From contig OU015525.1 in NCBI GenBank assembly GCA_907165065.1, forward strand, positions 49,423,537 to 49,487,536: 64,000 bases of DNA, read 5' to 3'. A model generated the notes under the pieces. It did not search any database. It was not told the DNA's origin and worked only from the letters and a program-made list of their open reading frames with translations. Position numbers and translations under genes: made by a program. Origin of the DNA: Caprimulgus europaeus (Eukaryota; Chordata; Aves; Caprimulgiformes; Caprimulgidae). Below are positions 1-64,000 of the stretch, one piece after another. How positions within the stretch are numbered: position 1 is the stretch's first letter; each line of letters opens with the position of its first letter.

Positions 1-3000
1 ACTTCTTGTGAGCAATAAGTCACCTGATATAATTGGATGGCCACATTCAGTAAACTCTCCCTGAATTCTCAAAGTTTTCTGGGCCAGAGGGTTAAATTCA
101 TAAAGTTGTCCATTCCTTAGAAGTACTCTAACCAGTGTTAGACAGTAGGGCATGGAAAAGGAGTTGCTTAGCAGACAGTGACTCCACCACTCATGTTTTC
201 ATCTAAATCATAGACTTTATCACAGCCTTCAGTCCCTGGGCAGAGGGCTTAGCACAGCATACGAGAAGTGTGAGAATATGCTAGTACATGAACTGTAGAT
301 GTCAATACAGAGAGGTAAGAATAGATGCTTTTGAAAGGAGAACGTTTTCCTCCACACTTCTTCATCACTGCCTATGATGGTGTATATGAAGTAAGCTCAC
401 CATCTTTTCAGAGGTACCTTTGGGTTTCAGCAGCAGTGGACATGGCTGCAGAGCAAATTGGGGGAAGTGATATCATGAGCATGCCAGATTTAGCCTTGTA
501 GTGGCAAGTGTAAGATCATGAAAGACACAAGAGAACACACCTAAAAAGGATGAATAAAGACAATAAGAAGGAGAAGGGTGCACGATCGATTGGGGTGCTT
601 TTGCCTTCTACATTAAAGGAGGTGGTCACAGTCACGTGACTGCAGAGGCTCTCTAATTTGGTTGGGTTGACCATGGTCTTATCTCACATTTCTTTCCTGT
701 TTTGCAACATTTAAACAGCCAGGTTCCCATTTCCTTCCCCTGTACTGAGAAGTTAGCTGGTTCACAGACCAGTGTCTACTGGTAGAGCCCTCATATGGGT
801 TCCTGAGGAACCAAGTTCAGCTGAGCAAAACAGTAGTGTCTCATGGCACACAGCAACATGCTGCACACCCAGAGTGACCTGTATGGCACATGCATAACAG
901 ACTGCCACAGCAGGGGGAAGAGAGACCTTTGAAGCTGGCGGGATCAGATCAGAGGCCTCACTGCCCCATGCTGTAAGACAGCCCTGGTTATTGCTGAATA
1001 CAGGTGGAAGTGAGAGAACATGTTCCTTGTTATTAGCTATTCACCATGTGTGCCCCAACATTCATTAGTCTCCTGTTTAACTAGAGTTATTCAAGTAAGG
1101 AGCAGAGACAATACCATATGACTTATATGAACACTCATACACCGTGAATAATGAATAGTGAATAGCCAAAGTTAACCTCTCACTGGACAGAAAATGCTCT
1201 GTCCAGGCTGTTTAACAAATACTTAGGAAGAATATTCCCATTGACAGAAATTGGGTTTTATTGGGGAATAGTTGATGCATACACAGAAGAAATGGAAAAA
1301 AAATATGCCACCCCCCATCCTCCCAGTTTACTAAATTTACTCACAGTGAATAATCTCAGTAGGCTCTACTTTTCTACAACTATGTTGATCCGTAATAGGG
1401 GGAAATACAGCTTTATATATCTACACACCATCCCTTTTTTTGTTGATATTAAGGCTTTTTGTAACTTTTTAGACAGTAGCATTACTGAAATAATTTCCTC
1501 AGACAACAGACTGTTAAGTGGAGGCACAGCAGAAAAGTAGGACAACGTTGCAGCCATTCAGGGGCTCATTCACCCTTTTGGGTTTCGAGGTAAGGGATGT
1601 TCCTTCCAGTAGCAAGTTGCCCAAATAGCATGCAGGGACTATGCAAAATGAATGGAGATGCCCAGGCACAGACTCACTCCATCATTCGGGTCTGTCAGGG
1701 GATGACATTTACTCCAGCTTTCTCGTGTTGGGTTGTCATGTTGCATTGAATTCAGTACTCAACCCAGGAATGAGAGGTGGCAGGATCAGAATGGTGAGAC
1801 AGCTAACAACGAAGATTACATGAGATGGAAATTATCTCTTACAAAGAAAAAAAAATAAAACTAAAGCTATCTGTACCTCCTGGTTATTATACTAATAACA
1901 GGTAGGTTGGGCAGATATGCACGGGCCATGCATGAATGCATTGGATAGCAGCGTGAAAACTGCTCCAAATGGCTTAGGGGAGCTGCTGAGGAGAAACTAA
2001 TAAGACTTTCAAAGCAATCAAAACCCTAACAGAGTCTGAAACGATTCCATCTTCTGCATTGTGTTCTGCCACAGAGAGCTTGAATTAAATCACAGAGACA
2101 CAAGCTGAAAGTGAAGAGCTGTAGCCACAGCTTGATCCTAATGTAAAGCTTACCTCATGTCACCAGAAGGATCCAGCACAGCATTATAAGCCAAATTTTC
2201 ACATCTTTTGCACTCTGGCATAGGGCATAGCATCATCCTTGGAAAATATATGACCTACTAGAAAGAGAAATATATAGACCCAGGATGCAGAAAAAAAAAT
2301 TGCCCTTTGCAATCAGGATCAACTTTTGTTCTTAATGCGCCTCGTTGGTCCATTTCATTTCATATTGCTCTGTTTTGGTTTTTGCACAGAAGCCATGGGT
2401 AGTGTTGCAAATAGAGGGGAAAATCCCAAGGCTGTGTTAAAAAAATTCCAGATGTAAAGTAAAATGGATTAATACACTTTTCTACAAAGTGGTAAAATGA
2501 AAACACATCTGATGGACTTCCACACAGTTTGCCTCAGGCAAAGAGTATTCCATTAAAATAAAAATACTTTTGGTTACAGCAAATTAAATGTTCCCAAGGA
2601 GGAATAGTTTGAGGTCAAAGGTGAAGTCACTTTACTTGCACATATGTTTTCAATCTGTTTGACCTCTGTGATCAGCAAAGCTCAGATGTGCAAAGGGGAA
2701 GAAGCTTAAAAGAGACTGGGAAGAATAAAAAAATAAAATACAAAGAAATTCATAAAAGATCTGCATAACATAGCTGTAAACTCCTTGTACTGAAAGAGGA
2801 AAAGTTGTGAGGAGCTTTTCCTGTGATCCTTCTCTGGGTTGTAAAAGACTGGAAGATCTTGACCATATTGCAGAATAATGTTTTTTTCTCATCAGCTGGA
2901 ACAGAAAGGATCACTGTTAAGCTGCTGTGGCAGGGATTTGTGTGGCTGATGGTTGAGCACGCCTGAAAAGACTCAGGGGAAGTGGACCAAAAAGAAGAAA

Positions 3001-5269
3001 AAGAGCAAGTGAAAGATTTTCTGCTGAACCAGTACCCCGTTTCATGCACACTGCGTGCTGAATGTGCTCTGGCTGCTCTCTTGCAGGCAGGCTATGGGGG
3101 CAGGTTAGTGCCCAAGAAACCAGGGTGCTGGAGCAATCAGGCAGAGGACAGCACCCAACCAGCGTGCCAGTGACAGCTTCCAGCACAACCTTCACCGTGG
3201 CTTAAATCCTCAAGGGATAAGCAGTGCATGCCCTACCTCCTTTATGAGACTAACCTAACCTAAGTCTTATCCTTGCGCTCCAGAGAGATCCAGCAGGCAG
3301 GGGAGACAGGGTGAGCAAGGGCAGGGAAAATCAGGTTGTGTGTTTTGCCTCTCAGCTGCCTCCCTTCCTCTGCTCTCAACAGATACCATCAGTCAGGGGC
3401 TTTTTCAGCACAGCTTTAATGTTTTGAATCTGGACTCAAATATGTCCAAAGAAAAGCAAAAAAAACCCAAACAAACCTCAGCTGAAGGCTGCTTTGGAGC
3501 TTGCTCACTTCAGCATACATAGCCTAGAATGCTACAAATGACAGACCTTTTTATTGCCAGCCACGGGTTTATGATGCCTGCTAACACTGAATGTTCACCA
3601 CCCTGGCAGCTGGTGTTAGACTGGCTTTCCCCTGCGGCTGGTACTTGAGAGAGGAGCCTCTCAGCAGTGGCTGTTCCTTGCAGCCGAACCTTAATTGGGT
3701 CAACAAGAATGGATTTTTCTTCACACTCCCAAAGGAACATTGTCACATGAGCAGACGAGAAGTCCACAGATCCTTTGGACAAACTAGATTTACCCAGGAG
3801 CTGCATTTGGTTGGATTGCTGTTTTGAAGGCAGTCAGTTTAGCTACTTGTTATTTCACAACTCATCTGTTTGCTATGGGTTAGCAAATCCATTGGCCCCT
3901 CTCCATCTATGACACAGCTGTGTTATTGCCTGTGTCATGGCAAGAAAAAAATAAATGTGCTTTACATCTTTTCCAGGTTATTACTGCAGATTAATCCACG
4001 TACAACTCTGCAGCTGCAGGTTGCATTCCTGGTGGCTCACTACCCACCCACAGGCTAGCAGGTACCAGTGCAACCAGTTCATCTGCCCTGGGCTCAGCTG
4101 GGGGCTTCCAGGCTTGCCTGAGCACCCATCTGGGCTCAGAAGATTAGAGTGGCCTTTCCATCAGGACTTTCAGTCTTTTGTCTTGTCAGCTACTTCAAAG
4201 CAGAAAATACAAACCACAAATACATTTTTCAAAAGGGGAGTGTGTCTACATCTCTGCTAATTCCTGATCAAGGAAAGCAGCTCTGGTTTGTCATGAATCC
4301 ATGTTCTAATTGGCCCTGAAATTCCAAAGCCAGCACCTCAAACAGTGAGAATGAGAGGGGCTGAATCAATTTCAATTACATGAAATGGGTTAAAATCAGC
4401 TGAAAATCTGTGAGGAAGTGTTCAGAGAGTGCATGACCATCTAACACATGCTTCAGCTGCAAATCAACCCCAAACTTCTGACTATAACTCACCCTGCTTT
4501 GAGTTATCCCAAACCTCACACCCCTGAGCTCTGGGGCAGAGGGGATCCTGAACTCAGGCTTGAATCATCTGCAAGATCAATGCTATTTACACCTTATCCA
4601 ATGACAGTAACACGTCCAAAAGGGGCTTTCTACACCTCTCTTGGAGTACTTTGGATCTGTGAGGTCGGATTTTATATTAACAGGTAAGTCTGTGCCATGT
4701 GAGGAACAGCAGAATTTACACTTGCCATCTGCAAAATGAATTACATGTTCCAGGCATCTGTGGCTTCATAAATTATAACAGAGTGTCAACAGTGCACCTG
4801 TGAGGAGATTTTAGACAACAGGAGCAAAGAAACTGCCAGTGCACTGAGGGGATGCACAGGCAGAAAGGCTGGAAAGGCATTTGGCTGCTACCTGCTTTGG
4901 CTTGCCCAGCTTTTCCCTCCTGTGTGCCCCTCCACCAGCAGATTTGCACCACCACCACTGAGTGCCCACTTTTATCAGCCTTTTCAATGCTCGGTTCCTC
5001 TCTGTAATGAGGTGCGGTGATGAGGCTCTGCTTGGCATTCCTCTGTGGCCCCCCCGTGAGCACTGACAGCGAAGGGCTCTTGGGGGAGATGGGTGCAGGC
5101 AGGGGGGTCGGGTGGGGCTGTGGTTTTGCATATGAGATTAAGGACCGAAGATCCCGTTCATTTCCCTTTTATCTGTCTGTGTGCTATAGCACTGAAGTCT
5201 CTGCTCTCCCTGTGTTATATTCAGTGTGCAGAGTGACTCATCTGCAAGCGCAAATTACCTTGCTAAAGT
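1..5269. other. Intergenic DNA, no gene recognised
   Basis: Open frames here are short (about 106 codons or fewer), overlap on both strands and carry no recognisable domain, so I treat them as chance. The base composition is mixed and CpG is scarce. No RNA gene, clear transposon end or tandem array was seen. It probably belongs to the gene-poor flank of the HRH4-IMPACT cluster. Confidence 0.55.
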
Positions 5270-5860
5270 ATTCTTAGGAGAAATAATTAGCCACAAGCAC
5301 CTCCTCTCCAGCCTCCTGTATGTGCCTCCGGGGACTGGGGCGCTTGACATAAATCATTTAGTCCCAAGCCCTAGCACACACCTCTCCCAAAGGACTCCGT
5401 AATTGGCAAAGTAGTTGCCAGCCGGGTTTAAAGTGATTTGAAATTGTTTTCCATACAGCCTTGCTGATAGCAAAAGGTTTTCCCCTTTCCTCAAGCATGA
5501 GTTACAGTAACATGATTGAATGTAACCCGTTATTCAGTTCAAGCTGTGATTCTGATACAGTATAGACAATATAAATTCCCCAGAGCTCTGTGAGGCCACC
5601 TCAATGGTCCATTTAAGTCCAATTCAATTAGGCTCACTATAGTTCTTAGGATTTCTTAGGTATGTTTGCAGCAGCCTTGGGGTTTGAATGTGAGAACAGT
5701 ATTCATCTAGGAGTTTTAAATTAGGTCTCAGGTGTCATCATTCTAAATGAATTATTACAGTGGTGTGTTCATGCCATTACAGGTAAGGTTATGTTAGTAT
5801 CTCCACTCAGCCATATTAATGCACCAAGGGCTGGAGCTTGGTATGTAAGGTCCTTGCCTT
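5270..5860. promoter_or_regulatory. Candidate conserved noncoding element
   Basis: This noncoding stretch has several TAATT/CAATTA-type homeodomain-like cores (for example near 5285, 5400 and 5625), CAGCTG-free AT-rich text and no repeat signature, which is the look of vertebrate conserved noncoding enhancers. That is an impression from composition only, since no alignment could be made. It may simply be unremarkable AT-rich DNA. Confidence 0.2.
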
Positions 5861-8080
5861 ACAGTGACTTTTTTAACCCACTTTTCAAAATAATCGGGCT
5901 GCTGGGCACCAAGTTGTATTTAAAATGCATGTAAATAAGTTGTTTATTTTCAGCTTCTGACTGACTGTCAGCAGTGTGGTTTTAGGAGATGCTGTTATGC
6001 CTGTAGCACCGCCAGTGTGCTCCCCTTAACAGAGAGCCAGGGGAAAGGGTCGCTGCTTTGCATAGCTCACTGTCATTGCCTATGGCAAATAGGTGCACAG
6101 TGGGGAAGGGAGTGCTGGGACAGGCAAAGGAATGGGGAAGAGTCACTGGATTTTGGAGTCCTTCTGGTTTTGCTTTATTTCCCCACAGCTGGTGGGGAGG
6201 GAAACATGAAGATGATGCTTTATTTTGCTTTTTCCAACTTTTTCTCCATTTATGTCTGAATCTGATCTCTCTCCAGTATTTAACACTCCTCTTAGCCTTT
6301 TTAGGAATGAGTGTGGTGAGGGGAGGGAAGCACTTCAACAGCCCAAATGGTCCCTCCATATTTTATGTCTGCAGATGGACACCATTTGGTTCCTCTTAAC
6401 AAAGCAATGCAAATGCCAGGTGCGCAGATGAAGCTTACTTCAAAGAAGGAAGAAGTGGAGAAGATGTTTAATTTTTGGCAGGTAACTCTGGAAACCGTTA
6501 TTTCCCTATTTAAAGGGCAGAGATAACATGTCTTTGTTGGCCTACATGGCGAGACTATTTTCATTATTTTACTCTGGTCCCCTCTGATGGCCCCAGCAGG
6601 AAATGAGACCCCCTTGGTCCATCCGTGTATTAACAGAAAGAGTTACAGTCCTGCTAGGACTAAACAGGGAAGGGTCAGGAGAAATTTCACAGGTGGGGAG
6701 CTGAGGAGCAAAACAATGAGGTGGCCTTTATTTAGTTTTACACAGGCTGCCACGTCTCCTGGATCCAAGCCTCCTGAGACCCATGTTGTACTTTCTAGCA
6801 GTGTCCTACTCCTCACAGCACTAACCTTTTCCTACTGCTTTTATCTTAGAAATTTAACTTAGTTTCTCTCCATTCAGATTTACTATGTCCTACCCCTATG
6901 CTCCTGGGAGAAACATGCCAATATTTTGCCTGTTATGTAGGGGAATAGTCATAAGAAAAGACTCAGAATCTCTTTCCTTTGCTTTCTGTCATATCTTCGC
7001 TAGGGCAGACTGTAGCCCTAAGATGCTTCCAAGATCAAATAAATGCCTCCAGGAAGAAAAGATCAAAGGAGAAAAAAGCTTAAGAAGTCACTAGTCTGGG
7101 TATTTCCTTGTAGTAGAGTGGCCCATCATGATTCAAGCAGTCTCCTGGGTTACAAAAATTAAGGGGCAAAGCATACTTCTCCGGTGACAGAAGAGCCCTC
7201 AGGTGAGGGAGAGCATCTGTAGGACACATCCACACAGACAGGAGGAGACCTTGTGCACTCCCTTTTCCCTTCCCCCAGCCATCTAGAAAAGAGTCAGACC
7301 CTACCCATGGGCCAGTGAGCAACGTTAGTACCAATTATTTCCATGATTCACAGCAAGTGTTGTGAGCAGTGCAGTGTTAGCATGATGGGCTTAGAGATCC
7401 ACACTCTTCTAGGCACATTGCTGCCTCTTCTGCCTGCCACAGCCAGGGTCCCATTCTGGCTAAGCACAGAGACATGGAGTCTGGGAAAATCACAGTTCCT
7501 CCAAAGATATTCAAGGGACACACTGAGGAATGGCTCAGCTGTTTCTAGACCTGAGCTGTGATATCCTGGCTGCATCTTTATACCATGGGATCTTTTCTGT
7601 GGGATTAACACTAATTTGGGAATACCTGCACTGTGCACAGATTTTGTATTTTCTCACCATTTAACTATCTCCTTTTGCTAGAAACACATTTGGAAGTTTT
7701 TGCATCAACTGGACAATAGGGATTTAGTAGGAAAACAACAGATGGCCACCTTATACTTTAAGAAAGGTAGGACATTTCACATGAGAAGACATATCTTGGT
7801 GTCTCTACAGATTTAATCTAAAGCCAGAATGGCAATTTGGAGCAAAAAACCTTCTCTAAAGCACAAATGCATGACAGCTCTGTGTTGGAAACTCAGGTTA
7901 GGCACAAGTATTGAGGAGGAGGGAAAGAGAAGACAAATTACTTCTCCACTGTCTCTGCTTCTCCAGCCCTACAGCCTGCTGGGACCCAACCTGTTCCTAC
8001 ACAAAGCAGAAGCATTCACAGGTTTGCCTAATGTTGCACTGGCTACAATTATCTTCTCTGGGTAGACCCACTGGTCTGGG
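5861..8080. other. Intergenic DNA, no gene recognised
   Basis: Only short overlapping open frames on both strands were found, the longest about 125 codons at 5982-6359 on the minus strand, with no family resemblance. No repeat ends or RNA gene were recognised. Confidence 0.5.
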
Positions 8081-8680
8081 TTGGCTGACTGTTGTCTGCC
8101 CTGGGAACACCTGAGAGCACCCCAGCTCCTCACCTGGGTGAGAACAGCCCCACCCTGTTTTTTGCAGGCCTTGCTTGCCCCAGGAAGCCAGCACAGGATG
8201 GGGGTGATGTGCTTTTCCTGGTCCCCTTCCTGGCACCCTGCAGCTCATCCCCTGGCTCTCGCTGGTCCATAAGATGCAGCCAGGCGCCCTGGCCGGACTC
8301 ACGCTGCCCTCAGACCTCCATGTGCAGCAAGAGGGATTGAGTGGCCACAGGAAATGTCAGAGGCACCCTAAAGCTGCAATGAGGGGGCGCTGCCATGAGG
8401 GGGCCCTGCCAGCTGTCTTGCCTGGGCTGGCTGGAAAGAGGCTTCACTTGGGCCAGAGCTTTGTTGCCTTATTTCTTCACTTTTTGTGCCTATTGCATTT
8501 TTGCAGGCTGTGTGCCAGGCAGCTGAGGAGCCTCTGAACCAGCCCTCAGCCCAAACCTGTCACTCCAGGGAAGCTCTTTCTGTCCTGTAACTCCACTAAT
8601 TTCCTCACAGTTTCCTTCCTGCGTCCATAAGGAACAGACTTTGTAACAAACCACACACGGCACTGGCAGGACACAGCCCC
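8081..8680. other. GC-rich flank of a CpG-rich block
   Basis: This part is clearly richer in G and C than the DNA around it and includes a short local duplication near 8380-8410 (two nearly identical GAGGGGG-containing units). Several open frames of 60-100 codons overlap on both strands, as expected when GC content lowers stop frequency. No protein family was recognised. It leads directly into the CpG cluster at 8.68-9.09 kb. Confidence 0.35.
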
Positions 8681-9090
8681 GGAGCCTGCAAAATGTGCCA
8701 TGCATACCCCACACCTCCAGCATCCGTGCGGACCCCTTGCGTGAGACGGGGCTGCTCAGAGACACTTAGAGCAGCAGATTCCACAGAGGATGTGAAAATC
8801 TGTCCTCCGCCACCCCAGTGCCACCAAATCTCCTCCGTCGGCTGCTGCCGAGGAGTTTCGCGAGACAACAGTGACATCCAGTGGCCGCAGTCACGCGGCA
8901 GCGGCGTGTGATCCCTGCGGCTGGCGTTCCTCGGGAGCGTAGGGGTGTTGTGCCAAAAACTGATGTGCGAAGTCCTGCCAGGTTGGTGAGCCAGCAGCCC
9001 TACGGGAACTGAAGGTCTCGCTGATCAGCAGCGAACCTGCGCGCTGCTGCTGGCAACCGGACAGTCGCCGTTCGGTCGAGGAGACTCGGG
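8681..9090. promoter_or_regulatory. CpG-rich block, candidate promoter or CpG island
   Basis: I counted roughly 26 CpG dinucleotides in about 270 bp (8821-9090) and about five more in 8681-8760, while the surrounding kilobases have very few. Clusters of this kind in vertebrates usually mark unmethylated promoters. No coding exon was recognised beside it, so a noncoding or distant first exon is the likeliest product. The direction of transcription cannot be told. A GC-rich old repeat is an alternative. Confidence 0.4.
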
Positions 9091-12000
9091 ATCAGAAACT
9101 GTGTAAAGAATGTGGACTAAAATATTTCAGGGACAGGGTCTGTCTGGAAGGGGAAGGTGACCTCCATGCCTCTGGTCACCACCCCCAAAAACAAAGAAGT
9201 GATGAGGTCTAGCCCCACATTAGTGAAATTGGCTTGGCGTTATTTTTCCTTCTCATTGTTTCAAAGCGTATGGCTGCGGCTGTAAATCTTCCAGCCACAC
9301 TCAAGGGACTTTAAAAAAAAAAAAAACCACAACAAACCAAATGCTGTGGTTCTCCTGATATCTGTCTATTGCTGGAACCTTGGCTCCAAAATAGTGAGCA
9401 CCGGGAAACAGGCAGAATGAAAGGGTCAGTCATGCTGCAACCTCCCTGACTTTTTTTCCCCAACAGTCCAGCTTTAGTGTAAATGATGACAAGAGCTACC
9501 CTTACAAAAGTGACCCGAGGCTAAGTCTACACTGGAAACCTCCATCTCTGGAACCACATTGGTTTAAGCAGTGACATTTTTATTCCTGTTTTTTATTCTT
9601 GGTAAATCCCTAGAGCAGGATTAGCTATACTAGCAAAAGCTCTTGCGAAGGAGTGATGGGAGACAAGTTAACAGGCAGTAGTATCTGCTCACTAGTGGTG
9701 CCTGGGGCAACCCTAGCTCAGCCTCAGTGCCCTTTTCTCCTCAGCCTCCTCCCTCTGAACCCCAGCCCATTGCCTGTCAGTTGTGCCTGTGCTGGAGGGC
9801 TCTGCGGCTGCACCAGCTCAGCTCTCCTGCTGCAAAGCAGCCCTTCATCATCACCCTTGCATGTAAGATCCTTTATACAGTAACATCTCAGTATTATCAA
9901 GAATATAAATTTACCAGCAGTAGTACTGCTTACAAGCACTTCAAGGCAGTTTACCACAACTCCTACACCAATCTTTTGTAAGATTTCTAATAGTAAAAAT
10001 AATCATCAGGTGGAAAAATACTATCATAAAAGGAGACAGAAGGGCTCTGTGCATCTGAGTCATTGTTTGTGCACTAAAGATCGAGGACTGGAGTAACTAC
10101 ATGAGAAATCACTTTCCAGTGTCATCATCCTTGGCTGCACTGTAGATACCATATGTCTAATATTTAAATAAGTTACATGGATGCTGGAAGAGGAATCCAT
10201 GACCAGGTAATTAATTAACATAACTAGAGTTTTATTTCTAGCTTTCTCAGTAGCTCCAAGGATGTTCAGGACTGTCAGTGAATTGGAAGAGAATCAATAA
10301 CTAGTTGAGGAGTAAACATTAGCTGTTACAGGTCATCCCCTGCTACCTCAAGCCACGGAAGGGGAACCCTGTTCTTGTAAGATCTCCATCCCTGGATCTG
10401 GTTGAAGACGCTGACAGGATGTTAGTGTGGACACCTCCTCCCACCACATGGTAGCTCTGAGGGAGGACAAGTCCTCTTGGGGCGTCCAGTTAGAGCAGAA
10501 GGTTCAATTTCACTCCATATCATTGCCTGTTTCTCCCATTTGTGTGCCACTCATAACAGTGCCTGGGACATCCCTCTTGGCCCAGCCTTACTCCAGCCCT
10601 GCTCACACCTCCTAAGAACTGCTTTCTTTCTCAAAATCCTGGAGGAAGGTTCCTCACTAGCAGTGAATATTTTGGGAGTGCCATGGGACACCTGAGCAGA
10701 GCTGGAGCTATCCTGGATGACATAACACCATAAGGTGACTGACAACAGAGGAAATCTTGCACAGGTGCTAATTCTAGAGGCATGTCTGCAGGTGCACACC
10801 CAGGACATGAAAAACTCTTCTTTCCCAGGATACATGCCACTGATCTCATGATGATAAAATGGCTTTTGACCACTGCCGCTTTCATACTTACCATTACTGG
10901 CTGCCCTGGAAGGCAGGCAGAGGGATATGCTCCCTGTCCTCATCAGGGAGCTATTGCCATTGCGGGGCACCCGTGACTGCTCCAAATGTGGAGGCTGAGG
11001 AGGATGAACTCTGCCCTTCCACCACTCAGCAGCTGCAGCTAAAGATGGACTCACCCAGCCTGTAAGAAAAACCTTCTCACCCAAGTCTCCTGTTTAACAG
11101 TGGTGGCTACTGCTGCTGTCTTCCCTCCCCAAGCCTAACAGAGAAAAACCCATGGGAACCCAGTTGCTGTGAGATGCACAGCAGCTCCAGCAAGGAGCCT
11201 GGGTCAGCAACAGCGGTGGTAACGAGCCAGGACTCCTGGAGACAGGGTACGACTGTCAGCACAATAGGTGGGAGCCAAAATTACGCCAGCATCTCATTAA
11301 TCCAGAGAGGCAGCTCTGCGCAGCGGAGGAGGCAAGGGTGGCCGAGGAGGGGGAGAGCAGGCTGCTGCTCAGGTGTCAAAGCACAGGCAGTAATTGACAG
11401 CTCCATGCTGGCAGGCAGAAACGAGGGAGAAATCTGTAGACTTGTCCTCCCAATGTGAGGAAAGAGCCATGTTGTTCTCTAACAACCTCGTTTCAGCATC
11501 GCCTTCCTTTTCATGTGCGTAATAGCTACCAGCAGCAGCAGCATCACCTGTCAATCGCTGACAAAGGATCCCACCTGGCACTGTGCAGATGCTGCCTCAT
11601 GAACAACAGGACACCAGAAAAGACATGTTGAGTGTTGGAAGATTTATAGGAATCAAACTCTTCTTTGTAAAAGAGAAGAAATGTGGGTGGCAAGAACTAA
11701 AAGGATGGGAATATAAAAAAGACGGGGAAGAAAACCTCCTGTGAGGAAGTACAATAAGGAAAGAAGACAGTGGCCTAGCCAGGCTGGTGTGGTGAATTGT
11801 GGTGCTTGTGCTGGTTTTGGTTCCCCCTCCTGATTCGGTCCTGTACTGATGCTGCTTATTATCCCTTGGGATGAGAAGTGTGGCTGTGATGGACTTCACT
11901 GAAACACAAAGTCCATCGCTTGTTGTTCTTTGTCATCACAGTCCTCCTGACTCCTGGTATATTTAGCCCAGCAGTCCTCCACAAGCTTGTGATATCCCAC

Positions 12001-13889
12001 TGGGGTTTGAGTGAGAAAGTTTAAATTTTGCTTATGTACACAATAACATGAGATTCTCAAATATGTTCATATTCAACTTGGTCTGCACCAAGATGATGTT
12101 ACAGCAGTTCTATCCTCTCCCTAACTCCCTGCGGTCAGCAAAAATCTGCAAATCTACTGGCTTCTGCCCTGCTTTGCCTTTCACTTTTAAACATGATCTT
12201 CAGTCATAAATACTGCCTTCTAGATAGAATTCTGAATTTCCACAAATAGCTCTTACAACTCTTTTTAACTCATAAAACTTCAAAGTAGTCCTCATATCCC
12301 ATCCTCCAGCAGGGCCCAGTAGGTGAAAGACCTTGCATGCAGTGACATTTTACCTGGACACTTTTCCATTCTTTCTCCTCATCAGCTTAAGTTTCAAAGG
12401 TGCTGAGGGCTTTTCCTCCCCTCTAAATGACAGTGAGTGTTATTGTCAGGTACCCACTGCATCTGTGACCACAGATACAGCTCTACAATATGTCTTCTTT
12501 TTCACCTTTTTGTTTTGCGGAGGCAGGGCCCCTCTTGCTCACCTGGCGGACTGAGTCATCTGACATTACATTTGCACTTTCCCAGAGGCCAGCAGGCTTC
12601 AGCTACTAAGCCATCATCATCTAGCCTCCCCCTGTGGGCACAACGTGCTAATTTATGCCCACAATCAAGCATCTGTGATACCATTTGTGCTGCAGATACT
12701 GTGGAAGGAATTGATGGTTATTTAGATCTTGTGTTAACTGAGGAAAAACTGATTTATTTCCCCACTGAGTGGAGCAGTTACTAAAACCAGTGTGGGTGAA
12801 TTCTCCTTTTTCAATGTGCCTTGGCTGCATGCTAATAGTTTGGAGTCTAGGTGACTCATTCATTGGAGAAACTTTGCTCTCTGAATTATTCACTTTTTCA
12901 GCCTACTAAGCCAGATAATAGGAGATGGCAGAACCTTTCCTCATCTCTCAGAGGGTGTATTAATATCTTTTAAACATTCATACTCTGCCCAAATATATAT
13001 ATTTCAAGACTTTTTTGTGTCTCTGTTCTTTTTCTTTAGTCAGTTTGATACTCTTTTTTTTCTAACTTTGTTTGTATAACTAACGTTTGGCTGGGAATAG
13101 AGCCTGTAAGAAGAAAGAGTTGTTTCCTTTTTTACACAGATATCTTATGTGTGAGGATGCTCAGCATTTATTCCCTATGATGGGGAAAATCCTAACACCA
13201 CCGCCCTCTTTCCTGCCCTCTAGATGTTGTCTGTCTCCAAAGATACAGTCACTTCAAATTTATTTAAAAACACAAAACATCTATATGATCCACCATCATT
13301 TACACAGATACAGCAGCTCTTCTCTGAGGTAACAACCAAGATACGTGTTACTTCTTGTGTCTATTCAAAACAGATTTCATTATACCTTTGTAGCTATCTG
13401 CTCTTTTCCTTGTGCTGGTGCCCATTTGAAGTTCACCTCCTGCCTTAAAGTCTTTTGCTGCACCAGAGGCAATCTTCCCGAAACACAGACCTCCTCCACC
13501 TGCCCTTCTCTTCCCAAGGGCCCTGCTCCTCTGTCTGCTTTGCTTCCCCTTTTGAGCCACAAGCAGCAAAATTAACCTACTGCTCCCTCCTCTCTCCTTT
13601 TTATACCTTCTTCTACAGTGATCCTTTCTCCTGGAGTATGCTCTCCCCACCACAACACTGGTCACTTGCTGAGTCCCCAAGTTGTTTCCAGCTTTTCCAA
13701 AAAAGATGAATCACCAGAACCCCTTGTCATGGAGATTCAAGCCCCAAAGGAGAGAGAGGGGTACCAGAAGACCCTGTGCACTGGCAGGGACTTCGGTGTT
13801 GCTATTGCTCCTACATGCCTATTACTAGATGTTTATATATTACCATATATTCTGTTAATGAGGAACAATACTGAACCCAACAACTCTCA
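9091..13889. other. Intergenic DNA, no gene recognised
   Basis: It holds a run of 13 A residues at about 9313-9325 followed by an AC-rich string, which may be the tail of an old retroposed insert. Open frames are short or, at 10551-11084 minus (177 codons), long but without any recognisable family. Nothing else could be supported. Confidence 0.45.
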
Positions 13890-14110
13890 GATAGACAAGA
13901 TGGGTCTCACCCATCATCCAAGTTCCTTCTTCAAGACCCACCTCTTCCATGATCTCTGAAGTCTGAGAAGGAGTCACAGATAGCTGAGATACTCTTCCTG
14001 TACTCATTTTATTTTATTTTATTTCATGAGTGTCAAGGCTGTTAATACTTCTTTCGGCAAGGACCAGATCATTCAGTGATTATAAAGCACATAGCACAGC
14101 CAAATCTTGG
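13890..14110 (+). repeat. Possible ancient LINE 3' end (L2/L3/CR1-like)
   Basis: Text near 13930-13950 (tcaagacccacctcttcc) and near 14060-14100 (gcaaggaccagatcat, then aagcacatagcaca) resembles the last coding part and 3' end of very old amniote L2/L3-type LINEs. A short (ATTTT)n run interrupts it at 14004-14026. The match is from memory of consensus style only and is weak. Confidence 0.3.
14004..14026. repeat. (ATTTT)n microsatellite
   Basis: About four copies of ATTTT, inside a possible old LINE relic. Confidence 0.8.
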
Positions 14111-16089
14111 TCCAGCTTGTCTGTCAACCTCCAGTTACACAAATCATTATAACATCTAACTGAATGTCTCTCCCTTTGTCCCTCCTTTGGCGGTCAGAAA
14201 GTCAGCCAGGGACCAAGTCACCTTTTGCATTGTCTATTGCAACAGACTCTTTTCCCAAGTTCCTCTGCAAAACTAATAAAACATAACAGTGTACAGAAAG
14301 TTTTTACTCAAACTGCTTTTTTTCCATTTACTTTTACAATAGAATCTTACCAAAATTACATATAATGATAATGAGATTAGGCATAATTTTGAACATATAT
14401 GAGGACAGTTGCTGATCACAATAAGGTGAAACATACTTTTTTTTCCTGCTGAGGCCTATTTTCTCTGAGTCATTATTTACCTCTGGCTCTTCACAACCCT
14501 GCTGTGCTAATACTGTTCCAACAGAGATTTTTAACATTTAATGAAGGCACTACATTAGCTTTTAACCAACTGATTGTTACATTCTTCATTGCTGAACTTA
14601 ATTTTTCCCCTTCACTTTTTTCAGACTACGCATTACATTTTATTTCAACCAAGTCAGTCTCTGAATAGCGCATATTTAAATATCTGCTACCTTTCTTGTG
14701 TTTTCTCCACTTCAGGATACTAAAGCAGCACATGAAATGAGTGTTTCTGAAGTCTAGTACAGAGTGACACATTAAGAGATAAATAACACAGATAGTAATA
14801 GATGAGAGAAAGAAAAGATATGGTGAGTGCTGTTTTAAGAAGAATTAACACTTTCAAGGAGAACAAGAGACACACAGGGAATGTGTCTGGCCTATGGATA
14901 TGAGCATGGGAGAGAATTAAAGAAATTCCCTCTTGTACAAGCAGTGTAAGCCATAACAATATTCTGTGTCTGGTTAATTCTTGTAGGGTAGAGAAGTAGT
15001 GATAAGCCAATGTGTATATATTTTTATATATATCTATATATAGACAATGGTAGAACCAAAAAAAGATATTTTCCTCAGAGGTATTCAGAGTCCTATAGGT
15101 CCATGCTACTGCACTATCTAGCTCAGAGTAATTGCCATCCCTTTACAGCAGGTGAATAAAGGAGAGAGAGTATTAAATTTCCTGGTATCTAGTTTAACAT
15201 ATCTTCCATTCTGGGACCTTAATTATATGCAGGTGGTGTCCAGGTGCAGTTGTCTGGATTATCTCCACTGGGCACATTTGCTTATAGACTAGTCTGGTTA
15301 GTGTTTTTTTTAAGAAAAATGTGTTCTCCTGGCCATTCATTACTGGCTTCTGCTCTTCCCAAATCTTCCCTATGCCCCAAAACTGAATAGCAGCTAATCA
15401 AAGCCGTAAATAAAAGACCACTTCGACAACTGAGAACACTTCTAACATAGTTCATACAATATGCTTGGCCTCACTAATTTTTCCAAAATCCATAGCGAGG
15501 GTATATTTTAAAGCATGCAATACTGTTCCTGAGATTAGTATACTTGGGGGTTTTTTTTCCTTTTTGAGATCACTGAATTTCACCATGAAATTTAAAAAAT
15601 AACCTGAACTTTGTAAGGAAGTTATATAAGAAGGAAGCCATAATAAGAAAGAAAGATGGCACCAATATACAAAAAGACCTTGAGGACAAAAAAAATCACT
15701 GTTAGGGAACAATGAATTTTAGCAGTAATCAGCCACTAAATTCCACCACCACATTTGGCTATGCCCAGCAATCTCACTAAGGTTGTTCGAGAGGTAAGTG
15801 TTGTCAGAAATGTTATTAAGACAGACTATGACATCCTAGATATAGGTTAGCTTCTAATTATAGTATGGTCTGACAATACCATTAGCTAGGATGGTCAACA
15901 AGTGCCTTCATCTTCAGCAAACTTCAACAAACATGAGATGATCACAGTCTAGACTTAGTTCAGTTCATATTAAAGACACTATATACAAGACAGCTGGTCA
16001 TAGAAAATATTTTTTTAAAAGTTATATAAAATGTTTCAGTTTAAATTAAATGGTAAACACAGTAAAAATGGCTTTTTTTCAAGTAAGAT
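14111..16089. other. AT-rich intergenic DNA
   Basis: AT-rich DNA with a TA-rich microsatellite-like patch at about 15011-15045. No gene, RNA gene or identifiable repeat body was seen. Confidence 0.45.
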
Positions 16090-17050
16090 CATTGATTCAA
16101 AGAACAAAAGTGCAGGCAAGTCAGTCAAACTGAATGCTGAATACGAAGAAATGTACAGCTTCCCTAAGGCAAAGGTGACCAGCATGCTCAAATAGAAAGG
16201 ATGAGGAAATATCCTGCTTTAAGTTAAGAAAGCTCTGTCAGATGATTTTTTAAGTCTGTTAGTAAATCTCTTTGATAAAGTAATCAAGTTATGGACAGTG
16301 CCATAGGACTGGGGAACAGCAAGGGTATGACCTGCAATTAAGAAGGTGAAAAAATTGACCCATGTTTACAGGTCTATTAGAGCCAACTGAATAGCTTCCT
16401 AGGCTTTAAAATAGCATTCTGTGGGGAGTCTAATTAATGATGCAGAGGTAAAAGCAATATGGAATAACATGCAGCATGGGTTTACTAAAGGTAGACCTTG
16501 CCATACTCACTCAATTTCTCTTTTTTGAAAAGGTAACTATGAGGGCAGCAAGGGACATATTTCCAGTAAAAGCAGGGAAGAATTCATGTCTTTGTATGAG
16601 GCCCAGGTGATACCATATGGAAAACTGCTTACAATCCTGGTCACCCATGTTGCAGGAAGGTACCTTCCAGCTGGAAGAGGCACAGAGAGGTCAGTGGGAA
16701 GGTTAGGAAAACAGATGAGAGACGTCTGGCTGTGCATCCTAACGAGAGGTGGCTGACTGGGGATGCAGCTGTGAGAAGCAGCCTGGGGAAAGAAGACCTA
16801 CCTAGACCTATCTAAAATAAGACACTGGTGCAGAACATGTGCATACCAAGTGGTCAAGAGTACATTTAGGCTGGAAGGAAAATGAGCTACAAAAGCTTTG
16901 CAGCTCAGGCAAAGGTTTCCAAGAAGAGTTGTGAGACAGAAAGCTAATTACATCTCAGGATGAGCAGTGGGTATTTGAGAAAGGGTGGCCCAACAACATG
17001 ACCTGAGAGTAGGGAACTGTCAGACACATGAAAGTTGTCTTTATTTCCAC
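16090..17050 (+). repeat. Decayed CR1-like LINE, reverse transcriptase remnants
   Basis: Read in interrupted plus-strand frames, this stretch gives pieces that line up in order with CR1 reverse transcriptase: a W..P.DW-like piece followed by a Lys-rich segment near 16290-16360, a QHGFTKG-like segment near 16470-16500, and a LYEAQV-like segment near 16590-16620 followed by a degenerate C-terminal piece. Frames are broken by stops and indels throughout. This is an old, non-functional copy. Its boundaries are approximate. Confidence 0.5.
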
Positions 17051-18171
17051 AGTTGCCACTCAGTGCTTTTCAAAGACCATTGTTATGGTTTTATATAAAA
17101 CACGTGCTCCGAACTAACTTTCAAATAAAATTATTCCAAATAGATCATGTTATGAAATACAGCATAAAACTAGCATTACTATTAATTTTGTGAAATGGTA
17201 ATTAAATAAAACTTACTTGACAACAAATATATGTGTATCATTTTAAAACTTCATATAATTTGTATTTTTAAAAATCCTATATTTTAATATCAATTAATAT
17301 TATCATGAAAATAATTTATCACTTGAATAAGTTAATAAAATTAGGAATGGAAATAAAGCCCAGCAACAATACGCAGCTATTGATATAGGTATAGGCTGGA
17401 TGTTGCTAGCCATTAACAGGAACTTCCCATGTGAGCAAACAAAGGTACAAAGAGCCCAATTCTGTTTCCATTGAAATCAGTTGGACAAGAGTCAAACACT
17501 CCCCCCTCTTTGGTTTGATTTCCCCATCCATAGCACTGTAACAGGGCATAGCATTTCCAGTCAAGGCTTTATTAAGGCTGACCGGGTATTGAAAGAAATT
17601 GTGATGGCTCACAGTGCTCTGTAGATGCACAAAGCTTGGGACACATTGACATAGTAAATGTAGGCAAGGCCCTGTGAAGAAATAGAGAAAAAAGTTGTTT
17701 TCATGTTATGTCCACTACCACTTTTAATACTTGCCATCTTTAATGTCCAGTTTTCACTAGGCACTGACCAGGTTATCACATACCTAGTCAACAAAACAGG
17801 ACCTGTCAGCAGCGGCAGGCGGGAAGTGAGGTGACAGGAGTTGCTGACTGCTCACAGGGTGCCCTGGATCTGTGAGAGCCCCTTCCCCCTTTGATGGGGC
17901 AGGGTGTGGTGAGGAGGTAAGTACCACGCTGTGGTGGATCCTATATGCATAGTGATTACCATTTCACTGCTTCCAAAACATTCCCCACCATTTAAAATTT
18001 GTCCTTCTTTAGAAGTCTCTTAAATAGGAAAACAATTGTGAATTGTAGCACTGTACTTTCTGTGCTTTCACTTATTATTCCCTTCCTCAGAGAATCAAAA
18101 GCAACGATACAGAGAAACAAATGACAAAAAAAAAAAAAAGTAAAACTTGTTTACGCATTTAAAGTATTCTC
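17051..18171. other. AT-rich intergenic DNA
   Basis: Strongly AT-rich at 17100-17340, with a 13-base A run near 18127. Only short overlapping open frames are present. No gene was recognised. Confidence 0.45.
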
Positions 18172-18232
18172 TCTTGAACTAGATGACCTTCACAGGTCCC
18201 CTCCAAACAAAATTAGGCTGTGATTATATGAA
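18172..18232 (+). repeat. CR1 3' end fragment
   Basis: The text around 18178-18200 (aactagatgacct, then aggtcccctccaa) followed by a ctgtgatt-like end matches the diagnostic CR1 3' end, which in the young copy at 57.9 kb reads actagatgatct, aggtcccttccaat, attctgtg. The tail octamers are degenerate, so this is an old 5'-truncated insertion. Confidence 0.5.
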
Positions 18233-19624
18233 GTGGTACTTTTGGCCCCTTCAGCCTCTACTCTCAGCTGACCAGCTGGAAATAACAGGGAGTAGGAGAG
18301 CTCCATTCAGGGACAGGTACAGTCACCTACAAGGGTGACACTGCAAGACCAAGCCGTAAGAAAATTACTTACATCACCCCTAAACTCATTAATGTTTGGG
18401 GGGAAAATTGAACTTCAGGTAACAGTCATTTCAGTTGCATAGATCACTTTGAGAGGGACATAATGTATAGCTGAGTCAGCTTTGAAACAATCTCTGCTGC
18501 ACAAGGAAGCCTTAAAATGTTTAAAATATCTGAGAGATGGCCTGCAAATCTGCAGCTAAGCTGCATTAAAGATTTGAAGACAATTTATTATTTTCTACTG
18601 ATCTAAATCCTTAAATCACCTTAAGCTCTTAGCTCACATAAGACCTTAAAATGAAAGAACTAAAACTCCCTGTGTTGCTGTATCAGGCATTAATCTGATC
18701 AATATTTACTAAACTTAAGTATGTAAATAAAAGTATAAACTTTATATTATTAAAAAGTTGTGAGGTTTTAGAAGTGTCATGACTGAATGTGGCTTTCACC
18801 TAACTTGACAAAAGCAGTCTGCATTCATGTGAAGGTTCAAAATTCAGATAGTTTACTCTCTGTATTGCAGTTATCCCTTAAGTTTGGGGACCCCTCTTTG
18901 TCATTTGTGAGGTTGGGGACCACTATAAAAATGAATAACAAAATTATACCATAGCATTTTTTTTTAATGACTAAGGAATGCATCCTACAGTATTCAAAGC
19001 TTGTATGGATAACTACACTCTATAAAACCAGTGAGGTTTTAGTCACGTATTGCACAATAGTCACCAACACTGTGAAACATAAATAGGCTTGCTGCGAGTC
19101 TTCTGCTTTTTTTTTCAAATCTTCCCTCATTTTCCAGAGAAACTTTACTTTCCTTACTTAGTGTTAAGTAGCCTTGTACTTCCTCTTATCACATCTTTTG
19201 TTGTAAATAAAGAGTAGCTTTGCTTCTTCTTTCTGTTCCCTTAACAAAACCACATAGATGAAGAGAGAATTTTACTTTCCCCAGCACTGAAGAGGAGTAC
19301 AGAGCAGTTAAGGATGAGAAAAGGAAATGAAGGGAAGAAAAGAGGCTTTAAAAGACTAGCAGCTCCTGTTACTGGAGCCACCCTGGACATTGCTATGGAG
19401 GGACAATCTACAACTCAGCAGAGAAAAGGCACTGCAGTGCTTTCGTACACCCCAACAGTGCAGGGCTGATAGGGCAGCCAAAGGACCTAGTCCAAGTGTG
19501 TGCTCAGCCAAAGGCCTTTCATGCTGGCCCTCGTCTCTTTGCTTCACTCTTCAAGCAAACACCTCAACCACACTCACTCTTGACCAGCAAATAAACAGAT
19601 TATAGGCAATAATCTTTCTGGAAA
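18233..19624. other. Intergenic DNA, no gene recognised
   Basis: Mixed AT-rich sequence without a supported gene, RNA or repeat body. Confidence 0.45.
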
Positions 19625-19647
19625 CACAGAATCACAGAATCACAGAA
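19625..19647 (-). repeat. CR1 tail octamer repeat
   Basis: Nearly three copies of the octamer CACAGAAT, the reverse complement of ATTCTGTG, the terminal repeat of avian CR1 elements. I cannot recognise a CR1 body to the right, so it is either a severely truncated minus-strand insertion or a chance short repeat. Confidence 0.45.
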
Positions 19648-20886
19648 AACCTCCTGAGAAAGCATTTTTAGCTTTAATTTAAGATATTAAAGAGGAATCA
19701 GTACCTTTGGGCTACAAATTAAAGCAAGAATCAAACAGAAGTCTGCAGGAAAACAAAATAAGTTATTTTTTTGTAAAGCCTGAAATTTAATGCAAAACCA
19801 AAAGAATCAGAGGACATTATCCAGGTTTGAACTCGCAAGCCCAAGAAAAATTTTAAGTTGGGCAAGCCTGCCCTTGATGCTTGTTGTTACATGCCAAGAT
19901 AATTTAGAAATGGAGCCCCTGCAGGCTGGGCCATCCAGGTCCCCATGAATGGGGTACACAGCTCCTGAAAGCTGACTCCTGGGCATGGTACCATGTTGCC
20001 CAAATCACATCTCTGCCCTCCTTTCTCTGGGGCAGGGCGCAGATTTCGAATTCACCTCACTAAGTGTCCTAACTGTCAGCAAAACAAGAGCCACCAGGGC
20101 ATTCTGAAGCACAGCACTTCTCTTTGCAGGCTGCTGCTGCACCGTGAGCTTATCAGCAGCCCTTCAGGTGGCTGGGCCATGGTGGCGAATTTCCTTTCAA
20201 TTAATAAATCTAAACCGGCAAGAGCCATGGAGAGGCAAGAACTATGCAGGGCAGTCAAAGGGAACAAGACAAAGGCTAATGGCCTGAAGCGAGAAAGGAA
20301 GACAATCCAAGATTAAAAGATCCTAACAACAAGGTCCGCCCAAAAGCACCCATGGGAACTCTTACACTGGTGATTTGTGCTTTGAGGGGATCAAGGGGAG
20401 GAGGGAGAGAAGGCGATGGCCCATATGAACACTTTGTGGCTTCAAGTGGAAGAAATAAACAGACTCAGTCCAAGAATACTAATCACTGCAGAGAGACTTT
20501 GAGTTGTTCCACTGGGGGTAAGGTGGTCTCTGCTCCCCAACTTGACCATAAAGCCATGTTATTATTAGCAGTGCAAAAGTCCAACACACGCTTTTCCCCC
20601 TCTGGATATTTCTTTACACAGCTGAAGTGTCAAAAATTAGAGAAACCATTTATTTTTTTTAACCACAGCAGTCTAATAAACTATACTCATGCTAGTAACA
20701 TTCTTTTTTAAAGGTACTTCGCAAATTTTTGGGGGGAAAAAAAGAATGAAAGGCCCTATTTAACCTGTCAGATCTTTTCCAGCAAAGAATTGGATGTAGC
20801 ATAACACTGAATCACACCTGCTGCTCTGCTGGTTTCCTTTCCCATGAAAAATACATCCAAAGAAGTCTCCTAGATGTCCCTGTAGT
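19648..20886. other. Intergenic DNA, no gene recognised
   Basis: Open frames of 107 codons (19993-20316 plus) and 119 codons (20352-20711 plus) show no family resemblance and no codon or splice support. Nothing else was recognised. Confidence 0.45.
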
Positions 20887-20942
20887 AATTGATTCAGCTG
20901 ATCTTCAGAGAGTCCTTTCTAGCATCTAAGAATTTATATGAG
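20887..20942 (+). repeat. Probable CR1 3' end fragment
   Basis: The order ctgatcttcagag, gtcctttcta, aagaatttatatga matches a diverged CR1 3' end (gatgatct...ggtcccttccaa...attctatga). It has no recognisable body upstream and imperfect tail repeats, so it is an old truncated copy. Confidence 0.4.
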
Positions 20943-23900
20943 AAGAGACATTCAGATATGGCCCAAGATCTTTACCAAAACCAGAGGGTTTTTTGCCTGT
21001 TTGCTGTTACAATAGGCAACTAACTACTCTCCCTCACATCCCTCATCTTATTCAGGCTTTTCCTTCCCACCTGTCAAGACCTGTATGGCCCAAACAGAAG
21101 TATGGCAATTCAAATCATTACATTTGGATACGCCAGCAGTATGTGTATGCTAGTCTATGTGTCATTTATCCATCTACAAACAAGACTGTGTATCTTTTAT
21201 CCACTGGAGCACTGGTAAATAAAATGCATTTTACCACTTGATATTCCAGTTCAAGCTTCTAAAAAAAGTAACTGATATTTTTTCCAAATTAGTAGTAGCA
21301 AAACTCCCCTGGAGCTGAGCAATGGTACTGGCTCCAGCACCCCACTGCAATAGAAACAAAATACACAATGACTCTTCAAATGGAGCTGTAGTTTTAATGT
21401 AATTCTCCTCCCATCTCCCAGTGTCACTGGAATTCTGAAGTCCCATCAGTATGAGTGTCAGCAAAGCCACTGATTTGAGCTTGTGAGCCGAATCAAATTA
21501 AACATGAGTTTTTTCCTAATAAGCCCTGCCCTGGTCAGCAAGGGTCCATGAGAAACTTCCTTAGCTCCATCTGAAAACTCATTGCCCCCTACAAGTTGGT
21601 AAGACTTAACTCAATCTCTTATATGCACAGATTCAAACAGCAAGGAAGACATAAATCTGCATGCTAGATGGGAGGAATATTTTAAAATATAATATTGCCA
21701 TTCTTCATCAAGAAAAAATAGGAAGCAATTTAAATACAGCTCCTCAAAGGACCCTATTTCCAGTTCCTCCAACATAGTAGAGAAGACTGGTACAACACTA
21801 GGTGCAAGGTTGCAAAAGGAGGTGAGCCAGAGGCCAATGCTGTTTGCTGTCTATCAGGATACACCTAGCCCTGTGGTCCAGTGCAAAGGGGCAACTGCCC
21901 AGGCAGGACACAGTAAATGAAACCTGATGTATAAAAATGAAAAAATTAGCAAGTGAATTGTGAAATTAACCTGTGTGAACAACCTATTGATAGAGAGCAG
22001 AAAGAAACAGTGCAACTGTAAGTATAAGAAAAGTCAGACAATGAGTTAACCGAAAATAGCAATAGCAGAACAAGTTGGAAACTGATTGGTCTGCATACAC
22101 CAGAAATTATTACTGAAATATAAGACAAATAATGCAAACAGTTATGCTTCAGAGGACATACTCATTAACTTCCATGGCATTATTCCAGAAATTAATTTGG
22201 CTCATGTCCTGTAACTCAGACATTTGCACTGACATACTGTCTTTGTATATATTTGAGGACTGACTCTACTTGCAGTCAGTTGTCAAAGCAGCAGAATCAG
22301 TTGAATGTAAATGTCTCAGCAGGGAACTCCACTAATTTTAACAGTTACAGACAGTTTCCCCCTTACAAAGACCTAAAGACACAGCTAAAGTTGCTTAGAA
22401 CCTTAGCACACCAGGGAAAGTGGTAGAACTGAGATCTGTCCCACTGGGGAAGTCCTCCATCCCCAAAAGCCCAGCTGAGCAGATATCCTTGAAGTTGTAC
22501 ACCACAGAGATCAGGAAAGGCCCTACTCCATCCTAGTCTGGCATAACTTTGCTAAAGTTGCTGGGAGTTTACCAAGGCAGCCAAGCTAAAGCTCTGATCT
22601 GTAGAAAATTACTGAGAAACATATCCAAGTACTCATATCCAAACCTGCAGTTTCATCGTTACTTTAAGCTGACCCAAAAGTCAGCTGCTGACAAACAAGA
22701 GGTCTTGCCTCTTCTGTTACTCCAGCAACTTCTGTGCTTGCGTGATAAACTAGATAAAGTACTCATCCTAAACTAACCAACCAGACAGGAAAATGGTTAC
22801 TTGTCACCTGGATCAGCCCCTAGACTGAATTTCCTGCACAGCTGCACAAGCCCTCACCCAGGACGGCAGCAGGGCAGGACCACAGGGCTGGGAGCAGCTG
22901 CAGCAGCAGGAAGGGTAGGAGAGACAGACGGCTGCTTTAGCAGCACAACACAATTAAAGTAGCCTTAAAGCAATCATGAGAACAAAGCCTTTTCTATCAG
23001 AGGAGAGGAGGCATTTTTTCATTGAGCCAAGACTGAGTACCTGCTCTCAGCTCAGTATGACTCTCTCTTCATTTTCGTGGGAGATACAGGGCCCTATTTT
23101 AAATGCAGAGCACAGGATGATTTCTGTGCAGGGCAACTTAGGAAGAAGTCCTGTGCTGACTTATGATTATCTATATGACTTTCTCTGCCAAGGTAATAAG
23201 ACCTATCCCTAATCTTTTCTGAAGCCGTGTAAATATTAGATGTAATATAACAGATCTGGTGACGTTTCTAGCAGAAAGGTTCTAGTGTCATATCATGCAG
23301 GATTGTACGGACAAATGGCACATTCTGAAAAACCCACAGATTTGCAAGGTTTGAAAACAGCATGTAGCACTAGTGACATCTGCAGGAGCATGTCAGTTGG
23401 AACAGGGAGAGGAAAATGCCAAAAGTCAGACTTCTGTGAGAATCTCTCATAAGGCAAACCAGCAGATGTGTTCATGGCACCTGCCTCCACAAGCCTACCA
23501 GGGGATGAACAGGCCTTCTCAACTGCTGTCACAAGGGGTTAAGTCAGACCCCTCCACTAAATCACACTCTGGAGAAGCCTCCCATTTTGTTGGCAATACA
23601 AGTGGTGGGGGAAAACAGGGCTCCTGGTTTACAAGGCACCTACCCAGCAGTGGGACTGTCCTCCTTCCTAGAAGTGAGAAATAAAAGCACAATCTTCAGG
23701 GGGAGGTTGTGTTGCTTCCCCGGTCAGATCTAGGTAGGGTGACCAAGAGATACCATTGTGAAGGGGACAAACACAAATCATTGTGTCTTGTCCTCCATAA
23801 AATGGGACAAAGGGAAAGGCTGGTTAAAAATGTTTCCACAGCTCAAGAGAGAGCACATCAGTGAAGTGTCACTATTGGTTATACTGAGTCTTATTGCAAC

Positions 23901-26703
23901 CAACAAGTCTAACTAATGCTCTTCTTTAAAGATATAGTGATAAGGGAGACTTCCTACCCAAAAGAAAAAAAAAAGCGCATACTCAAGATAAAAACTTTGG
24001 GCAGAGTTTTTCATCAAGTAGAGAAAATAAGTAAATGAGTATGGACACAAGTGAAGGTCAAAGCATTGTGCAAACACTTAGAGGCAAGAAAGTTTGATCC
24101 AGCCTAAAGTACAGTAGCCAGATGCTGAAAAAAGAGCTAGAGGGAGAAGGTCTTAGGAGGGTAATACCTACATTTGGTGACGCAAGGGAGGAGACAGTTT
24201 GCTTTTTTTGTTTCCCCTCTGTTCAAGAAAGTGATCCCTTCTGCACAGTAAAAAATTAAACTTCATCTTCTCTCATTATATGATGCTGTTCCAGTTTTGC
24301 CATACACAAATCCAGCCACCCTACTTTATAACCCTTTATACTATTTACACTAGGAAAGCTATTTCTAACTCACATCATTAACACAGCTGTTGAAACATTA
24401 TTTTTAGACTAGAAACACACAGGTAGTAAAACAGAACAAATTAAAATTGAATTTTCTGGTCTGGATACATCTGTTGTATTTCTTTACTTAAAATTTATTA
24501 ATTTCTGATCTTGGGTGATTTTTTTTAATTATAAATTTTATCTTAAATAAAAATTTAGCATTTCATATCATGTTTAATCCAAATTCTCAAAACCCTTATA
24601 AAGCAGTGTGCCCAAACCTCCACACCATCAAAGAGAATTAGCTATGATTCTTTATATTTGGTAGGAACAAAGATAATTAAGTTTTGGCCTTTGTGCTGTC
24701 ATCTTAGTGATTATATACAAGAATCCTGTGTTCTATCCCAAAATTACAGCATCCTAACAGCAAGTAGGCTATGAATGGTAAAGTTTGGTGTAAGGTAAGA
24801 GGAGGTATTTAGGGTTGTGTTAGACTGCTAACATGTTAACAATAGGTTTTACTCAGGGAATATTACATTTCTGTGTAGGTCTCTTAAAAATAAAATATTT
24901 TTACAGTACAGGAAATGAGAAAGAAAATGGTAATATGAGTGAACGGCAATCAGACCTCTGATAGTGAAAAAGCTGTACGCATTTGCCTGGGGAACTGTTG
25001 AGCAAGGCACACAGAAATAAGTACCATAGCAAATCTATAGGCACTACAACAGTGTGGAGGCAAGTGAACTGCCTGCTCCAAAATGGGAAACCAAGTACTA
25101 CAGGAATGCAAGAAATGTGGTGAGGTGACAAGGAAAAAAACCTTGATGGATGCAATTGTAAGGGAAGATTGATGTAAGAATAAAGCAGTAGGATAGCAAT
25201 GTACAATGTGCCATGGTAACCTGATAAAAATAAATAAAAGGAAAGGGTGGGATCTGGAACAGTTTTAGGGGAACAAAAGCAAGAGACCCTTGCCAGAGTG
25301 GATCTGGAAATCTCCAGGGGAGTTCCTGAACAGGCTGGATTTGGTTGGAAATAACTTGTGTGGTTTCCTTCTAAGAGATAACATAGAATGTCTTCCACTG
25401 TGGAAGAATTCAGTTCCACAGGTACAGCTGGGGAATATCATGACACAAACATGAGGTGACAAGCTGGGTCCAAAGCCATTCTCAGAAGTCAAATCAAAAG
25501 CTTAAAAACATGCAAAAGACAGACGTAAGAGGCACTCACGTAGCTCAGATCAGGACCCCTCCAGTCTCATGGAGCTCCAGGACCCAAGGTTGATGTTCAT
25601 GGAGGGGTCCAGGTGAGGTTGGTCATGGCAGTTAAGGCTTATTAGGTGCCCACAGGGACCTCACACAAATAGCAATAAGACACAATTGTTCTTGACTAAG
25701 ATTTGCTCAGCATGAGGTCCTTCCTTTCATCAGTTCTTTTGGTTAGAGCCCCAGTAAGATTTTTCTGTGAAGGATTACACTGTTGTTCAGTAACGAAACT
25801 AAAAACCCCATGTTTCCAGAATCCAGGCAGATTCCTCTTAGAAAGCATAACACTTTTATTTTTATCTAGCTTTTACACTTAGATACACATATGAATTTTG
25901 TTTATAAAAGCTTTTTCTTCATACATTTTTTTAGCTATTTTCAAGTAAATTATGCACTTCAAAGTAAAGTTTTACTCTGGTGTTTTGAAACTGTTTGTTT
26001 TGGGGTTTTTTCTAATGTGTAAGAAAGAAAGGAATTTGCCTGGTCACTCTCACTTACCAATTAAACAGATGTGGAAAGGCCCATACGGTTCTGTCAATCC
26101 AAGGGAGAAGTGAAATTTGCATTTGGCAGCAGCATCACTTTTCCCTCTGACCACCACCCTTACTGATGCCTTTCATCAGCTCGGACCCCATGCCATGGCT
26201 TGCCGGACCTGCACTGACCATGAGGTCAGGGCAGGGATAGGGAGAATTTCATTACAACAACAGTTAGGTCAGTAATGCAGCTTACTTGTGCAACTTCCCC
26301 AGGGATCCATGGTTCACAAGAACTAGTGAACACCAGTAGCACTGGAGTACTCCCATGATCACACCTTCTTAGACTAACCATCCCTCTGATAGTTCCCAAT
26401 ATTTATGCTGCGTGGCTGAAGGATAAGTAGTACAATGTGCAGAGATCCTGTGTCTTTCTCTGTTGGAAATAATTTCTACATCAGAAGAATGAAGAGACTA
26501 ACCTAGCCCCTCACCTAAGACACTCAATTTTTCTTGCCCATTAACTTCTTTCTTACACCTCTATCCTAAAAACAATAGCTAATAAAAAGTGAGGAAAACA
26601 GGACCAACTAGATTCCCAACTTCTTTGCCAGTGCAGTTGCAAAGGGCTCCAGAAATAAGCCAGAGGTATTAGTGAAATATCTGCCCATGCCACTAAAACT
26701 AAG
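20943..26703. other. Intergenic DNA, no gene recognised
   Basis: Nearly 6 kb without a supported gene. The longest open frame, 24901-25419 minus (172 codons), is hydrophobic and Ser/Phe-rich with no recognised domain and looks like reversed A/G-rich DNA. An 11-bp perfect inverted repeat (25553-25563 with 25600-25610) could form a stem with a 36-base loop. No transposon ends were seen around it. Confidence 0.45.
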
Positions 26704-27334
26704 TGTGCTGGTTTCACTTGGCTAGCACTTGGCTAACACAAAGACAGACATTTGCTCACTGCCCTTCCCCCAGGGGATAAAGGAGAGAACTGCGGGCAAG
26801 AGTAAGGAGATTCGTAGGTTGACATAAGAACAGTTTAATAATTGAGATAAAAGAAAATTTAAAATAATAATTATATAATAATAGTAATATGCAAATGAAT
26901 GATATATAGTACAATTGCTCACGACCTGCCAACCAAGCCTGGCCCATGCCCAGATAACAATCCTAGAGGAACTACAATCCTGAACCAAAACAGCAATCCC
27001 AGAAGAGCAAAAGCCTGAGTGAAAGTCTGAGAGAGCACAAGAGGAAGAAACCGTCATTAATATATTGAATATGATGTTATAGGATATGGAATATCCCATT
27101 GGCATATCCAAATACCAGTTTAGCTTATTAATTTAAATATGTCTTGCCCTCTCTAGATCTTGTACTTGTAGACTAACAAAACATTAAGTCCTTCACTTCC
27201 GGCAACAATAGTTAAAACATTGGTATGTTATCAACATTTCTCTCATAACAAATCCCAGGCTGAAAGCAAAATACAGTGCTATTCCACCTCCTAAAAAGAA
27301 AGCTAGCTCTGTTTCAGCTAAAAACCAGAAGACC
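26704..27334 (-). mobile_element. Solo LTR of an avian endogenous retrovirus (old copy)
   Basis: The element opens with TGTGCTGGTTTC and closes near 27334 with a degenerate CCAG..GACCA end, giving roughly 630 bp bounded by TGT...ACA-like ends. Inside are blocks I associate with a widespread avian LTR family: a cccagggga stretch near 26770, ttgacataagaacagtttaat near 26820, a tatggaatatcccattggc block near 27085, and gttatcaacattt near 27225. No internal retroviral genes flank it, so it is a solo LTR. The minus orientation is inferred from a TATA-like stretch on that strand near 27060. Family assignment is from memory, without a search. Confidence 0.6.
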
Positions 27335-30300
27335 AAGGCTGCATCAAGAAGCACTGTCCATTTAGAGTATTTATTCTGGCAACTTCTAACATGTCCAGTG
27401 AGCCCAAATTGAGGCAACATTAGGTACTCCAGTGCCCCTCAGACGAGCTGGGCTTCCGCTTCCTTTCTTCTATCGACTAACTTCAACCTGCTTTTCTTAG
27501 GCCTTGTACAAGGCACTGCTGCAGACTTCACAAAGCCCCAGGCTGCTTAAAAATAAGTCCCTGTTGACACCAGCATTCAGCTGTTGTTCTAGTCTGTACC
27601 AACCATTTGTGGCAGAGACCAGGCTGGTATGAGAAGCAAGTGAAAGATGGGAGCAAGGAAGCGGAAGAACAAAAAAAATCTAACATGTCATAGATATAAG
27701 AGTATATGTCCCTATCTACACATGGCAATGGCTTAATTTCATAGATAAACTTTTGATAAAGTAACCAGATTGAGATCTTTAACTCCCTATTGCTAACACT
27801 ATCAAAAGCATGTCTTCTAAAGCATTAAGGAGTTATTTGCTATAAAGTCTGACACAAAAGGATTTGTTTGCACGTGTTCGACATCACTGAATTTACAAGT
27901 TACATTTTAAAAGACTGACAAAACCTTGCAGGTTAAAAAACTGGTAGACGCTATGCTTAAAGAAAACAGATATAGTAGGCACTTTTGTTTTGTGTTCTGA
28001 ACTGCTTTGAATATATCTGTTGACTTTTAGTAGTCATTATAAGCCCAACTCATTGGCCAAGATCCTATAATGCCTGGTGCTGTTTAGACATCAACTAAAA
28101 AGATTACATCTAATCTAAAGAACAAATAAGTGTATCCAGCGAATGCTGGAGAGGAGGTAGAAAAGACAGCATGCTTTTGTAAACCTCTCATTACGCCATA
28201 GGTTTCCTAAATTTACATTTTAGCCTATGTTAATCCAAAAAGAAATATTACAGAAATAAAAAAATAAATAAACTAAGGAAATTATAATGAGCCAGAATCT
28301 GTACAAGGAAAGAACTTTTCACTTTAACAGTTGAGTGTGACAGTGGGACAAGACCAGGGTAGGCTAAGTAATCACGTGGTCTGCCTGGAGACAATGTTAA
28401 CAGAAGTATATCTTCTTGCAGCATTTGTCATAATTCAGCTTTTTATTAGCTATATAGACAGTCAAATAAGGGCTGTGTCCCTGGTCATCATTCTCATGAC
28501 ACTGAACTCACATTCATGTTTCCACTTGCAGGTGTAAGAATAACCCTCCTTCCTCAGCACTTTGCAGTTGAATCTTGGGCCCATCAGTGTTTCCTAGCAC
28601 TTAAAAAACTTTAAAAATATGAAAATGGACATTCTTCCCTTTAAGTTAAAAAAAGTTATGTATTTCTTTCACGCATTCTTTGCATTGTGTTATTTTTGGT
28701 TCATATGTTGTATCCCATGATTAACATGTTCAGCAAAGCTCTATTTAAAAAACAGGTCTTTGAAGTAGTTTCTATCAACTCTTACGGCTTTCAGGTCATA
28801 TTTGAGAGACACTTCCTACATTAGTGAATACACATGTAATTTGTGTAAGTAGATGAGTTTAGATTATCATACAGTATAGCAAGCCAAATAACTGTGATTA
28901 TGTGGTAGTTCAGCCCAAAAGGAGAACATTCAGAAGAGTGTTAAGTAAAATATACTATTATATTCTATGAATATACAATAAATAAAACCAAAAGATGAAA
29001 GGGACATCCACTACCTCTCACATTTCTTCAGTATTTTTTCTTCCACTTATTTGCTGGCCCTATACTTATTGACAGCGTGATGAAAATAAACTATTTATAT
29101 TTTAAAGAGTTACACCTGTTTATTTAGTAAGAAATCTAGTACCTGGGAATTTCAAAGGTGTGCAACTAAATGACCCTTAACAGTTTGGAAACTGTGTACT
29201 GAAAGAAGATTACGTCCATACTGTCTCATCTGAGTCACCACACATACTATAGGTAGTCACCGAGTTCAGCCATTTTCCTGGCTCATGCAGCAAGCCAAAC
29301 ACAGCCTTACACAGTGTGTAAGAAATTTACCTATTGATCATAACCTCCAACAAAGGTCTTGTAACAGAAGTACAGAAGACGACAAATGAGATATAATATT
29401 CATAGTTAGCCTTTTTCTCAATTATTCGAATTGCTTGCCCCCTGTCACACTGAAATGAATCAAGATTTGCTCAGATGTCGAGACAAGTTGGTCCCTGTGC
29501 ATTATGTCAATTTGAAAGCAAGCAGAGCTTGTAAGACCAACATTTTTCATAGTATGGATTAGAGCTTCACTGAGAGTCGCAAAAGGATCTAGAGAGGCTT
29601 ATGCAGTGTTAGAGCCACTCAGATTGCTGCAGGCATCCTCCCCTGGGTGATGAAGCAGCAGATGGTTTTCTCCCTCAAGGAGTAAGAACAAATACTATTC
29701 TTCTCTATGATCTCTCAAAACTATAGTTATAGAAGGCTTGTTTCTTGAAGAATGGTTGGAGGTGCACAGAAATGCTTTACATGCCTAAATTTCTACTGTT
29801 GCGTCTGAGCAAGTATGCAGATTAATGCCCTTCTACAGGAAACCCTTTCACTCAGGTTTTCAAAAATAGTCCTTGTATTTCCCTGATGTCCAAACATCCT
29901 TAATAAAATAAAGTAATCCTGCTATATAGCTGACAACTAGAGTCATAACTTCACTGGACATTTTATGACAAGGAAAAAATGCTACTAAATGCAGTACAAA
30001 CTGTTCAAAAGAAATAAAACAGAGAAGATAGTAACTTTAAAACACTATTGACCTTATGTCAAGTACCCACCTTTATTGTATTTTTAACTAATTTTTTAAC
30101 CCATGAACACAAATATAAACTGCACTGCAATTGAAGATAGTCTCTTCAACAACCAAAATGGAGATAATGTGAATAGACTACTAGAGGAAGTCAGCCAGAG
30201 GCAATATCCTTTAACCAGGCAATTGAAATAGCTGGAAAAATTACACCGACTTTAACCATGCACGTTTGTCTGAAGGAGGACACATTTCATGGAAGGCTCA

Positions 30301-30412
30301 TCTGGGCTTTCCAACTAGACAAATTTCCTGGAAGATACAAATTCTCATTTCAAACTGTGGCTAATTACATCCCTCATCCAGTTGCTCTTCAGTCTTTTTT
30401 TTCTTTTTCTAT
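27335..30412. other. Intergenic DNA downstream of HRH4 copy A
   Basis: AT-rich sequence without another coding gene. It should contain the 3' untranslated region of HRH4 copy A. A minus-strand AATAAA lies at 30072-30077, about 335 bp past the stop codon, and is a reasonable but unproven polyadenylation signal. No third receptor copy or receptor fragment was recognised here. Confidence 0.45.
30072..30077 (-). terminator. Candidate polyadenylation signal for HRH4 copy A
   Basis: AATAAA on the minus strand about 335 bp beyond the stop codon. It is a common hexamer in AT-rich DNA, so support is weak. Confidence 0.3.
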
Positions 30413-31198
30413 CTAAAAAGAGCCTGATCTCAATGTTGCAAATTTTTTGGGACATAGTATTTTCATAAAAGCCATTCGAAATTTAACATGACAGAGAGGG
30501 TAGAGAAATGGGTTCAAAGAGGAATTGACCCACAAAAGCCAAAAGGTTATTTCGTACAAGGAGTTATGAACACAGGTTCCTTGGCAGGCCCCACGAATAA
30601 TCATTAGTAAAGTGTATGGAGCCCAGCAAACGGCAAACACGCACACAATTATGGCAAGCGACTTCGCTATTTTCTTGTCCTGCTGCAGTTTTGACCTGGC
30701 CCTTGCACATAAAGAAAGAGATAAGTAATTTTCTGGAGTTACAGAATTGCCTCTGGATGGAGATGAGCTCTCGGTTACCAAAGACTCTTTCTTTGGCCTC
30801 ATGGAGGATGAAACACTGTCCTCTGCTTCAAACGGAGGAGAAAACACTCCTTGCCTCAGCGGGAGGCAAAATCTCCAGGACAGGCTGCCATTCCTTGGAG
30901 GCTCACAGTCCTGCATGCTGCCGTGCCGCTGCCGCCTCTGGATGTTGTGAAAGATGTGCACATTGAAGTAGGTCACCGAGAGCAGTGGCACAAAGAACTC
31001 CAGGGTGGATGCGCACAGGAGGAAGTACCAGTTGTCAAAGAACTCAGCGTAGCACTGGTCTGCTGCTACCACGCTGTGTCCGGCCACGTGCTCCCAAAAG
31101 AGGATTGCTGGGCAGTAGAGGAGGAAGGCAAAGACCCAGATGGCCACCATCTTGATGACAGGATTGGATGTTATTCCCTGCTGGGCTCTGTAAGATAC
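30413..31198 (-). CDS. HRH4: HRH4 copy A exon 3 (TM4 to C-terminus)
   Basis: Starts after a CAG acceptor with the VSYRAQQG segment and encodes residues 151-411: TM4, ECL2 with Cys199, TM5 with Glu217, a long intracellular loop 3 (about 231-325), TM6, TM7 and a short tail ending in GSF. The loop 3 part (about 30698-30870) is strongly diverged from copy B while the flanking transmembrane parts are almost identical. Confidence 0.9.
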   Translation of the reverse strand, partial: VSYRAQQGITSNPVIKMVAIWVFAFLLYCPAILFWEHVAGHSVVAADQCYAEFFDNWYFLLCASTLEFFVPLLSVTYFNVHIFHNIQRRQRHGSMQDCEPPRNGSLSWRFCLPLRQGVFSPPFEAEDSVSSSMRPKKESLVTESSSPSRGNSVTPENYLSLSLCARARSKLQQDKKIAKSLAIIVCVFAVCWAPYTLLMIIRGACQGTCVHNSLYEITFWLLWVNSSLNPFLYPLCHVKFRMAFMKILCPKKFATLRSGSF

Positions 31199-34100
31199 CT
31201 GCAAGGGAAATAAAGAAACAGGTCACACCTGTAGCAACAAGTTTTGGAAGTGACAGAAGTAGCAGGAGAGGAACTTAGCAGAGTGCTTGATAACTTGGAG
31301 CTGCAGCTATGGTGATCAGCTGAAGCTCCCCCAAGCGTGTTTGATTCATCGATGTTGACATGACACCGGGGTGTCTCTCTACAGGTTAATGTAACTGTGC
31401 TAGAGTGCTGGTCCAGGTGATGAAACGTGATCATCCATCGGTACCTAGTCATTTAGTATGCCTTGTTTGAGACATCTGTGGTCTGAAGTGCCAGAGTAAT
31501 TAGCATTTTATAGTTGTTCAGAGCATGACTCCAAACTGCACTGCTTTTTACAGCATTTTACAATCAAATAGGACTATATGCATCACAGTGGTGAACAGAA
31601 AATGTGGCACATATATTTAACCTTTGAGAAAATTGTTTATTACACACTTCGTGAAGAGGTAGGAATACATTCCAGCTCTGCAATGCAGCCTTTAGCTGAT
31701 GAAACTACAAAATCACCCCTTTTCTTCCTTCTCTTCCCACTCCGGGACCAGTATGTATTTTCCACTATATGTTGCAGAACAGATATCTTGTAGCTCACAT
31801 CCTGCTCCATCCCTTTCACAGGATGACAGCCTGAATGTGTAATTTTAGGAGCTTAGACATTCAGTTTAAAATAGGAAAAGTATGAGTTAATGTAATTAAA
31901 GACTATAATACAAATGTCCATAGGTCTTAATTATGTTTGTGCAGGTGCTCTTAATTTTGTAATTTGTAAATGCTGTGTCTTTGACTTCCCAGTGTAACGT
32001 TTCTTACATGCAAAATGCTTCAGTGTTTGATTTCCTGGAATTTTTTCCATAAAATAAAATAGAATCATCAAATGTAAGAAAAATAAAAGGCAAGTGTAAT
32101 AAGGAAGATTAATTATCATTAACAATAATAAAACTGAAATTCCGTCATATGACATTATGTTGACATTCTGACACATCACCAAAGAGCTGGAACCTTTAGC
32201 TCTTCCCAACATTTCCCTGCCACTTGAGCTAACAGAGTGATTAGTGAGAAGTGCTGGTCTCCACCCTCAGCATGAACCAAGATATAAAGTTCACAGAAAG
32301 GGCGTTGGATGCTCTGCAGAGAGCAGAGACATAAACTGCATCTGAAGTTTGGAATTCTGCCCCAGGAGCTGAGAGGAGTTTATTGCCACACGTCCACAGT
32401 CAGCCTCTCCAGTCTGTCCTTTTTCTCACTCTCTGCCTCACTTGTTCTCGCTCCTGATCTTCTCCGGGATCACTTGAGGTCACGTCTCAGGACAAGACAT
32501 CCTCCATGGTGTCATTCATTTCACTGTCCTAGCCCCTCTGCCTTTTCCTTCCATGCCTGATTTTAGGTCCAAACTCAAATCCAGTTTACTTTGAATTTCC
32601 TCTTTCCTTGTACCCTTTTTACCAGCCCCTTTTCACCCTTCAGCATGCTTTCCCTCAAGCAGTAGTACAACAGCAACCTAAGGCAGAAATTTTGAGAAAA
32701 GTCTTGTTTGACTGGCTCTGGGCTGAAACATGCTCAATGCAGAATATTCACCACATCTAGCTGCAAATATCTAACAATCTCCACATGCCAGCATATTTTT
32801 GAGCATATTATCTTGATTAAATCTGGGCTTATACTCATCAACATGGCAAAGGTCAATGAGTATAATCCACAAATGACCTTCTGACAAAATCAGAGAAGCT
32901 AGAAACAGGGTACTTACAGCTTTAGTAACTGACAGGAAACGGTCATAGCTGATAAGAACAATGTTAAATACTGAAGCTGTGCACAGGAGATAGTCCGTAG
33001 CTAGCCAGAGCTTGCAGACGCCTCTTCCCAAGTGCCATTTCCCTGTCAGGCTGTAAGGGATGTAGAGAGGCATGCAGAACGCACCTATGGAAAGCAACCA
33101 CAGAGACACCATGTGGTTCATATGGATTGCAAACAGTACTCCTGGAAGCAGAGAGACACTATTCTGGTGTTTGGCTAAAAAAATACAACTATTAAGGTGA
33201 ATGTGTAATTTACATACAGAAATTCTTACATTCGCATGAAATCTGAAAGTGAGATTCTATGTATTAGATCTTAGTGTATTTGGGTATACTGATTGCTGGG
33301 GATAAGATCGGGACAAATCATCAAAGAAGGATCTACTGAAGAAGAAAATGGCAGTCTAGCCAACTTACAGTAGCTAAAGATACAGAATCAGTGCTGCAGT
33401 GTGTGTGCACTGTGGTTATGCTCTGACATTTAACCTCACTGCTGTGTATCTTCTAGTCTTTGTTTTGTGCTACAGTTTTCCCTCAGATTCATCTACAGAT
33501 GTTGTTAATGTTGGCTGTTAAAGTAAGATCAGTCAGCATTTGTAAGCTACAGAAAATATACAGTCTGCACTGTATCTGGAAACCTCTTCTATCAAAGATA
33601 GAGCAGACACAGCAGAGGTATGAAATCCTCTCCCACTTTGAAGAGATGTTTTAATCTCATGTAGGTTCTTCAGCTGAGATTAACTCCAGAACAATTTTTT
33701 TTTTGTTAGATACATTTGGTTTTTGTCCAGAAGGCCTTCCACTGATGTACTTTCATAATAAAGTCATGTTTGTGTTTTATTTTTAAGCCAACAACTTCTT
33801 CATTTTACCACTAATATTCTTTCAAAAGTATGGTGCAATATCTGATGCTACGTTCCTGAAAAAGCCAACCCACCAGAGATAAATATAAACCTATGTGCAG
33901 TTTCAAGATCCCTTTTAAACTCTTCAGATTAATCTTCTTTAATATATCCATCAAGATCTCAGAAGTTACTGAACATATCCAGGCTGATATGGCTCACCAA
34001 CAATAATCCTCTGGGCAATGAGCTGACAGACTGTTATCAACAGGCAAATGTGCTTTCAATACTGATGGCTTGTTTTAACATATACCTTAAATACAAGCAG

Positions 34101-35985
34101 CATAACTTTTGTACAAAATACTCATCTTTCAGAGTTGCTGGTGACAGCTACAGCTCTTATCAGCTTCAATGGGATCAATGTTTGGCACCATGTCAACAAT
34201 TAATGGCTGCTTTTAGTTATAGATATAAATACAGATGCAAGAACCAAGTTTTAAGCATTTATGTTTGAAACTATTCTCACTTTTACTAATGAGGGTGCAA
34301 AAGACATTAGTCACGTGCATGGAAAGATTAGAGAATTCTAAGAAATTTAAGAAATTTCAGCTTCAGAGAATAAAAGCATTTTCTGACTGATCCCAGAGAC
34401 AAAGTCCTAGATTTACGTGGTCAACATAATACTGATACCAATCGTTTAGTCTTGGCTGATTTAAGACTCCATGAGGCACCAGCCACAAACAAGAACTGAT
34501 GTAGAAGGCAGATATGTAAATCTCTTGACTAAACTATAAGATAAGAGGAGAAACAGACTTTTGCAAAAGAACTGAGCAATGAAATGGCAGCTCTACCACA
34601 TTGTCTGCCTGGAGCAGGACAGCAAAGGCACCAGCACACGCATCATTTGGTTTCTGCCCCATAGGGCGAGACCCAGAATTAGGGACTACAGGTTATAAAT
34701 AGCATAAATTAAGCAAAATCTTAAGGGTTAAACTAATACAATCCACTGCACATCACTGACAAAGGAACGGCAGTTAGTGGGGACAGTACTGCCAAAAGTG
34801 GAGTGAGCCAATGACTGCAATTGCGCTCCTTGTGATCCAGTGAATATTGTTCTCTATCAAGAGAAAGCACTTCTGTGCAGAAATACCTCCTTGCTAGCCT
34901 CAAGTCAAGATGTTTGCTGGAATATCATCTGCCACAGGACGATGGTTTTGTCAGACTTTCTCTGCTGCATGGTCTGTTTCCCTGGCCTGAACCCTGAAGG
35001 ACTGTCACACAAGGCATTCACGTGCCCACCTCCTCGCCTGGCATCACCCACCAGAACTGGATCCATGGCACCTCCAGGGGCCACATCTCCTGAACTTCTG
35101 CAGTGACACTATGGGAAGAGGTGACTAATTTGGAAAACAGATCAGAGATCCCAGCAGGCTGTTTCTGGAATCAAACAAGGCATCTGATCTCTTGCCTGCA
35201 CTGAATGAAGCTGATAAAAAAAGTCATAGTGGTGGAGAGTTGAGTTATAGTGTAATACACGCATAAGCCATTAGTACCATGCAGAGAAGTAATTAATTTA
35301 CCTGGATGTATCACAGCTAGCTGTATAAGAAAACAGTTACACTGTCAAATGTAAAGATATTCTGAAGTGTGTGATCTTACAGGAGGAGCAAAGGGAAATC
35401 ATAAACTGTAGCAAACAATCTCTTTCCTTCAGTAGGTATTCACATAGAATAGGTGCTTCTTTTTTCTGAAGCAACATTAAGTATTTATATGAAAAAAGGA
35501 TTCATTTCTCATTATAACATATTTTGAGACATAATAGGCTGCTAAGATGCTTAATGCAATTTCCACCATTTCTTACCCTTACCCTAGACACACAGCTGGG
35601 AAATTGTTCTCTTAGAAGAAACCACCCAGAAAAAGAAGTCCCCTCGCTTCTCCCCAGATCCCTACAAAACAGATAGTACGCGCCTCCACGGCTGCGACTT
35701 ACCCACTGCAAAGTCAGAAATAGCAAGATTCAGAAAGAAATAGTTACTCCGATGCCTGAGATTTCTGTCCACGATGAAAGCAAGGATCACCAGGGTGTTT
35801 CCAAGGATGGTGACCAGAGCCAGCAACACCATGAGGAAAGCCAGCAGCACCAACACGCCCAGTGAAAACTCAGAGCTCGGTGCCGCTGTGCACAAAGTCT
35901 CGTTGCATGTTCCAGCCGCACGTGGAGTTTCGGCAGTGCCGTTGTGCATGTTGCGTGCCCAGGTCAGTTCAGTCTGGGAAGACAT
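30413..35985 (-). CDS. HRH4: Histamine H4 receptor-like GPCR, copy A (three exons)
   Basis: Exons at 35703-35985, 32918-33084 and 30413-31198 join in phase (1, then 0) into 411 codons plus a TAG stop. The product is a rhodopsin-family aminergic receptor of the plasma membrane, of the H3/H4 type that signals through Gi/o in mammals. Visible landmarks are sequons at N15 and N28, N63 in TM1, D91 in TM2, D125 in TM3 (amine-binding position 3.32), the C118-C199 disulfide pair, DRF at 142-144 in place of the usual DRY, E217 in TM5 (position 5.46, typical of H3/H4), CWAPY at 341-345 in TM6 and NPFLY at 379-383 in TM7. Human H4 is 390 residues. HRH4 is preferred over HRH3 because the neighbour is IMPACT. 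The start at 35985 is chosen because copy B lacks the in-frame ATG two codons upstream. Confidence 0.9.
31199..32917 (-). other. HRH4: HRH4 copy A intron 2
   Basis: A 1.7-kb GT-AG intron. It is unlike the corresponding intron of copy B, even directly beside the exons. A pyrimidine-rich patch at 32395-32650 could hold an old LINE relic, but I could not support it. Confidence 0.7.
32918..33084 (-). CDS. HRH4: HRH4 copy A exon 2 (end of TM2, ECL1, TM3)
   Basis: A 167-base exon with a TAG-type acceptor at 33085-33086 and a GTAAGT donor at 32912-32917. It encodes residues 95-150, including Cys118, the amine-binding Asp125 and the DRF motif. It differs from exon 2 of copy B at one base only, 32981, which is synonymous (Cys129). 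Confidence 0.9.
33085..35702 (-). other. HRH4: HRH4 copy A intron 1
   Basis: A 2.6-kb intron. Its first about 120 bases (35581-35702) are essentially identical to the matching part of copy B (45901-46022), after which similarity fades. No other gene was seen in it. Confidence 0.7.
35703..35985 (-). CDS. HRH4: HRH4 copy A exon 1 (N-terminus, TM1, start of TM2)
   Basis: Encodes residues 1-94 plus the first base of codon 95. The glycosylatable N-terminus is followed by TM1 with the LGN motif and by the LNLAISD segment of TM2. It ends at a GTAAGT donor (35697-35702). An alternative ATG at 35989-35991 would add two residues, but copy B has CTG there. Confidence 0.88.
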
Positions 35986-36018
35986 TCGCATCTGGCAGAT
36001 TTATCCAAAAGGCTGAGA

Positions 36019-37019
36019 GAAGTCTGTCAACAGGATAGGCTGAATACTGACACATCAAAATAAAGGATCATAAAATTTCAAGGCCTGGAGACTCTAACAT
36101 TCCTTTATCTGAATGCACCTATTGGCCTGAAAACAAAAATCTATACAAAAGCCACCCCATAAGCAGCAGTAAGTGCACACTTTAAAATAAATTATCTCTT
36201 TCTCTCCTGAATGCTGATCCTTATCTACTGAGGTCAGAAAAGTTAGTCTGAAAACAACTTTTCACAGTCAAGCAGTTTGCATATTATTGTGTAAGCATTT
36301 TTACACATTGAATTCTGATGAAGCTAAAAACAGATTTCATTTTCACTTCCCCAGTGGTCAACAGGATTTTAATTATTACAAGTGCCTTTCTCTTACAGTA
36401 AAATGTAGGCACTATTGCACTTGCTGTTATACCACTTACTAAATTTTACAGTTAGGGACAGAGATGTATATTTTACAATGCTACTGGTTACAGAGCATTT
36501 AAAACTCAGTTATACACATCAGAAGTCTCACCAATACCTTTTCAGCTCATCCTCATCAGAAGAAGTCTAGCCCTAGGCACAACAAACCAAACACCTGTGC
36601 TTTGGAGGACCTCATAAATGTGTCCCATCTAATCCTCCACTTCACAAATAATTCCAGGTAAGATCCCACTCCTCAAAGTGCCAAACCCTTAGCCTCTGCA
36701 GATGTGAGAAGGCATATCCCTTCCTCATCACAATTTCATGTATTTTGGTAAGAGCGCACAGAAGTTGGCAGGCCATGGCTATGACTCATGCCTGCAGCCC
36801 ACAGACTCTGTAGTGCCACAGCACTCCCTGCAATCGGCTTTTCAGTCTGCGAACGTAGAGCTGGGTGCTTTAGAAGAGGTAGGGCAAAAATAAGGAAAGA
36901 AAGGGCAGAAAGGATGTGAGGAAGAGAGGTGTGGTGCTCTGATCCTGTCTTGGGGAACAAAGGGAAATGTATTGTAAGGAGTAATTAAAGCAAAAACTGT
37001 AGGACAACAGGAACAGAAG
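36019..37019. other. 5' flank of HRH4 copy A
   Basis: AT-rich flank. A patch near 36211-36235 (gatccttatct, then gaggtcag) recurs at 46552-46575 upstream of copy B, showing that the duplication included upstream DNA now diverged. No TATA box or CpG cluster could be assigned. Confidence 0.45.
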
Positions 37020-38610
37020 AGACCTCAGGAATGATAAAACATGGCAAACAGACGCCTGCCCAGGTGCATGTGTAGAAATGCAGCCTGGAGCTTGTGTTCT
37101 TCCAACGCACAGGAGGAACTAGAGCTCCCTGTGCAGTCACAAAGCCACCAGGCTGTTGGAGTAACAGGGATGGTGGGGCAGCTCACACAACTGGAGCGCT
37201 GCAACAGGCAAAAAGAACCTTGTCAGGAAAGACAGGCAGGGAAGATGAGGAGCGGGGATTGTCCACCATGTGCAGAAGCTGGTTGAATGCATGGACCTCT
37301 TCTATGAGATAGACAGTCTGGTTGCAAACTTGCGGGTCAGGGTCAGAGGATGGGCCAGTGACACAGGTCACATAGGGGTGGGAGTGTGTTGCAGATGACC
37401 CTGATCAGGGTAAGGGAGTTGATGAACTCTTCATTAAGCAAATCAAGAAAACTTCTGGCTCACAGACCCTGTTTCTTGTCTATGACTTTAATGTTAATGA
37501 CATCTGCTGGAAGGGCAACACAGCAGGTACAAGCAGTCACCAAGATCCCTGGAGAGTGTCAGGGGCAACTTTCTGATACAAGTACTGAATGGATCAACAG
37601 GCAAGACACACAGCTAGATCAGCTGTTCACTAGTGAAGAGGAGCTGGTTAGGGAGGTGTAATCAATGGCAGCCTTGGTTATAGGGACCATGAGTTAGTGG
37701 AGTTCAAGATTCTAAAGCTGGTGAGGAAAGAGAGTGGCAAAGTACAGACCATGGACTAGAGGTAAGCATGCTTCAGTTTATTCAGGAAAGTAGTAGGTGG
37801 GATCCAATGGGAGGCAGCTCTGGTGTGAAAATATGCTCAGGAAACCTGCAGGCCTTTAAGGACAGCAGCCTCCATGCTGAAGAGAAGGCCACCCCCATTG
37901 TCAAGAAAAGAAGTAGAGGTTATAATGAGACTGGCTAATGAGGGAAGTTACAATGCAAAAAGGCAGCATGAAGGAGTTTGAAGCAGGGACAGGCTTCAAA
38001 GGAGGAATTTAGAAATGTCGCCTGGCCACATAAGCATGATGTTGGGAGAACCAAAGCTCAACTAGAGTTGATGCCTGCAAAGGACATCAAGGACAACATG
38101 AACTTCAGCAGACCCATTAACAGTAAAATACTGAAACATTTTAACAGTTTAAGAGACAAGTAGGCCTGTTGCTGAATGGGACCAGTGATCTAGTGACAGC
38201 AGATGTGGGTAAGGCTGGAGTACCCGATGCTTTCTTTGCTTCAGTCTTCATTAGCCATTAGAGCTCATGGGATGTGATGGGCTACACCCAAGGCTGTTAA
38301 GAGAATCAGCTACCATCCTTGCAAGGCCACTTTCTAACCTCTTTGAAAGGTCATGGAGATGAAGGGAGGTTCCCAATGACTAAAGAAAGGCAAATGTTGC
38401 ACTCATCTTCAAATGATGCCACAAGGACAAAAGGTCAGCCTCTCTGTGGTCCCTGGGAAAGTAATGGAGCAAGTCCTCATGGAAGGAATTTCTGAGACCT
38501 GGAGGGAGGAAAAGGTGACTGGGAACAGGCAAGGGTAAATCATGCCCCTGAGCAACTTGGGTGTCTTCTTTGATAAAATGACTGGATTAGTGGACAAGGA
38601 AAGAGTAGCC
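37020..38610 (+). repeat. Decayed CR1 LINE with endonuclease and reverse-transcriptase remnants
   Basis: Plus-strand frames broken by stops and indels give CR1 parts in the right order. A DFNVNDICWKGNTAG-like endonuclease segment lies near 37480-37530. A GSLGYRDHELVEF-like segment near 37667-37710 has Arg where the catalytic SDH motif has Ser. A linker resembling the CR1 region before the RT is near 38020-38165, FFASVFISH-like text near 38235-38262, GLHPRLLRE-like near 38280-38310, and an RT fingers-like stretch up to about 38600. The first few hundred bases may be older ORF1-like sequence. The copy lies between the two receptor genes and is clearly dead. Confidence 0.7.
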
Positions 38611-41539
38611 ATTTGCTTTTAAAAATTAGGGAATAAATCAAATGTTAAAGTTTGAGTCATAGTCCTTCATACGACTGAGGGAGAAATCTGTGTGGTCACT
38701 CCTTCCTTCCTCCCTGCAGAGGAAAAAACATAGCCTAACACAAAAGAGACAGAGATTAGGACTCATTAGGATTAAATGCTCATCCCAGAAATAAACAAAC
38801 AAACAAACAAACAAAAGATAACACAATTTCTTCCAACACCTATGTTTTATTTGGGTTTTTTTAAGACCCGAGAGGGTAGAGTTAGAAATACTTTGTTATG
38901 GTTTGAGTTGAACCTCACAGAGTCATAGTCCTACTGTCACCATGTATTTACAAGAGTTATTGGACATCTCCAAAGACAGAAGAAAATGCAAGGGCATGAA
39001 ATGGTGAAATGGATGAGTGAATGGATAGAGAGAATTTGCTTAGAAATCACTTTGTCAAGCAAAGTCTATGTGTGTCAGTGCATGAAAGGCACACCCAAGA
39101 ACAAATGCTGAATAAGCATCTTACCATAACCCTGCAAAATGGGAGGAGAATGTCACTTAGGATGCCACCTTGAGCAAGACAGCTCTAATACTGTCAGCAC
39201 AGCAACTGAGTGCTTGGCTTACCCTGGGAGCACTGAGCAAAATTTTCAACAATTAGAAAAATAGAACAAATTTTTCAAATATACAGGAGGGGTGTGGTAA
39301 AACAGTTTGAACACTGTTTTTTATGTTCTTTATTACAAGCACATGGATCTCTAGTAGCTTCACTACTCTGTGTGGTTTCAAATTTTCCGCTCATTGTGCT
39401 CCCTGTCAAACTCTAGTTTTCCCAGAATGAAAAATGTGGATACAGTTTACACATTCTTTAATCATAAAATGCAAACTCAATTTTTATACTAAAAGCATAG
39501 GGACAGAAAAGCAGACAACTCAAATACTTTCCCATTTTGGGCCTACCTACAGTTTCTCTGTTTAACAGATGTTTATTTAGTACACCAACTACTCTATAAA
39601 TATTTTAAAGGAGGGGGGGGATGGTGGTATGTTTCTGTCTGTGTGTGTTTGGGTTTTTTTAAGTGTCACAGGAAAAAAAAAAAACAACGACAAAACAAAA
39701 AACCCCACAAAACCTATGCCAGCCTGTTAGCTCGTGGCAGTGGAAACAGCTGTGCCAAATCAATGACCTCCTCCTGAAGCTGTTATCTCTCTCTTGGCAA
39801 TGAGGCTTACAATCTGTAACACTATCCATGTGAGGCAAGGAAGCATAACTAGAATGAATTGTGAAAGATAATCTTCCAGCAGTGTGAAAACTGGTGAGAG
39901 AAATTTCTGTTCCAGACCTCTGAACAGAATGGCATTTTAGTGCCTTGAAGCCATCAATTTCTGTGCTGTGATGAAGCTGCTTGCATTTGAATTGTGCTTG
40001 CAAAGGAGTACTCTGCTTCTGCAACACTTCTGCAGCCAATTTCAAATTAGATAAAAAGTACTATTGAAATTGACTACTGCTCTTCACTGTTCTGTGCATC
40101 AGACTTCTCCTTCCATATTTTATACATTTCTAGATGTAGACAAAGAGGAAAGAAAATTATAAAAAAGGAGAGAAAAAAAATGTAACCAATGACTCTCACC
40201 CATCCATGAATGCCGCCTGGGTGAGTTGCAGCACCCAACACAAGGTAAGAGAGTTTGGCACATGGAATGGGTTATAACCAAGCTCCATCGCCTTCTCCCA
40301 CACATCGACTCACTCCTTTCAGCACTGCTTATTCAGCTGCTTTTTTATTAACAGCAGCTTAAGACACTCTGTGTAAGCTTTCAGACCTCTGTGAATCCTA
40401 TTTTCAAGCAGCGAATATGGCCCTTGTTCAGTGATAGGAAAAAATCCAGTTTGATACTGGTTCAGTGGCAGAGAAAATCCATATAATGTCACAGTAACAA
40501 GACACAAAGAACTGATCCAGTATAAAAATCACTCTGACAGTTCAAATTTGTTCCAGACATTTTGATGGAATATCTTTGCACTTGTAAAGCTTTACACTCG
40601 AGAGGGTATTGTGTACTTTTGCACAGCCAGCCAAAATCATAAGTCCAGCTTGGACTTTGTATTGCTTGCTCAGCTAATTCAACAGGATCATGTGCCCAGC
40701 CTGGTCTGTCTTTTAGGTAATCAAATAGTGAACAAATCTGGCACTAAATATCAGATAAGTATGACCAAAGAGGCATCCACTGTCAGGCAAAAAGATAACA
40801 AAAGAGTGAAAAGAGTAACAACCATTTATGCCTGTGACAATTTTGATAACCAGTCTCAAAATTCCATTACCATGGAAAATTTCATCCTCTGAAAATCATC
40901 CAGAATTACTAACTATTTGTGCACTGTGTCCTGCAACACCAGGTATGGGCTATAATAAAATTAGAAGAGGAGAGATATGCTGGATTAGGCAGTCCATGCG
41001 CTTGCATATAGCTCACTGAGGGAATTATAATTACAGGGCACTATTTTTTCTTCATGATAGTTTTTAAAATTAAATTATACTGCTCCTGTGAGCACTTAGA
41101 CAAGCTTTCAAAAATCTAGCAGAACTGCTTCTTTACTGATAGCTTTAGGTTCATAAATAGGACATAAATCTTAACTCATAACACAAACAGATTATCTCCC
41201 TTCAATGAACCTCTACAAAGATGTCCATAGCAAAGATCTTTCATAGTACCAGCTCTATATAAAAAAGGTAAAAAAAAAGTACTATAAACCCACAAAACAA
41301 GAACACCCAGCAAAGCTTGTTATTCTTTTTAATGTGCTAGATGGTGTTTAATGTAGCATCATATCAGCTAAAACAAGATCCTGAAAACTAGCAAAATCGG
41401 GGCAAATACATACTTCTGCTGCACTCTGAACCAATGCAATTAATAAACAAAAGTTTTTTCTCCATTTCTGTTGAAGATATATATCCAAAAAAATGCATTA
41501 GAGGGGAAATCTTATCTGTAAGTTATTTATTTTAACTCT
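38611..41539. other. Intergenic DNA between HRH4 copies, low-complexity patches
   Basis: Contains an (AAAC)n microsatellite at 38793-38816 and an A/C-rich patch at about 39672-39715 preceded by T/G-rich text at 39635-39660. It should include the 3' untranslated region of copy B; a minus-strand AATAAA lies at 41526-41531, very close to the stop codon. No additional gene was recognised. Confidence 0.45.
38793..38816. repeat. (AAAC)n microsatellite
   Basis: About six copies of AAAC in an A-rich setting, close to the end of the decayed CR1. Confidence 0.85.
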
Positions 41540-42328
41540 CTAAAAAGAAGGTGTGTTACGTGATCTCAACATTGCAAACTTTTTGGGCCATAGTATTTTC
41601 ATAAAAGCCATTCGAAACCTCATATGACAGAGAGGGTAGAGAAATGGGTTCAAAGAGGAATTGACCCACAAAAGCCAAAAGGTTATTTCATACAAGGAGT
41701 TATGAACACAGGTTCCTTGGCAGGCCCCACGAATAATCATTAGTAGAGTGTATGGAGCCCAGCAAACGGCAAACACGCACACAATTATGGCAAGTGACTT
41801 CGCTATTTTCTTGTCCTGCTGCAGTTTTGACCCAGTCCTTGAACGGAAAGAAACAGAAAAGTCCCTTTTGAGAGCTGTGGGACTGGTTTGTGTTGGAGAT
41901 GGACAGTTAGCCATCACTGCTGGTCTCCATGACCTCGTTAATGATGAAACACTGTCCTCTACTTCTGTGGAAGATGTTCTTGGCCTTGGCAAAAGACAAA
42001 ACCTCCAGGACAGGCTGCCATTCCTTGGAGGCTCACAGTCCTGCGTGCTGCCGTGCCGCTGCCGCCTCTGGATGTTGTGAAAGATGTGCACATTGAAGTA
42101 GGTCACCGAGAGCAGTGGCACAAAGAACTCCAGGGTGGATGCGCACAGGAGGAAGTACCAGTTGTCAAAGAACTCAGCGTAGCACTGGTCTGCTGCTACC
42201 ACGCTGTGTCCGGCCATGTGCTCCCAAAAGAGGATTGCTGGGCAGTAGAGGAGGAAGGCAAAGACCCAGATGGCCACCATCTTGATGACAGGATTGGATG
42301 TTATTCCCTGCTGGGCTCTGTAAGATAC
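41540..42328 (-). CDS. HRH4: HRH4 copy B exon 3 (TM4 to C-terminus)
   Basis: Starts after a CAG acceptor and encodes residues 151-412. The blocks 42014-42328 (TM4 to TM5) and about 41566-41831 (TM6 to TM7) are nearly identical to copy A, whereas about 41832-42000 (intracellular loop 3) is poorly alignable. All conserved TM6 and TM7 motifs are intact. Confidence 0.9.
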   Translation of the reverse strand, partial: VSYRAQQGITSNPVIKMVAIWVFAFLLYCPAILFWEHMAGHSVVAADQCYAEFFDNWYFLLCASTLEFFVPLLSVTYFNVHIFHNIQRRQRHGSTQDCEPPRNGSLSWRFCLLPRPRTSSTEVEDSVSSLTRSWRPAVMANCPSPTQTSPTALKRDFSVSFRSRTGSKLQQDKKIAKSLAIIVCVFAVCWAPYTLLMIIRGACQGTCVHNSLYEITFWLLWVNSSLNPFLYPLCHMRFRMAFMKILWPKKFAMLRSRNTPSF

Positions 42329-45300
42329 CTGTGAAGGAAAAGGACACGTCGCATATTCAGATAACACTTGGGAATAACTATCTCAAAATAACATAAGCAA
42401 GCAAGTCAAATGTATTTGTTCTGTTCTGACACCCAGACATCTATACCATTGTCACTTATGTAAGGTCCTGTTAGTCTTGCTCCTCAAATATTGTAGCTCT
42501 GTGATTGATTTTAATACTTGGGATTGGAGAGGAGCAGAAATTATGATGGCTAAACTACCATTTGGCTTACAGGTGTGAAAAAACATGGCTTGTTTTCATC
42601 ACTACCACAGTAAGGTAGCAATAAGGAATCAGTTTAGCATTCATGAAATGCTCAGGCTCAGAGGAGAGCAAAAGCAGCTGTGGGACTTCCTTCCTGCAGA
42701 GGCAAAAGTAGAAGCCTTCTATATTAAGACCGCCACGTGAGAATGCAAACACAAGACAATAGAATTTTTAATACTGCTTTCTCTTGTCATAGCAGAAAAA
42801 TCTACCCCACACATATGTTTTAACATCCCTTACTTTATTGAAACATTCTTTTTTAGTACTCACTTTACCTTGTAAACAGCTCATTGCATTACTGCAAATC
42901 TTAATGTTTTTATGCCTACCCAGACTGCATTAATTTATTTTACTCTCTAGCCAAAAATATCTACCTTTGAAAAAAATATTAAGAATTAAAATCATGTCAT
43001 CCAAAGTCAGGAAATCTGAGAGCTAAAACCACCCTTGTACTATCCCAGCCAGTATGTGCAATACATGATCCCAGCTTGTGGTCCCCTGCATCTATCACAG
43101 CACAAGATGACCAATTAATGAAAAGCTGGACACTTTTATTTCCTCTATACTATCCAACATTTGTCATCCCAGGCTTTACTCAGATCCAGAACTACTACCT
43201 TCCTCATCAGCTAAACTGTTCATTAGCATAGCACCTACATGCTAAACAAATGTTAATGAATTGTATCTTCACAGCCACATACAACATGAGAGGTATTGTC
43301 CCTATTTTACCATTGAGTAACAGAGCAGTAGTGCAGTGTTACACACAGCATTTTAGATTCTCTGTTTCAAACATCTGTAGCCTAAAAATTCAGACTCCTC
43401 TACATCTTAAAGCATCATATAATCTCAGAGCACAGCTCCAGTTCTGCAATAATGCATTTGCAGCCCTTTGCAAGACCACAAGCACCACAATTTAGTAGGC
43501 AGAAAACAGGAAGCCCAGTACAGATTCACAAAAAGTTAAGTCAGAAATGATTTGCCCCTGGCCACAAGTTGGGTTTGCAGCAGAGGCAGAGGCGGATCCC
43601 AAGTCCATGAGGAAACATTATATCTTTCCTTTGGATAACAGCCCTGTGTTACACACTCCTGGACTCACTTCATCCTAATTACCTAAAGGAGAAAAACAGA
43701 ATGTGATTATGTAAACAAAGACTATCAACAGTGTATAAGAACATGGAGCTCACTTGGGTTGCAGAGGCCTTCTAATTTGCATTTCTCACACTCTGAGCTC
43801 TGCAACTTCAGTAATATTTTTCAATATTACTATTTCTTAAATATGGGGATTTTCATACTTTATTGTTCAGCTTTTTTTAAAAAAAAAAAGATAAAAAGAA
43901 AAAAAGCAGCAACAACTAACCCTAAAACCACAACACTGGGGAAAAAGAGAAAAAGATTAGACACTGTATCAGCATTTCCTAAATGAGACCCTCCCAATCT
44001 AACACAGACCATGTCACTCAAATTATCAGACTCAAAGGCAAAGGATGTTGATCATCTTCTTCCATCTGGACCAAACAACAGACAGACCTTAGAAATGGTG
44101 AATGAAAATATTTACCAATGGATTGTCAGATATTTTCTGAAGCAGAAGAATGATAATACTAAAGAAACACCTCTTACCTCTTTGCATATTTTGATTCATT
44201 CTCCTTTTTGCTTCAAGGGATTAGATTCCACCCAACTGCTTGTTGGCAGCACATGTCAATCACCCCCTGCAGTAATGCAGATCCTCATCTGATCTTCAGT
44301 CAGTCCATCCCACATCTCTATCCATACCCTCTTCTCCTTTTAAAATTTATCCCTAAAATTTATTCAAGCCCTAAGCACATCCTTGACTCAATCTAGTTTT
44401 CATCACTACATTTCTAATGACCAAAGCCCAAGTTTTCCACACATCTACTGCCCTTTACTTACCTTGACCATTCCACCTCCTTTGTACTGTAATTAAATAG
44501 TTTCTAACCCAGGCAGCAGGAGGGAACATTGAAATCACACACAAGGCATTGTCCTATCTCTAAGTCCAAATGCAACACTGAAGCATCAACTTTTCTCCAG
44601 AAAGAAGTGGTAGAGTAACAAAGGACTAGTTAGCTTCTGGTGTTATTGTGAACACTCTATCTTTTAGAGAAATATATAGAGACATATATATATATAAAGA
44701 AATAACTAGAACTATTCTTCTTACAGCTTTAGTAACTGACAGGAAACGGTCATAGCTGATAAGAACAATGTTAAATACTGAAGCTGTACACAGGAGATAG
44801 TCCGTAGCTAGCCAGAGCTTGCAGACGCCTCTTCCCAAGTGCCATTTCCCTGTCAGGCTGTAAGGGATGTAGAGAGGCATGCAGAACGCACCTATGGAAA
44901 GCAACAAAATGCACATGTCAGTCAGCACTGCAGGCAGTGCTTGCGAAGGCAAAGAAACATCTCTGTGGTGTCTGATAAATGAGCAATACTGACTGGAATT
45001 GCCATGTGGAAGGCTTTGTATTCTTACACTAACAATGAACACTTGACCTACAACCTAGCACCAGCAATGTTCTTATAACTAATACCTTTCTGAAAGGTGC
45101 GTCATATTTATTATCATTATTACTTCTCCTGTTTACATCACCTGCTAAAGGAAGGAGCAGCTGACTTTTTTACCTGCTGAAGTAAACATTATTCTGTATT
45201 AAGCTACTGAAATTAAAATAAACATGCTGAGCATGATATCACATGGTATGGAACATCCCTGTGATCAGTTGGGGTCAGCTGTCCCAGCTGTGTCTCCTCT

Positions 45301-46305
45301 CAACTTTTTGTGCTTCCCCAACCTACTCACTGGTGGGGTTGTGTGAGAAGCAGAAAAGGCCTTGACTCCATGTAAGCACTGCTCAGCACTGACAAAAACA
45401 TCTCTGAATCATCAAAAATCTTCCCAGCAAAATCCAAAACATAGCCCCATGCCAGCTACTATGATGAAAATTAACTCTACCCTAGCCAAAACCAGCACAA
45501 TTTGTTATTTTTATTTACATACACAAACACATATTCCTAAGGTAAGACCCTAGATAGAGCATATACAGCAAAATTCTGAAAAATACTGTCATTATTTAGT
45601 TGCAAACTTCAAATGATTATCTGTATTGTGTGAGTGTAGATTGAAATGGAAGATATTAACCACATATGCAACATCTGTCAGATACTATATGCTGTATCTA
45701 GACTTTAGTTAAGACGCTTCACAGGCACCTTCCATTCTTTATTATTTCACATCTATTCACACCCAGCAATATTATTTTCCTGAAGCAATAACATTAAACA
45801 CTATCTGTTTACCTGGCAAAGGATCAGCTTCTTATTGTAATGCATTTCTGAAAAACAGTAGGCTGCTAAAACAATGCAGTTTCCACCATTCCTTACCCTT
45901 ACCCTAGACACACAGCTGGGAAATTGTTCTCTTAGAAGAAACCACCCAGAAAAAGAAGTCCCCTCGCTTCTCCCCAGATCCCTACAAAACAGATAGTACG
46001 CGCCTCCACGGCTGCGACTTACCCACTGCAAAGTCAGAAATAGCAAGATTCAGAAAGAAATAGTTACTCCGATGCCTGAGATTTCTGTCCATGATGAAAG
46101 CAAGGATCACCAGGGTGTTTCCAAGGATGGTGACCAGAGCCAGCAACACCATGAGGAAAGCCAGCAGCACCAACACGCCCAGTGAAAACTCAGAGCTCGG
46201 TGCCGGTGTGCACAAAGTCTCATTGCATGTTCCAGCCGCACGTGGAGTTTCGGCAGTGCCGTTGTGCATGTTGCGTGCCCAGGTCAGTTCAGTCTGGGAA
46301 GACAT
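41540..46305 (-). CDS. HRH4: Histamine H4 receptor-like GPCR, copy B (three exons)
   Basis: Exons at 46023-46305, 44725-44891 and 41540-42328 join in phase into 412 codons plus stop. The architecture matches copy A: the same sequons at N15 and N28, LGN in TM1, Asp125 in TM3, DRF at 142-144, the Cys118-Cys199 pair, Glu217 in TM5, and CWAPY and NPFLY motifs. Replacements against copy A include Ala34 to Pro, Val72 to Met, Val188 to Met in extracellular loop 2, a largely different intracellular loop 3, and a C-terminus ending in NTPSF in place of GSF. The gene lies about 3.8 kb downstream of IMPACT and is followed by copy A in the same direction. Both copies look functional. Which one keeps the ancestral expression cannot be told. 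Confidence 0.9.
42329..44724 (-). other. HRH4: HRH4 copy B intron 2
   Basis: A 2.4-kb intron unlike intron 2 of copy A. It contains an A-rich run near 43875-43910 and a short (AT)n at about 44686-44697. No nested gene or identifiable transposon was seen. Confidence 0.7.
44725..44891 (-). CDS. HRH4: HRH4 copy B exon 2 (end of TM2, ECL1, TM3)
   Basis: A 167-base exon with acceptor AG at 44892-44893 and a GTAAGA donor at 44719-44724. It encodes residues 95-150 with the amine-binding Asp and DRF. It is identical to copy A apart from base 44788, a synonymous change, although the adjoining intron bases differ at once on the donor side and after about ten bases on the acceptor side. Confidence 0.9.
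44892..46022 (-). other. HRH4: HRH4 copy B intron 1
   Basis: A 1.1-kb intron, less than half the length of its counterpart in copy A. It carries an LTR fragment (45225-45499), and the first about 120 bases after the donor are shared with copy A. Confidence 0.7.
45225..45499 (-). mobile_element. Partial avian endogenous retrovirus LTR (old copy)
   Basis: The right end is an exact terminal AAACCAGCACA, so on the minus strand the element begins TGTGCTGGTTTTGG. Internal blocks such as tggtatggaacatccctgtg, gggtcagctgtcccagctgt, gagaagcagaaaagg and ccaaaacatagcccca match the avian LTR style seen at 26.7-27.3 kb but belong to a different and younger-looking subfamily. The far end of the LTR is missing at about 45225. 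It sits in intron 1 of HRH4 copy B in sense orientation. It is noncoding. Confidence 0.7.
46023..46305 (-). CDS. HRH4: HRH4 copy B exon 1 (N-terminus, TM1, start of TM2)
   Basis: A 283-base coding part with a GTAAGT donor at 46017-46022. Only three base differences from copy A exon 1 were counted: two replacements and one synonymous. The first in-frame ATG is at 46303-46305, which fixes the likely start for both copies. Confidence 0.9.
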
Positions 46306-46337
46306 TCGCAGCTGGCAGATTTATCCAAAAGGCTGAG

Positions 46338-49300
46338 ATTCATGAGAGTATTAACAGGATGGACCAAAAATTAAATAAACATTTTAAAAAATTTACTCAG
46401 GAAGAGAAAAATTTAAAAGGTTCTGTTGATAGATAAATCTAGTTTTCCTAAGATTCTTTTAAACTATTCATAACTCTAGAATTACCAGTAAGAAATATGC
46501 AGTTTTTCCAAGGTTATATTTTAAAATGCAAGTTCTTCTTTAGGCAACCTGATCCTTATCTGTGGAGGTCAGGAGGGCTGATTTGAGAATATCTCTAGCT
46601 TTCGCCCCTTCCTGCCTTGTTCCCTCCCTTGCAGAAGTGTTTTGCTTGCTAGCATTTTGGACAGCAACTTTTTCTGGAATTTTTTTCTTAATATTGTACC
46701 TATCCTCATAAGAATTTCAACTACTTTCTCATTTCATTCTTGTTTATCTAGTATCTTTGTATTTCATAAAGTCTATGGTCCCTCCCTATTGTGTTATATC
46801 TTTTTGTTGGTCAAAGGCATGGTCAGCTTTGTTGCTGTTGTTCCTCTTTCTGTGGATCCCAGGGCTGAAAACTGATACGCTCTAAGTAAGCATATATACA
46901 TATATATATTTTTACTAGCCAGAGCAGTTAACCAGTAATAGTCCAGCTCTCAGAGATCATTTGCAAAACTCCCACTGAAACTAGTTTCAAAACTCTTACC
47001 AGCACTCTCTGTGACACAGCATCAGCTGCTGCCGACCCAGAACCAAGGAATGAAATACTGACTTCCCAAATGTGAATGAGCTTGGCAATTAACTTTAATA
47101 GGACTAGGCTTTTCTTTCCAAATTAGTGGGAAAAATCCTGTGTCTTCCACAAGTGCTTATATTTTCTATGAGTAATGAAGCCACTTGCAGAGAGCTGTGA
47201 GTATTCCACAGTTGTAAAAATTCAATCGTTTTTATTACGTGTTCTAAAAACACTTTGGTGTCTTATTTTAGATACTTAAATTTGAAAAATGTTGGCTGTC
47301 ATCTCTGTGCTTCTGTTGTGGGAACAAATTAATTAGCATGACAAGTGTGCTTACTAAATGTTTGAATGGCAGCAGTATAAAAAATGCAAAACTTTATTAT
47401 GCATACTAATATCTTCACAGCTCACCTGCCCATTACTGCTTTAAGCTAGCTTTCATTTCCAGGTAATGCTGGAAATATAGAAAAAACACTTTGGCAACAA
47501 CTACTAAGTAATACCACTAGCTTGCTTCTGCTAGCAGTACTGAAGCTGATCTACATTAAATTTTTGAGGTCCAAGCTATTTACCTTGTGGTTGAAAAGAA
47601 AACAAATGAGTGAACAAACGTGAGGTCAAATTAAGGGTTCAGCCAAGTCTGTATCCTGTCTCAACTGCCTGTAGCCTAAGGAAGAGTATAAGGACATGGC
47701 AAAATATACTGCTGGTGTGCTCCCTATGCCTCCAGTGATGTGTGCCTCCTTGAAGTATAGGTAATAATAAACGCAATAATCCCAGGTTCTTTAGGCCATG
47801 AGGTATGCTGAGGCATCGCTCTCAAAGGAAAGGACAAAATCCTGCATTGCAGATCTCTTCTGGAAAGCCACATGAAAACTTGTTCTTAGAATAAAGGAAG
47901 TTTAAGCAGGAAATGCTTACAAACAAAAATAGGAAGAGAAAGCAACTTCTCTAACCAAAAGTGGCCACAGGACAGCTAGCCAGCACTTCACATTCTCTGA
48001 AAGAAATGGCATGAAAATACATATTTCTACTTTGATGGTCTGTTTCCAGCCCTTTTAAGAGATAGGGGATTCATTTTGCTCACTGATTGGATGACCTATA
48101 TGGTCTATTTCATTTATGCAGCAAGCAGTTATCAAAAACTTGTTTCTTCCATTTTGGAGTTTTAGTTTTTACTAACTCACAACACTGAAACATGAGATTC
48201 TTGCAGACAAAGATCAGTATTTTCTGGAAAACAAACAAACAAAAAAAACCCCAACAACAAACCAGTAATAAAAATAATCAGACACCTAGCTTTCACATAC
48301 CTCAGACTGAACACCCAAAAGTTCAGACTTTCAGAATTACTTGTTGATTCTCAGCATTCAAATTTAAAGGATGCTTTTGGGAAAAGAACATGCATTACCA
48401 CGAGTGGAACTGAATCTTGAGCAGCTGTAGCACACCATCTTGCAATTTACCCGCTTCCCATACTAAGTAATTGCTACACTTTCAACCTTTCATAAAGCAA
48501 CAGAAACTTTGGAACACTTAAGAGTACTGGGAGAGAACAGCAAAATAAAAGCCTATCAATAAGATAGTCAAAATATGAACGAGAAATACTTGTATGACCC
48601 AAAAAATGCAAGACTACTACATATAGTAATATACAGACCTCCCACCCTAGGACGAGTGCTATTTATTACAAGTACAGATGCTAAGGCTGAACCCGAAAGA
48701 GCTTTACTATGCAGAGAGAGTAATATAACTGTGTAATTTTTTTTCAATAAATCAATGCAGGGTCTATCTGCCAGGGAATTGGTGGCAATTTTCTTTTTAA
48801 TCATTTATTTTAGTAGTACTTTTCGAGTTATTGAAAATCTGTTGCTATATGAAACTCTGGAGTAGTTACTTTGATTAGATGAAGTTTGCCTTGGGAAAAG
48901 TTTTTCTGAGGTACTCCTACTGGAGAACTGTAATGAACACTTCAGTGTAAGAACACATTGGCAAAAACATATGTACTGAACTGGTGGTTAAATAAGCTAC
49001 ACATAACACCTTTAAACTATGCACATGCCACTAGAGAAATGTCATTAAAAATAGTCACAGCTCTGACATTACTATATGAGAAAACTATATAAGGTGTACC
49101 TGACCCAAGAAAGCAGCTGTGACTCAGCTAGTAATGAAGAGATCACAAAGTTTAGAAATTAACTTGAGGAAAAAAAGAAAAAAACCCAACAGATCATCAT
49201 CCTCCCCAAGTGGAAGATCTCAAGGGAATGTTAAAAAATTATTTAAATTTAATCTAAATAGCAATATGACAATTAACTGACCAACAGTCCTGTTAATTTT

Positions 49301-50122
49301 TTTGTAATGCATTGAAGTCTGGAAGCTATAAATAAAAGAATAGAAAATTCAAGTGTTTGTGATCATATCATTAACACTTGTTTTTTGCTCACTCTACACC
49401 AATGGAAGTAACTTCAGAATGTTTACTAACAGTCTGATTTCAAAATCCTCATATTCTTTGTTGAAATCACTGGTTCCTTTAATTACATAACACTTAATCC
49501 TCAGCTTGTCAACAGGCTCCTAGAGTCCCAACACTCACACCATAATGCTTAAAGAAATCTTGAAGTAATATCTTTACTTTTCTCAGTTTATCACCTACAT
49601 TGAGTCTTTCTCATGTCATCAGGCAGGCCCTGTCTAGCATGATGAAGAACGGCACAGGCAGGATCAGGCTCTCCGAAGTCATATAACACTGGGCTACACG
49701 CCTTCCTTTTAGGTATAGGAAATCTAAAACTTCATAGGCAACCTGGTCTCACTGTCCACACAACAAACTAGAGAATTCAAGTTCTAACATAAGACAGGTG
49801 GTTGGGTTCCAACCCAGGAATGGAGAAGATAAGTAATACATATTTTAAATTAGTCACCCATCCTTGGATGGGTAAATGGTTCCAGATGTTACAATGCCCT
49901 CAAAGCAGAGAACTGAAACATGTAAGAATACATAAAACGTGTCTTTAAGCTCTACTTCACAACAGCAGAAAAAAAAATCACAGAACAAGATGAAAATATA
50001 TCTATAGCTTTACTGAATTATCTTTTGAATACAAAATATCTGTTGTATTGGATAAGGCAATAGTATCCATATTTTCTTTGTATAAATATGTGCAAAATAA
50101 TCTTTTCTAGTTCTTAAAAAAA
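46338..50122. other. Intergenic DNA between IMPACT and HRH4 copy B
   Basis: About 3.8 kb that must hold the promoter of HRH4 copy B and the 3' untranslated region of IMPACT. It is AT-rich, with an (AT)-rich patch near 46890-46912 and an A/C-rich patch at about 48229-48265. No extra coding gene was recognised, and no clear polyadenylation signal for IMPACT was found. Confidence 0.45.
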
Positions 50123-50194
50123 TTAGTCTTCTGTTCTTTTCTTGTTGTCTTTCCTTATCTTTTTGCTCTTTCCTGCTTGTTTAGATGACTCCTC
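50123..50194 (-). CDS. IMPACT: IMPACT last coding exon
   Basis: A 72-base exon starting [12 protein letters not shown] and ending in a Lys/Arg-rich tail with a TAA stop at 50123-50125. The basic tail and the EESSK start match mammalian IMPACT C-termini as I recall them. Confidence 0.9.
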   Translation of the reverse strand, partial: EESSKQAGKSKKIRKDNKKRTED

Positions 50195-53100
50195 CTAAAA
50201 TGAAAAACAAGCATTTAAAATTTAATCAACATTCTTATATACTGTGAGCATTCTCTCAAAGTCACTCACGAGAATTATTTTTAATATGAAGTGTTCATAG
50301 TTTCCATCTCTTGTGCATGCGAAGGAAATTGACCCTAACGGGATGTTTGAATTCTGCCATTCTGAAGAGAGTTGGCCAAAAGAACACTTTTTCCAAGAGC
50401 CACATCTATGGTACTAGAATAATAATTACTGTAAATTCCATCTGCTCTTTTTCTGATGGACACTGGTAACAAAATACATTTTTTAATACACAATAAAGAA
50501 ATACAGTCTGATTTAAATTGTTAAAAAATATAAAATAAATAAGTCATTCTTGGTACTAAATTCTCGCTTGAGGGTAAATGCTTAAAAACCTTGTTAGAAC
50601 TTCCTTTAATTTTATAAGCAATGTCTTTAAAAAAGAACACCAACAAACTGCCAAGAAGGTAAATCAGTAAGTATATTCAGTCACTTCTAAAACACAAAAA
50701 GTAAGTAACTGAAAAGTGCACAGGGACAAATGGGGAAGAATACTCAGCTTTCAGCCACAGCAATCAGATACTTTCATATAAAAAAGGAAACTGACAGCTG
50801 CATACTTTTTCAAGTATCCATTAGTAATTATGTCCTACTGTCTTAAACTTTTCAGTTTACATTCTATAACGTACATAGACATATCTAATATGCTGTTCTG
50901 AAGATGAAGAAAATAAATGTTGAAAAACAGGAATATTAGATTATTAAATAACTCAAGTCCCTTAAGAAGTAAAATGACATTTAAAGACATTTGGAACTTT
51001 GTCTTCTGAGTTGTTTAAGCTCTCTTGAAATGCCTTCCCTTGATTTTTTTTTTGTTACAGTTAATGTTACTTTATTTGAATTCATCTAGTCTAGGTTTGT
51101 TTTTTTTGAAATGGCATCTACAATCTCTAATTCTGAAAACTTCTTTGGGTCTAATAAAGCTTTCACTTTTTAAAATGCCTGCTAGTTATAGTGATTCCCA
51201 TGCTCAGTTCACATGAACTGGTGGCACAGGTAAGCATGAGAAGCAGCGGCTTCCAGTTGTCGGAACATGCAGAAAGAGGATCTCCCTTCAACCCTCAAAT
51301 TTGTGTTTTGGACCAATGTTCTCAACAGCTGCCACCCTTCTATGGCACACCTCACACCTACAAACTAGGTCGCTAACGTATTTGGAAGTTGTTCGGGATC
51401 CTCTGCACTGATCCCACACATACTATTAAGTGCATCAAAGCCACCAGAGGATAACACAGCCAGTATCACTTTTCTTCTGGTTTCATCTAACAGAGGCAAT
51501 TGCCACAAGTTCACAAATGCCTTCATTCTAAGTGGCAGAAACTTACCACTGAAGGTACATAGCTGTATTCCACGAGTATGTTTCTTGCACAATTGTTTAT
51601 ATGTTTAAAACGATCTGGTCCTAACAGAACACCTCCATACCAGCGGGATACTACGACCAACACATTGCGGACATTCAAAATCTGGGTTTAAAAAAAAAAA
51701 AAAGAAAAAAAAGAGAGAGAAAGAAAAAAGTTCATATTTTTAAATTGAATTAGCTTTATTGTTGACACCTATTTAAACACAGAAAAAAATCTACTGTCTC
51801 GCATTTTTCAGAACTTACAGTCAGGTCTGTGTCATGCACAGAGGGCAACACATAATGACAAGTCAGCAGCTGTGGTAAGTTTCCCTCTCCAAGTTTCTAC
51901 CTAAAGGTAAGTCCAAAGTAAAATGACTCAATATATCCCTCAGAAAAGTTGTAAAACTATCTCATGTGCACTACAATTGCTCATCCATGTGTCAAAGGCT
52001 CCAGGCCTTAAACTTAAAGGGAGAATTACTGAGTTAGATTTATTATTCTTTGATATGATTAATTATAATTTCCAGAGAACCTCCATCACTAAGCAGATTG
52101 TCTACCCACATTTTTGGAAGTGTTGGTAGATGAGGCTAACAACAGCCGGGTGGCAGGCATGATTTGTGTCAATACATAAATGCCATAAGCCAGTACTGTT
52201 GCCATGTGCAGGACAGCACCGGGATAATACATAAAAATCTCTGCATTTTCCAGGTTTGAGACATAGCCCCTTACAACCTAGGAGAAGCTTTCTGTATTCA
52301 AAAAGGCATATATAAAGTTCACATAACATTAAAAAAGTGTATTAGCAATTAGGACTGAAATAACTAAGCAACATTTACATAGCTTTTTAAAGACCATAAG
52401 TAACAAAATCAAGTAGAGAGTTAAAAAGAAGAAAAGTGATGATTTCTTTTATTTCTTCCAGGCAAGAAACTGCAAGGCCTTCAACAGCTTTGCTTTTCAC
52501 AAAATCTAAATGACTTGAAAACTAGCATTTATTCCTCCTTACAGCAGTTCTGTCCTCAAGAACTCCCATTATGAGCAAACACTAGTCACACAGGGAATGC
52601 CAACTGACTAAGTATAAGAGAGAAACACGTATCTTGTCAAAATATAAGATACACATTACTGCATGGAAATGTGTAGTGACAATCACCAGGCAGCATTTTT
52701 GCTCAAATTTATCTATCATGATTAGCGACCATGATCCTGAATTTGTCCCTCAAACTAACAGATCTGAAATCTCTGTGGAAGGTCTTCACTTCTAAGCAGC
52801 TTTCTCTGAAGTTTCTTTCTCCTGTGCAGTACTACACTAATGCACACAGATGGCTTAAAGCCAGATAGAGCAAACAGCTTTATTTGCATAAGGCTGTGCA
52901 AAAACATTGTGGTCTGCAAGATACGAGGGTGGTTTGGTGGATGTGAAAAAAAGCCCTTAAGAGCTAGCTATCAATAAAGCATGTTAACAACCATTCATCA
53001 TCTCCATTACAGAGAAAAATATATACATATGACTAATTTGAACAATACTATTACAATATTCTATCATTGTTTGTGAAAACAGAAATATTCTTAGAATTTT

Positions 53101-56100
53101 AAAAGGATAACGTTAAAAAAAAAAAAGGGGATGGCAGAAGGTTTTGTCACAGTCATTTTCTACTCTATATTTACACATTGGCCATAGAGCCTTTGTATAG
53201 CAATTGTTCACAGTAAACAGGATGCCAAACATAGTTGGGAAATTTTTAACTCTAAGTTCAAAAGAATTAATCTAAAACACAGTTTCTTGTAACCGGAAAG
53301 TGCTATCTTGACTGAGGTGCTACGTTTATCTGAAACAAGATAAGATGTCTATTGCAAAAGAACTTTAAGTACAGCAACAATAAGTGTATTAAACCACCTA
53401 ATTTTCAAGCCTATATCATATGCTGTAATTGCTCAAAACAAACTGAAGTACAGTAACTGCAAAGTTGTTTATTTACATTCTTTTTACTACAATGATGTTT
53501 TCACACTTACCATATACTCTTGCATATATTACATAAAGTAAGTTTTTCTTCCCAAGTCAGGTTTGAAGTACTTAGGAAGTTTCAAAAAGTTCTAAGTGAA
53601 AAATGTCAAAATATTTCCATCAATTATATTTTTTTCAAGAAAAAAAGAAAGCCTTGAAATAAAAAAGCTTTAGAACAGTCTCCATGAATAAGAGTAAAAC
53701 ATATTAAGCAACAGAATATGCAAGCAAGCAAAGGAGGGGAAAAGAAAACTCTTGTGAAGGGGACACCAATCTAAAACCCAAAATTAAAAACAATAATTAG
53801 TGTGCTGATATAGCTAAGTGACTTGGGGCACTGCATAAGATGTACCCAGCTGTCCCCTGTAGTGATGATATTTTATTTGTGGTTTTATTAGGGCTTGCAT
53901 CATGCCAGTGAATCAAAACTTACCAATCTCAATTCATGTTTAGTAGCAATTTTGCCGAGGGAAAATTATTTCAACACTTGAAAATTAGAATACATGTGAG
54001 TATGAGAGCTAAGGACCCAGAACTGGAAACAGCACAAAGAAAAAGATTAAATGATCAAAATAACTTAACTCCTTCACTCCCACTACCTTTTGCAACTGAA
54101 GGTGTACTCTACAAGTTCAAAGATAAGTTTCTTCTCACTATGAACATTTGAGGAAATGGAATGAAAGGCTGTGCTTAGGTCAGCTGTTAGGTTCTGTCAA
54201 TCAGTTTCTTCCAGTCTTCAGTTTGTATACACCTTACACCACACAGTAAGCAGAGGAATCAAAATTAATTTCTCTTTTAAACTGTTCAAACTATTACTAC
54301 CATCCATGAAACACTACTTGTTTCTATGATCCAAGACTTGGAAATCCCAATTTACTACATGCATGCAACAATCTGTGTTTTTTCTTTCACCTTTGAAAAA
54401 GCAACCATCTATTTGGCTAAAAGCAGAGCAAGAATTAAAATAATCTTCAACAAATTTATTTACATTGTAGTGATTTTTACAATCTGTTCAAGACTTCCAG
54501 AAGTCAGAGATTAATTTCTATAACCTGCATAAGATGAAGAAGACGTCCACCTGCTGCTGTCTCCCCATCATCTTCGCAATCCTGTAAGAATGTCTGCTTA
54601 TCTTCACAATATATTCTTAAAAAAAAACACAAGGGGGAAACAAAGAAAAAAAAAATGAACATAAAATAGATTCCAAAAATGTTAATCAATTAACATTTTG
54701 CCATGACTAATGAAGTCTCAGGTATCTTTCATACGCATGTGTATTAATTCTACTTCTCTACTAAGGACATCTACAGGAAAACAGGATGAGGTAAACCACA
54801 AATATTTATCTGTACAGTAGAACAACTTTTGAGAAGCTTTTACACAGACTTTACATACCCCAGGTTAACTCCAGACTCATTACCAGTGCAAAGTCCCTAA
54901 CAAGAAAAATCCTTATGTTTTTAGCCTAAAAGTTACACCTGGCTGAAACCAACTTTATTAGATACATAATCAAATTATGGCACACATCCACAAGTTGGAA
55001 GAAATCAGACAAAAATCTTAGGAATAATTAGTTAGGTCTATATCCCAACAGCAGTGACAAACTATTACTGAAATTGGTCTTCAGATTCTCCATGCCATCA
55101 ACTTTCTCAGGGGGCACTCCGGGAAACTTTGGGTGTATTGTTTCATATAAAGGACAGCCACCCAGGTCTAATTTTCCAGGAGTAACACTCAGAGGTCTGC
55201 TGTTTGTTACCAGTCGATTTCATAGCTCCCAAACTCGGTTAATGCACACGTGACGCAATGACAAAGAGGCTTCTTGTACCAGATGACAAATAGGAAGCAC
55301 TAAGTACATTTCTGTTGCTTTTTTGAAGTGTATTTAGCTGGTATGAGTGAGAGAAGCCTGATCACCATTGGCAACAACAGAAATGCCCTCTTTACAGAAA
55401 CCTTTTCCTTAGGTAGACTTTTTGGTAAAGTCAGCTTTCATTTGCTCTCATTTCATGCTTCACTAGGATCTCACCAGAAAGTGCATGAATGGATGAGTGT
55501 CTATACACGCTTTTTCAGATGACTGGTTCAGCCAGTAATGAAAGGGTCATTTCATGACCCTTTTATGGCCACTTACATTCCTCAAAAACCTACATCACTA
55601 TCTGGACTGAGACCAATTCATTTCATATAAGCTATGTTAACAAAAAGTTGCCAGAGATAGACTACTATCAAACTCATTTTTACCTGCTTCTCATTTTTCC
55701 TGAAGGGTCTTGTATTTCAGCTGAAACTCCATATGCCAGATATCTGCATCAGGTTTTATGTTTCAACTCTTATTTCAACTACAAATGTTCAGCTATTTCT
55801 AAATATAAGGTTAGGAGTAAAAAAAAGCTACTTTGCCTAAGTAAAAACACGTTTTTAAAACACATTTAGTTCAGAATGATGTAGTATTTCCATACTCACA
55901 AATACTATACAAAGTATAACAACACATGTTCAAATCCACTTCTACTCTTTTTTTAGTCCTAATGCCGCTTTACTATCTTAACATATTTCCTACTATATGT
56001 TCTACTTTCTTGACCTCATATTCAAAATAAAGCCTAAAACCTTTACCATGCAAATAAGAAACCTATTCTCATAAAGACTTAATAGCAAGGAATTTCCTTG

Positions 56101-59100
56101 ATGGATTTTACTTTTCTCATGACCTGTACACAGTGGAGCAACACTGGGGAAAAAAATAAATTAAAAAATAACTACTTATGTCTCACCTGTATGCATATAT
56201 GTTGTGGGTAGCACTTGCAATTTTCTTATTCTCATACAATTTTTCAAGAACTCTCTTTACCTTTAAAAAAAAAGAGAAATAAGCTTTCTTTTATAATGGG
56301 AATTTCATACTCACCATCTCAATATCACTACTAAACTAGAAGTTGTCTTGAGGAGCTCTGTACCCTGGAGACCCCAGATGGAGACAGGACAATGGAGAAG
56401 ATTGCCTCAGTTGATGAGGATTGGGTCAGGGACCAATTAAGCAACCTGGACATCCATAAATCTATGGGTCCAGATGGGATGCATCCACGAGTGTTGAGGG
56501 AGCTGGCTGAGGTCATTGCTAGACCGCTCTCCATCATCTTTGCTAAGTCGTGGGGAACGGGAGAGGTGCCTGAGGACTGGAGGAAGGCAAATGTCACTCC
56601 AATCTTCAAAAAGGGCAAGAAGGAGGACCCGGGTAACTACAGACCGGTCAGCCTCACCTCCATCCCTGGAAAGGTGATGGAACGACTTATCCTTGGTGCC
56701 ATCTCTAGGCATATCAAGGATAAGAGGGTCATTAGGGGCAGTCAGCACGGCTTCACCAAGGGGAAGTCGTGCTTGACCAACCTTCTAGACTTTTATGAAA
56801 ACACAACGAGGTGGCTGGATGATGGTAAAGCAGTGGATGTGGTCTATCTTGATTTCAGCAAAGCATTTGACACGGTCTCCCACAGCATCCTCGCTGATAA
56901 ATTGAGGAAGTGTGGATTAGATGAGCAGGTAGTGAGATGGATTATTAACTGGCTGGTGGGAAGAAGCCAGAGAGTAGTGGTCAATGGGGCGGAGTCTAGT
57001 TGGAGACCTGTGTCTAGTGGAGTCCCTCAGGGGTCAGTACTAGGACCAGTATTATTCAATATATTCATAAATGACCTGGATGAGGGAATTGAGTGCACTG
57101 TCAGCAAGTTTGCTGATGATACCAAGCTGGGAGGAGTGGCTGACACTCCAGAAGGCTGTGCTGCCATCCAGAGAGACCTGGACAGGCTGGAGAGCTGGGC
57201 AGGGAAAAACTTGATGAAATATAATAAGGGCAAGTGTAGGGTGTTGCACCTGGGCAGGAACAACCCCAGGTTCCAGTATAGGTTAGGAAATGATCTCCTA
57301 GAGAGCAGTGAAGGGGAAAGGGATCTGGGAGTCCTGGTGGACAGCAGGATGACCATGAGCTAGCACTGTGCCCTTGTGGCCAGGAAGGCCAATGGCATCC
57401 TGGGGTGCATTAGAAGGGGTGTAGTCAGTAGGTCAAGAGAGGTTCTTCTTCCCCTTTACTCTGCCCTGGTGAGGCCACATCTGGAATATTGTGTCCAGTT
57501 CTGGGCCCCACAGTTCAAGAAGGACAGGGAGCTGCTTGAGAGAGTCCAGCGAAGAGCCACCAAAATGATTAAGGGAGTGGAACATCTCCCTTATGAGGAA
57601 AGGCTGAGGGAGCTGGGCCTCTTTAGCTTGGAGAAGAGGAGACTGAGGGGGGACCTGATTAATGTTTATAAATATTTGAATGGTGAGTGTCAGGAGGATG
57701 GGGCCAGGCTCTTTGCAGTGATGACCAATGATAGGACAAGGGGCAATGGGTGTAAGCTGGAACACAGGAGGTTCCGCTTAAATTTGAGGAAGAACTTCTT
57801 TACAGTAAGGGTGACAGAGCACTGGAACAGGCTGCCCAGGGAGGTTGTGGAGTCTCCTTCTCTGGATACATTCAAGACCTGCCTGGACGCCTTCCTGTGC
57901 GAACTCATCTAGGTGTTCCTGCTCCGGCAGGGGGATTGGACTAGATGATCTTTCGAGGTCCCTTCCAATCCCTAATATTCTGTGATTCTGTGATTCTGTA
58001 AACATCTTCTTAATACTATAATGAAAGTTTTACACTTTGACATTAAATGAATTAATTATTCATTGTGGTAACTCAAGAAGCACCTTCTCAGTACCCTCAT
58101 GCTAGTTTCAAGTAACTTTTCTGAGATACTGAAAAAAGCTGTTCCTTGAATTGTACAATGTGTACATTCATGGTATTCCTGAAGATGTAGAAGTGTTAAA
58201 CTGCTTTACTAAACAAGAGGGACAGTAAGATCTAGAAAACATTTTTTATCAGTATTAAGTATCATTACACCTGCTTATTTTTTCAACTATAACATTAAGC
58301 TGGTATAACATGCCTTTACAGACATTTTCCCATCACACACTGCTTTTACCCATTTCACAAAAATGTGAAGTTTAGAAAACTCTACTACATTTCATTTTCA
58401 GTTTTTCCTTCTTCCTCAAACATACCTTTTTTAGAATTTCCATTTCACAGAAAGAATATTTTTTTTAAAAAAGTTCTATTATAGGTCTGAAATATCTGCT
58501 CTCCCAGAAAACAGATATTCCCACTGTGTCCATCTCTCTGCTCTTAAGAAGTACCAAATTAAAAACATTTATCAATATCAATCAATCTTTCATTTCTAAT
58601 TAAACAACTTAGCAATTGTTCAACCCTTTCCAATTTGGTCTAGCAAAAAGAAGAGCTTTGATCAAGACATTGTTTTAGTACATAATACAAAATTAATATT
58701 ACTTTGAACAAAACATTACTGAAGTTGAGAAAGCTTGGGAAAACATGCTTGGCTAGTAAATTGCCTTCCACACCAAAGAAAAATGTCTCTGAGGAGTAAT
58801 CAATATACATATTTAATATCAGTCTTGGCTATACTGTGCTATTTCTAATTATTCTGGAAGAAATTAAACTTATAAAAATCATCTCAAATACAAGATACAT
58901 CAATGAAAAAAACCTCCCATTATTAATGAAGAACATTGCTTCAGAGACCCGTTTTCACCATTTTTTCCCCCTACAGGGGAATACTGAAGAAAGACAACTC
59001 ACATTACTTAATGCCTTTCAATACATGGCCTTCGAGTACAAAGAATATGAAATTATCATCACCTTTGACATTAGTTATTTGTCAGATACCAGGCTCCTAA

Positions 59101-60730
59101 AAACATACTGTAAATAATTATTATATGGCTGTATTAGTAATGAACCTCCAGGACAGACATCTTAGAGCTAAGCAAAAGCTTATCCTTTTCCCTGTTGTAG
59201 CTTCTGAGCGTTTTTGGTTTTTGTTGTTGTTATTTTTTTCCTCCTGTTCACCTCTCTATTATTTCTTATTTAGGGAACTAAGGGATGCAACTCTCTACAT
59301 GTCAGTAAGGGATCTGCTCATAAAAGACACAAGATGCTTAAACAACAGATCAGATTAGTCCCATCTTACTAAATCAATTTTAAGTCCAAGAACCATATAC
59401 ATTTTAAATGTCAGAATAAGACAAACCAAGAAAAGGGAAAGCAAATGGTACCAAACATAGCCTGCTACTTGAAATATACTGATTCTGCTATGTAAGGAAC
59501 TACAGTATTATTCTGGCTATCATTACTGAAAACTACATTAGAAGTTAATTTCTACTATTAAAAATACTCAATAAAGGAATGTACATGGTAACCTGTGTAT
59601 TGTCTTAAAATACTGATTAATATAATTGCAGCATACAGATTATGCAGATAAAAGTATTATGGGCAGGCAGTAATCTCTTCAGATGGTAAAGAAGCTAGCT
59701 TTCACTACGAGTGCACTGTTAACTCCATTCCTCACCTCTTCTGGCTTGCCTTCAGAAAAATGAGTCCATACCACAGCAAAGCTTCCCTGTAGTCTGAAGA
59801 CCAATCACCTGACACTGTACAGCAACACTCTGTGAAACAAGATGGATTTGATACTTGGGGAACTGCTTTATCTTTATACTAACTACATACAAATAAGTCT
59901 TGACTGGCAACTCCTAGGTTTGTTGAGTATATGTTGTCTTTTAAAAAAAGTCATGAAAGAAGAGATTAAGAACATCTTTGCATGTAAAAGGGATATTATT
60001 AACCTGCTTTAAGTGAATATTATTTCTTGATACAGACCTGCCTTTTGGAAACCTGTGTCTGCAGGTACAGAAATCCTTGTAAGTAGGAACAATCTTACTC
60101 ATAGATCATGATAAAAAAGCAAGAGGTTTTTTTAAATGAGAAAAGGACATTGAGCCAATTATTCCAATTTCTTCCCTTTCTAAAGCAGCACAGTTCAAAG
60201 AGACTCACAGTTCATAGGGACTAAGCACAGCTAAGAAAACCCCTGAAGTGCAGTGCAAGTTTAATGAAAATGGTAATGTACTGAGTATTTTAAAACACTG
60301 AGTTATTCCACATTAACCTAATGAATAAAATTACTTTAACTTTGCAAGAAGTAAAAGAATAGCTCAAAAAGATGAAAGTGTATTCAAAAAAGCCCAAGCT
60401 GTATCCCGACAGAGAAAAATAAGATAGATGACAAGACAGATGTGAAAAGCACAGTATATTTCTGAGGGTGTAAAAATAAAATTTAATTTTTTTTTTTCAA
60501 ACACATGAGAAGCTGAAGCTTACCAGAGATCTGTACTACCAGAAGATAAATATAATATATGCAATAAAAAAGAATCACTTGATGAAGATATAGTTGTAGC
60601 ACAAAAACCTAAATGAATGTACAGTATTTATGAACTTAAAAGGTCAGGCAAGGATGATATAGTGGAGCTTTATCACAGAATAAGATTGAGCAAGCTGTTA
60701 AAATGAATAGAAACAAATCATCAAAACCAG

Positions 60731-60777
<47 letters not shown>

Positions 60778-62945
60778 AAAGTTTAAAGAGAACTGGAGTA
60801 TGAAGCTTTGGAACTATAGCTAAAGTACCTAACCTAACAGTTAAAACCGCTTCTGCAGCAGCAGGTGACTGATGCAACATCGACATCTCAAAAGTACTCT
60901 AGGAAGGGTGCAGGGAACTAAAGGCCAACAAGTCTTACGTTCATACTAGGCAAACTAACAAGGGAGAGAAGCAAAATACAAAAAACCCACAGAGAGCTTA
61001 AAATGTTACAGCTTTAGTACAGGGAAATAAGCCTCAAAACCCTGTCAATCTGTCAACATTCTTTCAGAGTCACTGAGCATGTAGCAGATCTAGATCATCT
61101 GGAATTTCAAAAAGCACTTGACAAGACTCTTACCAAAAATTCTTAAAATAAAAGCTAGAATTGGATAAAAGGAAAGAGGAAAATCCTCTCAAGGTTTAAT
61201 TCCCAGTTAATGACAAGAAAAGATGAGCAGATCAGTAGTTTTCCTACTAAACAGGGACCATCAAAGAAGACTGATATTAACAGATGCAAAGTGATGTGCA
61301 AAGTGATGTACAAAGTGACTCCAAACTAGTTACTGGCATTTGCAGAAAGAGATCCTGGTGTTATAACAGACATCTACAAAAACACCAGCCCGGTGCTTAG
61401 TACAGGTCAAAAACATAAACAGAAAAGTATTGCTAGGAAAAGAACATGGAAAACAGAAAAACACTTCACACTGATTATCAGTCCTTGGACTGAGTGATTG
61501 TATCTTCAGTGTTGTGTATTGTTCCAGTCAGCATCTCAAAAAGGTTACAGGATACATTACACATATCAAAATACACTGGGGGTCTTCAGCCCAGGAAACA
61601 GAAAACTAAGGTCTATAAAATATGATAGATGTCTATAAAATCCAACTGCACAAAGAAAGCAGAGAGGTGCAACAAACAAAGCCAAGAGTGACTGATTCAC
61701 AGCCAACACAAGAAGGTATATTTACATACAATGCAATGGATTCTGAAAGTTAATTCTGGTGCAAGAAGCAACAGGACAAATTCCACACAGGATTAAAAAA
61801 ATAATAATAATCAGTAATATTAAACACAGGCACGATTTCTTTACTTTGTGTTAAACTGCTGAAAGAAGGGAAGCATGATGGCAAACAAAATGTAGCTGCC
61901 CTTTTCTAGCACTCTGTATAGGTCTACATTCCTCAATGAATCCAGTAAGAGATAGGAAGTAGTGCAGACATTTTTCTAGTTGTAGGCAAATACAATTCTA
62001 GAAACATGTTACTCCTCTCACTTGGGTCTCTGTAAAGATTTACTTATGCATTATCCAAGTGTGTTTTTCAATACAATTCCTTTCTGAAGGAGGGAAAACA
62101 TTTATAAACTCATTTTAATTAATCTTCCAAGTAGCACACGGTAAGACTCAGTAGCTTCCAAATATCTTACAATAAAATTGCCAACAACCAAAAGTCAAAT
62201 TTTGATGTTCTTATTCTCTTAGATATAATGCACATAATGATAAAAAAACAGCAGGAAGCACTGCAGAACTGGTATTTAGAGCTATTTAGCTGACAGTGAA
62301 AGAGAGAAACTGATGATTATTCAGACAGTATTAGCACACGAAGATGCAGACAGACATTATTTGGCGAATGCCAAGTATTTCAGTAACACTTTGTCAAGCT
62401 CAAAGAACAGACAAAAAGAGTAGAACTGATCTCTACTAACTTGTCTGGGTGTCACCACAGGAGCCAGATGTGCCTGGAAAGTGCTCCTTCGATCCGTGAT
62501 TGGGTTTCCATGATGTATGGATGGCAGTTCTTCATCTACTGATCACAAACAAGGAAGTGTTTGTTTTCTTTTAAGGGTACTGAAACAATGTATATGGCTA
62601 CATAAGTAAAAAATGTCTCAACTTTAAAAAAGAGATTCATTAAAGTGAAGTACACAAGATGACATACAGAGCCACCAAAACTGCTGTTTTTTTACGATTG
62701 TTATAAATCTTCATTATAATTTTAACATTACTAACTTTACTCAAATGCTGAGTAGAAAACCAGAACCTTAAAGCCTCTCTCTCTTCTAAATTATTTCAGC
62801 AGAATTAACAAGGGCGTATTTTTACCTTCTTGACTTTCAGATGTAATGCAATTTAACATTTTAATTGGATCTTCCTGAATGGGCTGATAATCTAGGAGAA
62901 AATCATCTCCGTCATCTTCTTCACTGGTTTTCTTAATATCTGGTT
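50123..62945 (-). CDS. IMPACT: IMPACT, C-terminal part (last six coding exons)
   Basis: Exons at 62826-62945, 62441-62538, 56187-56260, 54525-54615, 51547-51681 and 50123-50194 join in phase into about 196 residues plus stop, roughly the last 60 percent of a protein of about 320. IMPACT is a cytosolic inhibitor of the GCN2 eIF2-alpha kinase pathway that competes for GCN1 through its N-terminal RWD domain. Here only the acidic linker and the conserved C-terminal UPF0029/IMPACT-type domain are present, with landmarks [64 protein letters not shown] and a Lys-rich tail. The RWD exons must lie beyond the right edge. One intron carries a young CR1 and an older LINE relic. The residues EYSYVPSV before the last exon differ from the human sequence as I remember it, but the frame is open. 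Confidence 0.93.
50195..51546 (-). other. IMPACT: IMPACT last intron
   Basis: A 1.35-kb AT-rich intron between the VSRWYGG exon and the last coding exon. No nested gene or recognisable repeat body was seen. Confidence 0.7.
51547..51681 (-). CDS. IMPACT: IMPACT exon: C-terminal domain, fourth part
   Basis: A 135-base exon of exactly 45 codons containing [22 protein letters not shown] and a variable EYSYVPSV end before a GTAAGT donor. Its polypyrimidine tract on the minus strand is unusually long (51684-51730). Confidence 0.93.
51682..54524 (-). other. IMPACT: IMPACT intron between 91-base and 135-base exons
   Basis: A 2.8-kb AT-rich intron. Apart from the purine-rich run at 51688-51730 (the splice pyrimidine tract on the gene strand), nothing could be identified in it. 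Confidence 0.7.
51688..51730. repeat. Polypurine run forming an IMPACT splice pyrimidine tract
   Basis: More than 40 consecutive purines on the plus strand (apart from the boundary), A-rich then AG-rich. On the IMPACT strand it is the uninterrupted pyrimidine tract directly before the acceptor of the 135-base exon. Confidence 0.85.
54525..54615 (-). CDS. IMPACT: IMPACT exon: C-terminal domain, third part
   Basis: A 91-base exon encoding [19 protein letters not shown] and [11 protein letters not shown], among the most conserved parts of the family. The donor reads GTTATA, weaker than the GTRAGT consensus but required by the phase and by the next exon. Confidence 0.92.
54616..56186 (-). other. 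IMPACT: IMPACT intron between 74-base and 91-base exons
   Basis: A 1.6-kb intron containing a near-perfect hairpin at 55541-55563 (10-base arms, 3-base loop). No gene or transposon was recognised. Confidence 0.7.
55541..55563. repeat. Perfect short hairpin
   Basis: Ten-base arms AAAGGGTCAT and ATGACCCTTT with a TTC loop. A second small inverted pair (ACTGG/CCAGT) lies just before it at about 55522-55536. It lies in an IMPACT intron; function unknown. Confidence 0.7.
56187..56260 (-). CDS. IMPACT: IMPACT exon: C-terminal domain, second part
   Basis: A 74-base exon encoding [24 protein letters not shown] plus two bases of an Arg codon, ending at a GTGAGA donor. Its acceptor lies only about 78 bp from the 5' end of the young CR1 insertion. 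Confidence 0.93.
56392..57363 (+). pseudogene. CR1 ORF2 fragment, reverse transcriptase domain
   Basis: A 323-codon frame covering most of the non-LTR reverse transcriptase: [15 protein letters not shown] near the start, an NYRPVSLTS block near residue 83, [14 protein letters not shown], the motif A stretch [23 protein letters not shown], and the catalytic FADD of motif C at about residues 240-243 (57109-57120). The frame continues upstream to the truncation point without a stop. It ends at an in-frame TAG (57361-57363); the same frame then reopens to 57912, so the break is one stop codon and not a frameshift. Endonuclease and ORF1 are absent, so it cannot transpose by itself. Confidence 0.92.
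57364..57912 (+). pseudogene. CR1 ORF2 fragment, C-terminal part
   Basis: Continues the reading frame of the upstream fragment after the single TAG. It encodes the conserved CR1 C-terminus with [46 protein letters not shown], and [20 protein letters not shown], ending at a TAG at 57910-57912. The last about 90 bp (57913-58000) are the short 3' untranslated region with the gatgatctttcgaggtccc signature and tail octamers. Confidence 0.9.
58001..60359. other. AT-rich intronic DNA, nothing identified
   Basis: Part of the large IMPACT intron. Only short open frames (up to about 93 codons) occur, without family resemblance or splice support. Confidence 0.5.
60733..60776. repeat. (AT)n microsatellite
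   Basis: About 44 bases of almost pure AT dinucleotide with one phase break near 60768. Probably length-variable between individuals. Confidence 0.9.
61286..61320. repeat. 12-bp tandem repeat, about three copies
   Basis: The unit GCAAAGTGATGT occurs twice exactly and a third time with changes. It lies within the old LINE relic and is a small local duplication. Confidence 0.75.
62441..62538 (-). CDS. IMPACT: IMPACT exon: start of C-terminal domain
   Basis: A 98-base exon encoding DEELPSI...[20 protein letters not shown]. The acceptor could be at 62539-62540 (giving Val-Asp) or three bases further in at a TAG (giving Asp); the first is preferred because human IMPACT, as I recall it, has Val at that point. 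The donor is GTTAGT. Confidence 0.9.
62826..62945 (-). CDS. IMPACT: IMPACT exon: acidic linker
   Basis: A 120-base exon after an aatag acceptor, ending at a GTAAAA donor. It encodes an Asp/Glu-rich linker (EPDIKK, then SEEDDGDD) between the RWD domain and the C-terminal domain. The linker is poorly conserved, so the assignment rests on phase, position and the EPDIKK start. Confidence 0.8.
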
Positions 62946-64000
62946 CTATTAAGATACAAGTAGTAGAATTTATTACACTTTTTTTTGAGAGAGACAGACA
63001 AGTAAATTTCAGATTATTTTTCTCAAAAATCTCAGACTTTTCAATTTAAATCAGTTTGCCATTAAAAATTATGAAATGCAGAATAGTAACATTAATTACA
63101 ACAAAACCTAGAAATTCTTAGTCCATTATTAACTAAAATCTTCCTTAGAATTAGGAATACAATACTCCTACTACGGGATCCTTGCACAGTATCTTCTGTT
63201 TCAATACTAACTAACAGTATTTCTAAGAAGAAAAGAACAATAATATTTACCATTTCCATTAAACATTTACAATGCTACCATTAATTTAATCTGAATTTAG
63301 AGACCAAAATAATCAGGTGTTTCACAAGAACTCTGGTCATTTATTGGTCATTTGGGGGAAACTGCAGAGCTGCTGTTCAGTGCTCCTACAGGAGGTTATA
63401 AATCATTATATTTGAAACATCTCCCTGGACATGTTTCAAGCACTCCAGGACTCCCAAAATCCTATTTTCCTTCATGCATAGGACATACAAAAAATAACAG
63501 TCAATAGCAAAAGAGTAAATATCACACACAGATAGTGCTCTGACAACTGGACTTAGAGGGAATCTACCATACAGACAAGTTAATATATCACAATCTAATT
63601 TCCTATTTAGGGGGCCTATGACATGGTGATGATGCAGTTTCTATAACACAGGTATTTTCCATAAAAAAGAGGAAAGGTGATACAACATGTTCAAAAGGCC
63701 TAGAAAAAACATAAGATGTATTAAGTAGAAACCACAAGGTTGCTGTCAAAATATCAAATAAACTTCTAATATTGTCAGTAAAATTTTCACTTCTTAGTAT
63801 CCACTCCTTTAGTCACATCAATGAAAAATTACTTTTTTAATGTCTGTTTTACAGCAACAAAATGCACAATCTATTGAAAGAATAAAACTAGATCTTATCA
63901 TGAAAAAGCACTGAAAATACACTTTTTTTTCCCAACTCTTCAGTCATTTATTCCCCATAGGACTAAGCTAACATCATGGCTTAGAAAAATACTATTTCCT
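62946..64000. other. IMPACT: IMPACT intron running off the window
   Basis: No further IMPACT exon could be recognised in the last kilobase. The RWD-domain exons presumably lie to the right of the window. Confidence 0.5.

Follow-up and report, generated by a model that had tools for sequence, protein, structure and literature searches.

Two sets of paired receptor genes invite comparison with the locus described here: the TLRs, whose C-terminal signalling end is the TIR domain, and CCR2 and CCR5, which are neighbouring genes. Avian TLR2A/TLR2B and TLR1A/TLR1B are described as tandem pairs that are homogenised within species by gene conversion (PMC3125219, PMC8788240), and in avian TLR2 conversion is reported to have affected both terminal parts, N and C, but to have left between them a central region with higher conservation among orthologs (PMC3125219). 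In mammals, repeated and independent conversion has been described for CCR2/CCR5, and the paralogs of one bat group are reported to cluster by species (PMC8877049). A literature search of titles and the beginnings of abstracts, with most subscription papers outside its scope, returned no report of an HRH4 pair or of its conversion in birds.

Here we characterize a stretch of 64,000 nt from Caprimulgus europaeus (the window, at its full length) that holds two histamine H3/H4-class receptor genes, copies A and B. Judged by their sequences, the two genes undergo concerted evolution from which loop 3 and, less clearly, the tail are exempt. Among known cases, avian TLR2A/TLR2B comes closest. As far as the TLR2 and TLR1 pairs are described in the reports above, they share with the present genes a tandem arrangement in birds, homogenisation within species and a region-wise conflict between paralog and ortholog trees. 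The difference lies in what was spared. In avian TLR2, as reported, the signalling C-terminal end was converted and part of the ectodomain escaped, whereas in the window pair it is the ligand-binding core that was homogenised and a cytoplasmic loop that was spared, which is roughly, though not exactly, the mirror image. CCR2/CCR5 resemble our genes in being a GPCR gene pair under repeated gene conversion, but they are chemokine receptors, and the accessible text of the report on them mentions no lasting protected island in loop 3 (PMC8877049).

Results

The receptor genes are complete, have three exons each and lie head to tail on the minus strand, adjoining IMPACT. Copy A encodes 411 aa in exons at 35985-35703 (N-terminus to TM2), 33084-32918 (TM2-TM3, with D3.32 and DRF) and 31198-30413 (TM4 to the stop codon). 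Copy B encodes 412 aa in exons at 46305-46023, 44891-44725 and 42328-41540. Exons 1 and 3 of both copies were assigned by gene model and Pfam, and exon 2 by gene model and motifs. In exon 1 of copy A the shared frame opens at the first ATG (MSSQ...), and a second in-frame ATG follows 12 codons downstream. All four introns have GT...AG ends, and both reading frames are open. The loop-3 island, as we call the divergent segment discussed below, was placed by hand calculation from the exon ends at 30695-30805 of the minus strand in copy A (codons 282-318, RPKKES..SVTPEN type) and at 41831-41941 of the same strand in copy B (codons 280-316 of B, RSWRPAV..SPT type). Upstream of copy B, also on the minus strand, the 3′ part of IMPACT (50129-62512) marks the HRH4 locus. 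Its exons were matched at 62512-62438, 56263-56186, 54626-54513, 51642-51550 and 50194-50129 (best E 2e-18) with a human IMPACT query. Pfam recognized UPF0029 in two of three IMPACT pieces, with E values of 0.0024 and 1.3e-5 that both fall below the curated cut-off, and gave no match for the shortest of the three. The gene models and the IMPACT exon matches thus confirm what the initial annotation had described, namely two complete three-exon genes arranged head to tail beside IMPACT.

Both copies carry the motifs DYLLC, YDRF, LEFFVP, CWAPY and NPFLY, in which we take the acidic residues of DYLLC and LEFFVP to be D3.32 and E5.46; the earlier statement that the key aminergic residues are kept in both copies therefore holds. 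Pfam assigned exons 1 and 3 of each copy to the family 7tm_1, exon 1 barely at the curated cut-off. Human HRH4 lies beside IMPACT and has three coding exons, HRH3 is not the IMPACT-linked locus, and HRH4 is, to our knowledge, single copy in mammals. The window genes share with HRH4 the aminergic motifs and the place beside IMPACT, and chicken HRH4 is likewise reported to adjoin IMPACT, on chromosome 2 (PMC8424881). By sequence, however, HRH3 is the best match. Among solved structures, H3 histamine receptors (PDB 8yuu, 7f61 and others) scored first and H4 receptors (PDB 8jxt, 7yfc, 8hn8 and others) next, copy B scoring 418 bits to H3 vs. 297 bits to H4. In comparisons with PDB chain sequences, the core of the window genes is 65% identical to H3 and merely 55% to H4, H3 and H4 being 50% identical to one another; greater likeness to mammalian H4 than to H3, which was an expectation and not a definition, was thus not found. 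Additionally, the window genes have Tyr, Met and Leu, the letters of H3, at three pocket positions (4.57, 6.55 and 7.42) that presumably separate H3 from H4 pockets. The name HRH4 given to these genes initially is therefore upheld by position and not by core sequence. Because the core is closer to H3 than to H4 despite the linkage to IMPACT, we refer to the window genes as H3/H4-class receptors at the HRH4 locus. Judging solely by the conserved pocket residues, both copies would be expected to bind and respond to histamine.

At the DNA level, copies A and B form a mosaic. Blastn joined them in tracts of 790, 525, and 186 bp with 88.7, 95.0, and 99.5% identity, far above chance, and the alignable A/B DNA in the window consists of exons and short flanks only. 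On the minus strand, the tract around exon 1 (35495-36018 in copy A, 45818-46338 in copy B) comprises 33 bp upstream, exon 1 in full and the beginning of intron 1, where identity stays near 100% to about +130 bp and fades by about +210 to +230 bp. The tract around exon 2 (32913-33098 in copy A, 44720-44905 in copy B, same strand), which is the 186-bp tract of 99.5% identity, includes 14 and 5 bp of intron, and the introns on either side of it were not aligned by blastn. The bulk of the intron sequence is unalignable between the copies. Two stretches of intron 2 and 300 bp upstream retain just 57-62% identity, indicating that the duplication is old.

Core codons of A and B are 98.5-99.2% identical in DNA, with differences at 1 of 156 fourfold sites and 4 of 324 third positions, whereas codons 259-318 of loop 3 differ at 22 of 58 (Fisher p 1.8e-16). 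Correspondingly, dS between the copies is 0.01 in codons 1-258, 0.07 in codons 319-384 and 0.5 in the island, for which the full estimates are dN 0.69 and dS 0.51. Homogenisation of silent and non-coding positions is therefore visible in the window, both at the fourfold sites and at the start of intron 1; this silent-site evidence comes from the window bird alone, the other species having been compared as proteins. GC3 is 0.62-0.63 in the core vs. 0.35-0.36 in loop 3 and tail (p ~1e-5 per copy), as GC-biased conversion would give, but exon GC3 often exceeds that of loops and introns for other reasons. For the window pair alone, the longest identical A/B run was 174, which lies within the range of 10,000 shuffles (mean 68, maximum 219); the case for conversion is therefore built on the comparisons by region and between species.

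Proteins of 19 species were then compared by region, copy A being counted as closer to its own copy B when it exceeded the mean of the A orthologs. Identity within species was 0.98 in the N-terminus vs. 0.58-0.59 between orthologs (own copy closer in 10 of the 10 species with data), 0.94 vs. 0.88-0.89 in TM1-5 (19/19), 0.90 vs. 0.72-0.77 in the first part of loop 3 (17/19), and 0.93 vs. 0.87-0.89 in TM6-7 (16/19). The relation is reversed in the 37-residue island, at 0.29 within species vs. 0.64-0.74 between orthologs (0/19), and in the tail, at 0.76 vs. 0.78-0.88 (1/12). The island of copy A is unlike that of copy B in all 19 species. Its edge is sharp, since within-species identity falls from 0.94 at residue 281 to 0.06 at residue 282 when 18 species are pooled in one profile. 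In some birds, the window bird included, divergence between A and B starts ahead of residue 282. Across 18 species, residues 286, 287, 290, and 297 are identical in all pairs of A islands, and residues 287, 289, and 306 of the B islands stand at 0.89. Taken as a whole, island orthologs (A-A 0.74, B-B 0.64) show no higher conservation than the initial part of loop 3 (0.72 and 0.77), so selection on the island is unproved. That paralogs of one species exceed orthologs holds against mean orthologs, with exceptions in the trees for passerines and Athene; indeed, Athene A is 0.926 identical to its own B and 0.965 to window A, and an ortholog can thus outscore the paralog of the same species. A low-confidence AlphaFold model of Athene noctua A, built together with 54 relatives (mean pLDDT 43), is compatible with helices in the core and a loop 3 that lacks structure, but is too poor to show more.

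The trees inferred from core and island sequences conflict. In the core tree, A and B of the same species are sisters in 14 of 19 species, and a single A clade is rejected (lnL difference 527.6, AU p 2e-56). In the island tree, all 19 A sequences form one group and all 19 B sequences the other, with support of 100/99. When 126 of 130 rows were used, the longest internal branch in the island tree parted 71 A from 55 B (SH-aLRT 96), the two groups being named from that same branch; when rows were typed by mean identity instead, 8 of the 130 stayed unclear. Both island trees mark the island as an unconverted region that keeps the older, paralog-wise tree. In the core tree, the A cores and B cores of the four passerines group separately and the two Athene copies are not sisters, which indicates that conversion is not equally recent in all birds. 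In the core tree of 126 rows, A and B labels remained more clustered than in shuffles, with 30 changes vs. an average of 41 (none of 500 shuffles reached so low a value), which likewise speaks against complete homogenisation of the core.

Among the matches listed, both types were present in protein records of 18 other birds, including kiwi and a tinamou, and they coexist within single species in palaeognaths as well as Neoaves. Among the records listed, Galliformes have both loop-3 types, but in different species, and the Anseriformes records that carry a species name are all of type B. Since both types coexist in 18 other birds, palaeognaths included, the sequences place the duplication before crown birds. 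This result does not support the suggestion that the expansion may be specific to one bird lineage; a genuine tandem duplication with both copies intact is supported. Each of the 18 pairs consists of one A-type and one B-type record chosen among the matches listed, so a bird with a converted island would escape notice. A third copy was absent from the listed bird records, which are clustered at 90% identity. Crocodiles and turtles were absent from the best 120 of 1369 matches (birds, other records, a lungfish and a tree shrew) to a composite query in which bird residues were pulled towards states shared by H3 and H4 and the island was masked.

Discussion

Between the two copies of one bird, the exons that encode the extracellular N-terminus and the seven-helix core resemble each other far more closely than expected from the age of the pair. 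These data very probably reflect an ancient tandem pair whose exons have been homogenised by recurrent conversion and whose island escaped by divergence and/or selection. A tandem H3/H4-class pair would have arisen at the HRH4 locus before the crown-bird radiation, and repeated interlocus gene conversion would have overwritten the exons wherever the copies remained similar. Conversion of the island would have been blocked by its divergence and/or purged by selection. Since one shared tract enters intron 1, conversion presumably acts on DNA; cDNA-mediated conversion is disfavoured, as that tract extends at least 130 bp into the intron.

The near-identity of the core codons could also mean that the copies are simply young, the product of a recent lineage-specific tandem duplication as the initial annotation had it. 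This is very unlikely and was rejected, since silent sites are nearly identical even though most of the intron sequence cannot be aligned, and since 18 other birds, among them palaeognaths, have both of these island types together and records of fowl and waterfowl show them singly. Least credible of all is a false haplotype duplication in the assembly; cores as similar as these would be expected from it, but introns and loop 3 differ strongly, an argument already made against such an artefact and strengthened by the mostly unalignable introns. Moreover, equal contig values place the A and B records on the same contig in 10 of the 18 other species, a placement deduced from the listed value, which is the longest contig of a cluster. 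Two of these ten, Colius and Phaethon, have contigs of about 52 and 71 kb, and the two records of Tinamus guttatus would likewise lie on one contig of 143 kb. On these grounds an assembly artefact was rejected. Strong purifying selection on protein and codons, with no conversion at all, would be in keeping with a core that is conserved among species (0.87-0.89), but there is hardly any chance that it accounts for the N-terminus, which is divergent between species and near-identical within them and hence cannot be explained by selection for one sequence. About 130 bp of intron 1 are also near 100% identical in the window, and pure purifying selection was rejected for these two reasons. Another process that makes tandem genes alike and may yield hybrids is repeated unequal crossing-over, in which hybrid genes are born and lost, and a fused 652-aa model in Chloebia indicates that gene models at the locus can at least join. 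We regard it as improbable, since it would drag introns and flanks along, whereas in the window short tracts such as that of exon 2 sit between non-matching introns, and no third copy was seen among the listed records.

The preferred reading, conversion that spares the island, leaves two accounts of why the island is spared. Early divergence could by itself form a neutral barrier to its conversion, the two loops being functionally alike. Conversion needs local similarity, and equally diverged introns are likewise untouched; in addition, dN and dS between the window copies in the island give no sign of constraint, and the conservation of island orthologs does not exceed that of the initial part of loop 3. 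The residues fixed within each type speak against such a barrier, which we consider possible but rather doubtful. Alternatively, birds may have kept, from before their crown radiation onwards, a pair of same-pocket receptors with two loop-3 cassettes, in which conversion re-synchronises the sensor and selection vetoes conversion of the cassette. This we advance tentatively, as a proposal with a little under an even chance of being correct. The two loop forms would couple to, or be regulated by, different intracellular partners, and the outcome would be two receptors with one common histamine pocket and two distinct cytoplasmic regulatory loops.

The core sites at which A and B of Athene noctua differ bear on the direction of conversion. 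At 14 of these 20 sites both window copies have the residue of Athene A and at 3 that of Athene B, whereas they are split at 2 and match neither at 1; at all seven such sites in residues 106-135, within exon 2, they agree with Athene A. Provided that the window bird and owls are close, this suggests that exon 2 was copied from A to B. In the 126-row tree, however, a shearwater and an eagle are about as near to the window as owls are, and we therefore claim no direction for the last conversion.

Some gene models at the bird HRH4 locus are fused or misnamed, and expression, genotyping and drug data for bird HRH4 may mix two genes. If the loops signal differently, the locus would amount to an experiment of evolution, carried out again and again in many birds, in which a single GPCR loop is set apart from the rest of the receptor. 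The role of loop 3 in a histamine receptor would then become directly testable, as would the ability of selection to hold a short segment against ongoing gene conversion. If true, the pair would be a natural, genome-maintained set of receptors with the same input and two outputs.

Results

The window holds two complete three-exon receptor genes downstream of IMPACT on the minus strand, copy B (41540-46305; 412 aa) and copy A (30413-35985; 411 aa). The initial annotation had proposed two complete HRH4-like genes beside IMPACT, and this was borne out by the exons, open reading frames, canonical splice sites and retained ligand and activation motifs of both copies. A stretch of human IMPACT served as the query that placed this gene; of three pieces compared with Pfam, two matched UPF0029, though short of the curated cut-off, and the third had no match. 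Within an IMPACT intron (56335-57912, plus strand), reverse-transcriptase-like ORFs are interrupted by a stop at ~57363; we assign them to a CR1-type LINE.

Similarity between the copies is a patchwork. BLAST of A against B returned only three matching blocks: exon 1 plus a little flanking sequence on each side, exon 2 (186 bp, 99.5% identity, surrounding introns unaligned by blastn) and exon 3. The introns measure 2618 and 1719 bp in copy A and 1131 and 2396 bp in copy B. In a permissive search, intron 1 aligned at 87% identity over its initial 230 bp, and a single doubtful 30-bp match lay deeper in it (E 0.086). The same search aligned two stretches of intron 2 in colinear order (57 and 62%) and ~300 bp upstream of the genes (60%); downstream it found no match. 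Only 6/774 nucleotides differ in codons 1-258 and 3/198 in codons 319-384, with 1/156 fourfold sites differing over both segments, vs. 66/174 in loop 3 codons 259-318 (58 codons aligned) and 11/81 in the tail. Such likeness at silent sites, set between introns so unlike, is the signature of gene conversion acting on an ancient pair; this comparison concerns the DNA of one bird, and other birds were compared as proteins.

Among birds, the receptor pair is both ancient and widely distributed. Protein searches with copies B and A (best 120 of 1411 and best 120 of 1409 matches, respectively) yielded 128 different records; the species-named records in these lists were all birds, and no non-bird reptile was among the matches listed. 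Among those matches, 18 named species other than the window bird offered one A-type and one B-type record each, and the two show a same-sized contig in 10 species (Podargus, Phalacrocorax, Apus, Calidris, Athene noctua, Passer, Neopsephotus, Phaethon, Colius, and Chaetura). The 18 include the palaeognaths kiwi (Apteryx, whose A and B records are two database entries, possibly from different assemblies) and tinamou (Nothoprocta). A second tinamou, Tinamus, was left out of the counts; its A-type and B-type records (P0126, P0130; B by eye) share one 143-kb contig size. A-type records were also seen in turkey and pheasant, and B-type records in guineafowl, quail, swan, and merganser. The window copies group among Neoaves in both the 19-species and 126-row trees.

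The records and the window pair made 130 rows, of which four protein records with too little of the island, the 37-residue segment of intracellular loop 3, were dropped (P0001, P0078, P0089, P0111). In the island tree of the remaining 126 rows, the longest inner branch separates 71 A from 55 B (SH-aLRT 96). When rows were typed instead by their mean identity to reference islands, 8/130 stayed unclear: the dropped four, plus guineafowl, quail and two tinamou records that the tree places in B.

Core and island have conflicting histories. The core tree covers 19 species (38 rows, 284 columns) and makes the two copies of one species sisters in 14/19, the exceptions being Athene and four passerines; forcing A into one group lowers the log-likelihood by 527.6 (AU p 2e-56). 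In the island tree (19 species, 40 columns), A forms one group and B another (100/99). When copy A was compared with its own B and with the mean A ortholog in species with data, it was nearer its own B in the N-terminus (10/10), TM1-5 (19/19), the first part of loop 3 (17/19) and TM6-7 (16/19), vs. 0/19 in the island and 1/12 in the tail. The N-terminus is the most telling region, with identity of 0.98 between one bird's copies vs. 0.58-0.59 from bird to bird. In the profile pooled from 18 species, the island has a sharp start, between residues 281 and 282, and an end near 318. The window's divergent block opens sooner, around codon 263, and silent changes precede it at 259, 261, and 262; some other birds likewise diverge ahead of residue 282. 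The 126-row core tree has 30 type changes, below all 500 shuffles (mean 41), indicating that homogenisation is nowhere near finished and is not of one age in all birds. The A and B cores of the four passerines fall in separate groups, which would fit a slowing or a halt of conversion in the ancestor of these four.

Discussion

The bird HRH4 pair is an old duplication undergoing region-wise concerted evolution. Interlocus gene conversion probably homogenises copies A and B at the DNA level, since one shared tract enters intron 1 and the converted part has elevated GC3; it would be confined to exons because only these remain similar enough. Avian TLR2A/TLR2B have a like layout, with converted ends flanking a central region that keeps orthology, and CCR2/CCR5 offer a GPCR precedent for conversion in a receptor pair (PMC3125219; PMC8877049). 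The kind of phenomenon is thus already known. Searches of titles and abstract openings, with subscription journals mostly outside, found no report of the bird HRH4 pair, its age or its protected island.

By position the genes are HRH4, as chicken HRH4 (~103.07 Mb) is likewise reported beside IMPACT (103.03-103.05 Mb) on chromosome 2 (PMC8424881). In chicken, linear as well as circular HRH4 RNA has been quantified across seven tissues, and two copies go unmentioned in the available part of that report (PMC6171863). Core identity, with letters from PDB constructs, is 65% to the H3 vs. 55% to the H4 receptor, and many matching records carry H3-like names; we class the genes as histamine receptors of the H3/H4 class at the HRH4 locus. 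Public gene models at this locus are confused: Athene noctua record P0016, a B-type receptor, is called 'protein IMPACT isoform X3', and Chloebia gouldiae record P0001 (652 aa) joins two receptor copies. A lungfish model (Protopterus annectens P0129, 705 aa) joins two H3/H4-like seven-helix halves, which suggests that this species has a tandem pair as well, one that may have arisen independently.

At three pocket positions that we take to tell H3 from H4 receptors, both copies carry the H3 residue (30413-31198, 41540-42328), and H4-selective drugs might fail on the bird receptors.

In the window, the loop form reads RPKKESLVTESSSPSRGNSVTPEN in copy A and TRSWRPAVMANCPSPTQTSPTALKRD in copy B. 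Each type has some fixed residues in the 18-species profile, and, read from the sequence letters, the two forms carry different basic and proline-directed Ser/Thr sites. Whether selection preserves these two loop-3 cassettes is, in our judgment, evenly balanced; a neutral barrier to conversion may possibly account for the island's persistence. Loop 3 of class A receptors touches G proteins, kinases, and arrestins, so the natural hypothesis is that the two loop forms would provide two wirings of a single sensor.
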